Below are positions 1-64,000 of a stretch of 64,000 nucleotides of DNA, one piece after another. The notes under the pieces are model-generated. The model did not search any database and was not told the DNA's origin. It worked only from the letters and a program-made list of their open reading frames with translations. The first letter of the stretch is position 1; every line of letters starts with the position of its first letter. The DNA comes from Amphibalanus amphitrite (Eukaryota; Arthropoda; Thecostraca; Balanomorpha; Balanidae): contig NW_024881586.1 of NCBI RefSeq assembly GCF_019059575.1, positions 620,001-684,000 of the forward strand, read 5' to 3'. A program made the translations under genes and the position numbers.

Positions 1-1882
1 AACCATGAAGTTAAAGAGCCACGAACTTGGTTTCTTCCACGGACGTTAGATCTGGATGAGCTCTACATTTTGCGCATACTTTGGAATTCGTGGGTTTTTA
101 TTTTCGCGACGTTATGCGGTTCCCCGTCATTTAAACCAGATATTAACCATGAAGTTAAAGAGCCACGAACTTGGATTATTCCACGGACGTTAGATCTGGA
201 TGAGCTCTACATTTTGCACATACTTTGGAATTCGTGGTTTTTTATTTTCGCGACGTTATGCGGTTCCCCGTTATTTAAACCAGATATTAACCATGAAGTT
301 AAAGAGCCACGAACTTGGATTATCACACGGACGTTAGATCTGGATGAGCTCTACATTTTGCACATACTTTGGAATTCGTGGGTTTTTATTTTCGCGACGT
401 TATGCGGTTCCCCGTCATTTAAACCGGATTTTAACCATGAAGTTAAAGAGCCACGAGCTTGGATTCTTCCACGGACGTTAGATCTCGATGAGCTCTACAT
501 TTCGCACATACTTTGGAATTCGTGGGTTTTTATTTTCGCGACGTTATGCGGTTCCCCGTCATTTAAACCGGATTTTAACCATGAAATTAAAGAGCCACGA
601 GCTTGGATTCTGCCACGGACGTTAGATCTGGATGAGCTCTACATTTTGCACATACTTTGGAATTCGTGGTTTTTTATTTTCGCGACGTTATGCGGTTCCC
701 CGTTATTTAAACCAGATATTAACCATGAAGTTAAAGAGCCACGAACTTGGATTATCACACGGACGTTAGATCTGGATGAGCTCTACATTTTGCACATACT
801 TTGGAATTCGTGGGTTTTTATTTTCGCGACGTTATGCGGTTCCCCGTCATTTAAACCGGATTTTAACCATGAAGTTAAAGAGCCACGAGCTTGGATTCTT
901 CCACGGACGTTAGATCTCGATGAGCTCTACATTTCGCACATACTTTGGAATTCGTGGGTTTTTATTTTCGCGACGTTATGCGGTTCCCCGTCATTTAAAC
1001 CGGATTTTAACCATGAAATTAAAGAGCCACGAGCTTGGATTCTGCCACGGACGTTAGATCTGGATGAGCTCTACATTTTGCACATACTTTGGAATCCGTG
1101 GGTTTTTATTTTCGCGACGTTATGCGGTTCCCCGTCATTTAAACCGGATTTTAACCATGAAGGCGATGAGCCACGAGCTTGGATTCTTCCACGGACGTTA
1201 GATCTGGATGAGCTCTACATTTTGCATATACTTTGGAATTCGTGGGTTTTTATTTTCGCGACGTTATGCGGTTCCCCGTCATTTAAACCAGATATTAACC
1301 ATGAAGTTAAAGAGCCACGAACTTGGATTCTTCCACGGACGTTAGATCTCGATGAGCTCTACATTTTGCACATACTTTGGAATTCGTGGGTTTTTATTTT
1401 CGCGACGTTATGCGGTTCCCCGTCATTTAAACCAGATATTAACCATGAAGTTAAAGAGCCACGAGCTTGGATTCTGCCACGGACGTTAGATCTGGATGAG
1501 CTCTACATTTTGCACATACTTTGGAATTCGTGGGTTTTTATTTTCGCGACGTTATGCGGTTCCCCGTCATTTAAACCGGATTTTAACCATGAAGTTAAAG
1601 AGCCACGAGCTTGGATTCTTCCACGGACGTTAGATCTCGATGAGCTCTACATTTTGCACATACTTTTGAATTCGTGGGTTTTTATTTTCGCGACGTTATG
1701 CGGTTCCCCGTCATTTAAACCGGATTTTAACCATGAAGTTAAAGAGCCACGAGCTTAGATTCTTCCACGGACGTTAGATCTGGATGAGCTCTACATTTTG
1801 CGTATACTTTGGAATTCGTGGGTTTTTATTTTCGCGACGTTATGCGGTTCCCCGTCATTTAAACCGGATTTTAACCATGAAG
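1..1882 (+). repeat. 144-bp satellite array, about 13 units, with 432-bp higher-order repeat
   Basis: The phrase AACCATGAAG recurs at 1, 145, 289 and so on to 1729 and 1873, giving a strict 144-bp period. Because 144 is divisible by three, one frame stays open from 70 to 1758 and would encode a 48-residue repeat, until a TGG codon becomes TAG at 1756-1758. A three-unit block (about 238-669) is repeated almost exactly at about 670-1101, shown by the shared variants TTATTTAAACC and ATTATCACACGG, so there is a 432-bp higher-order unit. The array runs off the left edge and ends where homology stops near 1882. It is most simply a tandem satellite; the open frame is probably a by-product of period and base composition. 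Confidence 0.93.
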
Positions 1883-2620
1883 ATCAGCTCAAAAGTTAAA
1901 ATAAATGTCATATTCGTGTTCAGCATGGTCAACTTAACCCATGCCATGAATCTGAAGTGATTTGGAATTCGTCGCTGAATACGTATACGTATACGTCGCT
2001 AAGTTCACGGACATACGTCACATCTGGGCCACAACTGGGGCGAGGTCCATGACCATCGGTCCCAGAAACTTGGTAGGAGCGTTGATAATTGGTTCTGACT
2101 ACTGAAGCAAAGGCAAGTGAATCAGTGACAACCGACAATCCTTTCGTGAGTTCTGATTGAACTGGATCGATCCGTCCTGGCTTCCTGAGCAAGGAAGTCG
2201 ATCAGACCTATAGGTAAGTTGGATAATAGTGATTTATTTTGTGTTGTTGTGTCACTGAAATGTGTTGATGCTTTGTAATGCCCAGAGGCCGTTTTAGTTT
2301 CTAACACTCTAGCCTCATTTTCAATTTTTTAGGCCTTCAAAGGTGATGAGAAGACGTAAAAATATGGTACCTACTGTTTCAAGATGACTTGTAAAAAAAA
2401 AATCGTGACAGCTAGACATCGCGTAGGTGACAGCTTTTGAGTTTTATTCACCTCTGTTGACCATGATTGGACGAGACGTGGAGGGGAAACCCGGCAGATC
2501 CCCGACGTTTGCGCTGTGACACTGAGCGGAAATGGCCATTGGGATGGGTTCCGTGAGGCCGAGGGTGAGCTCATTCGATAGCTTCGATTTGTGAATGCGT
2601 GAAATTCAATGAAGATGTAG
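1883..2620. other. Unassigned spacer right of the satellite
   Basis: I see no gene here. Short open frames on the minus strand have no recognisable motif. A short TACGTATACGTATACG stretch lies near 1980. Confidence 0.5.
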
Positions 2621-2960
2621 ATCGAGCCGTCACATGTGTTCAGCTCAACGATACGGATGGACTGATATGAAATATGACCCTTTCCGGTCAGATCATGACC
2701 TTGAACTAAGGTCAACTTTTAAAAATGACCTTTTAAGGTCAGCTTATAGCTCATTCGACGCGTCTCGACGAGAGGAACATGATGCTGGCAAGCGTAATCT
2801 CGTGGCTCTCTTGAGTCAAGTTATTAAAAAAACATTTTTTTTTTCGTAAAAACGGATAATTTTTAGTTTATACCCTCTAGAGGCTAAAACCGTTGACCTG
2901 AGGTCAAATCTGAGACCAATGCTCAGAAAGGTCTGTGAATAATGTATGAATGTCTAAGAA
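2621..2960 (+). repeat. Fragment of the AGGTCA-rich TTAA-element family
   Basis: The stretch matches the middle of the complete element at 43363-44569: GGACTGATATG, then a cluster of TGACC/GGTCA half-sites, then the CGACGCGTCTCGACGAGAGG block, then TTGACCTGAGGTCAAATC. Both termini are missing, so it is a truncated, older copy in the forward orientation. Confidence 0.6.
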
Positions 2961-3273
2961 TTAGCTGATCTGCCGACCCGAGCCAAACATCTGAGCCGAG
3001 CGTCTGTTGACGGACGGAGCGGACCGCGCTCCCGGATGCAGACGGGCTAACTCGCAATAGTGCTGATAGCGAGGGGGCTGGTCTGTGTCACTGACCACTT
3101 CCAGTCGTATCAACACGAACAGGCGCGTCATGGGCACTGTAAAGGAGAGCACTCCCGACTGAGGGGACAGTCTGCCACCCAGCGCCGTCCAGGGTGGTGC
3201 CGTGGTGGGTAGAACCGCTCATCGCCAGCTGCAGGAAGCATCTGGAACGCAGGCTGTGAGAGCCAAACAGAAG

Positions 3274-5972
3274 ATGAGACTGCCTCCCCTCCTGATAATT
3301 GCCGCCACGCTCGGTAAGCCTCTAGCAGTGAGAGCTTGATAGGAGTTCGACTATCATACCATTACATATATGGCCTGACGTCTCGGAAAATTCGGCTTAC
3401 CTATACCTACAAAAGCTGATTTCTTACCTTACTCGCGAAGATGTGCACTCTACGCGTAAAGAAGGTCGTAAGATGCCTTCAAGACTGCGCCTTTCCCAGA
3501 CAGTGACTTTGACTGAATGCCACACTGTCACAGCAATGGCCCGGTTAAAAAACGATGAGAACGACCCCGTGACGATCATCGCGACCATCGTGACGACGAT
3601 CGCGACCCCGTGATAGATATATCTAGCAGTGACCCTGATTGACCCCATGACACAGGCAGTGACCCTGATTGACCCTATGACACAGGCAGTGACCCTGATT
3701 GACCCTATGACACAGGCAGTGACCCTGATTGACCCCATGACACAGGCAGTGACCCTGATTGACCCCATGACACAGGCAGTGACCGTGACCCCGCGTTTAA
3801 GCAATAAACGTGACTCCGTGACAAATCAGTGACTTTGACCTGTGGTATGGGAGTGACCTTGACCCGTGACGTGGCAGTAACCGTCACACCTAACAAATCA
3901 ATGACTTTGACCGCATGTCAAATCAGGGACTTTGAATCGTGACACAGCTGTGACATTGATCCCGTGACCTTGTCAGTGACCGTGACCCCGTGACATACCA
4001 TAGGTCGCACAGTGAAATAATTCAACCGTGTTTCCTGATTGCTAGTGACCTATTCGGTCACTGAGGGCTTGACCCAGTGACCCATCAGTGACCTGCGACC
4101 CGTGTCACAGGCGGAGCATGGGCTGGCGCCTGTGGCGAGCAGGAGCACGGCCGGCTTCCGCCTCTGCTGGTCACCTCTGCCGAGACGCCCACGGTTTACG
4201 CCTGGCCTGAGCAGAAGGTCGAGCTCCACTGCCGGCCGTCCCAGGCCGGCGGCTGTCGGTGGCTGAAGGACTCCAGAGAGCTGGGCACCGAGTGTCGTCT
4301 GAGCACCACTGAGCGGGGCACGATACGGTGTGTTCGCGGAGAGGAGACGTGCGGCGCGATCACACTGAAAAACCCGAAAAATCAGCAGGTCGAACACACC
4401 CACGTCTCTGATTACGACCGCCGTCGTTACTACTACAGACGCCAAAATCAATATTGGGACTACAATGGAGAGACTCGATGGAACCGCAAGCCCTCGACGT
4501 TCCTATGCTCGCGGTCGGGCACCATCATTCTCAAAAGCAAGGCGTGTGATGGTACCAGACACTGTGGCAAAGGTGAAGACGAATGGCACTGCTCGCCGCC
4601 CTGTGGACCACCATTTGTGAGCGAGCACACCAGGCTCTCCGATCCAAAGGAGGAGTATCCGGACGGCAGTCATGCCACTTACACCTGCGAGAGCGGCTTC
4701 AATCTGGCCGAGTCTCTGAGCGGGCTGCGAAGGACGTGCCGCGCCGGCCGGTGGGACGGGGTCGCGCCCGTCTGCCGGCGCAATGTCGCCCTGGGACAGC
4801 TCATCACCGTCACTGGCTTGCCGATGACGGACTGCAAAACCGCCGTGGATGGCTCGCTGGACACCTGGTGCATGCTGGCACCCAGCGACGGCCCCCAGGC
4901 GCTGACTGTCCACCTGGAGGATAACGCGACTGTAGATAGGGTGCTGGTGCGTGCCCTTGGTACACGCTACACCGTGGCGCTGCAGCCGGTAAACCAGACC
5001 GATGGTGAGGTGGAGTGTTCGTGTCGGGACCTGAACAGCGGCAAGATAACGCCAACAGTCTCCGGAGTGCGAGTCTGCGTCTGCCCCGAGCCAGCGTCGA
5101 ACGTCGAGCGGCTCCAGGTGCGGGTGTCGGCCGAGAAGGGCGCCTTCCTGGCGCTCTCAGTGGCAGACATCGTAGTACTGGAGAGGTCCGACGATGATGA
5201 AGGGGGCGAATGTGCACTTCTTGGTCAACCAGCGCACGGACGTTACGAGCCAGCACAGACGGGCACTGTCAAACTCTCGTGCGACCCAGGCTACAGCCCG
5301 TCCTGTTCCGACCCTGTCCGGTGCTACGACCTACAGAGCGGTACCGCCCGCCTTAGTTGCTTGGCCGCAAAATGTCCGTCCCCGCCCGCCATCCCCAACA
5401 CCAAGACCGGCCCGAAGGACGGCACCGGCTGGCGCTCTGTGGTCGAGTATAGCTGCTCCACCGGTTACACCCTGTACCCGTCCGAACAGAACACTACCTC
5501 GACATGCGGCTCGGACAGCCTCTGGTCGCTCGGACACGTCTCCTGTGTCTCCGAGACCGATATCCGCGTGGTGGCCATGCGGCTGGGCGAGCAGCACGAG
5601 CGCAGCATGGCCGCACTGCGCGCCGAGCTGGAGACCCTGCTGATGGGCCAGCGCCAGCTGCTGGCTGACCAGAACAGCACCCAGCAGCGGCTGAGCAAGC
5701 TGGAGCGCGAGGTGGCGCTGCTGGCACTGGCCGAGGGAGCGTACCTGCCCGCTCAGGAGAGAGATCCGACGGAGGACGCTACCGAGCCCGCTCCCGAGGA
5801 GGAGGGTGTGACACAGACTCCAGAGACAGTCACAGACCGCGCCATGGTCACCAGGCCCGAGCAGGAGCCGGCCGGCGCCGCGGACTCCGAGGAGCTTAGA
5901 GAAGGAGCAACTGAGACGACCCCCCGGCAGTCGCCAGCCATGGAGCTGATCCGTCAGATCAGCTCCAGCTGA
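3274..5972 (+). CDS. Secreted LDLa/sushi-domain protein with C-terminal coiled coil (two exons)
   Basis: Exon 1 is 3274-3313 (ATG, 13 codons plus one base, donor GTAAGC) and exon 2 is 4111-5972 (acceptor GTGTCACAG); the phases join in frame for a 633-residue protein. The N-terminus (MRLPPLLIIAATLG...) is a signal peptide. Exon 2 then shows a Cys-rich start, an LDL-receptor class A-like module (about 146-174, ACDG...HC..GEDEWHC), a first sushi/CCP domain (178-235), a fucolectin or F5/8-type galactose-binding-like region (about 236-380, NVALGQ...DGS), two more CCP domains (381-434 and 435-492), a heptad-rich coiled coil (about 498-555) and an acidic Ser/Thr-rich tail. Domain content suggests an extracellular recognition or adhesion protein, perhaps immune or complement-like; the exact role is unknown. 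Intron 1 is 797 bp and full of TGACC repeats. Confidence 0.85.
3626..3785 (+). repeat. 30-bp minisatellite in intron 1 of the sushi gene
   Basis: About five near-identical 30-bp units of the form CAGTGACCCTGATTGACCCC followed by ATGACACAGG. Looser GTGACC-type repeats continue to about 4110 and fill most of the intron. Each unit ends in an AG, so the array also offers many weak acceptor-like sites before the true acceptor at 4109-4110. Confidence 0.9.
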
Positions 5973-5984
5973 AGCTGAATCTCC

Positions 5985-6265
5985 AAACACTCGCATCCTT
6001 CTCTGAGCCGGGAACAGCTGTTCCGGGCGGGACGGAAACCAACACCAATCTCGGGTAAGCCCCCTTCGGAGCAGGCTGTGGGGTGACCGTCTGAGTGGCT
6101 GGATGGCCTGTCCCTACTCCCTAGGAACTGACTCAGCCGAGACGGCGTACGATAGACGCCCATGCCCGCCCCCTCATATCTAACAAATCTCTCATCTCTA
6201 ATCCCGTGGCCCAAAAATGGTCTCGCTAGGGCGAAAGGCCATGACCCATAAAAACAACAGTGGAT
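5985..6265 (+). repeat. SINE-like interspersed repeat, copy 1
   Basis: This stretch just after the sushi stop codon shares ordered blocks with 29981-30304: a GGCCTGTCC block, CTCAGCC, CCCGCC, then a block of the form CCCKGAAATGGTCTSG followed by GAAAGG and a short A-rich end. The blocks are diverged but collinear. It probably forms part of the 3' UTR of the sushi transcript. I could not assign a family or a tRNA-derived head. Confidence 0.5.
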
Positions 6266-6592
6266 GACGACGACTAGTGCGCCTATTCTATCCAACCAAG
6301 CGTGGACAAAATGTCGAGTCCACGTGAAGTCCTCCAGCATAGTCTGCGCCAGTGGCAGTGACAGTCGAAAGACATGTTTGCCAGTGGTCAGTGGTTACTA
6401 GTTTTTAAGGGAATTAAACATACGACCAGTCTTCTAGCCGCCCGCCATGCAGTGGACGAGTTAAAGCCATATAATGTTCGTCGGCCACCCGAGTGCCAAC
6501 TGTGCCGACCTGCCTATACCGTGTAAAGTTCAGGACATGTGCGAGGCGACGAATTTTGTCGCGTCACGACTTACGACCCTCTTGTCATAGCC

Positions 6593-6598
6593 AATAAA
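6593..6598 (+). terminator. Possible polyadenylation signal of the sushi gene
   Basis: An AATAAA hexamer about 620 bases after the stop codon, beyond the SINE-like repeat. It is the first exact hexamer I noticed downstream on this strand; usage is not shown. Confidence 0.3.
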
Positions 6599-6768
6599 TA
6601 TCGTCACCGTTGTTGTCCGTTGTTGTTGTTTTGACACTTTAGATAAGTATTTTTGCATTATTAGGAAATTGGAGCGATCCGATGCCATTACGAGCAGACG
6701 GTGGAATGTCACCTACAGCCTGGACCTGGACTCACAAGAAAACGTTGAGTGATACAATCGTTATACAA

Positions 6769-7917
6769 TTAACCTTCGCCCCAGTGGGGGGGGGGGGGGG
6801 GGGGCGCGTACCGCCGCGCCGCTTGGGGTAGCTTTTGGTACATCAATTTTGGACAATGTGTGAGATTTTTGACCCCAGGTCATGTCAGGTCAGGTCACCA
6901 GGTCAAGTTAACTGACCAAGCCTAAAAAAAAGTTTGCAATCATGTCCAGCCTGCAGTGTTTGTCAGAAAGGTTTTAAACTTGGCGGATTGTATGCTGTTA
7001 TGGGCGCCTACAATTTGTATATCTCGGATTTTTTATATCCGTGACCTAAGGTCAGGTCAGTGGCGTGACCTTTTCATTACAAGTCAATGGAGAAAAATGA
7101 AAATGCCTCTAGATCCGTGTGTACGCATAGGAACAGTCCAAATATTTCAGAATCACAATGATTTAGTTCACTCGTGATGACCAAGGTGTCATTTTTGCTG
7201 ATAGCCTCTAGGAAGGTCATCCGAGGTCATTTGAGGCTACAAACAGTTTTGTACCAATAACTCGCGATTGGAAAGAGATAGAACGCTGGGGATGGTCTCA
7301 TTGTGTTTGTCTTGTTGAGACGCATCGACTGATATGCAACATGACCTTTTCCGGTCAGGTCATGACCTTGACCTGAGGTCAAATTTTCAAGTTGACCTTT
7401 CGAGGTCAAATTATAGTTCATTCGACGCGTCTCGGCGAGGGGAACACGATGCTAGCAATAGAAATGTCGTGGCTTTTTGTAGTCGAAACTTATTGTCGAA
7501 AAACACTTTTCGTAAAAACAGCTATTTTTCGAGTTTTTGCCCTCTGGAGGCTGAACTGTTGACCTGAGGTCAATATTGATAATGGCCTTTTCAAAAGAAG
7601 AGTTCAAAAGCTATCGATTGCTGTTCCATGCGTTTTTCTAGCTACCATAGTTCCTGAGATAGCGGCATGTTTTCTGAAAAATATAATGAAAATTGGCAAA
7701 TTTTGACCTTTGATGACCTCTGGTGACCCCAATATTGCTCTAAGGTGAAAAATGACCGAAATACTTTCAAACGTACGCATTGAGAGCTATCGACTGCTTT
7801 TTACCGCGTCTTTCTAGCCCTCTTAGTTTTTGAGTTAGAGGTGGGTGGTAACATATGCCCCCCCCCCCTCCCCACTAGGGCGAAGTTGGCTGAGACCGCC
7901 ACTGGGGCGCGGGTTAA
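6769..7917 (+). mobile_element. TTAA-flanked AGGTCA-rich non-autonomous element (G)
   Basis: It begins TTAACCTTCGCCCCAGTGGG and ends with the inverted form CCACTGGGGCGCGGGTTAA, so the ends are inverted repeats inside TTAA. A G-run follows the left end and a C-run precedes the right end. The interior has many AGGTCA/TGACCT half-sites, for example around 7353-7415. No coding capacity. It is 1149 bp and belongs to the CCYTCGCC subgroup. Confidence 0.75.
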
Positions 7918-8269
7918 GCATAGGTACCCAACATGCGTAGGTTTTAGGAGTCGAACGGAAATACTACGACACATGTAGGTGATGGAAATGAAGTAAATCA
8001 CAATGCCTCCCTCAAATGATGGATGACGGCCAACGGAGCCATAAAATTTCGACTAGGATTTTCGGAGAAAACAACTAAAAATGCAAAAAAAAATAACATC
8101 GCTCCTTAGGTTCATACAGACAAACAGCAAGGTCCACTCGGAACCCGCTCTTGAAGCTGATTTTGGTAATGTGAACTCATGAGGGTTTAGACAGTAAGAA
8201 TGATCAAAGCTCTTTCACATTGACAGCTATGAAATTAATGTTCCTTTTACATTATTATTTAGATATCAC
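7918..8269. other. Unassigned spacer
   Basis: This lies between a mobile element and the 3' end of the minus-strand POMK gene. I see no gene; part of it is probably POMK 3' UTR. Confidence 0.4.
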
Positions 8270-8412
8270 AATGTGTCAAAAAGCAGGCACCATCATAGTG
8301 TCGGTGACACATATTCTGACTCGCTAAATCCGTCAATGTGTCAAAAAGCAGGCACCATCATAGTATCCGTGACACCATAGACGGTGACACATATTCTGAC
8401 TCGCTAAATCCG
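8270..8412 (+). repeat. Tandem duplication overlapping the POMK stop codon
   Basis: A 65-bp block starting AATGTGTCAAAAAGCAGGCA at 8270 is repeated at 8335. The second copy carries an extra segment of about 18 bp. Both end in CACATATTCTGACTCGCTAA. The last residues of POMK and its stop are encoded, on the minus strand, inside the copy nearer the gene. Confidence 0.85.
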
Positions 8413-9422
8413 TGGACAACACGATCATACTCTTCCACCACTTCCGCGGCTGATGGACGCAGCCGCGCAGGGACAGAGCGACATCTCTTGTGTATCCCGT
8501 GAAGTTCAAGTTTCAAATACTCGCCATCAGGCGCCGCCGACAGAAAATGATCACACACTGCAGCCAGCTTCCAAACGTCAGTCTTCTCGTCGTAGCCGGG
8601 CGGCTCACGCCCGTCGCGCCACCTCTGTTCTGGGGCAGCAAACTCTCCTTCGATGGGACGCCGTCCGCAGCGCACGGGCCCGGCGCTAGCGTCGGGCAGT
8701 GCGTCCAGATCAGCGACCACCAGCCAGTCATCAGCGGTCAGCAGCCACTGCTGCAGCGTCTTCTGGAGGTCATTCGAGTCACACATGACACGTCGGCCCG
8801 CTGGCGAGTTATGCAGGAACGCCAGAGCTTCCGCGTAGCTGCGACACAGGCGCAGTGCTAGGCGGGCGGCCGTCGCGCCGCCGGCTGTCCTCACCAGGTC
8901 TGCGGCCGCGCTGGCGTCACCTCGCCGGTGAAATTCAGTCACAATCACATCCCCGCAGAAGCCGACCAGCTGTACCACGTGCTCCGAGGGACTGAGCGAG
9001 CGCAGCATCTGCAGGCCGTGGTGGAAGTCTGCTCGCAGGGAGGGTTCGGCCAGTGCCGCCAGAGCCACCTGGTGACCCCGCCACAGGCCGCGGTACACGC
9101 TCTTAGTGCTGCCCTGGCCGACCTGCTCTAGGATCTCGACCTCGGCCAGCTCGGGACAGCCGAGCAGCGGTGTACAGGCTGACATTCCCGGCAGGCGAAA
9201 CTCTCCGCTGCCGCAAGGAGACGGGTTCTGGCTGCGCCACCACGGCACAGCTACAGCGGCAGCGGCAGCGGCCACGGCTACGGCTACGGCCAGCCACGGC
9301 AGTCGACAGCGTACTGCAGCGCTCCCCACCGAGCCACGGTCCCCGGCGGCGGGCGAGCACGAGCCGTTAGCCTCGCACACATCCTCAATTCCGGTAGAAC
9401 CAACACTGCCGTCCAAAGGCAA
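8358..9422 (-). CDS. POMK: Protein O-mannose kinase homologue (POMK/SGK196), start uncertain
   Basis: The 354-residue frame matches POMK throughout. It has an Ala/Val-rich membrane segment (about 44-60), a Cys-containing lumenal stretch (GEFRLPGMSACTPL), a degenerate glycine loop (VGQGSTKSVYRG), HGLQMLRSL, the family's catalytic-loop signature RVMCDSNDLQKTL, DLDALP in place of DFG, and FVAPEQ-like FAAPEQRW with YDEKTDVWK. In animals the enzyme phosphorylates the 6-position of O-mannose on the core M3 glycan of alpha-dystroglycan in the ER. The frame opens after a stop at 9444-9446 and has no ATG before the membrane segment (9420-9422 is TTG), so a 5' exon or an unusual start is missing. The final residues lie in a duplicated block. 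It follows SRR1-like on the same strand with no AATAAA between. Confidence 0.9.
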   Translation of the reverse strand: MPLDGSVGSTGIEDVCEANGSCSPAAGDRGSVGSAAVRCRLPWLAVAVAVAAAAAAVAVPWWRSQNPSPCGSGEFRLPGMSACTPLLGCPELAEVEILEQVGQGSTKSVYRGLWRGHQVALAALAEPSLRADFHHGLQMLRSLSPSEHVVQLVGFCGDVIVTEFHRRGDASAAADLVRTAGGATAARLALRLCRSYAEALAFLHNSPAGRRVMCDSNDLQKTLQQWLLTADDWLVVADLDALPDASAGPVRCGRRPIEGEFAAPEQRWRDGREPPGYDEKTDVWKLAAVCDHFLSAAPDGEYLKLELHGIHKRCRSVPARLRPSAAEVVEEYDRVVHGFSESEYVSPSMVSRIL

Positions 9423-9489
9423 AACCGCATATGTCGGGTCAGGTCATGACCCGACATATGCGTTTTTGCCTTTGGACGGCAGAACACTG
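9402..9489. repeat. Fold-back palindrome with 7-bp flanking duplication
   Basis: Arms 9406-9441 and 9447-9482 are inverted copies of 36 bp with about one mismatch around a 5-bp spacer. AACACTG occurs at 9402-9408 and again at 9483-9489, as expected for a target-site duplication around a 74-bp fold-back insertion. It lies between the SRR1-like stop codon and the body of POMK. Confidence 0.85.
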
Positions 9490-9495
9490 GCGATG

Positions 9496-10524
9496 CTAGC
9501 TGTGGTTACGCGACTTTTTCCGTCGCCTCCTGCGCGGCTTTCCCCTGCCGTCATCGCTCGAGTCCCCCTCCTGTGGCGGGACGAACGCCTCCTGTGGCGC
9601 CTCGTCCCAAAAGTACGCGGGCAGCGCGCGCAACACTCCCGCCTCGAACCACTGCACGGCTGTGTCGTTGAAGGCGGGAAGCAGATCGGCCTCGGCAATC
9701 CGTTCGGAGCGTTCCGTGACGTGCGGTGCGGCGCGCTCCACGAACGACACGAGTCGCAGCTGGCTGGAAGGCAGCCGGAGCGCGATTGACGCCAAGCTGT
9801 TACCGACCAGCAGCAGGCGGGGAAGCAGGTCCGGGTGCCAGTTGGCCCGCAGCAGGTTGTCGTAGTGGGCGTTCTCACAGTGCGGCATGTAGAGAACGGC
9901 CGGCGCGCTCAGCCGCCGCGCGCACTGCTCGTCCGTCTCCAGCACGTGCAGACGCAGCTCGCGCAGCAGCTGCTTCTCCTCGGGCCAGAAGACGGGGTCG
10001 AACACCTCGACTGACGGCGCGGAGAGGTGCTCGCGCAGCTGGAGCAGCAGTGCCAGCTGCCGCTGCGGCGCCGGGCTGCTCGCCGCGTGGCCCAGCCCGT
10101 AGCAGACGATGTGCGGGCGCGGAGCGTCGCCTCCAGACGGCCGCCGCTGCCGACTCAGACCCTCGTCCACAGCCGAGAGGAAACTGGCTAGGTACTGGGA
10201 CGAGGCCAGGCGCTCCTGCAGCCGCTCCACCTTTCTGCAGGGCGAAGGAGAGAAATGGAGTGATTAGAATGGCTGACTCTGACCTGTCAGGTTTTTATTC
10301 ATGCAATAACATGCACACAATAAAACGCTGCACAATACTGAACAGCATGCTTCAATGCCTGTGGTCCATGTGATTTATGCTCACTGTATTATTGCTGCAA
10401 GATCAATAGACTCTGGCTTCAGATCTACAGGTGGAGCAATGCCTTTTGCAGCCAGTGAAGCAGCAGCACTACTTGAATTCTTGTGTCGAACAAGAATGAA
10501 GCCATCCTTGTCAACTTGTGGCAT
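9496..10524 (-). CDS. SRRD: SRR1-like protein (SRRD homologue), two coding exons
   Basis: Coding exon 1 is 10524-10385 (ATG at 10524-10522, MPQVDKDGFILVRHKN...) with donor CA|GTGAGC; exon 2 is 10234-9496 with acceptor CCCTGCAG. The split codon (CA + A) joins in frame to give about 292 residues. Exon 2 has the SRR1 core: YGLGHAASSPAPQRQLALLL, VFDPVFWPEE, an ALYNNLL-type motif (YMPHCENAHYDNLLRANW), LLLVGNSLASI and FNDTAVQWF. The family is named for Arabidopsis SRR1, linked to clock and light responses; the animal proteins are implicated in haem and clock regulation, but biochemistry is unclear. The C-terminus is basic (RRRRRKKSR), perhaps a nuclear signal. A probable 5' UTR acceptor (TTCTTTTCAG) lies just upstream of exon 1. 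Its stop is only about 70 bases from the POMK frame. Confidence 0.87.
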
Positions 10525-10546
10525 CTCTAGCTGAATATATCAGTAT

Positions 10547-11195
10547 CTGAAAAGAAATCAAACATTTCAAGCAAATACTTTTAACTTTTTACACTGAAAT
10601 ACCTAAGCAGGAGAGGTCCTTACTCCTTACTTACATCTTAAGAGCAGAACAAATACATAGTTTCAGACTGTATTGAATAGGTACCTAGAAATTATTAAAT
10701 TGCATGGTACTTTCTCCATATGATTGACAATATAGTTAACCAATTTCATTGCTTCATCATAATTTCAGTATTATTGCTATTTTAAGCAAGAAAATATGCC
10801 CATTTGCAATTCTTCTTTCTGTAGTACTTTGAATCATCTGTCACAATCTTTTTTTTTCAAGTGTCACTTTCCAAAAATATTATATTAATTTACTGATCCA
10901 GGGTCCTGCTCACAAGTAAGTTTTTTGCAAGACACAATTTTCACAGAATGAATTTTCTACAAACAGATACATGGAAACAATGAATGGCCCCATAATATTC
11001 ACCATGGAGAAACATTGGTGAAAAGTACCTGCAAAGCAGGAATATTACAAGTGGGTACCTAACCTACTACCTGCCTACTACCTTGACCTAGCAATCATAT
11101 TATTTTTTATCACCTACCTATCAAGAGGAGAGGGAGTCAGAAGTACCTATCAACCAAGATTCTTACAGATAGTCTCAACCAGAATTAGACCTAGG
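10547..11195. other. AT-rich spacer upstream of the SRR1-like gene
   Basis: No open frame of note. It probably holds a 5' UTR intron and the promoter of the minus-strand SRR1-like/POMK pair, but I cannot place a TATA box or start site with support. Confidence 0.4.
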
Positions 11196-12098
11196 TTAAC
11201 CCTCGCCCACACATGGAGGGGGGTTGCCACCCCCCCCCCCCCCCCCAGGTAGTCTTTCTGCTTTGCACTCAACATTTTTAGAGCTAGAAGGCTGATTTTT
11301 CGTATAGCTGCTCTTCTATCCTTTCTTGATGTCCACTGAAAATTTCAAATTTCTGTGATTTTCGGTTTCGGAGATATGACCTTGTTTTTTTCAGGTCATG
11401 TCATGACCCAAATGGCCAATTCTCAACATCTTGCGTTTGCCATGGGCCTTGTGAGCTTTTGACATCTTGATTTTGGCCTTTTTGCCAGTCTTACCTCCCA
11501 CCTATCATGGAACATGTTGGACTGTACAGTACAGGGTGTCAAGGTCAGGGTCAAGGTCAACCTAGATCATCTAAGATAATTGCATTTTAGGCAAGCTGAA
11601 TTTACTTTTTGTGAAGTTTTTTGACCGCATTTTTGGTAAAAGCTTCTCAGATCATGATTTCATGTAATGTGGACACAAAAACAATCGGTGCACACATCAG
11701 TATACACACAGACAGACACAAACAGACATACAAACACATATAATTAACCCTGACCTAACTTAACCTGAAATGACCTCAGCAGCAAAAATCTGGTCGGGTA
11801 GTGTGACAAAGAGGTTCTAGCTGGCTTGGCACCAGAAAACAGCATCGTCATCGGTATATGATAAGCAGCGCACTTGATATCCAACGGTGACCCAAAACAG
11901 CAACATTTTTTAGTTTGACCTGACCTGGAAGGTAAAACTGGGTATCATTGGATTCGTCTCTTCCCCAAGAACCTTTTGGTTTGGTCTTTACCGCTAAGCT
12001 CTATCTTCAACAGGAACAAAATGGCGCGGGGTGGCAACCCCCCCCCCCCCCCATGTGCGTTCTAGGATGGGAAAATGACATGTGCGGGCGAGGGTTAA
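11196..12098 (+). mobile_element. TTAA-flanked element (H)
   Basis: It starts TTAACCCTCGCCCACACATG and ends with the inverted CATGTGCGGGCGAGGGTTAA. A C-run lies just inside each end (about 11229 and 12041). The interior has TGACCT/AGGTCA clusters and no open frame of note. 903 bp; CCCTCGCC subgroup. Confidence 0.75.
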
Positions 12099-12132
12099 AG
12101 TCAGACCAGACCCATGTCAAAGTAGCAATGTC

Positions 12133-14056
12133 CAATTGTCGGTATCGGTAACCCTGGCGTCACCGGTAGCGTTTTCGTTCAAAGTTAAGGTTTCCTGTAT
12201 TAGGCCGCCGTGCCAAGCCGAAGCATGCTGTGACGTCACTGGGTAGGAGAAGGTAACTTACCACGCTATCAGTATCGACTGAGACTCAGATAGACTCAGA
12301 CCGACTCAGGCAGACTCAAACTGACTCGACCGACTCAAACCGATTCAGATCGACTCAGTCCGACTCAGGACGACTCAAATTGACTCAGACCGACTCAACC
12401 GACAACCGAATCGATTCCGATCGACTTGGACAGACTCGGGACGACTCAGGCAGACTCAAACTGACTCGACCGACTCAAACTGATTCAGATCGAATCAGAC
12501 CGACTCAAACTAAGTCAGACCGACTCAACCGACTCAAGTCGATTCCGATCGACTCAGACAGACTCAGAACGACTCAGACAGACTCAGAACGACTCAGACA
12601 GACTCAGGAAGACTCAGACCGATTCAGATCGACTCAGACCGACTCAGATAAACTCAGAACGACTCAAACTGACTAAAATCGTTCCGATCGACTCAGACAG
12701 ACTCAGAACGACTCAGAGAGACTCAGGCAGATTCAAACCAACTCAGGCAGACTCAAACTGACGCAGGCAGACTCGAAGACCGATTCAGATCGACTCAGAC
12801 CGACTCAGATAGACTCAGAACGACTCAAACTGACTCAGAACGACTCAACCGACTCAAATTGATTCCGATCGACTCAGACAGACTCAGGCAGACTCAGACA
12901 GACTCATGTAGACTCAGCACACTCAAACTGACTCGACCGACTCAAACCGATTCAGGTCTGATGATTCAGGTCACCGCTGGGTCTGTCTGAGTCGGTCTAA
13001 ATCGGTTTGAGTCGGTTGAGTCTGTTAGAGTCTGACTGAGTCTGTCTGAGTCGTTCTGAGTCTGTCTGAGTCGATCGGAATCGAGTTGAGTCGGTTGATT
13101 CGGTCTGAGTCAGGTTGAGTCGTTCTGAGTCTAGCTGAGTCGGATTGAGTCGATATGAATCGGTTTGAGTCGGTCGAGTCAGTTTGAGTGTGCCTGAGTC
13201 GGTTTGAGTCTGCCTGAGTCGTTCCGAGTCTCTCTGAGTCGATCGGAATCGATTTGAGTATATCTGAGTCGATCTGAATCGGTTTGAGTCGGTCGAATCA
13301 GTGAGAGTCTGCCTGAGTCGGTTTGAGTCGTTCTGAGTCTCTGAGTCGATCGGAATCGATTTGAGTTAGTTGAGTCGGTCTGAGTCATTTTGAGTCGTTC
13401 TGAGTCTATCTGAGTCTGTCTGAGTCGACCTGAATCGGTTTGAGTTGGTCGAGTCAGTTTGAGTCTGCCCGAGTCGGTTTGAATAGTTCTGAGTCTTACT
13501 GAGTCGACCGGAATCGATTTGAGTCGGTTGAGTCGTCTGAGTCAGTTTGAGTCGTTCTGAGTCTATCTGAGTCGGCCTGAATCGATCTTAATCGGTCTGA
13601 GTCTGCCTGAGTCGGTTTGAGTCTGCCTGAACCGGTTTGAGTCGTTCTGAGTCTGTCTGAGTCGATCGGAATCGATGTGAGTCGATCGGAATCAATTTGA
13701 GTCGGTTGAGTCAGTCTGAGTTAGTTTGAGTCGGTCTGAGTTAGTTTGAGTCGGTCTGAGTCGATCCGAATCGGTTTGAGTCGGTCGAGTCACCTTGAGT
13801 CTGCCTGAGTCGGTTAGAGTCTGCCTGAGTCGTTTTGAGTCTGTCTGAGTCGATCGGAATCAATTTAAGTCAGTTGAGTCAGTCTGAGTCAGTTTGAGTC
13901 GTTCTGAGTCGGTCGATACTGATAGCGTGGTACGTTATCATCTCTTACCCAGTGACGTCACATCATGCTTCGGCTTGGCACGGCGGCCTAATACAGGAAA
14001 CCTTAGCCTTGCACGAAAACACTACCGGTGACGCCAGGGTTACCGATACCCAATTG
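12133..14056. mobile_element. Foldback-type element with inverted decamer satellite arms
   Basis: The outer ends (CAATTG then GGTATCGGTAACCCTGGCGT on the left) are inverted copies over about 140 bp, covering 12133-12275 and 13910-14056. Inside them lie two long arrays of a 10-bp unit of the form GACTCAGACM: the left arm reads GACTCAGA (about 12275-12955) and the right arm reads the complement TCTGAGTC (about 12975-13910). The whole thing is therefore one giant imperfect palindrome of about 1.9 kb centred near 12965. This resembles Foldback transposons, with tandem subrepeats inside long terminal inverted repeats. Long open frames in it are decamer translations. Confidence 0.85.
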
Positions 14057-14152
14057 TCTAGTCCACCTCGTCGAAATTGCCATACTTTGCAGTCTGGGAC
14101 TCCAAGCTTATAAAAAAAATACCAGCAACTAAATAAAATAATCATACCATCC

Positions 14153-14486
14153 TAGTAAACCAGTCTGCAAAACGTGGCAGGCTTCGACGAAATCTCGTCG
14201 GGGCAGACACCACAGGTTGGGGCAGAAATAGGGGCAGGTTTCAGGAAGATTGGGGCAGAAACAGGAAAATCTGGTGCAGAAGCTGAAGCTAAAAAATTGA
14301 CACAGAAGTGATTTTCTCAGCTTCTCAGTTCTCACTGCTTCCTCCATCATTATATCGTTACATTATTTGCATCATTAGGGGCAGGAATTGGGCTGCCCCT
14401 GGACTCAGCATTCTGATTCGGGGCAGGATTTTGTCTGCCCCGAAAATCTTGTCGACCTCCCTGCCATGTTTTGCAGACTGGCTAGT
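14153..14486. mobile_element. Short inverted-repeat element (MITE-like)
   Basis: The left end CCAGTCTGCAAAACGTGGCA and the right end (read on the minus strand) CCAGTCTGCAAAACATGGCA match, and similarity continues into CGTCGGGGCAGAC / TTTTCGGGGCAGAC. CTAG stands at both outer edges. The interior has repeated GGGGCAGR motifs. No coding capacity. Confidence 0.65.
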
Positions 14487-15692
14487 TAACGATCTATCTA
14501 CACAGGGATCTTGATCAAGATTGAGATCAAGGTATATAAAAACAATGACATCACTGACACAATCAAACATCAAGGTATGATTGAGATTACCCAAGTGACC
14601 CAAGCAAAGACCCAAGCAGACCCAAGTTACCCAATACCCACGCTCGCGCAGTCAACGCGCAGTTGAACCGCAATGCAATCAAGCCCGTTGGTACTCCTAT
14701 TCTGGAATTGCTGCTTTTGGTCGGTAGCGAAGCAAAAACCATTTTTCTGACCAATCCTGGCCAGGTCTTTGTCACTAGCGTTCAGAAACGAAAATAACAG
14801 AACAAAATGATCGTCTCAACTGCGTCGCTTGCATTACGCAATTTCAATATGATTTGATTGACGTCACAAGAAAGCTAGTGCTTACATACATTCGGCCGTC
14901 AAAGAAATCAAATTGAAAGTGAAAATATATGCAAGATGGTCAGAGGTTCAATAAAATATTGTATGCAATGATAACAGAAGCAATCACTGACCAACTATGA
15001 CTGTATAATTTCTGGCTGTCAGCTACCGGCAGTTAAAACTATGACGTCACCTTATAAAAAGTAAGCAATGAGGAGCACGCCGTCCGCATGCTTCTCGTGC
15101 TTGAGTACTTCGTTGGTACGTGCCTGGTTGGTACTACGAGTACTACACACCAACTACACACCACGGTGACTATAAATACACTAAACACTACTTGCGCACT
15201 ACTCACGCCTCGGTCAGCACATGTAGGGCCTTGGTCCGTGCTATATACAGTATATACCGTGTGCTGCGGGCCGCGGGGGCGGCGCGCCGGTGTAAGATAT
15301 TTGTTGGATGTTTATCTTCCAGTAAGGTACATTTCGGGACAAATTTTCGTCGAACAAATCTTGAGTTACTAAGGTGTCTTTGATCTCTTCAGGGATGATC
15401 TTCCAGTAGCCTGCGGCTGCGCACTTATGGGCAAGTGGCAACGGGGGCTCAGGTTGGATTCGAGCCACAACCTCGCGCTGACGAGGGGATACCCGCCCAG
15501 TGCCCCCCTATCTGCCCCTTTACCCGCCCACTACCTGCCCCTACCCACCCCTACCTCATACCTGCCCCCCACTATCTGCCAGCCGCTCCTTATCCACCTA
15601 TTTGCCCCTGATCGGCCCCCTAAGATCCCTTGATCCCCATCACGGGGTGTTCACCTCGCCAATCGGATGACGGACACCTGTGTTTTTGCAGG
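14487..15692. other. Unassigned spacer
   Basis: No recognisable gene. A TATA-like TTATAAAAAG lies near 15052 and a pyrimidine-rich CCTGCCCC/CTACC stretch at about 15490-15610, but neither is tied to a coding region. Confidence 0.4.
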
Positions 15693-16419
15693 TTAAGGTA
15701 GGTATGTCAGAAAAGGCAGCACAGAGTGGTCTTTTTTGGCACACCTGCTGAAGCATGTTTCCTGCACATGTTTTGAAAATTTAGACACCAGGACAGGTCC
15801 CTAAAGGGCAGGTCACCAGGTCAGATAAGATCAAGTCATCAAGTGACCTCACCTCACCTCAAACAAAGTTAGAATGTTTTTCATAGTTACACTGAGTACC
15901 TACTGCCTGAATGATTGCCTTGAAACTTTCAGCAGTTGATAAAACAGTGCTCCACTCATGCCAATCCATCATAACTCAATGGGAGAAAATTGAATGGTGT
16001 CTTTTTTGGATGAGCGTCATTCTAAACAATCATGCACAGACTCATAAGTGAGCATGACACGCTGAACTGAAAAATGGCACCTGTGACCCTTTCTTATGTC
16101 CCTGAGGTCATCTCAGGTCATGAGACGTCACCAGCAGTTTTTTGGCAATAACTTGAGTTGCTGGAGACGGGCTGAACAAAAACATCTTAGATGTGTTCAG
16201 GCAGACAATAAGGATTAACTAATTTGATCAACTGATACGCAACATGGCCCTCTCTGGTCAGGTCATGACCTTAACCTTATGCGATTTAAAAAAATGCTTT
16301 TCTAGGTCAAATTGTAGTTTATTTGTCTCATTTCAACATGAGGAACTGGCAAGGAGGAACTTAAGGCTCAACATTTGATCCTAGGTCAAATCTGAGAACT
16401 TATTCTAGAGTATGCATTG

Positions 16420-17462
16420 TTAACCCTCGCCGGCCGAGGGCGGGGGGCGGGTGCCGCCCCCCATAGGGTTTTTTTCGCGATAACTCCGAACACGCTGGCG
16501 ATAGAGAGCTGAAACTTGGCATACCTGACCTTTGATTCAAGCCAGATCTTTTGACACCAACCGCATTTTTGGGTCAGGTCAGGTCACTGACCTATGACGT
16601 CATAAGTGAACATCTGCACAGTGTTCAGATGTCGCAAATTCGCAACGCCCTCACTGCCAGAGGAGCTTTCACAGGGAAATGAAACTTGCAGGATCTAGTA
16701 TCCATTACGAGTCTCACAACTTGTTTATCTCGGATTTTTCCTAAAGTTCATATGAGGTCAGATCATTTTCGTGACCTCACCATTATAAGTCAATAGGGAA
16801 AAACAAAAACTGCTATTATGGCGCCGGGAACGATCTCCAACTATCTAAAGCACACAGAATCGTGATTTGATGCACTCCTTGCAAGGTTAGATGCGTCACT
16901 TTTGCAATGTTGACCTTGCGTGACGTCATTTATGACGTCATCAAGGTCATATTAGCTTTTCGTCAATAACTCCCGATCCAATTGAGCTAGCGAGTCGGGA
17001 AAGCCACCAATGGACTCAGGAAGACCTGCCGAATCGAATGATATGCGACATGACCTCTTTCGACCAACTTCGTGACCTGGGGGCGCTGACCTGACCGTGA
17101 CCTGAGGTCAACACCCTAAGTTGACCTGACCCAAACAAAAAGTATATCATTCGACGCGCCTGAGCGAGGTGAACACGATGCTGCCAAAATCGTTGCTCTG
17201 CGGCCGTTTTTTTTGCGAAGTTATTCGCCAAAAACTGAACCGTACCCTGGGGCCCTTGACCTGAACTCAGAGGCCACCGGTTGACCTAGGACCTTAAAAT
17301 CGGGTACCAATCTCTGCGTCTCGTAACGGCGCACACGCTCGTTTTTTTTCGTGACGCGCTAGCTCCACCAGGGGCGAAACGGCGAGGGGGTCGTTCGTAC
17401 CCCCCCCCCCCCCCCCTCGGCCGGCGCGTATGTAGAAAACCAATAGGTCCGGCGAGGGTTAA
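16420..17462 (+). mobile_element. TTAA-flanked element (D)
   Basis: It starts TTAACCCTCGCCGGCCGAGG and ends with CGGCGAGGGTTAA in inverted form, with a G-run/C-run near the left end and a C-run of about 18 near the right. Half-sites AGGTCA/TGACCT recur through the interior. It stands in the internal TTAA of an older element. 1043 bp. Confidence 0.8.
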
Positions 17463-17929
17463 AGTGACCATCCCACCTTAACATTAGTTTTGAGTTGAGA
17501 TAGCCAAATTGGTGGCCATGGCCTGAAAATACCGGTTTGGGCACTCATAACATCGAAAAATGCTTTAATTCGGAGATATGGAATTTCAAACTTGCAGTTT
17601 TCGGATTCTAAGGGGCTAATGCATTGGTGTGCCCCCTTAGAATTTGTGACGTCAGCGGAGATATAACGATTTTTAAATCTTTTACTAAAACGTTTGGTAG
17701 CACGCGGTGGTATATGCTGCTTTGCGCGCAACAAATGCCGCACTTTCAAATAAAGTCGCTAGGAACAGCGGAGATCCCAAAAAGTAAACAATAGTAAAAG
17801 TCTAATACCTTGAAAATCGGTGAATATTTTTCGATGAAATTTGGTAGATATTCGTTTTCGCTCTTTCTGAACCGAGCGACATCACTTTCATGCCAATTCA
17901 TTAACATTTTTGAAGGTGGGAGGGTCCCT
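17463..17929. other. Unassigned 467-bp segment between elements D and E
   Basis: It contains no TGACCT clusters and no coding signal. It must have entered with, or between, the elements on either side, since the host element resumes only after 19967. Origin unknown. Confidence 0.4.
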
Positions 17930-19967
17930 TTAACCCTTGCTGGCTGAGAGAGGGAGGTGGCTGTTGCCCCCCCCCCCCTGCCTTAGAAAATAGTTTCTCC
18001 CGTGATAGCTCCGAATACAGGGGCGCCACGATCGGCGATAGAGAGCTTACATTTTGCATGCCTGATCGTTGATTCAAGCCGGATCTTGTGACACCAACCG
18101 CATTCTAAGGTCTTGTCAATGTCAGGTCACTGACATATGGCTAAGTGAATCTTTGCACAGTCCGAAAATATTGCGACTTTGCAGTGTCTTCAGTGCCAGA
18201 GGACTTTTCACAGATAAATGAAATTTACATTACCTAGTATCCTTCTAAGATCTGACAACTTGTGTATCTCGGATTTTTCGGGTCAGGTCGGTCGGTCACG
18301 TGACCTCGCCATTGTAAGTTAATGGGGAAATATGGAAACTGTTACTTTGGTGCCAGAAATGATCTTAAAGACCTCAAGCACAAGGAATCGTAATTTCATG
18401 CACCTTAACCCGCGCCCGGCTGGGGGTCCTGGATTTCCACGCCCTGCTGGGGTGGGGGTGTCTGACCCCCCCCCCTTCTAACTCGGCTCCTGGGCCACGT
18501 AGCGATACGCGGAAGGCGGCGTTCGAAAGAGCGTCAAAAATAATGACGTAATCACTTCGGTCAATTTTTTGGTCAGGTCAAAGGTCAGGTCACCAGAGGT
18601 CATTGAAGGCAAAATTTTGCCGATTTCCAGGTCGAATGTCGACAATTTCCAAGAAGCCAACGCATAACTCGGGAACCAATAGAGCTACAGCGCCGCGGAA
18701 AAGTGCATTCGGTAGCCCTATTAACGCCCTTTCTGAGTAATTCTCTCAGATTTGACCTAACGTCAACGGTTTTGCCTGCAGGGGACAAAAACTGCAAAAA
18801 TAGCCGATTTTTTCGGAAACAGTTTCTCTGCAATAACTTTTGACCAAAGCCTTGTACGAGCTTACTTTTACCGACATCGTGTTCCTCTCGTCAAGACGCA
18901 TCGAATGAACTATAACTTGACCTTGAAAAGTCAACTTGAAAATTTGACCTCAGGTCAAGGTCATGACCTGACCGGAAAGGGTCATGCTGCATATCAGTCG
19001 ATCTGTATCGTCGAGCTGAACACATCTTAGGCGTTTTCATCGCTCTAGCTGCCTCTATCAAAAGTTATTTGCGAAAAACTGTTAGATACCATTCGTGACC
19101 TAAGATGACCTCAGGGGCATAAACAGGGGTCACGGACATCATTTTCAAGTTCAGTGTGTCTAAACCACTTGTAATTCAGTGTTTGGGAGTGTTTACAATG
19201 TCATTTGTTCAAAAGAGGCGCATTTCAATTTTCTCCCATTGACTTATAATGGGGAGGTCGCAAAATTGACCTGACCTTAGGTCATCGATATCAAAATTCT
19301 GAGATACACATTTTGTACATGCTATTGCTCTTGGCAATCACTGAAAGTTTCAAAGCGATCGGTCACTCGGTGTAGCTATGGCAGACATTGAAACTTTTTA
19401 TGAGGTGAGGTCACTTCAAGTGACCTGGTGACCTGACCTTGAATGACCTTGGTCTGAAATTTTCACATGTGTAGAACTGATGTATGATAAGTTGTACCAA
19501 AAACGGCGGCGCTCCGCGCCGCCGTTTTTGAGATATTCGCGAAAAACCACAAGGGTTCAAACACCCCCCCCCCGAGCAGGGCGCGGGTTAAGTTGACATC
19601 ACCCAAACAAAAAATCGTACGACGCACATCAGCATGTAAAACGTGATTGTGCCTGAATCGCGGCTCTGCGACTTTTTTTGCGAAGTTTTTTTTTTACCAA
19701 AAACCGAACCCGTACTTTGAGGCTCTTGACCTGATCACAGGGGTCGCGGCTTGCATTGGGTGAGATTTTAAAATTTGGCACCAGTCGCTGCGTCAGGCGT
19801 CTCGCAACGGTGTACACGCCCTTTTTTCTACGAGGCTCTAGTTCAATTGCATGCGAAACGGTGAGGGGGGTCCCACCCGCCCCCCTCTCCCTCCCCCCTC
19901 TTCGGCTGGGAGTTGGGACTGTGTAGAAAGCCAATAACCAATTGGGTTAGATCTGGCGAGGGTTGAA
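17930..19967 (+). mobile_element. TTAA-family element (E), interrupted by element C
   Basis: The left end TTAACCCTTGCTGGCTGAG and the right end GGCGAGGGTTGA (TTAA mutated to TTGA) bracket two halves homologous to element D: 17930-18404 and 19592-19967. The break falls where D has AGTTGACCTGACCCAAAC. Confidence 0.72.
18405..19591 (-). mobile_element. TTAA-flanked element (C), inserted in E
   Basis: It starts TTAACCCGCGCCCGGCTGGG and ends GAGCAGGGCGCGGGTTAA. It aligns end to end with 45094-46296, including the block with CTCGTCAAGACGCATCGAAT and the short inverted GGCGGCGCTCCGCGCCGCC near the right end. It lacks coding capacity. 1187 bp; CCCGCGCC subgroup. Confidence 0.83.
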
Positions 19968-20351
19968 AGAGCTATTGAATGCGCCTTTCCGTGGCTCATT
20001 AGGTAGTTGCTGCGTGGCGCAAAGCCGAGTTAGAGGGGGTTTTCAAACACCTTCGGCCCGGTGCGATTGGCGCCGAGCACCGGCCCGTCGCAGGTTAAAG
20101 TGTTGACTTCAGATCGAGGTGAGCCACTCAGGTCGCTAAGTTGGTCAAAGGAGGTCATATCGCAATCATTCGATTTTGCAGTTCTTCCTCAAGTCCATTG
20201 GTGACTTTCCCAACACCAAATGAGGTACCTTGCTGGAAGATTACCGTTCAAAGTTCTGCTTTCCTATCTTTGTGTCCAGTGTTGATATTCAACAAGTATT
20301 TTGACTTGACCTAAGCCTCCCGCAACTTAGGGAACTCGGTCATTCTTGAAG

Positions 20352-21875
20352 ATGAATAGTAAGTCAGATAAGAGGAAAGGTTCAGGAAAAGGCAAAAGTG
20401 TCTCTAAAAAGTCAAAAGGAGACTTGAAGAAATGTCAAGTTGATTTTTCAATGAACGAAGACTACGTGTCTGATGCTTTCAAGCAGCTGTTCTCGAAGTT
20501 CTGGAAGGGCGAAGCCGCCGATCTGACAGACAGCTCAGCAGTTGGCTACAATGAGCCATTCCGCTGCTGCCAGCTGCGGAACTTCGTCCAAGATCCAGCG
20601 GGACTCCTACGGGATCTCCGAGATCAACTGCTCGACCTGGAGTTCATCGAGAAGAACAACGACCTGTACAAGTTCGAGCAGTCGGATGATCTGAAGAACG
20701 CGTCGTTTCCGGCCGTGGCGGGCCTGCGCCGGCTGCTGACCGGCCCCCTGCTCGCCTGGCTCCGCGAGCTCACCGGTATCGCGCTGACGGATACCGTCGC
20801 GAGCACCTGCTCCCGGTACCAGTTCACGGACGGCCTGCTCTGTCACGACGACGAGCTCGAGGGCCGCCGGATCGCCTTCGTGCTGTACCTGGTGCCGCCC
20901 TGGGAGCAGGGCGATGGAGGTCTGCTGGATCTGTTCGATAGGGACGAGAGCGGCCAGCCTCGCGCTGTAGTGCGCTCCCTGGTCCCGGCCGACAACACGC
21001 TGGTCCTGTTCGAGGTGACGCCGGAGTCGTTTCACCAGGTCTCCGAAGTACTGTCTGACGACAAGTGTCGGCTCTCGGTAAACGGCTGGTTTCACGGCCC
21101 ACCGGTGGCCCGTCCGCCTCCACACGTCGAGGCCCGGCCGCCACCCCGGCCGCCGAAGTCCGTGGAGGAGGAGACTGTGTACGCCTGGATCAACCCCATC
21201 TACCTGGCTGAGGAGACACAGCTGGACATCCGGCGCCAGTTCGAGGCCGACTCGCAAATCCAGCTGGAGGACTTCCTGCTGCCGGACAAGTACGCGGCCG
21301 TGACTGCCGCGCTGCGCGAGCTGCCCCAGTGGGAGGCGGTCGGGCCGGCCAACCGGCGGCGCGTCGAGCGGTGTCGGCTGGACCAGCTGCCCGCCGAGGC
21401 GGCGCAGTGTCTGGCGCTGCTGGAGTCCGAGGCGCTGTTCCTGGTGCTCAGCCAGCTGACCGGTCTGACGCTGCACCGACTGGCCGCTGAGCCGACACCG
21501 GAGGAGGGGCCGGCCTCCTCCGCCGACAGCGCCGACGACGACAAAGACGGCAGCACGGCAGTGTGCCGGACCGAGGTGCGCCGCTGGAGACCCGGCTGCT
21601 ACACGCTCGTGCACGACCACGACGCGTCGCAGCGCGAGGAGGCGCTGGACGCGCGCCTGTTCCTGGGCGTGGAGGATTGGTCGGACCACCTGGGCGGTTT
21701 CACGTCCTACCTGGCGCGCGGCGAGGATACTGAGCTGCTGTCGGTCAGCCCCGTACCGAACGCCCTCTCGTTAGTGTACCGGGACGACGAGACGGTCCAC
21801 TTTGTTAAGTACATCAACTCGCAAGCGAAGAGTAAGCCGCCCTTTTACGATGTGGCATGCACTTACTATGAGTGA
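20352..21875 (+). CDS. OGFOD1: Prolyl 3-hydroxylase OGFOD1, 507 aa, intronless
   Basis: ATG at 20352 is the first in frame. The protein begins with a Lys/Ser-rich tail. The N-terminal double-stranded beta-helix domain has the Fe(II) triad H165-x-D167 (in CRYQFTDGLLCHDDELEG-type context) and H228 (PESFHQVSEV), with R240 for 2-oxoglutarate and the following NGWFHG. A second, non-catalytic domain starts near INPIYLAEETQ and ends with SLVYRDDETVHFVKYIN, as in the Tpa1/OGFOD1 family. Known role: hydroxylation of a proline in ribosomal protein uS12 (RPS23), affecting translation accuracy and stress granules. The length fits the family (about 540 in vertebrates). The coding region is one uninterrupted exon, with strong GC3 compared with surrounding repeats. 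A short repeat remnant abuts its 5' side. Confidence 0.93.
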   Translation: MNSKSDKRKGSGKGKSVSKKSKGDLKKCQVDFSMNEDYVSDAFKQLFSKFWKGEAADLTDSSAVGYNEPFRCCQLRNFVQDPAGLLRDLRDQLLDLEFIEKNNDLYKFEQSDDLKNASFPAVAGLRRLLTGPLLAWLRELTGIALTDTVASTCSRYQFTDGLLCHDDELEGRRIAFVLYLVPPWEQGDGGLLDLFDRDESGQPRAVVRSLVPADNTLVLFEVTPESFHQVSEVLSDDKCRLSVNGWFHGPPVARPPPHVEARPPPRPPKSVEEETVYAWINPIYLAEETQLDIRRQFEADSQIQLEDFLLPDKYAAVTAALRELPQWEAVGPANRRRVERCRLDQLPAEAAQCLALLESEALFLVLSQLTGLTLHRLAAEPTPEEGPASSADSADDDKDGSTAVCRTEVRRWRPGCYTLVHDHDASQREEALDARLFLGVEDWSDHLGGFTSYLARGEDTELLSVSPVPNALSLVYRDDETVHFVKYINSQAKSKPPFYDVACTYYE

Positions 21876-21992
21876 TGACTGTGCGCACTACTTTGCGCAG
21901 TGCACTTTGTTATATCGCTGGTGAGCCTTTCCTGTGGGCTTTTTGTGAGTTTTGAGGTGTCAAGGTGTCATTTTTAAGAAAACCAGCAGAAG

Positions 21993-21998
21993 AATAAA
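21993..21998 (+). terminator. Polyadenylation signal of OGFOD1
   Basis: AATAAA stands about 118 bases after the stop codon, a normal distance. Confidence 0.6.
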
Positions 21999-21999
21999 G

Positions 22000-23641
22000 G
22001 TAAATGAATGTTAAAAAAATATGCAACATGTTAGAGCGTTGGCACAATGTATTGGCTCATCAAACCCGCATTTCGCCTTTTTTAGATTGTTTACTGGGTA
22101 TTTTTTTGCGTCTCAACTTCGGCTTACTTGGCTTCCACTCATATCAGTGCAGGTGTGCGTGCTATAATAAATTAGAATGCCTAATACTGTGGCTTTTATG
22201 CCATTCGCTGGCACATTTCATATTTGATGTAGTGTTAGGTGGGATAGCAAGAGCCTTCGATGAGGCTGTTTTATAGGGATCCTGGGCGGAATCTTGCGTT
22301 GGGCTGACTCCGGCTCGCGGATAACATTTGGTAGCGGAACTCTACATATTTATTCGTTTGCAAAACGATTCACTAGGCCCCACGCTCATTTTCATGGCCT
22401 TGAAGATACTCACCAACTAAGGACTACGCTCACCATACTCACCATCGAGCACCATACAGCACCTATAACTGTCGGGCGTCGCCATCTAAAGTTGATCGGT
22501 CCACAGCCTGCAACTCATTGCACATCGGTCGAACTTAGAACCACACACACTTTGCTCTTGTTCATATGCAGCCGAGGATTGTACCTAGTCCCGATAAAGC
22601 GGGCCGACAGGGAAGGGTATCGAATCGTGCGGATGTCAGGTCGCTGTCGGGGCGTCAGACGCAACGTTTTCATTTCCATAAACAGTGGACTTTTTTCCTT
22701 AGATCGTACTCTGTTACCTAAATCGTTTCATCGGAGCTTACGATATGAGGTTCGGAGATGGAATGTGCTATCTCACACAAATAGATGGGGAGTGTGGTCA
22801 CTGGTCGTTATAGGGTGGAGTGGGGTCTGAGTTAGGAGTGGGCCTCTGGGGCCTTTGGGCGACAATAGCTAAGGGCGAGTCGTTTCCTAGTGAACTTGGG
22901 ATCAGGGTAAGGGGCGATGATGGCGGGATACTGGTCCGCAGTGGGGCGAGGTGGACGAAGATCCGCGAAAAAGAATGACGAAAAAGATCGCGGTCCATAG
23001 GCGCGTAGGTCTAGATTGATTATCATCAAGATTGGTGGGATCGTTCTCATCGAGTTTCGAGATAATATCACACGGGACGAGTAGGTAATCGTTCGCGATT
23101 ACTCGCTCGCAATCACAGACGAAACGGTTGGAATGTACGGGGAGCCGCAGTTGCTACTGTACAGCGACCCTGAGTAAATTGTCCCAGCACTCTCACAGGG
23201 AACAACGATAAGCTGTCAGAGGGCACGCACTGAAAACCTCAGCTGCTCGTACAGGGACCGGCAGTCGATATCATATTATCAATGTTATCGGTCGTTACTG
23301 GACAGGACAGACGGTGAGACTTGGGGTTCGTGTACAGTAGTAACTGCGGGTCCCCGTACCTACATTCCGACTACCAGTAGGTACACGACCTATCGGCACT
23401 GAGCGTTCTAACGTGATGGTTGATCGGTATTGCATTCATAGGCGCTGATCTCAAATCGGCCGTCAGTTTCTAAATTTTTCGGCAACACAGTGATCGGTCC
23501 GATTGGACGGTCGGGATCAGTTTTTCGCGTCGTAGCGCCGGCACTGGGCCTCTGGCTCACCAATCCGTCAAACATGTGTAATGTTCCGGAGTGGACTCAT
23601 GTCTTTTTCAGAGTCTCGGCTTACTCCCTTTGCATGTGAAG
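22000..23641. other. Spacer between OGFOD1 and NUBP1
   Basis: No gene recognised. A 178-codon open frame (22294-22830) has no motif and biased, low-complexity composition. The right part must include the NUBP1 promoter and 5' UTR; no clear core element seen. Confidence 0.4.
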
Positions 23642-26600
23642 ATGGAGGAGTCCAAAGTTTCATCTTGTCCCGAAAATTTGGTGAGTGTTGTTAACAATCA
23701 AGTTAATTGTTCGCTGGTGTAATGTGTCTTGTTTTAAATTGGTATGCCGTCATGTGATATGCGATATTAGATATGAATTTATGCAGAATACCAAACCACC
23801 CTGATCCCAGCCTGTGTCTATGTTGAGGTGAGGTCGGAGCAGGTGTCGATGGACGCGCCCTCTGCTGCGGTATGGTGAGCTAATCGGTCTTCTTCCACCG
23901 CAGGAGGAGGCGGGACGGGCGTCCGGCTGCCAGGGCTGTCCGGGACAGGCGCTCTGCCAGTCACAGGGTGAGCTCGCATCAGTTCAAATATAATATTTGA
24001 CATTGTTTTCCCATTCGCTCGGACCAAACTTCGTTATCTCTCCTTGGTATTAGTTGCAAGTTTCGCAATTCGCTATAAGTCATTCATCAGCTCACTTTTT
24101 ATCACGGTTTGTGTATCGGCTACTAATACTTACTTTACTCCGCTGTTGTCATATTCACGTAAATCGTTTACCCCACTGCTACTGGCCATATGTCTGTATA
24201 TGCTGTATGTGTATTGTTGTGCTGATTGTATGTCTGACTGTATGTCCATCTGACGTCACCGTCATCAGCTGGTCGTGATCCGGCGCAGGACGCACTCAAT
24301 ATCCGCATGAGAGCCATCAAACACAAGGTGATCGTGATGTCCGGCAAGGGAGGCGTCGGTGAGTGGATGTCATCGGTCAGGAACCGAGCGATGGCTGAGT
24401 GTGAGACGTCCGGTCCTCTGGAAAAAAAAACGATAGAGTTGTGTTGTGTCGTCTGACGGTGCTTATAGTACCATTCAAGTGCTCATGGTACATTCGTTGT
24501 GGTGCCTATTGACATATCTTATGCCCTGATGATTCTCATGAATCGATTTAATTTTGCATTACTTAAATTCAGAGTACTGTGCCGTAAATTATTCTACCTT
24601 TCTTGTCGCATTAGTCTCGTAGCCCACTCATGGTACGGCCGCCGTTCCGCTCAGGAAAGTCGACCGTCGCTGCCTGCCTGGCTGCCCGGCTGGCTCTGCG
24701 CGGCGCCACAGTGGCCGCTCTGGATACCGACATCTGTGGTCCCAGCCTGCCGACGCTGCTGGCTGTCAGCGATCAGGAGATCACCAACAGCCAGTGGGGT
24801 TGGCTGCCGCCCGTGTGAGTGGTTCGACCGACCGACTGTCGGGGATCTCCTGAGGATGAGTGGCTGGGTCTCGGACCCGATCCGCAGTCGGATTATCTGA
24901 GTAGGCTGACTTGCATAGGTTTCGATGCTCAGTAACAGTATTCTTGTCAGATTTCCACGGTGAAGCCTTTGTGTTACGTTTTTGTTACGTTCCCTGTCAT
25001 GTTACGTAACAAAAATCGTTACGTGTTCGCGTTACAAACGTATCACGTTCCCTGCCATGGCCCATGGGATGCTTTGTCATGTCGCGATCCAGGTCTAGGT
25101 CTCGGTATTAGCATTCCATGGCCCATCTCAGATCCCTGTGCTTACATCTACCGAAGTCGGCGCAGTCTTCTTGCTGAGGCGTTTTGGTCCATATTAGGAC
25201 GCTGTACCGATAATAGGTCCCGTTCCACCCCAGGTCGCCCTGCTGACATGACCCGTCCCCCTCAGGTCTTCTTCCTGGCATGCCCCGTTCTCCCAGGTAT
25301 CCATGCTGCCCCCCCCCCTCAGGCAGTGGCGTATCCAAGGGGGGACCCTGGGGGTCCTAGGATCCCCCCTGGAGCAAAATTTTTTTTTTACTCGAAAAAA
25401 ATGAAAACACTTTGAGGGCCCTTTTCACCACTTACATTTTTTACATAATGAAAAGTATCAATTACATTTTTAGGGACCCTTTTAGGACTATCAGAGGACC
25501 CCTTTAGGCCAACGAGGGACCTTGTAGAGTAAATTAAGGGCCCTTTACAACGAACAGGACCTTCTCAGGCACACAGAGGGCCCTCTCAGACACACAGAGG
25601 GCCCTCTCAGGCACTCAGAGGGCCCTCTCAGGCACTCAGAGGGCCCTCTCAGGCTTTCAGAGGGCCCTCTCAGGTACTCAGAGGGCCCTCTCAGGCACTC
25701 AGAGGGCCCTCTCAGGCTCTCAGAGCACTCAGAGGGCCCTCTCAGGCCCGAGGGCCCTCTCAGACATCTCGAAGAGGTCGAAAAGAGCCCTCTGAGGTCA
25801 AAGAGGGTCCTCTGAGATAAAAAAGGGCCCTCGGAGGCAACAGAGGGCCCTCCGATGCAACAATAGAGCCCCCTGTGGTCACCAAAGGGCCCTCTGAGGC
25901 GAATAGGGGGTCCTTTTAGGCAAGCAGAGGGCCCTTTGAGGCAAACAGAGGGCCCTCTGAAGGGGCGAATAAAGGGACCCTCTGAGACGAACGGGGGCCA
26001 GAGCCCAGAGGGCCCTCTCAGGCACTCAGAGGGCCCTCTCAGGTACTCAGAGGGCCCTATCAGGCACTCAGAGGGCCCTCTCAGGTACACAGAGGGCCCT
26101 ATCAGGCACACAGAGGGCCCTCTCAGGCTCACAGAGGGCCCTCTCAGGCACACATAGGGCCCCCTCAGGCACACAGAGGGCCCTCTCAGGTACACATATG
26201 GTCCTCTGAGACACACAGAGGGCCCTCTCAGGTACACAGAGGGCCCTCTCAGGCTCACAGAGGGCCCTCTCAGGCACACATAGGACCCCCTCAGGCACAC
26301 AGAGGGCCCTCTCAGGCAAACAGAGGGCCCTCTCAGGCAAACAGAGGGCCCTCTCAGGTACACAGAGGGCCCTTTCAGGCACACAGAGGGCCCTCTAAAA
26401 CACACGGAGGGCCCTCTCAGGTACACAGAGGGCCCTTTCAGGCACATAGAGGGCCCTCTCAAACACACAGAGGGCCCTCTCAGGCACACAGGAGGCCCTC
26501 TCAGGCACACAAAGGCCCTCTGAGACACACAAAGGGCCCTCTCAGACACACAGAGGGCCCTCTCAGGTACACATATGGTCCTCTGAGACACACAGAGGGC

Positions 26601-29600
26601 CCTCTCAGCCACACAGAGGACCCTCTCAGGTACACATAGGGCCCCCTCAGGCACACAGAGGGCCCTCTCAGGCAAACTACACAGAGGGCCCTTTCAGGCA
26701 CACAGAGGGCCCTCTCGAACACACAGAGGGCCCTCTCAGGTACTCAGGGGGGCCCTCCCAGGCACACAAAGGGTCCGCTAAGACCAGCAGAGGGCCTGTT
26801 AAGACGAACAGAAGGGCCTCTGAGGTACGAGGGTCAATTTCAGGCCACAAGGTATCCTATGAGGCCACCAGACGGCCCTCTTAGATCAAAGATGGTCCCT
26901 GGAGGTCACCAGAGGGCCCTCTGAGGTGAACAAAGGGCCCTCACAGCCACCTCAAAGAGGGCCCTCTGAGATCGAAGAGATCAAAGAGATCAAAGAGGGC
27001 CCTCTAAGGCGAACGGAGGGCCTTCAAAGGCCACAAAGTGCCCTCTCAGGCCACTGGAGGGCCTTCTGAGGTGATATGATGCTATGTCAGACCACCATGA
27101 GCCCTATGAGGTCATCAGGCCCTCTGAGATCAAAGAGGGTCCTTGGAAGTCATCGGAGGACCCCTTGAGGCCCCTTGAGGCGAACAAAGGCCAGAGGGCC
27201 CCCTTAGACACCACAAAGAAGTAAAAAAGATCCCTCTGAGTTCAAAGACAGCTCTCTGAGATGTAATAGGGCCATTTGAGGCCTCTGAGGGCCCTCTGAT
27301 GCCACAGAGAGGCGCCCGCTGATACCAAAATAGGGTCCTCTGAAGTCTGAAGCCACCAGAGGGCCCTCTGAGGCGAATAGCGGGTCCTCACATCCACTTC
27401 AAAGAGGGCCCTCTGAAAATCAACTGGCCCTCGGAGTCAGTGTCCCAAAATTGTATTTTGGCTTGGGTGTCAGAGGGGGAAATAGGTCACCCAAAAGGGG
27501 GATAAGAGTGGACAATTGTCAGTCACAGGGCAGCCGGAGCCCTCTGAGAAGGTCACTTGAGCCTTACACCAGAGGGCCCTCTGAGGTGATATGAAGGCTA
27601 TGTCAGGCCACTATGGGCTCTATGAGGTCAGCAGGCACTCTGAGGAAAAGGCTGGCCCTCTGAAGGGAACAGAGGGCCCTTTAGGACAATCAGAGGACTT
27701 TTGAGGCCAACTAGGGGCCTTAAGAGGTCAACAAAGGGCCCTTTGGGACACAAACAGGGCCTCTCAGGCCACCAGGGGCCTCATGTATTAGACAAACATA
27801 CGGCCATCTGAAGTAAAAGAGGACCTTTTGAGGTAAACAAGGGCCCCTGGAGAGAAAACAAAGGGCCCTTTCAGGTACCCAGAAGGTCCATGGAGGCCAC
27901 TAGAGTGCCCTTTGAGGCCAGTGATGGTCTGCAGAGGCCATCAGAGGGTCCCTCTGAGGGTAACAGAGGGTCCTTAAGACGACCAGAGGCCCCCCTTGAA
28001 AATGCAGGTGTCACAAGGCCCGGTTTGCATCAAAGGTCAGGTAGCTATGCCCAGTTTTGGCTCTCTGTTGCCGACGTGTTCCGAGCTGTCGCAAAAAAAA
28101 AAACGATGTGGTGGCACCCACCCTCCCACTCGGCCGGCCAGGGTCCTTCTAACCAGGGATGCGGAGCCGTGGAAATTTCAGACGTCTCCGGCTCCAGCTC
28201 TGGAGAAAAAATCGGATTCGGCTCCGGCTCCGGCTCCGAGTAAAATGGTCCGGCTCCAATACTCAGTACATCCTCTATATAATTAAATACGGGTGGAAGA
28301 GAAAAGATGAAGGATTGGTTCACGTTGCTTATGTATTTGCATAACAAGGCTATTTTGAATAGGTACCACATGTTTTACTGCCTTGTACTGTCAAACCGAA
28401 CTAGGTAGGTCAATAATTTTTTCCTCTTCAAAAAAGCAGCCGGAGTCGCCGCCTTTTTGGACGGCTCCGGCTCCGGCTCCGGCTCCGGGCAATATATGCC
28501 GGCTCCGGCGGCTCCGGCTCCAGCTCCGGCTCCACACCCCTGCTTCTAACTCGGCTTTTGAGCCACGTACCAGCACGCCAAAGGCAGCGTTCGAAAGGAC
28601 GCAAACAATAATGACGAAATTACTCTGATCACTTTTTAGATCAGGTCAAAGGTCAGTTCACATAGGTCATCCAAGGCTAAATTTCGCCAATTTTCTGGTC
28701 CAATTTCGACAATTTTCAACAAACCACCGCATCACTCGGAAATGAATGCCGTGTCGGGGAAAAGCGTAGTTAATAGCTCTTTTAACCCGCGCCGGGCCGG
28801 TGCTCTGAGATTCCGCCCCTGGAGAATGGGGTCTCCAGGGTAAACACCCTGTCTGAACACCCCCCCCCCCTTCTAACTCGGCTCCTGGGCCACGTAGCGA
28901 CACGCGAAAAGCGGCAATCGAAAGAACGTCCAAAATAAGGACGAAAACACTAAGGTCATTTTTTGGGTCAGGTCAAAGGTCAGGTCACCAGGGGTCACCA
29001 AAGGTAAAATGTTGACTATTTCAACATTTTGGAAACTGCCAACGACTATCTCGGGAACCGATAGAGCTACAGCGCCAGAAAAAAGGGCATTCAATAGCCC
29101 TTTTACAGACCTTTCTGAGTAATGTTCTCAGATTTGACCTCAGGTCAACGGTTAAGCCTCCAGAGGGCAAAAACTCCAAAAATAGCCGTTTTTACGAAAA
29201 GCGTTTTTTCGGCAATAACTTTTGACTTAAAAGAGTCATGACATTAATTTTGCCAGCATCGTGTTCCTCTCGTCGAGACGCGTCGAATGAACTATAATTG
29301 GACCTTGAAAGGTCAACTTGAAAATTTGACCTCAGGTCAAGGTCATGACCTGACCGGAAAAGGTCATGTTGCATATCAGTCGATCCGCAACGTCGAGTCG
29401 AACACATCTAAGGCGTTTTCAGCGCTCTAGCACGCCTCTATCAGAAGTTATTGGCGAAAAACTGTTAGATTCTGTTCGTGACCTGAGATGACCTCGGGGA
29501 CATAACGAGGGGTCACAGTTGCCATTTTCCGATTCAGTGTGCCAATTTTACTTACATCTCGATGTTAGAGAGTGTCTAGAATAGCGTTCGTGCAAATCAG

Positions 29601-32600
29601 ACGCTTTTAAATTTTCTCCCATTGACTGATAGGTAAGGGAGAGGCCGCGATATTGACCTGACCTTAGGTCACCGATATCAAAATTCCGAGATTAACGTTT
29701 TATAGATAATGTTGCTCTTATCAATCGCTGAAAGTTTCAAGGCAATCGATCAATCGGTGTAGCTATGAAGAGCATTCTTATTTTTTTCTGAGGTGAGGTC
29801 ACCTGGCGTGACCTGGTGACCTGACCTAAGGCGACCTGGGTCTGAAATTTTCACAACATGTGTGGAAAAGATGCAAAAACAGGTGTGCCAGAAACGCGCC
29901 GCCGTTTTTGAGATATCTGCGAAAAACCGCAGGGGGGGGGGGGGTGTTCAAACAGCCCCCGGCCCGGCGCGGGTTAACAGTTAACACCCGTTTCGCCGTT
30001 TCCATCCTCAGGACATTCAAATCCTTCTCCTCCATGCCGCAACCCATGATCCAGGCTGGACCTGGACGGGCAACTTTATACCATGCGGGCGGCTCCCATT
30101 GGAGTGCACTGCAGCTCCTAAGGAAGCACACTCGTAACCGGGTGCAGTGAGCACTTTGGGGCTGGTCGGCCTGTCCTGTTGAACAGGCTCAGCCCCGGTG
30201 ACTCACCAAGGTGCCCGCCCAGACCAATGTCTCCCTCAATTCCTATCATCCTTCCGGCCCTGAAATGGTCTGGTCAGACCGAAAGGGTATAGCCCAACAA
30301 AACAAACAAAACTCTTTTGACACTCTTTCTGTAATTTGTGCTCAGCTTTGACCTAGGGTCAACGCTCCAGCCTGGGCCCAACCCAAGGCGGGGCTAAACT
30401 GTGCTCAGATTTGACCTAGGCCTGTTAATTGTACACCTTTTATCTCGGAACATTTTTACGTTTCTACAGCTCTGTAGGGCTGACAGCTCTTCCTGCGAAA
30501 CCTTTTTTGGGTCGAAAATGGCAGAACATGGCGTCATTTGCGGCCAACCTATCATAGCCTCTGGAAAAAAAAATTGGTCACAATGTGTAAAATGGATGCC
30601 CGTAGAGGTCCTGAAAGTTCGGTGGGGATATCTGCAGTCATTTAGGAGATAGCTACGGAAGAGGACAGGGGGCCGTTTCGCCCCCCCCCCCCACGGGACG
30701 CGGGTTGAACGCCCTTTCAACTCAGGCTACAAGGGCCCTTTTGCCACTTAAGGGCCCTTTCAACCCAGTCAGTCAAGGGCCCTTTTGACTGCGGACCCCC
30801 CCCCCCCCCCCCCTGAGAGAAATCCTAGATACGCCACTGCCCTCAGGTCTTGATTCTAACATGTCTTGTTCCCCCTCAGGTCTCCATTCTAATGTCTTGT
30901 TCCCCCTCAGGTCTTCAGTCTAATATGTCTCGTTCCCCCTCAGGTCGCCCTGCGGTGTGAAGGTGCTCTCGGTTGGCTCAATGCTGCCCAGTGCTGACGC
31001 CGCAGTGGCTCTGCGCGGTCCGCGAAAAACTCACCTGGTGCGATCCATGCTGAGGGACACGCTCTGGGGACGCCTGAACTACTTGGTTATAGATACTCCG
31101 CCCGGTGAGTGTCTAACTAAGTTCCTGTCGAAAAGTCAGGGATGAGCTTCTAATCTACCGAAGGGTTCCGTCTCTTGTGGCCCATATTGCTCCACCACTG
31201 ACCAGCTTACCTGTTCACATAACTGTAACCTGTCATGCCGGATGTATATAGACCAGTCTGTTGACCTGATGTCCAGTCTGGTGATGTGAAAGTGGCAAAA
31301 TTGACCGCTGAATGTTAATCGCGAGCCGACAACCAGTGATGTGTGTTCTGTCATTTTCCGACCGTTGAGAACCGCCTTCCTCTCGGCCAGGTACCAGTGA
31401 CGAGCACCTGAGCCTGGCCAGACTTCTGCGAGACACGCGGCCCGACGGAGTTGTGCTGGTGACCACTCCCCAGGATCTGGTCTGCGGTCAGTACCCCCAC
31501 CGCGTCGTTCCTAGTGTGATATTGAATGCAGGTGTATAGGCCTGCTTTCAGTAGCATCAATATTTTAGGCAGGTTTGCTTGTGTAGGCATTCTTCAACGT
31601 TAGTGTTTTTTTTTTACATGTTTTTTCAGGATCGGGTTTGAGTCCCTATCAGAGGTTTTTGGGCCACCACTGTGCCGAGGCTTCTGCTGTCCAGTCTAGT
31701 TACTGCCCTGTTCTGTCTGGCTGCAGTGTTGGCTGTCCTATCCGACCGCTTGGGCCTTGGTGAGCTGTCCTGTTTGGCTTCCTTGTTGACTGTTCTTTCC
31801 GGCTTTTGTGTGGACTGTCCTGTCCGGCTATATTATGGGCTGTCCTATCCAGCGGACATGTGGATTGTCCTGTCTGGATAACACATGGACTGTCCTGTCC
31901 GGCTACCGTGACTGTCCAGGCCTGTCCTGTCCGACTGAGCGTGTGACCTCCACCACAGGCGTGGTACGGAGACAGGTGACGTTCTGTCGCAAGGTCGGTC
32001 TGAACATCATTGGCATGGTGGAGAACATGGCCGAATTCGAGTGTCCCTGCTGTAAGGTGAGGGAGAATGAAAACCTTTGTGGTTCTGTGTTCATGCCGAC
32101 ACCGGAGGGCTGTTCACGGGCCCTTTGTGCGGTCGGACCGTACACAGGCTGTAAGCTCCGCCCACTGCGTCCCTACGTCATCCTTCCGTCATCGCACACA
32201 GCGATCGCTGTGGTCGGCCAGGACCGGCCACAAGGGACCACACCCAACCTGTTGTCATTACCGCTTACCCATCCCCTACCCCCACGCCTGCTGCACACAC
32301 CGCACACACCGCACTCAGCAGTTTGCGGCGCCCGTGAACACCCCTCGGTATTATAAAGTGTGTTTCATTTTATACGTAAAATTGTGTTTTAGAAAACATT
32401 TAGCTCTCATTCAGCTGTTGACAGCTTGAGATTTGCCAGCGAGTGCTGTAACTTTTATGAATTGCATGCGAACAAGCTCAGACATTTATCATATCCACGT
32501 AATGTAATTTCCGTTGGATTCAGAGCAGCCTGTACTCTCACATTATCCCCTCCTGCTCCCAGGAGCGCTACCCGGTGCTGGGCGGCACGGGCGCCGCGGA

Positions 32601-32772
32601 GCGACTGGCCGCCGATCTGGGCATACCCCTGCTCGGCACGCTGCCCCTCGACCCGGCGCTGGCTACCCGCTGCGAGAGTGGATCGGCTCACAACTGCCTC
32701 GGCCCGGAGTCGACTACGGAGCGCGCACTCGGGCGCATTGTTGAGAAGGTAGTGCGACACTGCGAGCAGTGA
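23642..32772 (+). CDS. NUBP1: NUBP1/Nbp35 cytosolic Fe-S scaffold ATPase, eight exons, 305 aa
   Basis: Exons: 23642-23680, 23904-23967, 24269-24358, 24655-24814, 30944-31104, 31391-31486, 31959-32056 and 32563-32772. All introns are GT..AG, the phases agree, and the sum is 918 bases. Residues C9, C22, C25 and C31 give the CX13CX2CX5C N-terminal cluster of NUBP1; the P-loop GKGGVGKST is at 60-68, split between exons 3 and 4. Next come ALDTDICGPSLP, the switch-like YLVIDTPPGTSDEHL, TTPQD, FCRKVGLNIIGMVENM, the CPCC (CPxC) bridging pair and LGTLPLDP. The protein forms a scaffold with NUBP2 for assembling [4Fe-4S] clusters before transfer to cytosolic and nuclear apoproteins. Intron 4 is 6.1 kb because of a hAT-like insertion. 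Human NUBP1 is slightly longer (320). Confidence 0.95.
25231..25323 (+). repeat. Decoy 3' splice-site repeats, left part, including copy of exon 5 start
   Basis: CAGGTCGCCCTGC at 25231-25243 duplicates the true acceptor and first bases of NUBP1 exon 5 (30941-30953). It is followed by further C-rich CTCAGG units at about 25256-25266 and 25311-25323. The array is split by the hAT-like element and resumes at 30840. Confidence 0.8.
25550..27980. repeat. 21-bp satellite of the palindrome AGAGGGCCCTCT
   Basis: From about 25556 to 26760 the unit is close to 21 bp, AGAGGGCCCTCT followed by CAGGCACAC or CAGGTACTC variants; further right it loosens into spaced GAGGGCCCTCT motifs to about 27980. Every unit is centred on GGGCCC, so each can fold on itself and with any other. 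Frames open on both strands (RGPSVCL- or ERALCVP-type repeats) because the period is divisible by three; I do not regard them as genes. Confidence 0.92.
28154..28542. mobile_element. hAT MITE rich in GGCTCC, with 8-bp TSD
   Basis: The left end CAGGGATGCGGAGCC and the right end (minus strand) CAGGGGTGTGGAGCC are inverted repeats. CTTCTAAC occurs directly outside both (28146-28153 and 28543-28550). 389 bp, with runs of GGCTCC at both sides; no coding capacity. Restoring one CTTCTAAC rejoins the host TTAA element exactly. Confidence 0.92.
28782..29977 (-). mobile_element. TTAA-flanked element (F)
   Basis: It starts TTAACCCGCGCCGGGCCGG and ends GGCCCGGCGCGGGTTAA. The interior aligns with 45094-46296: CTAACTCGGCTCCTGGGCC, the CTCGTCGAGACGCGTCGAAT block and many AGGTCA sites. 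1196 bp. Confidence 0.82.
29981..30304 (+). repeat. SINE-like repeat, copy 2
   Basis: Shares ordered blocks with 5985-6265 and ends in an A-rich tail (CAACAAAACAAACAAAA). The flanks look like an 11-bp duplication, CTCTTTTAACA on the left (interrupted by F at its TTAA) and CTCTTTTGACA on the right, as expected for retrotransposition. Confidence 0.55.
30840..30943 (+). repeat. Decoy 3' splice-site repeats, right part
   Basis: Units of about 31-33 bp, each ending TTCCCCCTCAGGTCT, have CAG at about 30844-30846, 30877-30879 and 30908-30910; the last unit provides the true exon 5 acceptor (CAG at 30941-30943). Confidence 0.85.
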
Positions 32773-33141
32773 TAGGGTAAATGTCATAAGAGTAACGCAC
32801 TCAGTGCGAGTTGAATCGTTGATATTATACGGGCCAGTTATGACCCTGCTCAATGATGTTATTACCTACTGTGTAAATGTAGACGAATGCAAATATTAAC
32901 GATTATATTGTCCCGGACTCGGGTGTAGGCGTATTACAGGAACAAATGCTCATTATATATTTGTTACATGGTTTATGTATGTTACCTCGGATAACGCGCA
33001 TTCCATGACATAATTCCATGTGCCGAATTGCCTACTTTTGACACAACTTTTCAAAGAACTTTAACGGGTAGGTACGCTAGACGTATACTTAACATATATT
33101 GATATTCATAAAGATATATTTGTTATGAATGAGAGGCATGC

Positions 33142-33147
33142 AATAAA
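33142..33147 (+). terminator. Possible polyadenylation signal of NUBP1
   Basis: AATAAA about 370 bases after the NUBP1 stop codon, the first clear hexamer I see on this strand. Confidence 0.45.
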
Positions 33148-33510
33148 TCTTTGATAACAACGAGTCTGTAGCGATGTGATGACAGTGTCCTGGTACATAA
33201 ACAAAGACATCCAATGCAGGGATGTGTCGTAAGAGAACTTCTTCGTCGAAAGCATATCGTTATGCTTCTCACGTTTCTACCGGGATTTTAATTCAAGAAG
33301 GTAAAATAAATTTTTCTTCACCGCCTGCCAAGCCTGCGTGGCCTGCAGTTTATTCCTTGGTTTATTCCCCTAAAAATTGCATATGTCGCACCTGGAAAAG
33401 TTTTATGGCTATTCTCTATTGAAACTTGCCAAAAATAAATTATTTCTGCAATCTCGACATTGCGCTATCGTTTATCTACAACATGGAACAGCAGTAACAA
33501 ATCTCCACAA

Positions 33511-34614
33511 ATGAACGAAAATGCTAGTCTCTTTTACCCTAGTTTTCACCTTTACAATCAGACAGGCATCAACGCCAGACAAAGTGGATGTCACCTAGCG
33601 GCTTTGAAATGGCGCCCAGCGAAGCGTATCGTCAGTTCGTTTCACTGTCCGACGCTACTGCCGGCCCTGCTACTGACCCTGCTTCTGCTGCTGGTTCCCC
33701 CATTGGCTGTCGCCGATGTGGTCGCCTCAGCGCTGGGACCTCTAGGCGGCGTTCGCTACCACAACTGCTCCTGCGGCGTGCCCATGTACCCTGTCGGCGA
33801 GAAGTGGGACATAGCCACGCGGATCGTCAACGGCCAGCCGGCGCGCGTTGAAGAGTTCCCCTGGTTCGTGGGCCTGACGCGCACTAAGGGTTACAGCAGC
33901 GCGCCCATCTGTGGCGGCTCGCTCATCACGGACAGACACGTGGTGACCGCCGGCCACTGTCTGCTGCGCCACTCGGGTCTCTTCCCGGACACGACGTACG
34001 CCCTGGTTGGCGCCTGGGACTGGACGGACCGCTTCACAGCTCGCCGCTCACAGATCGTCAAGGTGTATGAGGGTCGCCCGATCAGCACGTTCGATTATGC
34101 CGAGGGCCACATCCCCGAGGGCGATGTGGCGATTATGGAACTGGAGCAGCCGGTGGAGCTGAACCCGACGGCCTACCCCATCTGCCTGCCCCCGGCCGAT
34201 CTCACCCTGGCCAAGGTGAAGACGGGCGTGCTCACCGGCTGGGGACGCTTCGTGGAGGGCGGTGGGCAGCCGGACAAGGTGAAACGCACCTCCAAGACGC
34301 TCAAGATCATGGACTACAAGGAGTGCTCGCGGGTGCCGGCGATGCGCCAGGTGTTGCGGCGGTACCCGCTGCCGCTGACAGACAGGCAGCTCTGCGCGCT
34401 CGGCGATGACGAGGATACTTGTCAAGGGGACTCGGGCGGGCCGCTCATGTGGTACAACGAAGCCACCGAACGGTACCACATCATTGGTCTGGTCAGCTGG
34501 GGCGAGGGCTGCAACCGGCCCGGCATCCCGGGGGTATATGCCAACATGCTCAACCCCAACATCAGGAACTACGTCACCTGTCAGGTGAGCGGCGGAGTCA
34601 CCTGCCGCGACTGA
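33511..34614 (+). CDS. Trypsin-like (S1A) serine protease, membrane-anchored or secreted
   Basis: From the ATG at 33511 the protein has 367 residues. A strong hydrophobic stretch (about 48-68, LLPALLLTLLLLLVPPLAVA) is a signal peptide or a type II signal anchor; 47 residues before it is long for a signal peptide, so a spliced or later start is possible. The activation site is R104|IVNG. The triad is H149 (TAGHC), D205 (GDVAIMEL) and S308 (CQGDSGGP), all present; D302 at the S1 site predicts cleavage after Arg/Lys. The short pro-region has two Cys (NCSCGVP) that could hold the chains together; there is no complete clip domain. The C-terminus (after NIRNYVTC) is unusual: it lacks the common YxxWI helix, and CAG|GTGAGC near 34584 could serve as an alternative donor. 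Substrate unknown. Confidence 0.88.
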   Translation: MNENASLFYPSFHLYNQTGINARQSGCHLAALKWRPAKRIVSSFHCPTLLPALLLTLLLLLVPPLAVADVVASALGPLGGVRYHNCSCGVPMYPVGEKWDIATRIVNGQPARVEEFPWFVGLTRTKGYSSAPICGGSLITDRHVVTAGHCLLRHSGLFPDTTYALVGAWDWTDRFTARRSQIVKVYEGRPISTFDYAEGHIPEGDVAIMELEQPVELNPTAYPICLPPADLTLAKVKTGVLTGWGRFVEGGGQPDKVKRTSKTLKIMDYKECSRVPAMRQVLRRYPLPLTDRQLCALGDDEDTCQGDSGGPLMWYNEATERYHIIGLVSWGEGCNRPGIPGVYANMLNPNIRNYVTCQVSGGVTCRD

Positions 34615-35989
34615 AGGACTTACCTGTCCAAAGTGACGCCTCTTTCACCTACTGTGATTGATAGTGTCGCCCACCGCGACCGGTGTCAGACTGATCAGCT
34701 CCAATATGATTGAATTGAGCTCAAAGGTGATTTGGGGACGCACACGCGCCTACCAGACTGCTGCTGAGGCTGACGTCCTCCAACTCTCTCTGAATCGCTT
34801 TAAATATACGCTATGGTGGACTCGAGCATCTGGCAGATCCTTGCGACAGTGGCGAAAGCAAGGCTATGACGAGAGCACCCTGTAGAGCTATCGGGAGAGC
34901 CTGTGGACGGTTGGCCGGTGTTCTTGGAATAGCCACTGGTCGTTCTGACGGATTTGGTTCTGAATCTTTGGGCGTGGAATAGTAGATGCTGATATGATTT
35001 GGACTATGATCATTTCGTCTCGTTTTTGGACACTCCTATCGTTCGGTCGCTCGATGCTGTGCAATGCATGCGAAAAGTTTTGATTTAGTGAGCGTATCCC
35101 AATAGAAAAGGTTTCTCAATGCTGCGCAGTGCGGCTATTCCTGCGCGTGTGTTTCTTCTCGGCCGTGTTGGTCGTCCTTGGGTCGTCCGTTTCAAGTCCG
35201 TTTAAACTCTCTTTTGCGTCGCGGCGGTGAAGCTTGTGATACAGGGTACTTTGCATGATTATAATTGATTTCACCCTACGATAAAAGTTGATTTTGAAAA
35301 CGTTAGTTAAAATAATTCTTGTTTCCGTTTTCTAGTTTTATACGTACGTCGTTTGCATTACATTTCTGTGCAATGCTTCGCACGAGAAAATAAATACCAA
35401 TGCACCGCAGACGGCCACGCCGCCACGTTGACCTGAAAATTGAAAGGGCTATAATGACTAATTCTTAGAATATCCAAAGCCATTCCCACAGCATCCCATG
35501 GGGCTTATGTTCAAGTTTTAATTTTATTGGCTGAGCTGGTCACTGGAGCCCTATTTATCGCAAGCCAATATAAAATAACAAGTTCTTTAATTTTTATTTG
35601 ATTTTAAGGGTTCTTTTGCGTCGTTAGTCAAAGAAGCATTGGCATGATGTGCAGAATTGCCTGAGTTTGGAGGGGCTGTTTTGTTTTTTCTCCATCAGGG
35701 AATATTCCTCAGACCGTTGAGGCAGGTTTTTCCCAGATAGTGCTATTAAACGAGCACCGCAGTATCATGCTGTGTAGATTGTTGCTATAAATTGAAATAT
35801 ATTTGTATTTTGACCTATTATTTTTTTTCATTACATTGTTTATATTAAACACTAACACAACTTATTTATTGTGTTTCTTCAATGAAATCATAAAATAAAA
35901 CTATGAAAAACCACTCATTGTTGGTGCGACTCATTCTATGTGAGGCAATTAGCCTTTATTATCTCCATTCTCTGTCCCCGGCCCCGCAG
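34615..35989. other. Intergenic region between the protease and ECHS1
   Basis: No gene recognised. AATAAA-like AAAATAAATA near 35387 could end the protease transcript. The right part should hold an ECHS1 5' exon or promoter, which I could not place. Confidence 0.4.
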
Positions 35990-36005
35990 GTACCATCCAG
36001 AAGTC

Positions 36006-36890
36006 ATGTCTTTCATACTGGGCCACGTGTCTCGTCTGGGAGCCAGTCGGCTGGGGCCACTGACTGCTTCTGTCTCGGCGGCCCGGCGCCTGGCCAGCTC
36101 TGCACCGCCCGCCTATGAGCACATTATCGTCTCGCAGCGCGGCGACGGCGGCCGGGTCACCCTCATCCAGCTAAACCGGCCCAAGTCGCTGAACGCGCTC
36201 TGTAGCCCGCTGATGAGCGAGCTGCTGGAGGCGGTGACGGCCGCCGAGCGCGACCCGGCCGTCGGTGCCGTCGTTCTCACCGGCAGCGACAAGGCGTTCG
36301 CCGCCGGCGCCGACATCAAGGAGATGCAGGACAAAAAGTTTGCCGACGTGTACCGCGGACGCTTTCTGGCCTTCTGGGGTGGCGTGGCCGACTGCTCCAA
36401 GCCGGTGATTGCCGCCGTGAACGGGTACGCGCTGGGCGGCGGCTGCGAGCTGGCCATGATGTGCGACATCATCTACGCCGGCGAGAAGGCCCGCTTCGGG
36501 CAGCCGGAGATCGCGCTGGGCACGATCCCGGGCGCCGGCGGCACCCAGCGGCTGACGCGCGCCGTCGGCAAGTCCAAGGCCATGGAGATGTGCCTGACGG
36601 GCGACATGATCGACGCGCAGACGGCCGAGCGCGCGGGCCTGGTGAGCCGCGTGGTGCCCGTGGGGGAGCTGGTGGATGCCGCTATCCAGGCCGCTGACAA
36701 GATCGCCTCGCACTCGCAACTCACGGTGGCCATGTGCAAGGAGGCCGTCAACGCTGCCTACGAGACCACCCTCCAGGAGGGACTCCACTTCGAGAAGCGC
36801 CTATTCCACACCACATTTGCCACAGACGACAGGCGCGAGGGCATGACGGCATTTGTTGAGAAGCGCAAGCCCAAGTTCACCGACAGCTAA
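36006..36890 (+). CDS. ECHS1: Mitochondrial enoyl-CoA hydratase (short-chain), 294 aa
   Basis: ATG at 36006 follows a likely 5' UTR acceptor (CCGGCCCCGCAG, exon from 35990). The N-terminus (about 1-33) is Arg/Ser/Ala-rich without acids, a mitochondrial targeting peptide. The crotonase fold follows: [10 protein letters not shown], the oxyanion-hole [19 protein letters not shown] with catalytic E148, [20 protein letters not shown] with catalytic E168, and a C-terminal trimerisation region ([17 protein letters not shown]). These match the two catalytic glutamates of the rat enzyme. It hydrates trans-2-enoyl-CoA in mitochondrial beta-oxidation and valine breakdown. Length matches the family (about 290). 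The whole coding region is in one exon; the stop is directly followed by GTAAGTGG, so a 3' UTR intron is possible. Confidence 0.95.
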
Positions 36891-37403
36891 GTAAGTGGTT
36901 GATGAGCTGTGCGAGGTGGGCACTGGGTAGGGAGGACTGATCCGGGTATAGTGGTTTGGGGACGCTTTTGTAGGGGTGCAGTAATGTTTATTCTGTTGTG
37001 ACTTACTGAAAATTTGCTTGAAGCACTGCCCTTTTATATGAGAGGTTTGGGATGATGATGATTGCAAGTGGAGGTCGATTTTCATTCTCCTAAGGGAGCT
37101 TCTGCAATGTCTTGAAAGTTGTTTTATGCTGGCAGAGGGTCTTCTGCGTAAAAGGAAGCTTTTCTCAGTATCCCGGCATTCGTTAATGTCAGTGGCATCA
37201 CAACGTCTATTTTGTCACTTTCGCAACCATTTGACCTAACGTTGAAGGCATTGAGTACTGAGTAGTGGGCGCAAGGCCATAGTGGACGCCATTAGCTCGA
37301 TGGATCTAGCCCGCAATATGTTAACAGTAATGTGAAGTGATTTAATGGTGGATAGTGGATGCATTTTGGAGTAGCTATAGTAATCCAGATATGAATATAT
37401 GTA
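36891..37403. other. ECHS1 downstream region
   Basis: Probably 3' UTR and spacer. No other gene seen. Confidence 0.4.
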
Positions 37404-38788
37404 CCGGGAGTTCCTAAATAAACAGACGATTTTAAAAGTCATTTATTTCCAGTTCCAATGACAAAATCCAATGAAAACCATAACTGTTGTATAGCACAGT
37501 CAATGCTATTTTATATTGGTCTGGTCACTGTCTCACTGGCCACTCACTGATGGCGGCAGAGCACATGCTCCAGATGCTCTCCCTTCCGCTCCAGGCACAG
37601 AACGGCGCGGCTCCGTGCCGACTCCAGCGCGGCCCGGCATATCTCGGGTCGCACTCGGCGGACTGCACAGGTCACAGCTTCTTTGAGCTCCTCTAAGGTT
37701 CCCGGGTTGTTCCTGTACACCTGGTCCTTAAGGTGACCCCAGAGGAAGAAGTCACATGGCGTCAAGTCGGGTGAGCGCGCGGGCCAGCTGTGCACCTCTC
37801 CCCGTGAGATCAGCCTCTGACCAAAGCGGTCGCGCAGCCATTTCCGGGTGGCGCCGGCCGTGTGCGCGGTGGCGCCGTCCTGCTGGAACCACTGGCTGTC
37901 CAGCTGCTGTGTAGCGCCGCCCAGCTTCCGCCTCAGCGCAGTCCAAAACCTGCTGATGACCTTCCGGTACCGCTGTGCGTTAACCGTTACAGTGGCCCCA
38001 GCGCTGTCCTCGAACCAGAAAGGGCCAATCACGCCCTTGCTGCTGATCGCACAAAACGCAGTGCACTTGGCGCTGTGCAGAGGGGCTTCAGCGACGACAT
38101 CTGGCAGGTCGGTCGACCAGAACCGAAAGTTTTGAGAGTTAACACGTCCATCGAGGTGAAAATTCGCTTCATCAGTGAACCAGATCTGGTGGAGAAAGTA
38201 GCTATCGTCGTCGCAGTTCCTCAGAAACCAGCCGCTGTACAGCATTCATGCCTGTTTGTCGGACTCCGTCAGTGTTTGGTGAACAGACACCTTATAAGAA
38301 AACAGCTGACAGTCAGTCCTGGGCAGCCGTTGAGCCGTTGTCTTGCTGCAGCCCAGCTCCTGGCTCAGCCGCCTCAGGGACTTGTTGGGACTCCGCTGGA
38401 GAGCCTTCTGGGTCTTTTCCACGTTGTCAGGTGTTCGTTTTGTCTTCTTTCGGCCGCATCGACCCTTCCTGAGGTTCTCAACACTGCCATGGGCCAGAAA
38501 CTTCTCCACCAAACTCAAAATAACATTTCTCGATGGTGCTTTCCGGGTCTTAAAAAACCGCCGATATTTACGTTGTGTACCGACGATAGATTTTGTCTCA
38601 ATATATAAGCGTATGACTTTTGTTTTTTCGTCTGTACTGTATGGTTTCATGGTGACAAGTGATTGAAACTGGATCACACAAAAAAGCAATGAACGTGCTT
38701 TCAGCACGTACACTTTTATTAACATAATTTTAATCACAGCCACCGCCAGAGGGAAATTAAATTCGTCTGTTTATTTAGGAACTCCCGG
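37404..38788 (-). mobile_element. Tc1/mariner-superfamily transposon with TA flanks
   Basis: The outer ends are inverted: CCGGGAGTTCCTAAATAAAC at the left and the same on the minus strand at the right (to 38788). TA lies directly outside both (37402-37403 and 38789-38790), the target duplication of this superfamily. At 1385 bp with one transposase reading frame it is full length. Confidence 0.92.
37544..38650 (-). pseudogene. Mariner-like transposase with one internal stop
   Basis: One frame runs from ATG 38650-38648 to the stop at 37544-37546 and is broken only by TGA at 38248-38246, where an arginine codon CGA would be a one-base change. The N-terminal half is a helix-turn-helix of the DUF4817 type (YSTDEKTKVIRLYIETKS); the C-terminal half has the DDD catalytic residues in FTDEANFHL, QQDGATAHT and SPDLTPCDFFLWG. 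By my count 41 residues separate the second and third Asp, which fits the DD41D group rather than DD34D mariners. About 367 residues would be normal length. Whether readthrough occurs or the copy is dead is not decidable here. Confidence 0.85.
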
Positions 38789-38790
38789 TA

Positions 38791-39590
38791 TATGATATAC
38801 TGGAACGTTTTCCATCGATATTTGATATTTAATCGCAACGGCAGCTGTTATGTCAATGCCGCTGTTCTCTGTAACAGACTCATCAATGATGATCAAGTTA
38901 CGTGACGGATTTTCACGCAATGGTATGTATTCTGTATAGCGTGATGAAATAAATTTATTGACACTACAATATTGTCAATACCCCGTGCAACCTCATAATT
39001 TCGCCGTCTGAGGCTAATAAAAAAAAAATGGCATGCTGGGCAGGCTGTCCATTGCTGCATGAAATAGCACAATGATGGGCGATTCTGTGCCCTTTTATTT
39101 CAGACGCAATACAACGTTAGGTACTATTGGTCTCAAGATAAGGGTCCAGGCGGCCTGTAGGTTTGATGCGGTGAATACCCTCACCCTCGCCACAGCTGGA
39201 GTGGGGGTAGGGGAGGGGGTGCGTTCGGCCCGAGTCTGACAGCGGGGTCGCTCGCCGCAGTGTGGTGTCCAGCGGTGCAGTCGGAATCAGGCGGAATTAT
39301 GCCGGCGGCGGTAGCCGGTCGAAGGGCCTGGCTCAGCCGCGTCTCGAGACGAGTTACCGAGCAGGGTGTCAGCGATAGATGGGGAGGGGTGTGGTCAGGG
39401 CGCTGTTTGATCACCAAATCAGCATGCTGTCAGTTTGCTGGCGTTTCTCATCTTCTCATTGGTCGTTGATGAACCACACGTGGTGTGTGCGATTGACCAA
39501 TGAGAGACTATGTAAGAGACGCCTGTAACTGGCTTCCATATATTGGAAAACCGACAGCAAGCTGAAAACACGACAGTGCATGGGGCGCAC
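38791..39590. other. Spacer with a dispersed repeat
   Basis: No gene. Includes the 65-bp repeat at 39121-39187 that recurs inverted at 54399-54463. Two inverted blocks, CTCATTGGTCG near 39457 and CGATTGACCAATGAGAGAC near 39489, suggest a small inverted-repeat element. Confidence 0.4.
39121..39187 (+). repeat. 65-bp dispersed repeat, copy 1
   Basis: Reads TACTATTGGTCTCAAGATAA and onward, and matches the reverse complement of 54399-54463 with a few differences. Confidence 0.8.
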
Positions 39591-41040
39591 TAGCTTTGAA
39601 GGTCGCTCCGCAAAAGCATTACTTTCCATAGATGAGGGTGACGGGTGTTACCTACCCCAGACTTCTTGCGATTGCTCTCAACAAGGAAACCTGAAAGCTG
39701 AAAAATAGCACACCTGATTTGATTCAAGCCGATTCTCTGGTGACACCAACGACCAATTACATTTTCAATTCTTGTCGAGTCACTGACCTATGACGTCATA
39801 AAAGACTTCACTCGGTCCCAAAATATTGCGGCTTGGCAGCTCCGCCATTGCTAGGTCAACTTCTGCAGATAAATAAAACTCACAGGACTTCATATTCTTC
39901 CGAGACCATGCAACTTTTATGTCTCGTAATTACGAGCGAGCGAGCGCAGCGAGCGAAGTGAGTCTTTTCAATATAACGGAAAAATCTCAGTATGAGCGGC
40001 CCGGCCCGGCCCGGCCCGGCCCGGCCCGGCCTGTAACGCTTTTGAGAGGCTTATATCTCAGCAACCACTGGACCGATTAGCCTGCGGTCTTTTTTGTTGG
40101 GTAGCGCCATCCCTTCTACCCCGTAATTGACTACTTTTGATGCATCTCAGTGACCGTCGTGGCACGTGCCACGTGAATAGTCAAGGGTGTTCAAGCTGTT
40201 TTGCAAAAGTAGTGATTTTGAGAGGCTCATATCTCAGCAGCCGCTTGGGCGATTGACTTGCGGTAATTTTTGTAGGGTAGCAGCATCCCTTCTACCCAAA
40301 ATAGGATACTCTCGATGTATGTGGGTCACCCCCAGTGCACGTGCAAAATACAACAATAAGAGGTGCCAAATTTGTTCCCATTTCAGTAACCCGGTAATTA
40401 CTGGGGCGATTTCGCTGAAACTTGGCATACAGGTAGGCACCCACCAGGCAATGCATTCCCATGTGTTGCGGTTAGGGTGCTACTGCACGTGCGCACGTGC
40501 AGGGGGCGTTTCCAGATCTCGAGAACGGCTGGGCCGATTGCGCTCAAATTTGGTACACGGTTGGGGACCAGTTAGTAGGGTGCCGTGCAAAAGTCATTTT
40601 GGACCCCGTTTGCACGTGCGCACGTGCAAAATGCCGCTTCCAGATCTCAGGAACGGCTGGGCCGATTGCGTTTAAATTTGGCACACCGCTAGCGACCGGT
40701 TAGAAGGGTGCTTTGCACAAGCCCATTGGAAGCACCCTCTCGCTCTTCCGCACGTGCAGGGCTCACTACCTCGCTCGCTCGTTCTTCGCCCAAAAGGCGT
40801 TTTACTGGTTTCTAGAAGTTCACGTAAAGCTAGGTCAATGACGTGACCTCCCTCACCATCATAATTCAACAAAGGAAATATTAAAATTTATGTTGATGAC
40901 AAAAATGATTTACGACTATCGTTTGCACATGGAGTCGTGCTCGTGTTGCTTCACTGAACTCCTTGCAAGATCGATGCTCAACTTTTGCGTTGTGAACCAT
41001 GTGCAACGTCATAAACGACGTTACATAGATATTGGAGTTT
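39591..41040 (+). mobile_element. Decayed TTAA-family element of the D type, interrupted
   Basis: Segments 39680-39925 and 40812-41030 follow element D in order (GATTCAAGCCG, GGTGACACCAAC, CACTGACCTATGACGTCATA, then GACGTGACCTCCCTCACCAT). The middle is occupied by an 0.88-kb CACGTG-rich repeat. Terminal TTAACC ends are not recognisable. Confidence 0.55.
39928..40811 (+). repeat. CACGTG-rich 0.88-kb interspersed repeat, copy 1
   Basis: Begins TTACGAGCGAGCGAGCGCAG and ends near CTCGCTCGCTCGTTCTTCGC plus AAAAGGCGTTTTACTGGTT. It has a (CGGCC)n stretch near 40000, then several degenerate internal repeats (GGGCCGATTGCGCTCAAATT type) and palindromes such as GCACGTGCGCACGTGC. Two more copies lie at 61949 and 62843. 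No coding capacity; class unknown. The inverted GAGCGAGCG / CGCTCGCTC ends suggest a terminal-inverted-repeat element. Confidence 0.85.
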
Positions 41041-41057
41041 TTTTTTTGTTGTCATTA

Positions 41058-42173
41058 TTCCGCACCGTAGACAGTGTTTACAACTGTTTCACGTGCAAAG
41101 AGAGAAAATTGTCAGATGTCGTTTACCTGATTTGTGAAACGTCTAGAAGTTTGTCTAGTCTGAAATATGCCGTATTTTTACATAAAATGTATTTTTTAAC
41201 TTAGGTGACCGAAAGATGCCGGCGGTACGGGATATAGAGGATTCTTCATGGCTCCGAGTGGAAGATAAGGATATCTTTTCCAAGCGGGTTACTGAAAACC
41301 GAGCGACGAAGGAGCGAGGTTTTTCTGTAACACGCGAGGAAAAGATATCCGATCTTCCACGAGTGAGCCATGAGGAATCCTATATCTTTCTATGTTGAGG
41401 TTTATTCTTAATTACTAAAATGTTATATTTAAATGCATTCATCTATGTAAAAATAGATTCAGAGTAGTTTGTTCTTAGGTATTTGGTAAGTTTCATCCAT
41501 TAACAATGTCGTTCGGTTGTTGACCCATCATCACTTGAACTCTTGATTTTTCGATATGAACCCTCGAGACCTTATCTTTGCATCTCAGAGGGATGCAGAG
41601 ATAACAAATTCTTATCTTTGCATCTCAGAGGAGTGCGAGATAGAAATATCCCTGCACTGTAGACCCAATGGCAAATAAACCTCAACTAGAAAGATAAAAT
41701 TATTAAACCACTCGTAGGTAGACAAATATTTTAAACGTCTCGCCTATCGACTCGACGTTTAACGCGGTTTACCTAATATATATTAACTACCGCTCCAACT
41801 GAAATACTACCGTTCCAACTGAAATACTACCGTTCCAACTGAAATACAAGGTGGTTATATATTAAACCGCGAGTAGGTAGAACAAATATTTTAAACGTCG
41901 AGCGGTTAGGCGAGACGTTTGAAATATTTTTCTACTTACGAGCGGTTAAATAATGTTATCCCGTACCGCCGATATCTTTCGGGCGCTTAATGATAAAGAA
42001 TACATTTTATATAAAAATACGACATATTTCAGACTAGACGAAATGTTTACTAGACGTTTAACAGTTTGTTAATCGTCTAGACGTTTAAAAAATCAGTTAC
42101 ACCACATCTGATAAGTTTCTTTCTTTGGCTCTTTGCACGTGAAGCAATTGTAAACACTGTCTACGGTGCGGGA
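41058..42173. mobile_element. Long-inverted-repeat (foldback-like) element
   Basis: The left arm (about 41058-41235, starting CCGCACCGTAGACAGTGTTT) and the right arm (about 41955-42173, read on the minus strand) are inverted copies of roughly 200 bp, sharing GTGCAAAGAG, GTCTAGTCTGAAATATG and GGCGGTACGGGAT. The interior has further inverted pairs, three tandem copies of a 20-bp CCGTTCCAACTGAAATACTA unit near 41785-41850, and GATAA-rich repeats. No transposase. Confidence 0.75.
41229..41392. repeat. Internal hairpin of the foldback element
   Basis: GATATAGAGGATTCTTCATG at the left pairs with CATGAGGAATCCTATATC at the right, and the pairing continues inward to AAGATAAGGATATCTTTTCC against GGAAAAGATATCCGATCTTC. 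Arms about 52 bp, loop about 55 bp. Confidence 0.8.
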
Positions 42174-42331
42174 TAACCGCATTTAAACATCCACGCGCTA
42201 TCCTCTAAATTACAGGGTCATCATTAAAAGATGACATAAAGTCAGCCCCGCCAAAGGCGTACGACATATTGCATAAACAGCTCACCGTTGGAATGATAAA
42301 TCTTAGACATTTTACATAGCACAAACAGAAA

Positions 42332-42585
42332 TCAGTTGTGCCGCTCGAAGAAAACTTGCTTCTCCGTGCGGCAGACCTCGGCCAAGACCTTTGCTCCGTG
42401 CACATCCTTGTATGGAATCAACTTTTGTGGATTCTTCGGCGAAGGAGCCTGTATTATTCTTGCGGTTGCTTGCTGTAGCGCGAGCCACTTTTCGTCACTC
42501 AATATCACCCTTTCGAACCATTCTTCCGCTTCACTGAGCCGTGCGCCGAAAGGTGCACGCTTCCAGCCTCGACACCATGCTGTCA
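42332..42585 (-). pseudogene. Probable decayed transposase fragment
   Basis: On the minus strand a frame of about 80 residues ends at 42332 and reads CRGWKRAPFGARLSEAEEW, then FERVILSDEKWLALQQ. The phrase ILSDEKW resembles the first-catalytic-Asp region of mariner-type transposases. There is no start and nothing before or after it, so it is a fragment at best. Confidence 0.35.
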
Positions 42586-42599
42586 GGGGAGATGACGGT

Positions 42600-43362
42600 A
42601 ATTAGGATCGGACGATAATGTTTCCAGTTCAGTTTCTTCTTGTGGATGATGTCCATATTAGAGATGTCAATAAACTACCAACTTTTTGGCATACCGATAG
42701 GTACCAAACCGATACCAACTTGGTATTTGGCGTTTCGAGGCTAACACATTTGGTATTTTGTTGGTATTGTGAATCCTCGCTACTGTAAAAGAGACTGTGA
42801 CTTTGGTAAAAAATTGGCATTTCCCTGATATTCCCAAGTCGGCTCGGTTTCGGTATTTTCCCACGGTTCCTGTTGGTATTTGGTTTGGTATCGGTATCAC
42901 GACTTTCTGTAATTGACATCACAAGTCCATATATTAAAAATGCCTTCCCAGGTTTCTTAAGCCATTGTGAACGTGAATACTGGACAGATTACTGAAGAAT
43001 TGCTAGACTCTCTTCACCTTCGAGCAACTGAACAAGATCCCAGCACCCGCCCTGGTCACTCTGCAGTCTGGATTTTTCCTGCTTGGACTTCACCGTTTAA
43101 CCTCAAGCAACTCAAATTGCTGAGCGAACTCAAGAGTCCAAGACCCTTGATGAACTGAACGCTGCCGTGAGTCGTCGAAGGCTTCGTCTACACGATGGCC
43201 GGCGATCATTTGGGGCTCCAGCGGGGGCTTACTTTACGTCATTCGCTAATGAACACCCTGCACTTGTGCACGTGACCTGACCTCAGAGGTCACATGCTGA
43301 TCTGACACTTTTAACTTGATTGTGAATCGCTGGGTGTTGTTTTTGTTTGCAAGGCTTTTAGC
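42600..43362. other. Unassigned spacer
   Basis: No gene recognised. The stretch 42680-42900 repeats TTGGTAT-like words. A 63-codon frame at 42967 has no recognisable motif. Confidence 0.4.
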
Positions 43363-44569
43363 TTAACCCGCGCCCTGCTGGGGGGGGGGGGGTGTTTGAA
43401 CACCCCCCCCTTGTGGTTTTTCGCGAATATCTCAAAAACGGCGGCGCGGAGCGCCGCCGTTTTTGGTACACCTTATAATGCATCAATTCTACACATGTTG
43501 TGAAAATTTCAGACCAAGGCCATTCAAGGTCAGGTCACCAGGTCACTTGAAGTGACCTCACCTCATAAAAAGTTTCAATGTCTGTCATAGCTACACCGAG
43601 TGACCGATCGCTTTGAAACTTTCAGCGATTGCTAAGAGCAATAGCATGTACAAAATGTATATCTCAGAATTTTGATATCGATGACCTAAGGTCAGGTCAA
43701 TTTTGCGACCTCCCCATTATAAGTCAATAGGAGAAAATTGAAATGCGTCTCTTTTGGACGAAAGACATTATAAACACTCCCAAACACTGAATTACAAGTG
43801 TTTCAGACACACTGAACATGAAAATGGTGTCCGTGACCCCTGTTTATGCCCTGAGGTCATCTTAGGTCACGAATGGTATCTAACAGTTTTTCGCAAATAA
43901 CTTTTGATAGAGGCATGCTAGAGCGATGAAAACACCTTAGATGTGTTCAGCTCGACGATACGGATCGACTGATATGCAACATGACCCTTTCCGGTCAGGT
44001 CATGACCTTGACCTGAGGTCAAATTTTCAAATTGACCTTTCAAGGTCAAGTTATAGTTCATTCGATGCGTCTTGACGAGAGGAACACGATGCCGGTAAAA
44101 GTAAGCTCGTTCAAGGCTTGGGTCAAAAGTTATTGCAGAAAAACTGTTTCCGAAAAAATCGGCTATTTTTGCAGTTTTTGCCCCCTGCAGGCAAAACCGT
44201 TGACGTTAGGTCAAATCTGAGAGAATTACTCAGAAAGGGCGTTAATAGGGCTATCGAATGCGCTTTTCCGCGGCGCTGTAGCTCTATTGGTTCCCGAGTT
44301 ATGCGTTGGCTTCTTGGAAATTTTCGACATTCGACCTGGAAATCGGCGAAATTTTGCCTTCAATGACCTCTGGTGACCTGACCTTTGACCTGACCAAAAA
44401 ATTGACCGAAGTGATTTCGTCATTATTTTTGACGCTCTTTCGAACGCCGCCTTCCGCGTATCGCTACGTGGCCCAGGAGCCGAGTTAGAAGGGGGGGGGG
44501 GTGTTCAAACACCCCCCCCCCCCCCAGCAGGGCGTGGAAATCCAGGACCCCCAGCCGGGCGCGGGTTAA
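43363..44569 (+). mobile_element. TTAA-flanked element (A), best-preserved forward copy
   Basis: It starts TTAACCCGCGCCCTGCTGGG and ends CAGCCGGGCGCGGGTTAA. Just inside each end is a perfect G-run/TGTTTGAACA/C-run palindrome. At 43441-43463 GGCGGCGCGGAGCGCCGCC is another palindrome. Half-sites are arranged as AGGTCATGACCT (43997-44008), TGACCTGAGGTCA (44009-44021) and TGACCTTTCAAGGTCA (44033-44048). 1207 bp, non-coding. It is the inverse of element B 0.5 kb away. Confidence 0.88.
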
Positions 44570-45093
44570 TAATGGGCGAAACGGCGGCGGGGTCCCCCCC
44601 CACACACACACACTCTAGACGTCTCTCGGTATTCAGAAAGCCGATAGGTCCGACGGGGAATAACGGATACAATGACAACGAGATACGTGCACTCTTTGAT
44701 TTTTGAGAACGTTTCCTTGTCTTGTCTACAAGCTGAAGTTCGCCAATCAGCCTTATGCATTACCTAGCTATATCGCTTCGAGTCCCATCAGTGGGAATGG
44801 CTTCTACACTCTATTAGTGCTTTCTTGGAATGATATCACGTTTGATAGAATTATAAAAAGCGAACACATAGCGAACGGGGCGAGAGTAACACTTAACATA
44901 TTATTTAATGGTTAACCCTACCGGAGGTTTAACAATGCAGTTATTGAAATGAACTGTTCAACACTTGTTCAGCGCCATAAATGAAATTATATGAAACAGT
45001 AGGAAATTAAAAGCTATGAAGGTTGAAATATGCAACCGTTAAGATAATGATATAAATAGTGACGTTCTCGGCGGTATGCCGATCATGACAACA
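44570..45093. other. Unique-looking 0.5-kb segment between elements A and B
   Basis: AT-rich, no gene. It starts with a C-run near 44595 and a CACACACACAC run, possibly the end of another decayed element. Confidence 0.4.
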
Positions 45094-46296
45094 TTAACCC
45101 GCGCCCGGCTGGGGGTCCTGGATTTCCACGCCCTGCTGGGGGGGGGGGGGGGGTGTTTGAACACCCCCCCTTGTAACTCGGCTCCTGGGCCACGTAGCGA
45201 TACGCGGAAGGCGGCGTTCGAAAGAGCGTCAAAAATAATGACGAAATCACTTCGGTCAATTTTTTGGTCAGGTCAAAGGTCAGGTCACCAGAGGTCATTG
45301 AAGGCAAAATTTCGCGGATTTCCAGGTCGAAAGTCGAAAATTTCCAAGAAGCCAACGCATAACTCGGGAACCAATAGAGCTACAGCGCCGCGGAAAAGCG
45401 CATTCGATAGCCCTATTAACGTCCTTTCTGAGTAATTCTCTCAGATTTGACCTAACGTCAACGGTTTTGCCTGCAGGGGGCAAAAACTGCAAAAATAGCC
45501 GATTTTTTCGGAAACAGTTTTTCTGCAATAACTTTTGACCCAAGCCCTGTACGAGCTTACTTTTACCGGCATCGCGTTCCTCTCGTTAAGACGCATCGAA
45601 TGAACTATAACTTGACCTTGAAAGGTCAACTTGAAAATTTGACCTCAGGTCAAGGTCATGACCTGACCGGAAAGGGTCATGTTGCATATCAGTCGATCCG
45701 TATCGTCGAGCTGAACACATCTAGGGCGTTTTCATCGCTCTAGCATGCCTCTATCAAAAGTTATTTGCGAAAAACTGTTAGATACCATTCGTGACCTAAG
45801 ATGACCTCAGGGCATAAACAAGGGTCCCGGACACCATTTTCATGTTCAGTGTGTCTAAACCACTTGTAATTCGGTGTTTGGGAGTGTTTATAATGTCTTT
45901 CGTCCAAAAGAGGCGCATTTCAATTTTCTCCCATTGACTTATAATGGGGAGGTCGCAAAATTGACCTGACCTTAGGTCATCGATATCAAAATTCTGAGAT
46001 ATACATTTTGTACATGCTATTGCTCTTAGCAATCGCTGAAAGTTTCAAAGCGATCGGTCACTCGGTGTAGCTATGACAGACATTGAAACTTTTTATGAGG
46101 TGAGGTCACTTCAAGTGACCTGGTGACCTGACCTTGAATGACCTTGGTCTGAAATTTTCACAACATGTGTAGAATTGATGTATGATAAGGTGTACCAAAA
46201 ACGGCGGCGCTCCGCGCCGCCGTTTTTGAGATATTTGCGAAAAACCACAAGGGGGGTGTTCAAACACCCCCCCCCCCCCAGCAGGGCGCGGGTTAA
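45094..46296 (-). mobile_element. TTAA-flanked element (B), inverted relative to A
   Basis: It starts TTAACCCGCGCCCGGCTGGG and ends CCAGCAGGGCGCGGGTTAA. It aligns with the reverse complement of A over its full 1203 bp with few differences, so both are recent. Confidence 0.88.
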
Positions 46297-46550
46297 TTGC
46301 TATGTCCTAAACAAATTGCCACGTCTTGCAGTCTAAGTTGAAACTGCAATGAATGATGCGTGAGCTACATGGTCCGGCATAAGTTTTATCCTCTAAAAAA
46401 ATGTTCTCTCTAAGTTACTACATAGGGGACAGCGATTCTCTTTAGCGTTCAGTTTATTCTCCACGAACAGGGACTTACCTACGACGAGCGCAAATTTGCA
46501 TGTTGGCAACTAGGTTGTGACTTGTGCAGTAAATACGGCTGGATTTTTTA

Positions 46551-46996
46551 TCATGCCCGTTTGAGCTGTAACGACAAGGCGCCGAGGCTGGTCGCCGGCT
46601 TCTGTTTGTCCAGGTCCTGCTGGACGACAGCCCGAAGTTCGTCGATCAGGATGAGGTCCGGAGGGCAGCCGGCTAGCATCTCTTTACTTCAGAAGTCTGG
46701 CACGTTCAATTCGCACCACCGCTAGGCCTTGGCAGATCGATGAGTTGGCGCACCGTCCTGATTGAAAATGCATGTCAACATGTCATTGGCCATGCGTTGG
46801 CTTAGTATTGGGCCGAAGGTAGATAATGAGCCTCGGAGAGCTCTTCCAATTGCGTCTCACGGTCCTGTTTGGAGATGTGATAGCGCTTCAGCGCGAGCCG
46901 CTTGGCCAATTTTGTCGCCAAGTACTGGCCCCTCTTCCCGGTCGCCTTTTTCAATGCGATTTCTGCAACGTTTGAAATGGTAGGCGGCAGGCGCAC
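46551..46996 (-). pseudogene. Possible decayed Tc1/mariner-type transposase remnant
   Basis: On the minus strand, 46679-46551 reads CPPDLILIDELRAVVQQDLD, followed by a Lys/Leu-rich tail, recalling the SPDLNPIENLW region of Tc1/mariner enzymes. Upstream, 46996-46802 reads LATKLAKRLALKRYHISKQD, which could be the helix-turn-helix part. Frames do not join. Weak resemblance only. Confidence 0.3.
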
Positions 46997-47699
46997 GCCG
47001 GCAAACTGGAACGATCAGCAACACTGCCAGCAGCCGTATGCTTATCCCACCAACACCGGACTGTGCAGACAGTTCGTCTATAATTAAGACTTGCAAACAA
47101 AAACAACAGGCAGATGTCCCAACTAATCAGCAATGACACGCTGTGTCACTTCGGCCTGGAGCATGCCGACTGTCTGGTTCAGCTCCCTTGATAGAAATTT
47201 CAGACATTCACGTAGCGACGCAGCCGTTCAGGTGGACAATCTCTGTGAAACTGGCCGTAGCTCGGTGATCCGTGACCCGAGGTTCGTTCGTCACCTCATG
47301 CTCTGCGGCCAAGGGCCGCGCAATGCAGGAGTGCAGCCTGAATCGTCATCCCTCAGGTGTGGACACGATTAGGAACAGGAAAGTGTAGCATCAGGACACT
47401 TGTGGAGACGGTACCGGTTAGGGACGTCTCCGCAGTGGGCGCACGCTCTTGCAGCGCAGTCCGCGTACCTTGTACCGGTCGCCTTGCCTGGCCCTCAGCC
47501 TTTTGTGCCTAGTTTTATTGTAGGTAGGTCAATTAGTTGGTTGTCTATTCCACTTCTTTTCCCACTCTCTGAGGCGTCTGTCCTCCTCCCTCCCCCTCCT
47601 TTCTCTTCTCCTTTGTCGTTGTTTGGGGGCATCCGAGGCCACCGGCAGCGCCGGCCCTCTTCGCCCAATTTTTTTATCCGGGTCGGTGTTTAGTTTTGA
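46997..47699. other. Spacer and probable LINE 5' region
   Basis: No gene before the LINE. The right part is pyrimidine-rich (CTCCTCCCTCCCCCTCCTTT near 47580) and may be the LINE 5' UTR; I could not place the 5' end or a target duplication. Confidence 0.4.
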
Positions 47700-47789
47700 A
47701 ATTTGCGGCTCCGCCCGCTAGTGATTCTTTATCTTTACTTACCACCACATATCTGCACCAAATTTCGTTCTCCTTTTCACGTTCTCGCC

Positions 47790-49211
47790 ATGGCTGAGAC
47801 CACCGACCCTGCACCAGGTCACCCTTCCGAGGAGCCCGCCGAGCTACCCCCCTCCCAGGCCATCCCTGAGGGACCGGCTTTCCTGCTGGTAGCAAGGAAG
47901 GAGGGAAGTTTCAGACACACGAACCCCTTCTCCCTCCGCCGGTCTATCGACGCGTACATCGGACCAGTGAACTCACTAAAGGCACTCAGGAGCGGCGCCC
48001 TCTTGATGGAAACAAAGTCGGAAACCCAAACGCTCAAAATGATGCGAACGGCCTCCTTCAGAGGGACCCCAGTCACCATCAGCCTCGCCACCCGCCTGAA
48101 CTCTGTCGAGGGGTCGGTCCGCTCCGACGCCCTCACCGAGATTACGAACATGGAGCTCCTCGAAGAGCTGCAGACCCAAGGCGTCGTCCGAGTGCAGCGT
48201 CTCCGATCCCGCGACCTCCAAAGACTCGGACCCAACCCGACCATTCGCCTCACGTTCAGCGGCCGCACCCTACCGCAGGCCATCCGATGCGGGTACCTCT
48301 CCGTGCCCGTGGACCCCTTGGTCCCGGCCCCGCGCCCCTGCACTAAGTGCTGGGCCTATGGTCACTCAAAGCGCGCCTGCCGTCGACGCCAGCCCATGTG
48401 TGGCCGCTGCGGCGGGCCGCACGACGCCGAAAAGTGCGGCGGCCCTGAACAGTGCCCCGGCTGCGGCGGTCCCCACCCGGCGTGGGACCGCCGGTGCCCT
48501 ATCGCGGAGGACGCCAGGCAGTGGCACCGCGCGGAAGTAAAGAACCGCCGCGCGGAGCACCGGGCCCAAGGCCACGGTCGGCCCAACGGAGCCACGTGGT
48601 TCCGGGAGGAGCGGCCCGACGGGCTGCTCCCCGCCCCTCACCCGCCGTCGGACACCGGGTCCCCTCCCACTCGTTCCGCGACCGCCGCCGCCGCCGCCGC
48701 CGCCCGCCCGACCGCCGCCGCCGCCGTCGCCCGCCCGACCGACACCGCGACCGCTCCTCTCGCCGGGGACGACTGGCCGCCCCTGCCGGCCCCAGGCGCG
48801 ACCCAGAAGGTGGCCTCACCACCGGCACGCTCTGTGCCACCCGCTCCTAAGCGCACTGCCGAGGACCCAGAAGCCGGCGCCATGTCCTCACCGGCCGCCC
48901 CTCAGGCCTCGCCCTCCGTCCCGTCCGACACCGACACGGACGACCCCGCTCCAAGGCCGTCCCGCCTCTCCAAACACTCGAGCAGCTCCGCGGAGAGCCT
49001 CAGCAGCGGCCAGTCAGAGGCCGACACTGTTTCCCTACAGCTAGACGAGCTAGACACCACCATAGTCAGCGCCCCCACCCCCTCACCGCCGCCCCACGAC
49101 ACTCCACCGCTCCGCCGGAACAACACCGTTCCTCTGAGCCTGGCCGACCTGGATGTGCTGGAGTCAGCCAGGTCCGGCCCGCTCACCCGGTCAGCGCTAC
49201 GTAAACACTAA
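47790..49211 (+). CDS. LINE ORF1, zinc-knuckle nucleic-acid-binding protein, 473 aa
   Basis: ATG at 47790 (MAETTDPAPGHP). After a central domain (about 30-170, resembling the RRM-like part of LINE ORF1s) come three Cys/His knuckles: CTKCWAYGHSKRAC (CX2CX4HX4C), CGRCGGPHDAEKC and CPGCGGPHPAWDRRC. A long Pro/Ala/Ser-rich, probably disordered tail follows with an acidic end. ORF1 proteins coat the element RNA and take it to its target. Strong G+C in the third position contrasts with AT-rich ORF2. Its TAA is one base from the ORF2 ATG. Confidence 0.87.
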   Translation: MAETTDPAPGHPSEEPAELPPSQAIPEGPAFLLVARKEGSFRHTNPFSLRRSIDAYIGPVNSLKALRSGALLMETKSETQTLKMMRTASFRGTPVTISLATRLNSVEGSVRSDALTEITNMELLEELQTQGVVRVQRLRSRDLQRLGPNPTIRLTFSGRTLPQAIRCGYLSVPVDPLVPAPRPCTKCWAYGHSKRACRRRQPMCGRCGGPHDAEKCGGPEQCPGCGGPHPAWDRRCPIAEDARQWHRAEVKNRRAEHRAQGHGRPNGATWFREERPDGLLPAPHPPSDTGSPPTRSATAAAAAAARPTAAAAVARPTDTATAPLAGDDWPPLPAPGATQKVASPPARSVPPAPKRTAEDPEAGAMSSPAAPQASPSVPSDTDTDDPAPRPSRLSKHSSSSAESLSSGQSEADTVSLQLDELDTTIVSAPTPSPPPHDTPPLRRNNTVPLSLADLDVLESARSGPLTRSALRKH

Positions 49212-49212
49212 A

Positions 49213-52200
49213 ATGTCACAACACACGGAGGAATTTCTTCTCCAGTGGAACACAAGATCCCTTGTGGGCCACTGGGGGGAATTCCGTGAATATATGGTAA
49301 ACAAAAAGCCATTAGTAGCCGCCATTCAGGAGACCAGATTTCTCGACTCAGATTCAATTAACTATAACTTCAACATTTTCGGCTATTCACTGTATTGCGA
49401 TAATGTAAATGAACAACCCCGCCGAGGCGGCTCGGCTTTGTATGTATCTAACAATCTAATTCATCAACAAATAACTTTCAATTCGACTCTAAATTACGTT
49501 GCAACAACCATTAAAATTGCACAGCGAGACATTAACGTAATATCCCTTTACCTTTCCCCAACACATAACGTAACCTTTCAACAACTGGATCACTTTTTCC
49601 AACAAATTCCTTCCCCTAAATTGATACTAGGTGATTTTAATGCACACCATACTGCCTGGGGCTGCCAATACACCTCACAGCGCGGACACATACTTAACAA
49701 CATCATGGATGCGCATGACCTCATATGCATCAACGACAAAACACCGACATATTACAGAATTGAAAACGGTATTAACAAACTTTCGGTTATAGATCTTGTT
49801 CTAGCATCCCCTGACATTAGTCTTCTCTTCTCGCCCCAAGTCCAAATCGATAGATATTTCAGCGATCACTACCCTCTTCACATAGTAGTAGAATCCTCTT
49901 CAAGGAGTCAAAACGATTTCTTCCTTCCAAAATGGAACATGAGGAAGGCCGACTGGAACGGCTTTCAAGATTACATTGACAAATACATAGAGGAATATAA
50001 CAATTACAACGTAAATATAAGTAATAATAACATTGATATACAAAATCTCCTAGACATAGTCAATGAAGCTGCAAATATTAACATACCACTTACCGGCCAA
50101 AGGCCCGGGTATAAACACGCTCCCTGGTGGAGTGACAGTTGTCAGAACGCGGTCGCCAGAAGGCGCAGAGCCCTCAGGCGATGCCGGAAGTGCCCCTGCC
50201 CCCAACACGAAAAAGAACTCCGCATAGAAATTAAAAATTGTAAAGACACCATACTTAACGCCAAAAAGCAAGCTTGGGAAAACTTCTCAAGCAAGTTCAA
50301 CCGATTCACTCCCACATCCAAGATATGGGAATATATAAAATGTTTTAAAAATAAAAAGACGCCAAGCTTCAAAATACCATCATTGCTTATACACAACACA
50401 CTCACAACAGAACCCACCACAGTAGCAACACATTTCGCAGCCCACTACGCATCCACCTCATCACAAAACAGCTTTTCGCAAGTACTTCACCACGAACTCA
50501 GCACCACACTAGCAACACTTACCTTTCACTCCGACAATACAGAGCATTACAATCACCTATTTACCCTTTATGAACTTCAACTTGCAATTTCTAAATCTGG
50601 CAATACTTCGGTAGGCCCAGATAAATTAGCATACCTATTTTTCAGAAAACTAACCGACTTCGGCCTAAATCAACTTCTCTCGGCTATTAACCAACTCTGG
50701 GTTGATGGCACCTTCCCAGACTCTTGGAGGGAAAGCATTGTCATTCCCATTCTTAAACGAGATAAACCAAACACCGATCCAGCCAGTTATAGACCTATAT
50801 CCCTGTCAAGCTGTGCCTCTAAAATTGTCGAGAGAATGGTCAACAATCGAATCAGGGTGTATCTAGAGTCCAACAATCTCCTTTCACAACACCAAAACGG
50901 CTTCCGCCCAGCCCGTTCTACAGCGGACAGCATAATCCACATAATAGACACAATTCAGCAAGGCTTTTACAATGACAAGGTCACCGCAGCGCTATTTCTC
51001 GACCTAAAAGCAGCATTTGACAGAGTACACCATGAAGCACTTTTAATGAAAATACACAATATAGGCATCAAGGGCAGAATGGCTGCCTTTATAAGTAATT
51101 TCTTGGAAAACAGAACCTTCAAAGTAAGAATAGGCAACATATACTCACCCACACACAAAATGGACCACGGAGTCCCACAGGGGAGTCCGCTCTCCCCGAC
51201 ACTCTTCCTTATCTTCATCAATGATATATTTAATAACATAAATCAAACAGCCCACAACGTAGAATATTCAATGTATGCCGACGACCTGGCCCTCTGGGCC
51301 ACCCATCACAGTGTCGATACGGCTCACAATCGCATTCAAATAGCCCTTAATGACGTGAACTCTTGGTGCAAACGATGGGGAGTCGTTATAGCACCAACAA
51401 AATCGGCCACTATGACATTTTCAAAACAACCCAAACATATTAACCCGCGCATTCGTACACAATTGCAAGGCCAAATAATACCGACAGTAAATATCTTCAA
51501 ATACCTAGGAGTAACTCTCGATAGGAGACTTACCTTCAATGCACACATTAAAGACATCTCATCAAGATGCACACGTAGACGCAACGTACTGAAAGCTATC
51601 GCCGGCACAGATTGGGGCGCCGACAGACGCACACTTACACACCTATATACATCCCTGATTCGATCGGTCCTGGATTATAATGCCTTTCTATTTACCAATA
51701 TATCCACTACTCTCAGCAACAAACTGGAGAGTATCCAAAACTCCGCTCTACGCACCATCACAGGCGGTCTCCGCACATCTCCAACAATGAATCTCCAAGC
51801 TGATGCCAATATTCCTTCACTAGAACGTCGCCGGGAATATCAACTTCTCCGCTTCTACATAAAATCGCTAGCGAAACCAAACACAATAACATACAACATA
51901 ATGACGAACCTCCCAGAAAATAATATAATAACACATAGAGAATACAAGTACCCTACAATAAGAAGACACATTAAAAATATTCTAAGGGACTACAAGATAA
52001 CCCCACACGAGGTAACACCTACCCCACCTCTTAGTCCATTCTGGACACAAAATCACATAGAAACAATGCTTCTTTTCGACGACAACAAACGTGAGATCTC
52101 CAATCAAGAAATGCATAGCCTCTTTCTCCAATTTAAAGACGATTATCCAGACCACAAATTCATTTATACGGACGGCTCCAGCGCCGACGGGAAAACAGGC

Positions 52201-52998
52201 GCCGCCTTTTGCATCGACGGTTTCACCCAATCATTCCGCCTCTCCAATCATCATTCTGTTTTCTCCGCCGAACTATACGCAATCAAGGCTTCACTTCACC
52301 ACATTGCCAATCGAAGCATCGACAAAATCATGATATGTACCGACTCGAGGGCAGCGGTACAATCACTCCACACACTACACAACTCATCAAACCCTATCAT
52401 CCACGACATCAGGAAACAAATTAACTCACTAATAACTCAAAATCGAAATCGCGAAATCAAGGTCACATGGATACCGGGTCATGCAGGCATCACGGGCAAC
52501 GAACGAGCGGACCGAGCCGCCAAGGAAAGTCTCCAGGACCCTCCAAACGACTCGCTCCCATGCCCGGCATCCGACCTCCTAAATTCACTATTCGCCGCCT
52601 TCAAACAATCAGTACAATTCGATTGGGACATCAATCCCCACTATCACCTCCACCCAATCAAACCCCTTCTCAAACCATGGCCCTCATCCAATCAGAACAC
52701 CAGATTAAAAGAAGTGATTCTCGCGAGACTCCGGATCGGCCACACAAAACTCACACATACCTATATTTTCGAGCAAACTCCGCCTCCTCTATGCCATCGA
52801 TGTAATATAAGATATACAATCCAACATTTTCTTCTACATTGCCCCCTATACGACGTTGAAAGACAACCGATGAAAAGATATACGACTACTAATCAACTTC
52901 CAATGACGCTCCCTACTCTTCTTGGTGATTCAAATCCAGACCTACTTGCCCTTCTTTTCGTTTTTCTACACAATACTAAACTTGAACGATCCATATAG
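49213..52998 (+). CDS. LINE ORF2, endonuclease-reverse transcriptase-RNase H, 1261 aa
   Basis: ATG at 49213. Endonuclease (about 8-235): LLQWNTRSL, AAIQETRF, ILGDFNAHHTAWG, SVIDLVLAS and SDHYPLH. Reverse transcriptase (about 470-740): LFLDLKAAFDRVHHEAL, GVPQGSPLSPTLFLIFIND and the YADD catalytic box at 688-691. RNase H (about 975-1105): FIYTDGSS, FSAELYAI, ICTDSRAAVQSL and WIPGHAGITGNERADRAAK, with its D/E/D residues present. A C-terminal CHRCN...HFLLHC knuckle follows. All catalytic signatures are intact and there are no stops, so the copy could be active. The frame is open 60 bases before the ATG and overlaps ORF1; reinitiation at TAAAATG is likely. Confidence 0.93.
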   Translation: MSQHTEEFLLQWNTRSLVGHWGEFREYMVNKKPLVAAIQETRFLDSDSINYNFNIFGYSLYCDNVNEQPRRGGSALYVSNNLIHQQITFNSTLNYVATTIKIAQRDINVISLYLSPTHNVTFQQLDHFFQQIPSPKLILGDFNAHHTAWGCQYTSQRGHILNNIMDAHDLICINDKTPTYYRIENGINKLSVIDLVLASPDISLLFSPQVQIDRYFSDHYPLHIVVESSSRSQNDFFLPKWNMRKADWNGFQDYIDKYIEEYNNYNVNISNNNIDIQNLLDIVNEAANINIPLTGQRPGYKHAPWWSDSCQNAVARRRRALRRCRKCPCPQHEKELRIEIKNCKDTILNAKKQAWENFSSKFNRFTPTSKIWEYIKCFKNKKTPSFKIPSLLIHNTLTTEPTTVATHFAAHYASTSSQNSFSQVLHHELSTTLATLTFHSDNTEHYNHLFTLYELQLAISKSGNTSVGPDKLAYLFFRKLTDFGLNQLLSAINQLWVDGTFPDSWRESIVIPILKRDKPNTDPASYRPISLSSCASKIVERMVNNRIRVYLESNNLLSQHQNGFRPARSTADSIIHIIDTIQQGFYNDKVTAALFLDLKAAFDRVHHEALLMKIHNIGIKGRMAAFISNFLENRTFKVRIGNIYSPTHKMDHGVPQGSPLSPTLFLIFINDIFNNINQTAHNVEYSMYADDLALWATHHSVDTAHNRIQIALNDVNSWCKRWGVVIAPTKSATMTFSKQPKHINPRIRTQLQGQIIPTVNIFKYLGVTLDRRLTFNAHIKDISSRCTRRRNVLKAIAGTDWGADRRTLTHLYTSLIRSVLDYNAFLFTNISTTLSNKLESIQNSALRTITGGLRTSPTMNLQADANIPSLERRREYQLLRFYIKSLAKPNTITYNIMTNLPENNIITHREYKYPTIRRHIKNILRDYKITPHEVTPTPPLSPFWTQNHIETMLLFDDNKREISNQEMHSLFLQFKDDYPDHKFIYTDGSSADGKTGAAFCIDGFTQSFRLSNHHSVFSAELYAIKASLHHIANRSIDKIMICTDSRAAVQSLHTLHNSSNPIIHDIRKQINSLITQNRNREIKVTWIPGHAGITGNERADRAAKESLQDPPNDSLPCPASDLLNSLFAAFKQSVQFDWDINPHYHLHPIKPLLKPWPSSNQNTRLKEVILARLRIGHTKLTHTYIFEQTPPPLCHRCNIRYTIQHFLLHCPLYDVERQPMKRYTTTNQLPMTLPTLLGDSNPDLLALLFVFLHNTKLERSI

Positions 52999-53107
52999 CA
53001 CAGTCTCGCGCTCAGTTCCGTGGTCGGCAAGCAGTCGATAGCGGTTCTGGGCGCGGGACTCCATCTTTTCTGATTTCCTGAAGAATTCGATACTGGCCAT
53101 GTCAATT

Positions 53108-53385
53108 AAGGAGCCCCGAGCTTACGGGCACCAGCCGCCGCCGCGGGGACCATTGGCACGCGGCGGCGGGCTCCTCTGCCCCCCATCTTCTTGGAGACAA
53201 TAGAGGAGTCGGCACAATGCCGTCCGCAACGACCCGTCTATTTGGACTGCCACGTCACAGGAGCCTGAAACGTCCGTTCTCATCAGAATACCCAGCTCTT
53301 GGTGGGGTTTTGTAGGAGCCCCGAGCTTACGGGCACCAGCCGCCGCCGCGGGGACCATTGGCACGCGGCGGCGGGCTCCTCCCCC
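53108..53385 (+). repeat. Direct duplication in the LINE 3' UTR
   Basis: A 67-bp GC-rich block starting AGGAGCCCCGAGCTTACGGG occurs at about 53108 and 53313, ending in CGGCGGCGGGCTCCT each time. Its start and end are partly complementary, so each copy can form a hairpin. Confidence 0.88.
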
Positions 53386-53949
53386 CAACTCCTTGCACAC
53401 ATGATTTTTCTTGGTTTCTCTTGGTTTTTCTCATGTTTTCATTGTGATTGTCTTTGTTCCAATTGTTCTTGTTGCGCCGTGATTTCGCTTACGTTTGCGA
53501 GCGCGCGCGTTGCGTCCCTCCGGCGGCGGCGGCGGCAATCGGGACCTGCCCACCGTGGGCGGGTCTATTTCTAGCTATCTGGCCGGACACCCCGGGCGTG
53601 GCCTAGATGGCTTGCCATGCATGGCCCCCGGGAGTGGATGAAGGCGATAGCTCCACAAACACACATACACATTAGCGATATAACGTAACGTAATATCAAA
53701 GCAAAGGGATTTTTCCTGTGCAATTTGGCAAAAGCGCACAGGTTTTGCCCTCTAAGATAGGCACCAGGTTTTTCTAGTTAGGACTTTCCTGGTGGAACTC
53801 ACAACACAACAACAGCACACATTACAACACTACCACAGTTCAGCATCAAGATACAGCAGCAAGACATGTAAGTACTCAAAATCCCTCTCGATACTGCCAC
53901 TCTGGCACCCTTTCTGGCTTCCCCTTGCACTTGCTCCCACCGGACGTCA

Positions 53950-54124
53950 CATGAGCCGGTCTAACGTAAACTTTGCTCTTGATATTGCCTCGGGCCGGAA
54001 TAACATAGCCGGCATTAAAGTAAAGTAAAACGAAAGATCTGGCTAATTGCCAGCCAGTAACTTCCCCTACCCCGACCAGGGCCTCGGCCTGTCGGGAGCA
54101 AAATTCAAAAAAAAAAAAAAAAAA
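53950..54124 (+). repeat. Retroposon-like fragment with poly-A tail
   Basis: CCAGCCAGTAACTTCCCCTA followed by GGCCTCGGCCTGTCGGGAGC runs into about 18 A residues at 54106-54124. This looks like a SINE or the 3' end of a LINE. Confidence 0.45.
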
Positions 54125-54398
54125 GGAAAGTGTTGTCATAGGTAGTGGACATAACTTTTGTGGAACGATATATTGTCGTCCTGTAGTGTCTTGCATTGTC
54201 AGCGAGACGCTACATGGAGTTAAAATGGCGAGCGGCCCTCCCGCCGGAATGGTGAGCGTCCTTCTCTGTCAAACGCGGCGCTAGTTTCCGCCTAAGCTCC
54301 GCTGGCCCGCTCGACTGCTATGTCATGCGGCACAGTCTACAAGTACAGGTGACCGGTCGCGAGATCGGAGCTCCGTAGCACCGAGCGAGTGTGGCGAA

Positions 54399-54463
54399 GG
54401 TGGGGGTATTCACCGCATCAAACCTACAGGTCGCCTGGACCCTTATCTTGAGACCAATAGTAC
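54399..54463 (-). repeat. 65-bp dispersed repeat, copy 2 (inverted)
   Basis: Reverse complement of 39121-39187, with a handful of differences. Confidence 0.8.
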
Positions 54464-54837
54464 ACTTGGAATTTATGACTCTGTGCAGTTTTAACGCCCT
54501 TTGTTGTGGCGCTAGTATCCGCGGCTGAGTTCGTTCTAGCTTCCGGGTCCGCGATCTCGATCCGCGATCTCACACAGCGTTCTGAATAAGGTAGTCCTGT
54601 ATTGGTGATCGTTGTCCGGCGGGGGTCGCTGCCCGACTGCTGCACAGCCTGTTCAGTGTTCACTGTTGGTGACGTCCGAATCTGATAAGCGGTTCTGTCA
54701 ATAGTAGTTTTACTGTTTACATTAGGTACCTACATTGCAATGACAGTTCCACAGCATGACATCACCATGAGTGTTCTAATATCCAGCTCAAAAACGCACA
54801 TATGAAAATTATCGGAAAGAAATCACATGTTAAAATT

Positions 54838-55395
54838 GGGCGACGTTCGATTTTCTCAGAGCCCTGTTCGGGCAGCGCATCCTACTGCAAAATTTTGCAC
54901 CACGCATGCGCAGTAGGGATCTCTCGGGTGCCAGGCTCCGCCCTTCGGCGTATGACGTCACACGTGTGACGTAGGCTCGCGCAAAATCTTTCAGTTTTGC
55001 GCAAGAAGAAAATGGTAGCTGCAGGAGGCGAAAGTGGCGCGGATTAAAGTTTACCCTCATATATTTCTTATTGTATGTGGTTAGTATGGTGTTGTTTTGG
55101 TATCATTATCTTTCTTTTCAGTGGCACATTGCTATTAACCACATTTGAACGCATTTTACTTAGTAACTGAACGAAACACACCAGTCCATACGCGCCACGG
55201 TTCGCCGCGTGTCGCGTGGCCCTCGGCTTTGCGAACCGGCGGAGAGGGGGCGGAGCATGGGCGGAGCCAGGCGGCTGACATCATCGCATGTGTGACCTCA
55301 CACTCAGCAAAATATTTTGCGCGGACCCGAACAGGGCCCAGGTTCAGTTTTTGCCCGTTTCGCTTTGCGTTTCGCTGTCTAAAACGCGTGCTTAG
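54838..55395. repeat. Inverted-repeat element with GGGCGGAGCC boxes
   Basis: AGCCCTGTTCGGGCAGCGC and CTGCAAAATTTTGC near the left recur inverted as GGACCCGAACAGGGCC and GCAAAATATTTTGC near the right, as do CCAGGCTCCGCCC and GGGCGGAGCCAGG. Between them is the perfect 18-bp palindrome ACGTCACACGTGTGACGT (54955-54972). Confidence 0.6.
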
Positions 55396-55424
55396 TTGAA
55401 AAACGTACTTGGAGCCAAACACCT

Positions 55425-55751
55425 TTTGAATAAAAACAGACTATAAATACGGATGGAATGAAAAAGACTATGGGATTGGTAAGTATACGTTGCTTCCATA
55501 TTTGCATAACAAGGCTTTTTTGAATGCCACATGTAGGTACTGTCACTGCCTTGTACTGTCAAACCGAATTAGGTCAATCGTGTTTTCCTCTTCAATAAAA
55601 GGAGCCGGAGTCGCCCCCTTTTTGACGGCTCCGGCTCCGGCTCCGGCTCCAGGCTACCTATAGGTATTGCTTCACGGCTCCGGCTCCGGGCAAAATATGC
55701 CGGCTCCGGCGGCTTCGGCTCCAGCTCCGGCTGCGGCTCCGCACCCTTGCC
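55425..55751. mobile_element. GGCTCC hAT MITE, copy 2 (left end lost)
   Basis: From about 55425 the sequence follows 28270-28542 (TTTGCATAACAAGGC, CTTGTACTGTCAAACCGAA, AAAAGGAGCCGGAGTCGCC) and ends GGCTCCGCACCCTTG, a variant of the other copy's right end. The GGCTCC run is longer. Confidence 0.75.
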
Positions 55752-56429
55752 TTACGTGAGTAAATTGACTTTTACGTAAAAATTGTCTTTCGTTGTAAAC
55801 CGGTAAAATTTGACCTTATTTGACCTTCATGTGACGTCTTAGGTCCTAGAAATATGGTCAAGGAGGTTTCTGTGGTTGCATATATATGACATGTCTCAGT
55901 GGCGAAGCCAGGATTTCATTTCGGCGGGGGGGGGGGTCATCGCCTCCAAAGCGGGCCCCCTAGTGACGTGTGCGGGCCCCCCACCAATTTTTCAGAATCT
56001 CCATATTTCATACGCATTCTGCTGGGCGGGCCCGCTTATCTGCAGTTGCACGATAACCCTGAGCGAGTTTGAATCGGAAAGTTTTGATAGAACAATAGCT
56101 CGGTAATCATCCGGTTGTTCAATTTCCAAGCAAATTGACCACGACAGAAATAGGTATACCTACTGTTACTATGAAGTATGAATTCGTATCTTTTCAGGCC
56201 GAAATGTACCCCTTCCGTAACATGCATTAGCATAGCATATATATGCAAACGGAGCTGTTGCCTGCTTCTGTCGGACAAGATATGATATATGGGTACCCGT
56301 CAAAATTCGTGGAGATTTGGGTCGATATTTGTCCCACAACTGATTTCCTAGAAATCATTACCTTTTCATAAACCATGCACCCTAGGCTGTTCACAGTTGA
56401 AATTATTCAAAAATGCCATTGCGCATGCG

Positions 56430-57045
56430 CGTAAAATGGTCCGTGACCCAGAAAAAATAAAATTTTCTTCTGGGTCACGCATTATCAAACCAGATACGTT
56501 CACTCACCTCATGCGCGATATAACCCCCTTATCGGCAATGACCTTCTCCACACGTAGGCATGTCTTGGGCATGTAGGACTTGCATGTCTTGATGATGTAG
56601 GTGGGCAGAATTTCTCTTCTGGGTCACGATTTTTTCCTGGGTCACGCTAAAATTCGTGACCCAGAAGAAAAAAATGCGTGACCCAGGGGAATGGTTTTTA
56701 CAGTTTTCCGAATATGGCAAGTTTGTTATCGAATACTAATCTCCAAGTACATCTTATCTGGAGTACCTGAGCACGCAGCAACACGACACTGTGATTCTTT
56801 TCGACACTTACCAGCCACAAGCCACAAGGGCGTGTGACCCAGAATAAAGGAATCTTATGGCACGCAGGAAATGATTTCCCCTGGGTTCGCCCAGCCCAAC
56901 TGACAGTTTTCAGTTTCCGCCCCCGCTCTCTGCGCCTTCGCGGGATAGGACCATATGCAAGTCTGCAGACCCTGCTTACCCGGTCCGTAATGCTTTGAAT
57001 GAGGAGCTAAGTACCGTGACCCAGAAACAAACGTGACCCAGAAAA
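56430..57045. repeat. Scattered CGTGACCCAGAA motifs in both orientations
   Basis: CGTGACCCAGAA and its complement TTCTGGGTCACG recur about ten times, often as facing pairs with A/T-rich loops (for example 56443-56480 and 56616-56690). Confidence 0.7.
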
Positions 57046-57745
57046 AAGTTTGCCAAAAACCGTGGGACAGACGTTTTTGCGTTGTGCAGTTTTGCTAAAT
57101 TGTATAACCAAAAAATAAGAATCATGAAGAGAAATTTCAATGTTTTTGCTATTCACAACGCTCCCTCGCGCTCAATTATCTCTAAAAATAACTACACAGC
57201 AGCGCTGTAGATTTTTTTCGCAGGTTGTGGGACAAGCTAAAATACATAGGCACACAAAAGCACGGTTTTGGAAAGATGTCCAATTTTTTTTTTGCCACTT
57301 TGCTGTTGCCTTTTCAATGATTTTTTTCTTCAATCAAATGTCCAAATCTCGCGTACGGACCCGTGTTACGCTGAAATAAGCTCATTTATTGACGTGAGGC
57401 ATTATTGAAATCGTGGGACAGCATATCTCCACGAATTTTGACGGACACCCATATGCACATACTTATGCAGTTCCATGTGCCTGTCCTAAGTAATCTATTG
57501 GCTGCTGTAGTAGATTGTGCCATTATTATTCTTCATTACGTGAATTCGCTCACAAGAAATTTTAACGCGCTCATATGGGACATTTATTGCTTTGGTCCGG
57601 GTTTGTTGTGGTGTGGTAATGTAGTGACGTAGATTCTGTCTGTTACCGAGGTCCCGGCATGGTGTTACTCCATGGTGTTACTTAGCGCGGGGTACGAGAC
57701 TGCAAGTGCAGACCGTTGCACCTAGCGCGCTGAAATTTGCGCAAC

Positions 57746-58761
57746 TTAACCCTATTCGGCTATTCCGGGCGGGGGGGGGGGGCTTTAAGGCCCCCCTTCA
57801 GGTTTTTCTTGTGCCATTGCCAAACGCCGCAAGACTGAAAGCTCAAGCTCGGTGACTTTTCCTAACCATTCATTGCGCACATTTTGACAAAAAAAATTGC
57901 CGGGTCAGGTCAGGTCAGGTCACCAGAGGCGGTTTGATGACCCCACCTCAGAAAAGTTTGCAATCACGCCAGAGCTAGAGTTTTTGACGGATCAATTTCT
58001 TCTCTTTAGGTTTTAGTTAGGGTACCAGTATGTGCAATTTGTTTATCTCAGAATTTTTATATCTGTGACCTGAGGTCAGGCCAGACTCGTGACCTTTACA
58101 TTGCAAGCCTATGGGAAAATATTGAAACGCCTCCTGCTTCGTGTAAACGAGTCAAAACCACCCAATTCTTTCAGTATTATGGAAGATTATCTCATCGGTG
58201 ATGATCCTGGTGCCGCTAATTGACAGGGGCACCGGGAAAGGTCATCTGAGGTCATGTGACGTCATAAATCGCTATTCTGTCAATAAATCACGACATGATG
58301 GTGCTAAAGAGTTGTAAGTGGTACCAAACTGCTCGCCTGGTCAAGGCGCGTCGTTCGGTATGCAGCATGACCATACCCCACAACCTCATTGATGAATGAC
58401 CTGACCTTAACCTCGGGTCAAATTTCAAATTGACCTGTGAAGGTCATCGCATACTTATTTTGCATCGCCTTGACGAGAGAAACAAAAAATGTATTAATTT
58501 TATGTCTCTATGTTTCTTAGTTTAAAATTTATATAGGTAACTAATTCCAAAACATCTTATCGTTGATGACCTCTGGTGACCTCAATATTGACCTGACCTG
58601 AAAATGTTTTATGTAAAAGTTGTATATCTTTAAACGACCTATCAAACGCCGTTTGCCGTTTGTCGCTGCGATGTGTAGTTTTTGAGATCTGAAGGGGGGG
58701 GGGCTGAAAGGGCCCCCCCGCCCAGAATCGAACCTTTCAGAGCCCGCCCGGAATAGGTTAA
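57746..58761 (+). mobile_element. TTAA-flanked element (I)
   Basis: It starts TTAACCCTATTCGGCTATTC and ends CCCGGAATAGGTTAA in inverted form. A G-run follows the left end; G-run and C-run flank the sequence near 58694-58730. Interior rich in AGGTCA/TGACCT. 1016 bp; its own terminal subgroup. Confidence 0.8.
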
Positions 58762-59951
58762 CCTTCCAGGCGGTGGGGGGGAGCATTTTTTTGCCCCCCC
58801 CCCTTTAGTTTTTTCAATATATCTCGAGAACCGCTGCGCCGATCGTCACCAAACTTTCAGTACCCTCCCGGGAGCAGCTAGCGCACATGGTGACCAAAAA
58901 TTTTTCCAAAGGCTATGATAGGTTGGCCGCTAATGACGTCAGAGTGACGTCATTTTTGCCATTTTCGACCCGAAAAAAGGTTTCGCGGGAAGAGCTGTCA
59001 GGCCTACAGGTTTACAGAAAAAGGTTTCAGACATAAAAGGTGTGGAATCAAAAGGGCTACAAAACTGCTATTTCGGTTTTTCGAATTTTTTGGATTTTGA
59101 CCCCAAAAATCAAAAAATATATTTTTTGAATATAATAACCAAAAAATCAAAAAAGTTTTTTGAATTTCGAAAAAAACCGGAATATATGTGATAGTCCCTA
59201 CGCCTTCTATCTACATACCAAATTTGAGATCGATACCTCTTTTTTTGGCCAAGTTATAGCAAAAAAAAAAACTGTTCAAAATTGATGACGTCGAATTTTC
59301 AAACTCAATTTTTAGCAATTCTAGACCTCGTAGCGCAAAACAAAGACCACCATTAGACTCCCCGTGACGAGCTGCATCGAATCGATACCCATTTTATGCA
59401 AAAATATCAACTTTGAAATTTGACCTTTTTTGACCTGACCTTGACCTGACCTCCACCAGAAAGTGACCTAAACCGTACCTGATGGTCTTATAACCAACAC
59501 CATTGAGTTGGAAATGAAAAACTGGCCATAAAACATGCATCGCATAACCTTAGTAAAGTTGGGTTCATGTGGTGACCCTTGGTGACCTTTGGTGACCTGA
59601 CCTGTGACCTGACCTGGTATGACCAGTGACCTCTAATAGCAACATATGTACTAGACAACTGACGCCTTATCGCTGATTTTCGACAAAATGCGTTTTACTC
59701 GGTGTTATAGCGCTTTCCCTAGAAGCCCCGTGAACGGTGAAACACTTTATCTTTGACCTGACCTGTGACGTCATCGGTGACCCCGAGGTCAATGAAATTT
59801 GGTTTCCCTCGGCAAATTTGACAGGGCTATCGAACGCCGTTTGAATTTTCCGGATCCGTTCAGTAGTTTCGGAGATACGGGGGGGGGGCAAAAAAATGCC
59901 CCCCCCCACCGCGCGGAAGGTGGCTGGTAGGCCCACCGCCTGCCGGGTTAA
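58758..59951 (+). mobile_element. TTAA-flanked element (J), sharing a TTAA with I
   Basis: It starts TTAACCTTCCAGGCGGTGGG and ends CCCACCGCCTGCCGGGTTAA; the inverted match is AGGCGGTGGG plus TTAACC. It starts at the very TTAA that ends I. Contains GGTCA clusters near 59425-59640 and A/T-rich filler. 1194 bp. Confidence 0.75.
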
Positions 59952-60559
59952 AGAACAAGGATGGACGACGTGCTTGAGGGGTCTCAGTTCGATCGGGCCG
60001 ATGGTGAGCACATTGCGCGTGTCCAAAAAGTGCAAAATCGCGTCATCGACTTTGCATGTATAAGTCCACCGGGGCCCTTGCCCCACCTACCCGGGGCCCG
60101 GGCCCCTTGCACGATTTTGCATGGCTTGCAAAATCGGGCGAAATGGCTAAATTTGCCCGACACGGGTCCAGTCCCCGTGCAATATCTCGGTAACTGTGGG
60201 CTTAATTACACGGGTTTTGCTGCATAACCTGATAGGTACGTTTGACAATTGAAAATGGCATCGTTGGAAAGAGCATTCAATTTTGTCCAAGATCCAGTCA
60301 TCGCTTTTGCAAGACGAGCAACAGCATTCTTAAAAACATAAATGTTTCAAACCTCTACCTACATGGCAATTCATCGCTGGCTTTCATTTTTCAATAACTT
60401 ACGTCAACCTAGCACCTCGATGCGATGGATATTTTCCCAAACAAAATGTTTAGCCGTCAAAAAGCAATCGACCGAAATGGATACATAACCCACGGACACA
60501 AGACCAACCAAACGCCCACCGATCGAAGATACCCCTTATCCGCGTTGCGGAGCAAGCGG

Positions 60560-60850
60560 GTCACCCTAGCGGGCCCCATCCACCCGGGGGCCGGGCCCCA
60601 TCCACCCGGGGGCCGGGCCCCATCCACCCGGGGCTCCGGGCCCCGTCCACCCGGGGCTCCGGGGCCCATCCACTAGGGGACCCGGGCCCCGTCCACCCGA
60701 GGGCCCGGGTCCCGTTCTCCCAGGGGCCCGGCCCGCGGCCCCATCTACCCGGGGGTCCGGGCTCCGTCCACCCGGGGCCCGGGCCCATCCACCGGGGCCC
60801 TTGCCCCATCTACCCGGGGCCCGGGCCCCTTGCACCTGGGGCCCATGGCC
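60560..60850. repeat. CCCGGG minisatellite, about 20-24-bp units
   Basis: Units such as GGGGGCCGGGCCCCATCCAC repeat about a dozen times with variants. Highly self-complementary. Confidence 0.88.
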
Positions 60851-60924
60851 CCTCACCCGTGGTGTCCCAGTAGGCATTTTTCGAAGCGGGCTCATCCGAT
60901 TTGATAAGGACCTCTTCCCTCCCT

Positions 60925-60926
60925 CC

Positions 60927-61016
<90 letters not shown>
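60925..61016. repeat. CT microsatellite
   Basis: About 90 bases of nearly pure CT repeat with a few CTTT interruptions. Confidence 0.95.
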
Positions 61017-61018
<2 letters not shown>

Positions 61019-61101
61019 ATCCCAGAGCGGGCCCCTGGCAGAAATTTCGGGGGGGGGTCAGCTGACCCTCTGACCCCCCTGGCTGCGCCACTGACATGTC
61101 T

Positions 61102-61948
61102 TCATAAAGACTCGAATACTCACAATTTAACATGCCTTTCCTGACGATTCACGAAAGTGTTTTCTGATTGGTTGAGGCTGACCTCTGTTGTGACGTCACA
61201 GGTCATCATCTATTTAGGTGACTATCCACATGCCAGATCTATCATATACATCATATCCAGACTCATTTTGGAAACTTAGATTTCATTTTTATGACCGACT
61301 TCTCGTCATTGAGAATTGGAACGATTTGACCTTGTTTGACCTCCCTGTGACGTCATAGGTCAAATATCAAGGTCATCGATATCCTATCTTGTGCATCTCG
61401 ATGAGCTCTTTCGAATGTCGTTTGAATTTTTCCGGTCCGGCTATTGGTTCCGGAGACACGACGGAGGGGGACCTTTGCCCCCCCCCCCAACAGGACGTGG
61501 AACCTGCCAGACCTCAACGGCGCGCAGGCTAGAGGTATTGACCAGCGGGATTTGGCATGCCTTGTATCCTTGGCTACAGTGAACTGCGTGACGAAGAAAG
61601 GGTAACCAACCAACTAACTGATGCCCGTGTACCTTTTGCTCTTTTCCGGCAGAATACATACCTAACCGTAAATTCGTTATGTAAGTGCGCGGCCCGCATG
61701 CAGCCACCCTGCCCTGTTTTTGAATTGTGAAATGTCACGCATACCATGCGTAATTTCATAAAATTCCGGCTTGATTCGTGTAATTGGTCTTATTTCCGTT
61801 CCCTGGGCATTCGGCTATAAGATTATTTTCCTAATTCCTGATATCCTAATATAGTAATTCCTAACACCTTTAGGAATCTTTGGCAATTCACAGAGCACAA
61901 GGTATAAGTGCTTATTTAGTTTCCGTTCTCTGGGCACTTTTCTATATT
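61102..61948. other. Repeat remnant and spacer
   Basis: 61320-61500 has TGACC half-sites, the TTTCGAATGTCGTTTGAATT block and a C-run before AACAGGACGTGG, similar to the right part of element J; it is a TTAA-family relic into which hAT-like element 2 may have jumped. The rest shows no gene. Confidence 0.45.
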
Positions 61949-62825
61949 ATTACGAGCGAGCGAGCGCAGCGAGCGAAGTGAGTCTTTTTCAATATAACGG
62001 AAAAATCTCAGTATGAGCGGCCCGGCCCGGCCCGGCCCGGCCCGGCCCGGCCTGTAACGCTTTTGAGAGGCTTATATCTCAGCAACCGCTGGACCGATTT
62101 GCCTGCGGTCTTTTTTGCTGGGTAGCCCCATCCCTTCTACCCCGTTACTTTTGACACATCTCAGTGACCGTCGTGGCACGTGCCACATGAAAAGTCAAGG
62201 GTGTTCAAGCTGTTTCGCAAAAGTAGTGATTTTGAAAGGCTCATATTTCAGCAGCCGCTTGGGCGATTGTCTTGCGGTAATTTTTGTAGGGTAGCTGCAT
62301 CCCTTCTACCAAAGGTCGGGTACTCTTGATCTATGTGAGTGACCCCCACTGCACGTGCAAAATACAAAAAGAAGAGGTGCCAAATTTGTTCCCATTTCAA
62401 TAACTCGGTAATTACTGGGGCGATTTCGCTGAAACTTGGCATACAGGTAGGCACCCACCAGACAATGCATTCCCATATGTTGCGGTTAGGGTGCTACTGC
62501 ACGTGCGCACGTGCAGGGGGCGTTTCCAGATCTCGAGAACGGCTGGGCCGATTGCGCTCAAATTTGGTACACGGTTGGGGACCGGTTAGTAGGGTGCCGT
62601 GCAAAAGTCAGTTTGGACCCCATTTGCACGTGCGCACGTGCAGAATGCCGCTTCCAGATCTCAGGAACGGCTGGGCCGATTGCGTTCAAATTTGGCACAC
62701 CGCTAGCGACCGGTTAGAAGGGTGCTTTGCACAAGCCCCGTTGGAAGTACCCTCTCGCCCTTCCGCACGTGCAGGGCCAACTATCTCGCTCGCTCGTTCT
62801 TCGCCCAAAAGGCGTTTTACTGGTT
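61949..62825 (+). repeat. CACGTG-rich 0.88-kb repeat, copy 2
   Basis: Same ends, CGGCC run, internal repeats and GCACGTGCGCACGTGC palindromes as 39928-40811, with few differences. Confidence 0.9.
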
Positions 62826-62842
62826 ATTTTCCAGCCTGGGTA

Positions 62843-63730
62843 ATTACGAGCGAGCGAGCGCAGCGAGCGAAGTGAGTCTTTTCAATATAACGGAAAAATC
62901 TCAGTATGAGCGGCCCGGCCCGGCCCGGCCCGGCCCGGCCCGGCCCGGCCTGTAACGCTTTTGAGAGGCTTATATCTCAGCAACCGCTGGACCGATTGGC
63001 CTGCGGTCTTTTTTGCTGGGTAGCCCCATCCCTTCTACCCCGTAATTGACTACTTTTGATACATCTCAGTGACCGCCGTGGCACGTGCCACGTGAAAAGT
63101 CAAGGGTGTTCAAGCAGTTTTGCAAAAGTAATGATTTTGAGAGGCCCATATCTCAGCAGCGGCTTGAGCGATTGTCTTGCGGTCATTTTTATAGGGTAGC
63201 TGCATCCCTTCTACCAAAGGTCGGATACTCTTCATCTATGTGAGTGACCCCCACTGCACGTGCAAAATACAACAATAAGAGGTGCCAAATTTGTTCCCAT
63301 TTCAGTAACTCGGTAATTACTGGGGCGATTTCGCTGAAACTTGGCATACAGGTAGGCACCCACCAGGCAATGCATTCCCATGTGTTGCGGTTAGGGTGCT
63401 ACTGCACGTGCGCACGTGCAGGGGGCGTTTCCAGATCTCGAGAACGGCTGGGCCGATTGCGCTCAAATTTGGTACACGGTTGGGGACCGGTTAGTAGGGT
63501 GCCGTGCAAAAGTCATTTTGGACCCCGTTTGCACGTGCGCACGTGCAGAATGCCGCTTCCAGATCTCAGGAACGGCTGGGCCGATTGCGTTCAAATTTGG
63601 TACACCGCTAGCGACCGGTTAGAAGGGTGCTTTGCACAAGCCCGTTGAAAGTACCCTCTCGCCCTTCTGCACGTGCAGGGCTCACTATCTCGCTCGCTCG
63701 TTCTTCGCCGAAAAGGCGTTTTACTGGTTC
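62843..63730 (+). repeat. CACGTG-rich 0.88-kb repeat, copy 3
   Basis: Third copy, 17 bases after copy 2 and in the same orientation; the CGGCC run is one unit longer. Confidence 0.9.
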
Positions 63731-63896
63731 CTAATATCTATAGGAATCGTGGGTAATTCACAGTCTTCTAAAGTCTACCACAAGTGCTTCGCGCTCCCTT
63801 ACTGCATGGACCTATTTCTATGATTGTCCTCGGTCCACATAACCGTGCTTTGGTTACTGTTCAAAATGCTAAAGGAAGCTAAACGAACTGTTTGCT

Positions 63897-64000
63897 TTAA
63901 CCCTCGCCCTGGCAGGGCATTTTTCATAACACGGCCTGGCAGGGGGGATCGATGCGACCCCCCCCCCCCTCGCGATTGGCTCCTATGGCACCTAGAAACA
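63897..64000 (+). mobile_element. Left end of another TTAA element (K), cut by the window edge
   Basis: TTAACCCTCGCCCTGGCAGG is followed within 60 bases by a C-run, matching the CCCTCGCC subgroup. Confidence 0.65.

Follow-up and report, generated by a model that had tools for sequence, protein, structure and literature searches.

The interval 43363-46296 of the window, by which we mean the whole 64,000-nucleotide stretch of barnacle DNA analysed here, consists of two inverted copies (A and B) of one element of approximately 1.2 kb, and some 525 bp of other DNA separates them. Both are densely set with half-sites (AGGTCA or TGACCT, 20 in A and 21 in B), which are gathered into short clusters that we call slots. 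The elements of the window and the slots of A are as follows.

43363..44569, + strand: element A, a TTAA-flanked apparent MITE, 20 half-sites in six slots
43527..43558, unstranded: slot 1 of A, four half-sites
43682..43699, unstranded: slot 2 of A, three half-sites
43854..43869, + strand: slot 3 of A, the DR4 pair AGGTCA-TCTT-AGGTCA
43997..44048, unstranded: slot 4 of A, six half-sites, the cluster named in the preliminary description
44208..44213, + strand: slot 5 of A, one half-site
44364..44391, - strand: slot 6 of A, four half-sites
45094..46296, - strand: element B, an inverted copy of A, 97.2% identical to it, 21 half-sites in six slots
18405..19591, - strand: copy of the A family, 95% identical to A, 20 half-sites
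28782..29977, - strand: relative with 21 half-sites, 80.6% identical to A in the part 28850-29977
6769..7917, + strand: relative, about 61% identical to A between clusters, keeping 17 of the 21 A half-sites
16420..17462, unstranded: distant TTAA-flanked element, 16 half-sites, plus TGACGTCA
57746..58761, unstranded: distant TTAA-flanked element, 16 half-sites in five slots
58758..59951, unstranded: member of family F3, flanked by TTAA; its three slots hold 15 half-sites, and one TTAA is common to it and its neighbour
11196..12098, unstranded: TTAA-flanked element from a different group; its four slots hold eight half-sites

Judged by its structure, the A/B element looks like a non-coding, non-autonomous MITE of the piggyBac type. 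Its termini, TTAACCCGCGCCC...GGGCGCGGGTTAA, are terminal inverted repeats, and coding capacity is absent, the longest reading frame that overlaps 43363-46296 being 119 amino acids. TTAA stands at both ends of all nine window elements examined, and the flanks of 14 copies of A differ from one another outside TTAA. TTAA is presumably duplicated on insertion. The 21-letter end motif of A and B occurs 3,673 times in the 807.55-Mb genome (reversed control, 0), and each of the eight listed loci that carry it is a full-length copy, 93.1-97.6% identical to A. Among the matches listed, 33 of 40 further places that were fetched also proved to be full-length A-type copies under an inclusion rule of more than 1,100 bp and more than 90% identity, which the other seven (L061, L063, L070, L071, L084, L089 and L091) failed. 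A and B belong to a large superfamily of TTAA-flanked, non-autonomous DNA elements that look piggyBac-like. A literature search yielded no description of these elements among the matches listed, and no Rfam families were found in the window. The window also encodes an OGFOD1 protein that points to a barnacle as the probable source: its best match is from Pollicipes pollicipes (64% over 99%), a metagenomic protein ranks second with 63%, and the named species that follows reaches 47%.

The preliminary description had seen dense half-site clusters in mobile elements here, and that observation is real and larger than first noted. The three arrangements that it read in slot 4 are present, with AGGTCATGACCT at 43997-44008, TGACCTGAGGTCA at 44009-44021 and TGACCTTTCAAGGTCA at 44033-44048. 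Its suggestion that AGGTCA be counted against shuffled controls gives 232 occurrences in the window versus 31.65 +- 6.04 (largest 49) in 100 dinucleotide shuffles. With tandem arrays masked, the word is the top-ranked hexamer of the window (229 versus 27.4 expected), and chance as the source of the excess is rejected by both the shuffles and the ranking. More than 200 bp away from any cluster, AGGTCA is at background: the window and ten regions together offer 108,041 such bases, in which it occurs 54 times and eight permuted or unrelated control words 28-70 times each. A general bias of the genome is thus rejected as well; the enrichment belongs to the elements. Ten 10-kb regions at fixed coordinates contain 10, 4, 40, 56, 130, 14, 24, 48, 8 and 29 occurrences, so that two to three of the ten are near background when set against an expectation of about 4-5 per region (five regions tested). 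Genome-wide, AGGTCAGGTCA occurs 258,952 times versus 1,178 for the reversed word, and on the order of 100,000 elements or fragments in the genome are implied.

Cluster-to-cluster intervals in A are 148, 171, 161, 188 and 167 bp. In the window and five regions, the distances between pairs of half-sites are most frequent around 165, 325 and 485 bp and scarcest at about 80-110 bp; the same peaks and trough were reproduced in ten blind-chosen regions without the window. When 98 inter-cluster stretches were sorted into 17 unrelated groups, 15 of these groups measured 140-200 bp from midpoint to midpoint. By all of these measures (the window and five regions, the ten regions and the 17 spacer groups), the slot spacing approximates a nucleosome repeat length. 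Once the clusters were masked, 27 trains formed eight groups that blastn did not connect; one of these groups is an ordinary 30-bp tandem repeat. Six of the nine window elements, four of them relatives of A, have their outermost slots 143-181 bp away from either end; the three exceptions have one end at 105, 104 and 663 bp. Neither the recurrence of clusters at about 165 bp nor the inverted-copy structure of the interval figured in the preliminary description. Four IMG/VR stretches matching AGGTCAGGTCA-N130-155-AGGTCAGGTCA are single dense patches without trains of about 165 bp, and TGACCTTGACCT in an oyster paper turned out to be part of a primer.

A second word, TGACGTCA, has the same phase as AGGTCA (38 sites in ten regions). 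TGACGT is found in slots at 27.1 versus 0.9 per 10 kb, far above TGACTT (9.3 versus 1.8) and TGACAC (7.5 versus 1.8). Between the slots of 14 representatives, AA/TT/TA show a modest rhythm at 10-10.5 bp, with a power of 2.13-2.24 versus 1.27-1.34 +- 0.30-0.36 in a test that looked at 27 period/dinucleotide combinations in these 14 sequences, and no comparable 10-bp rhythm was seen there for G/C dinucleotides. The elements are rows of nucleosome-sized stretches parted by short slots that are packed with AGGTCA and sometimes with TGACGTCA.

Comparison of nine relatives with the A consensus gave the following identities in half-sites, in inter-cluster DNA and in the spacers within clusters.

W28850: half-sites 97.6%, inter-cluster 80.6%, in-cluster spacers 73.7%
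L045: half-sites 98.4%, inter-cluster 82.9%, in-cluster spacers 77.9%
L036: half-sites 92.8%, inter-cluster 79.8%, in-cluster spacers 76.6%
W6776: half-sites 93.5%, inter-cluster 61.0%, in-cluster spacers 63.4%
W15703: half-sites 86.7%, inter-cluster 69.2%, in-cluster spacers 62.2%
W57747: half-sites 87.2%, inter-cluster 54.5%, in-cluster spacers 45.7%
L043b: half-sites 92.7%, inter-cluster 62.5%, in-cluster spacers 64.5%
W2634: half-sites 95.2%, inter-cluster 76.6%, in-cluster spacers 67.9%
W16420: half-sites 72.3%, inter-cluster 55.7%, in-cluster spacers 48.8%

Half-sites had been expected to be more conserved than their flanks if the word itself is favoured, and they are: half-site bases are 93-98% identical in six of the nine relatives versus 61-83% between clusters, and the other three stand at 87 versus 69, 87 versus 55 and 72 versus 56%. 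The nine do not amount to nine separate families, W6776 and L043b being 95.6% identical. Since the word might itself anchor an alignment, the half-sites were masked and the alignment was repeated. Half-sites of A were then still met by 18 of 21 in W28850, 19 of 21 in L045, 17 of 21 in W6776, 15 of 21 in L043b and 5 of 7 in W2634. The excess at the level of single bases stays in five of the nine relatives and is lost in L036, W15703, W57747 and W16420, whereas the rate at which whole half-sites coincide exceeds that at which other hexamers are kept in every relative, including L036 (10/16 versus 33%), W15703 (6/13 versus 17%), W57747 (7/20 versus 4%) and W16420 (4/17 versus 5.5%). In total, the masked alignments superpose 101 of 157 half-sites, and lock-on as the entire explanation is thereby rejected. 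Eight relatives have halfsites that A lacks, and 22 of these 24 fall inside the slots of A (with 25 bp added; 47% of the length), although several recur at the same place and therefore represent fewer than 24 events.

Clusters are hence kept across subgroups that otherwise differ, as had been proposed, and clearly so for relatives that can be aligned; the slots of alignable families conserve the word, and the view that the word itself is favoured is borne out by an identity excess that partly survives masking. Slippage of GGTCA, which had been named as an alternative source, is ruled out. Tandem (GGTCA)n runs are dimers in 85 of 96 cases (the others are 7 trimers, 3 tetramers and 1 hexamer), which rejects long GGTCA microsatellites as the source, and at least 14 different spacers occur among the 49 DR4 pairs that have no site in between.

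The stage at which constraint acts can be read from the variation among 47 copies of the A family, with CpG positions and the outer 75 bp of A excluded from the rate counts. Variants present in at least three copies were taken as differences inherited between source lineages, and private variants as mostly decay after insertion. Shared variants are absent from all 153 half-site positions but affect 44 of the 693 positions between clusters (Fisher P 0.0002) and 7 of the 87 in spacers (P 0.0007); 3, 45 and 5 variants, respectively, were present in exactly two copies. Private variants per 1,000 bases amount to 5.71 in half-sites, 8.47 between clusters (P 0.015) and 5.63 in the spacers of the same clusters (P 1.0), and thus no word-specific protection is seen after insertion. 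Corrected for trinucleotide context, private mutations are 41 observed versus 63.0 expected in half-sites and 23 versus 34.0 in spacers. That half-sites and spacers alike have fewer private mutations than inter-cluster DNA is a regional effect.

In the A family, constraint on the word acts in propagating lineages and not after insertion. Half-sites equal the spacers of their clusters in private variants, but not in shared ones, which are absent from half-sites and present in spacers. The proposal that the elements seed host enhancers is not supported by these equal private rates, although a few exapted copies would escape the test. Family F3 (19 sequences, with the first 150 and last 60 columns and CpG excluded, and L099 and L107 dropped after their low identity was noticed) points the same way, but the agreement is weak. 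Shared-variant columns make up 13.0% of its half-sites versus 25.7% of inter-cluster DNA (P 0.008) and 21.1% of spacers (P 0.26), private rates per 1,000 are 17.4, 17.6 and 24.4 in the same order, and the contrast of shared to private variants between half-sites and inter-cluster DNA has a P of 0.06. Because the word is fixed while the rest of the best-studied family drifts, it probably helps the elements to spread, and would in this sense serve the element's own propagation.

Some properties of the word resemble those of receptor sites. Position 1 of NGGTCA is A in 595 cases, G in 180, T in 114 and C in 105, giving RGGTCA, the consensus of the nuclear-receptor half-site, as it is named in a study of Alu elements (PMC1785376). 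Direct pairs without an intermediate site are DR4 in 49 cases, DR3 in 1 and DR5 in 6, and distinct contexts in a slightly larger set of loci number 19, 1 and 4. Genome-wide, DR4 is about tenfold more frequent than DR3 (150,840 versus 14,700; reversed controls, 532 and 276), with (GGTCA)3 making up 33 of 100 DR4 places among the matches listed. With a 4-bp spacer, the two starts lie approximately one helical turn apart, and receptors classically use this spacing too. Instances of IR1 are few (7 places). The commonest direct pair is the overlapping AGGTCAGGTCA (80); a standard receptor dimer cannot sit on two sites that overlap by one base, so that monomeric binding, alternative registers or a different protein have to be considered. 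The suggestion that the elements may be regulated by receptors fits the data, and the earlier interpretation as a whole is partly supported.

With regard to the origin of the spacing, three regions (L115-L117), chosen because AGGTCA pairs recurred at about 153 bp among the matches listed, hold tandem arrays with units of 153, 155 and 153 bp in 3.8, 2.8 and 4.8 copies (80-89% matches). Each unit carries one cluster, for example AGGTCA-CCG-AGGTCA-CCTG-AGGTCA. Since true arrays of 153-155 bp exist, a one-slot module can be multiplied by tandem duplication. Element A is not itself a recognisable tandem array: no resemblance among its modules can be recognised, and the A consensus gives no match to a profile built from seven array units. 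When the inter-cluster segments of A were compared, no mutual likeness was found beyond three exceptions, namely the repeats at the termini, an inverted pair next to slot 4 and a single weak match between segments 1 and 4. The seven-unit profile does match a slot-bearing window element at 16963-17037 (E 0.005), and it has 27 matches up to E 0.5, other repeats included, with none for the reversed control. Tandem duplication is the likely birth of the architecture; selection maintains the word afterwards, and would appear to maintain the slot spacing too.

The best explanation as a whole, which we put forward tentatively, is that a host protein of receptor type occupies the slots as linkers and keeps the element open, aiding its spread. 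A sequence-specific protein of the nuclear-receptor type would bind the slots as linker DNA in the germ line or early embryo, perhaps joined by a CREB/ATF-type bZIP on TGACGTCA. The bound protein would keep nucleosomes in register, a shared transposase could then reach the element, and copies with intact half-sites would be the more prolific. Tandem duplication of a module of about 153-165 bp may have been what first spread the slots and their spacing. We count in favour of this explanation the phasing, the word-specific conservation, the constraint on propagation, the DR4 and RGGTCA preferences, TGACGTCA and the 10-bp rhythm. Counted against it are the P of 0.26 between half-sites and spacers in F3 and the P of 0.06 for the shared-to-private contrast there, the four of nine relatives that lose the base-level excess under masking, a commonest pair (AGGTCAGGTCA) that seats no standard dimer, the modest size of the 10-bp rhythm, and tandem arrays, which can create spacing without selection. 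It is more doubtful that the body plan is selected as a pre-formatted chromatin fibre, in which nucleosome-length blocks with host nuclear-receptor and CREB/ATF sites in the linkers would let an element bring its own open, phased chromatin to any place of insertion; selection would then act, with the same doubt, on a chromatin address and not on coding sequence.

Alternatively, the word could be what the element's own transposase, or an accessory protein supplied by its autonomous partner, binds, with no host receptor involved. Repeated subterminal motifs bound on the transposase side are known from Ac/Ds and En/Spm, and a constraint tied to propagation rather than to life after insertion is what such a site would show. 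The word is also kept across families with the same TTAA/CC...GG ends. Nevertheless, the slots span the whole element and are not confined to its ends, a different second word (TGACGTCA) lies in the same slots, and the DR4 preference and the R at position 1 are receptor-like. We consider this main rival unlikely. Satellite-like growth, in which a one-cluster module multiplied in tandem and then diverged and of which the spacing would be a mere relic, with clusters persisting through repeated duplication and conversion and nucleosomes irrelevant, finds agreement in the three regions whose 153-155-bp arrays have one cluster of the same word per unit, as well as in the profile match at 16963-17037. 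It seems quite improbable as a full account, because the inter-cluster segments of A are mostly unlike one another, the unit profile is without a match in the A consensus, and word-specific conservation in dispersed copies is left unexplained.

Far less probable is exaptation by the host, in which many copies would be hormone-responsive enhancers with half-sites preserved after insertion. Alu and B1 do provide precedents (PMC1785376, PMC10709309), and private mutations in the half-sites of A are below those of inter-cluster DNA; the spacers of the same clusters are equally reduced, however, and in F3 the private rates of half-sites and inter-cluster DNA are equal. Aligner lock-on, slow mutation of the word or its regeneration by slippage would make the pattern an artefact or a mutation bias. 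Pentamer dimers are indeed common (85), the slots of A as a whole have fewer private mutations than expected, and masking removes the base-level excess from four of nine relatives. Such causes are nonetheless very unlikely to suffice, given the half-sites that masked alignments still superpose, a private rate that is the same in half-sites and spacers while shared variants differ (0/153 versus 7/87), and a word that is at background away from clusters.

Mobile elements that scatter receptor sites were already known, and the sites are usually viewed as raw material for the host. In one family, shared variants set beside private ones indicate that the word is important to the spread of the element and not, as a rule, to the host afterwards. 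If the chromatin reading is true, it would explain how small non-coding elements attain enormous copy number, and the thousands of phased receptor-site arrays would be a ready-made natural collection in which to test linker binding and nucleosome phasing. According to a study of Balanus improvisus, at least 40% of that genome consists of high-copy repeats, most of them novel (PMC8270832), and these elements may thus be a main component of a poorly described part of barnacle genomes.

Like piggyBac-type MITEs, the elements are bounded by TTAA on either side, end in CC/GG with inverted repeats, lack coding capacity and exist in thousands of copies, but they differ in the dense phased slots of one conserved word throughout the body. 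Alpha satellite with its CENP-B box is a nucleosome-sized satellite with one protein-binding word per unit. True arrays whose units are similarly near nucleosome length and carry such a word occur here in L115-L117, whereas elements of the A type lie dispersed between TTAA borders and consist of modules that cannot be recognised as repeats of one another. The DR2 retinoic-acid response elements of primate Alu are described as half-site pairs spread by a mobile element to more than 100,000 places (Laperriere 2007, PMC1785376). They are thus alike in that receptor half-site pairs are scattered genome-wide by a mobile element, and RAR on Alu DR2 is a precedent for the proposed mechanism. However, according to the same study, they arose largely by CpG deamination as a single pair per element, whereas each element here has many phased sites, and these are absent from the shared variation of the A family. 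Mouse B1 SINEs differ in being retrotransposons with demonstrated occupancy, whereas occupancy of the elements here is a proposal, and the passages on B1 do not describe a repeated phased arrangement (PMC10709309). Nevertheless, B1 carries a receptor-type motif inside an abundant element, and in that study this motif is bound by NR5A2 in the early embryo, which makes B1 the closest model for the mechanism that we propose.

Across the 47 aligned copies of element A (window 43363-44569, plus strand), a TTAA-flanked piggyBac-like MITE with six slots, or short clusters of AGGTCA half-sites, private mutation in whole slots lies about one-third below the level between slots. Half-sites and the spacers between them share in this reduction, with 41 private mutations in half-sites versus 63.0 expected, and 23 in spacers versus 34.0 expected, the expectations being corrected for trinucleotide context. 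A slot-wide drop of this kind was also looked for in 19 sequences of F3, the second TTAA-flanked family, and was not seen there.

Two rearranged copies of A lie outside this alignment. In one (L070), a G-run element of another kind, with AGGTCA clusters of its own, breaks the sequence beyond slot 2; the other (L061) lacks slots 1-3 and carries a foreign insert close to its right end. At window 43380-43480, adjoining the end of A, a G-run, TGTTTGAACA and a C-run could form a hairpin; it is followed by a second predicted hairpin, AAAAACGGCGGCGC-GGA-GCGCCGCCGTTTTT, and the same potential pair recurs in matching ends of A-family copies.

Other repeats and coding elements also occupy the window:

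1-1882: tandem array, 144-bp unit, 13.1 copies, 95% matches, reaching the window edge
37544-38770, minus strand: mariner-like transposase, matching DDE_3 in two frames
47700-52998, plus strand: LINE-like reading-frame pair; domains for endonuclease, reverse transcriptase and RNase H

Elsewhere in the genome, units of 153-155 bp stand in tandem at three loci, L115, L116 and L117 (3.8, 2.8 and 4.8 copies, respectively, by TRF), with 80-89% matches between units and one AGGTCA cluster per unit.

G000:C2:1323300-1325300: tandem array L115 (TRF)

A profile built from the bodies of these units matches a phrase of about 40 bases, like TATAACTCAGGAACTACTGGGCCGATCG, in other repeats (in L040, L046 and other regions), including these in the window, which are not AGGTCA elements:

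40379-40676: repeat with the phrase, by unit-profile match
62396-63595: repeat with the phrase, by unit-profile match

The profile gave 27 matches up to an E-value of 0.5, and its reversed control gave 0. The unit itself is a satellite-like module of nucleosome size, carrying the same AGGTCA word as the elements.
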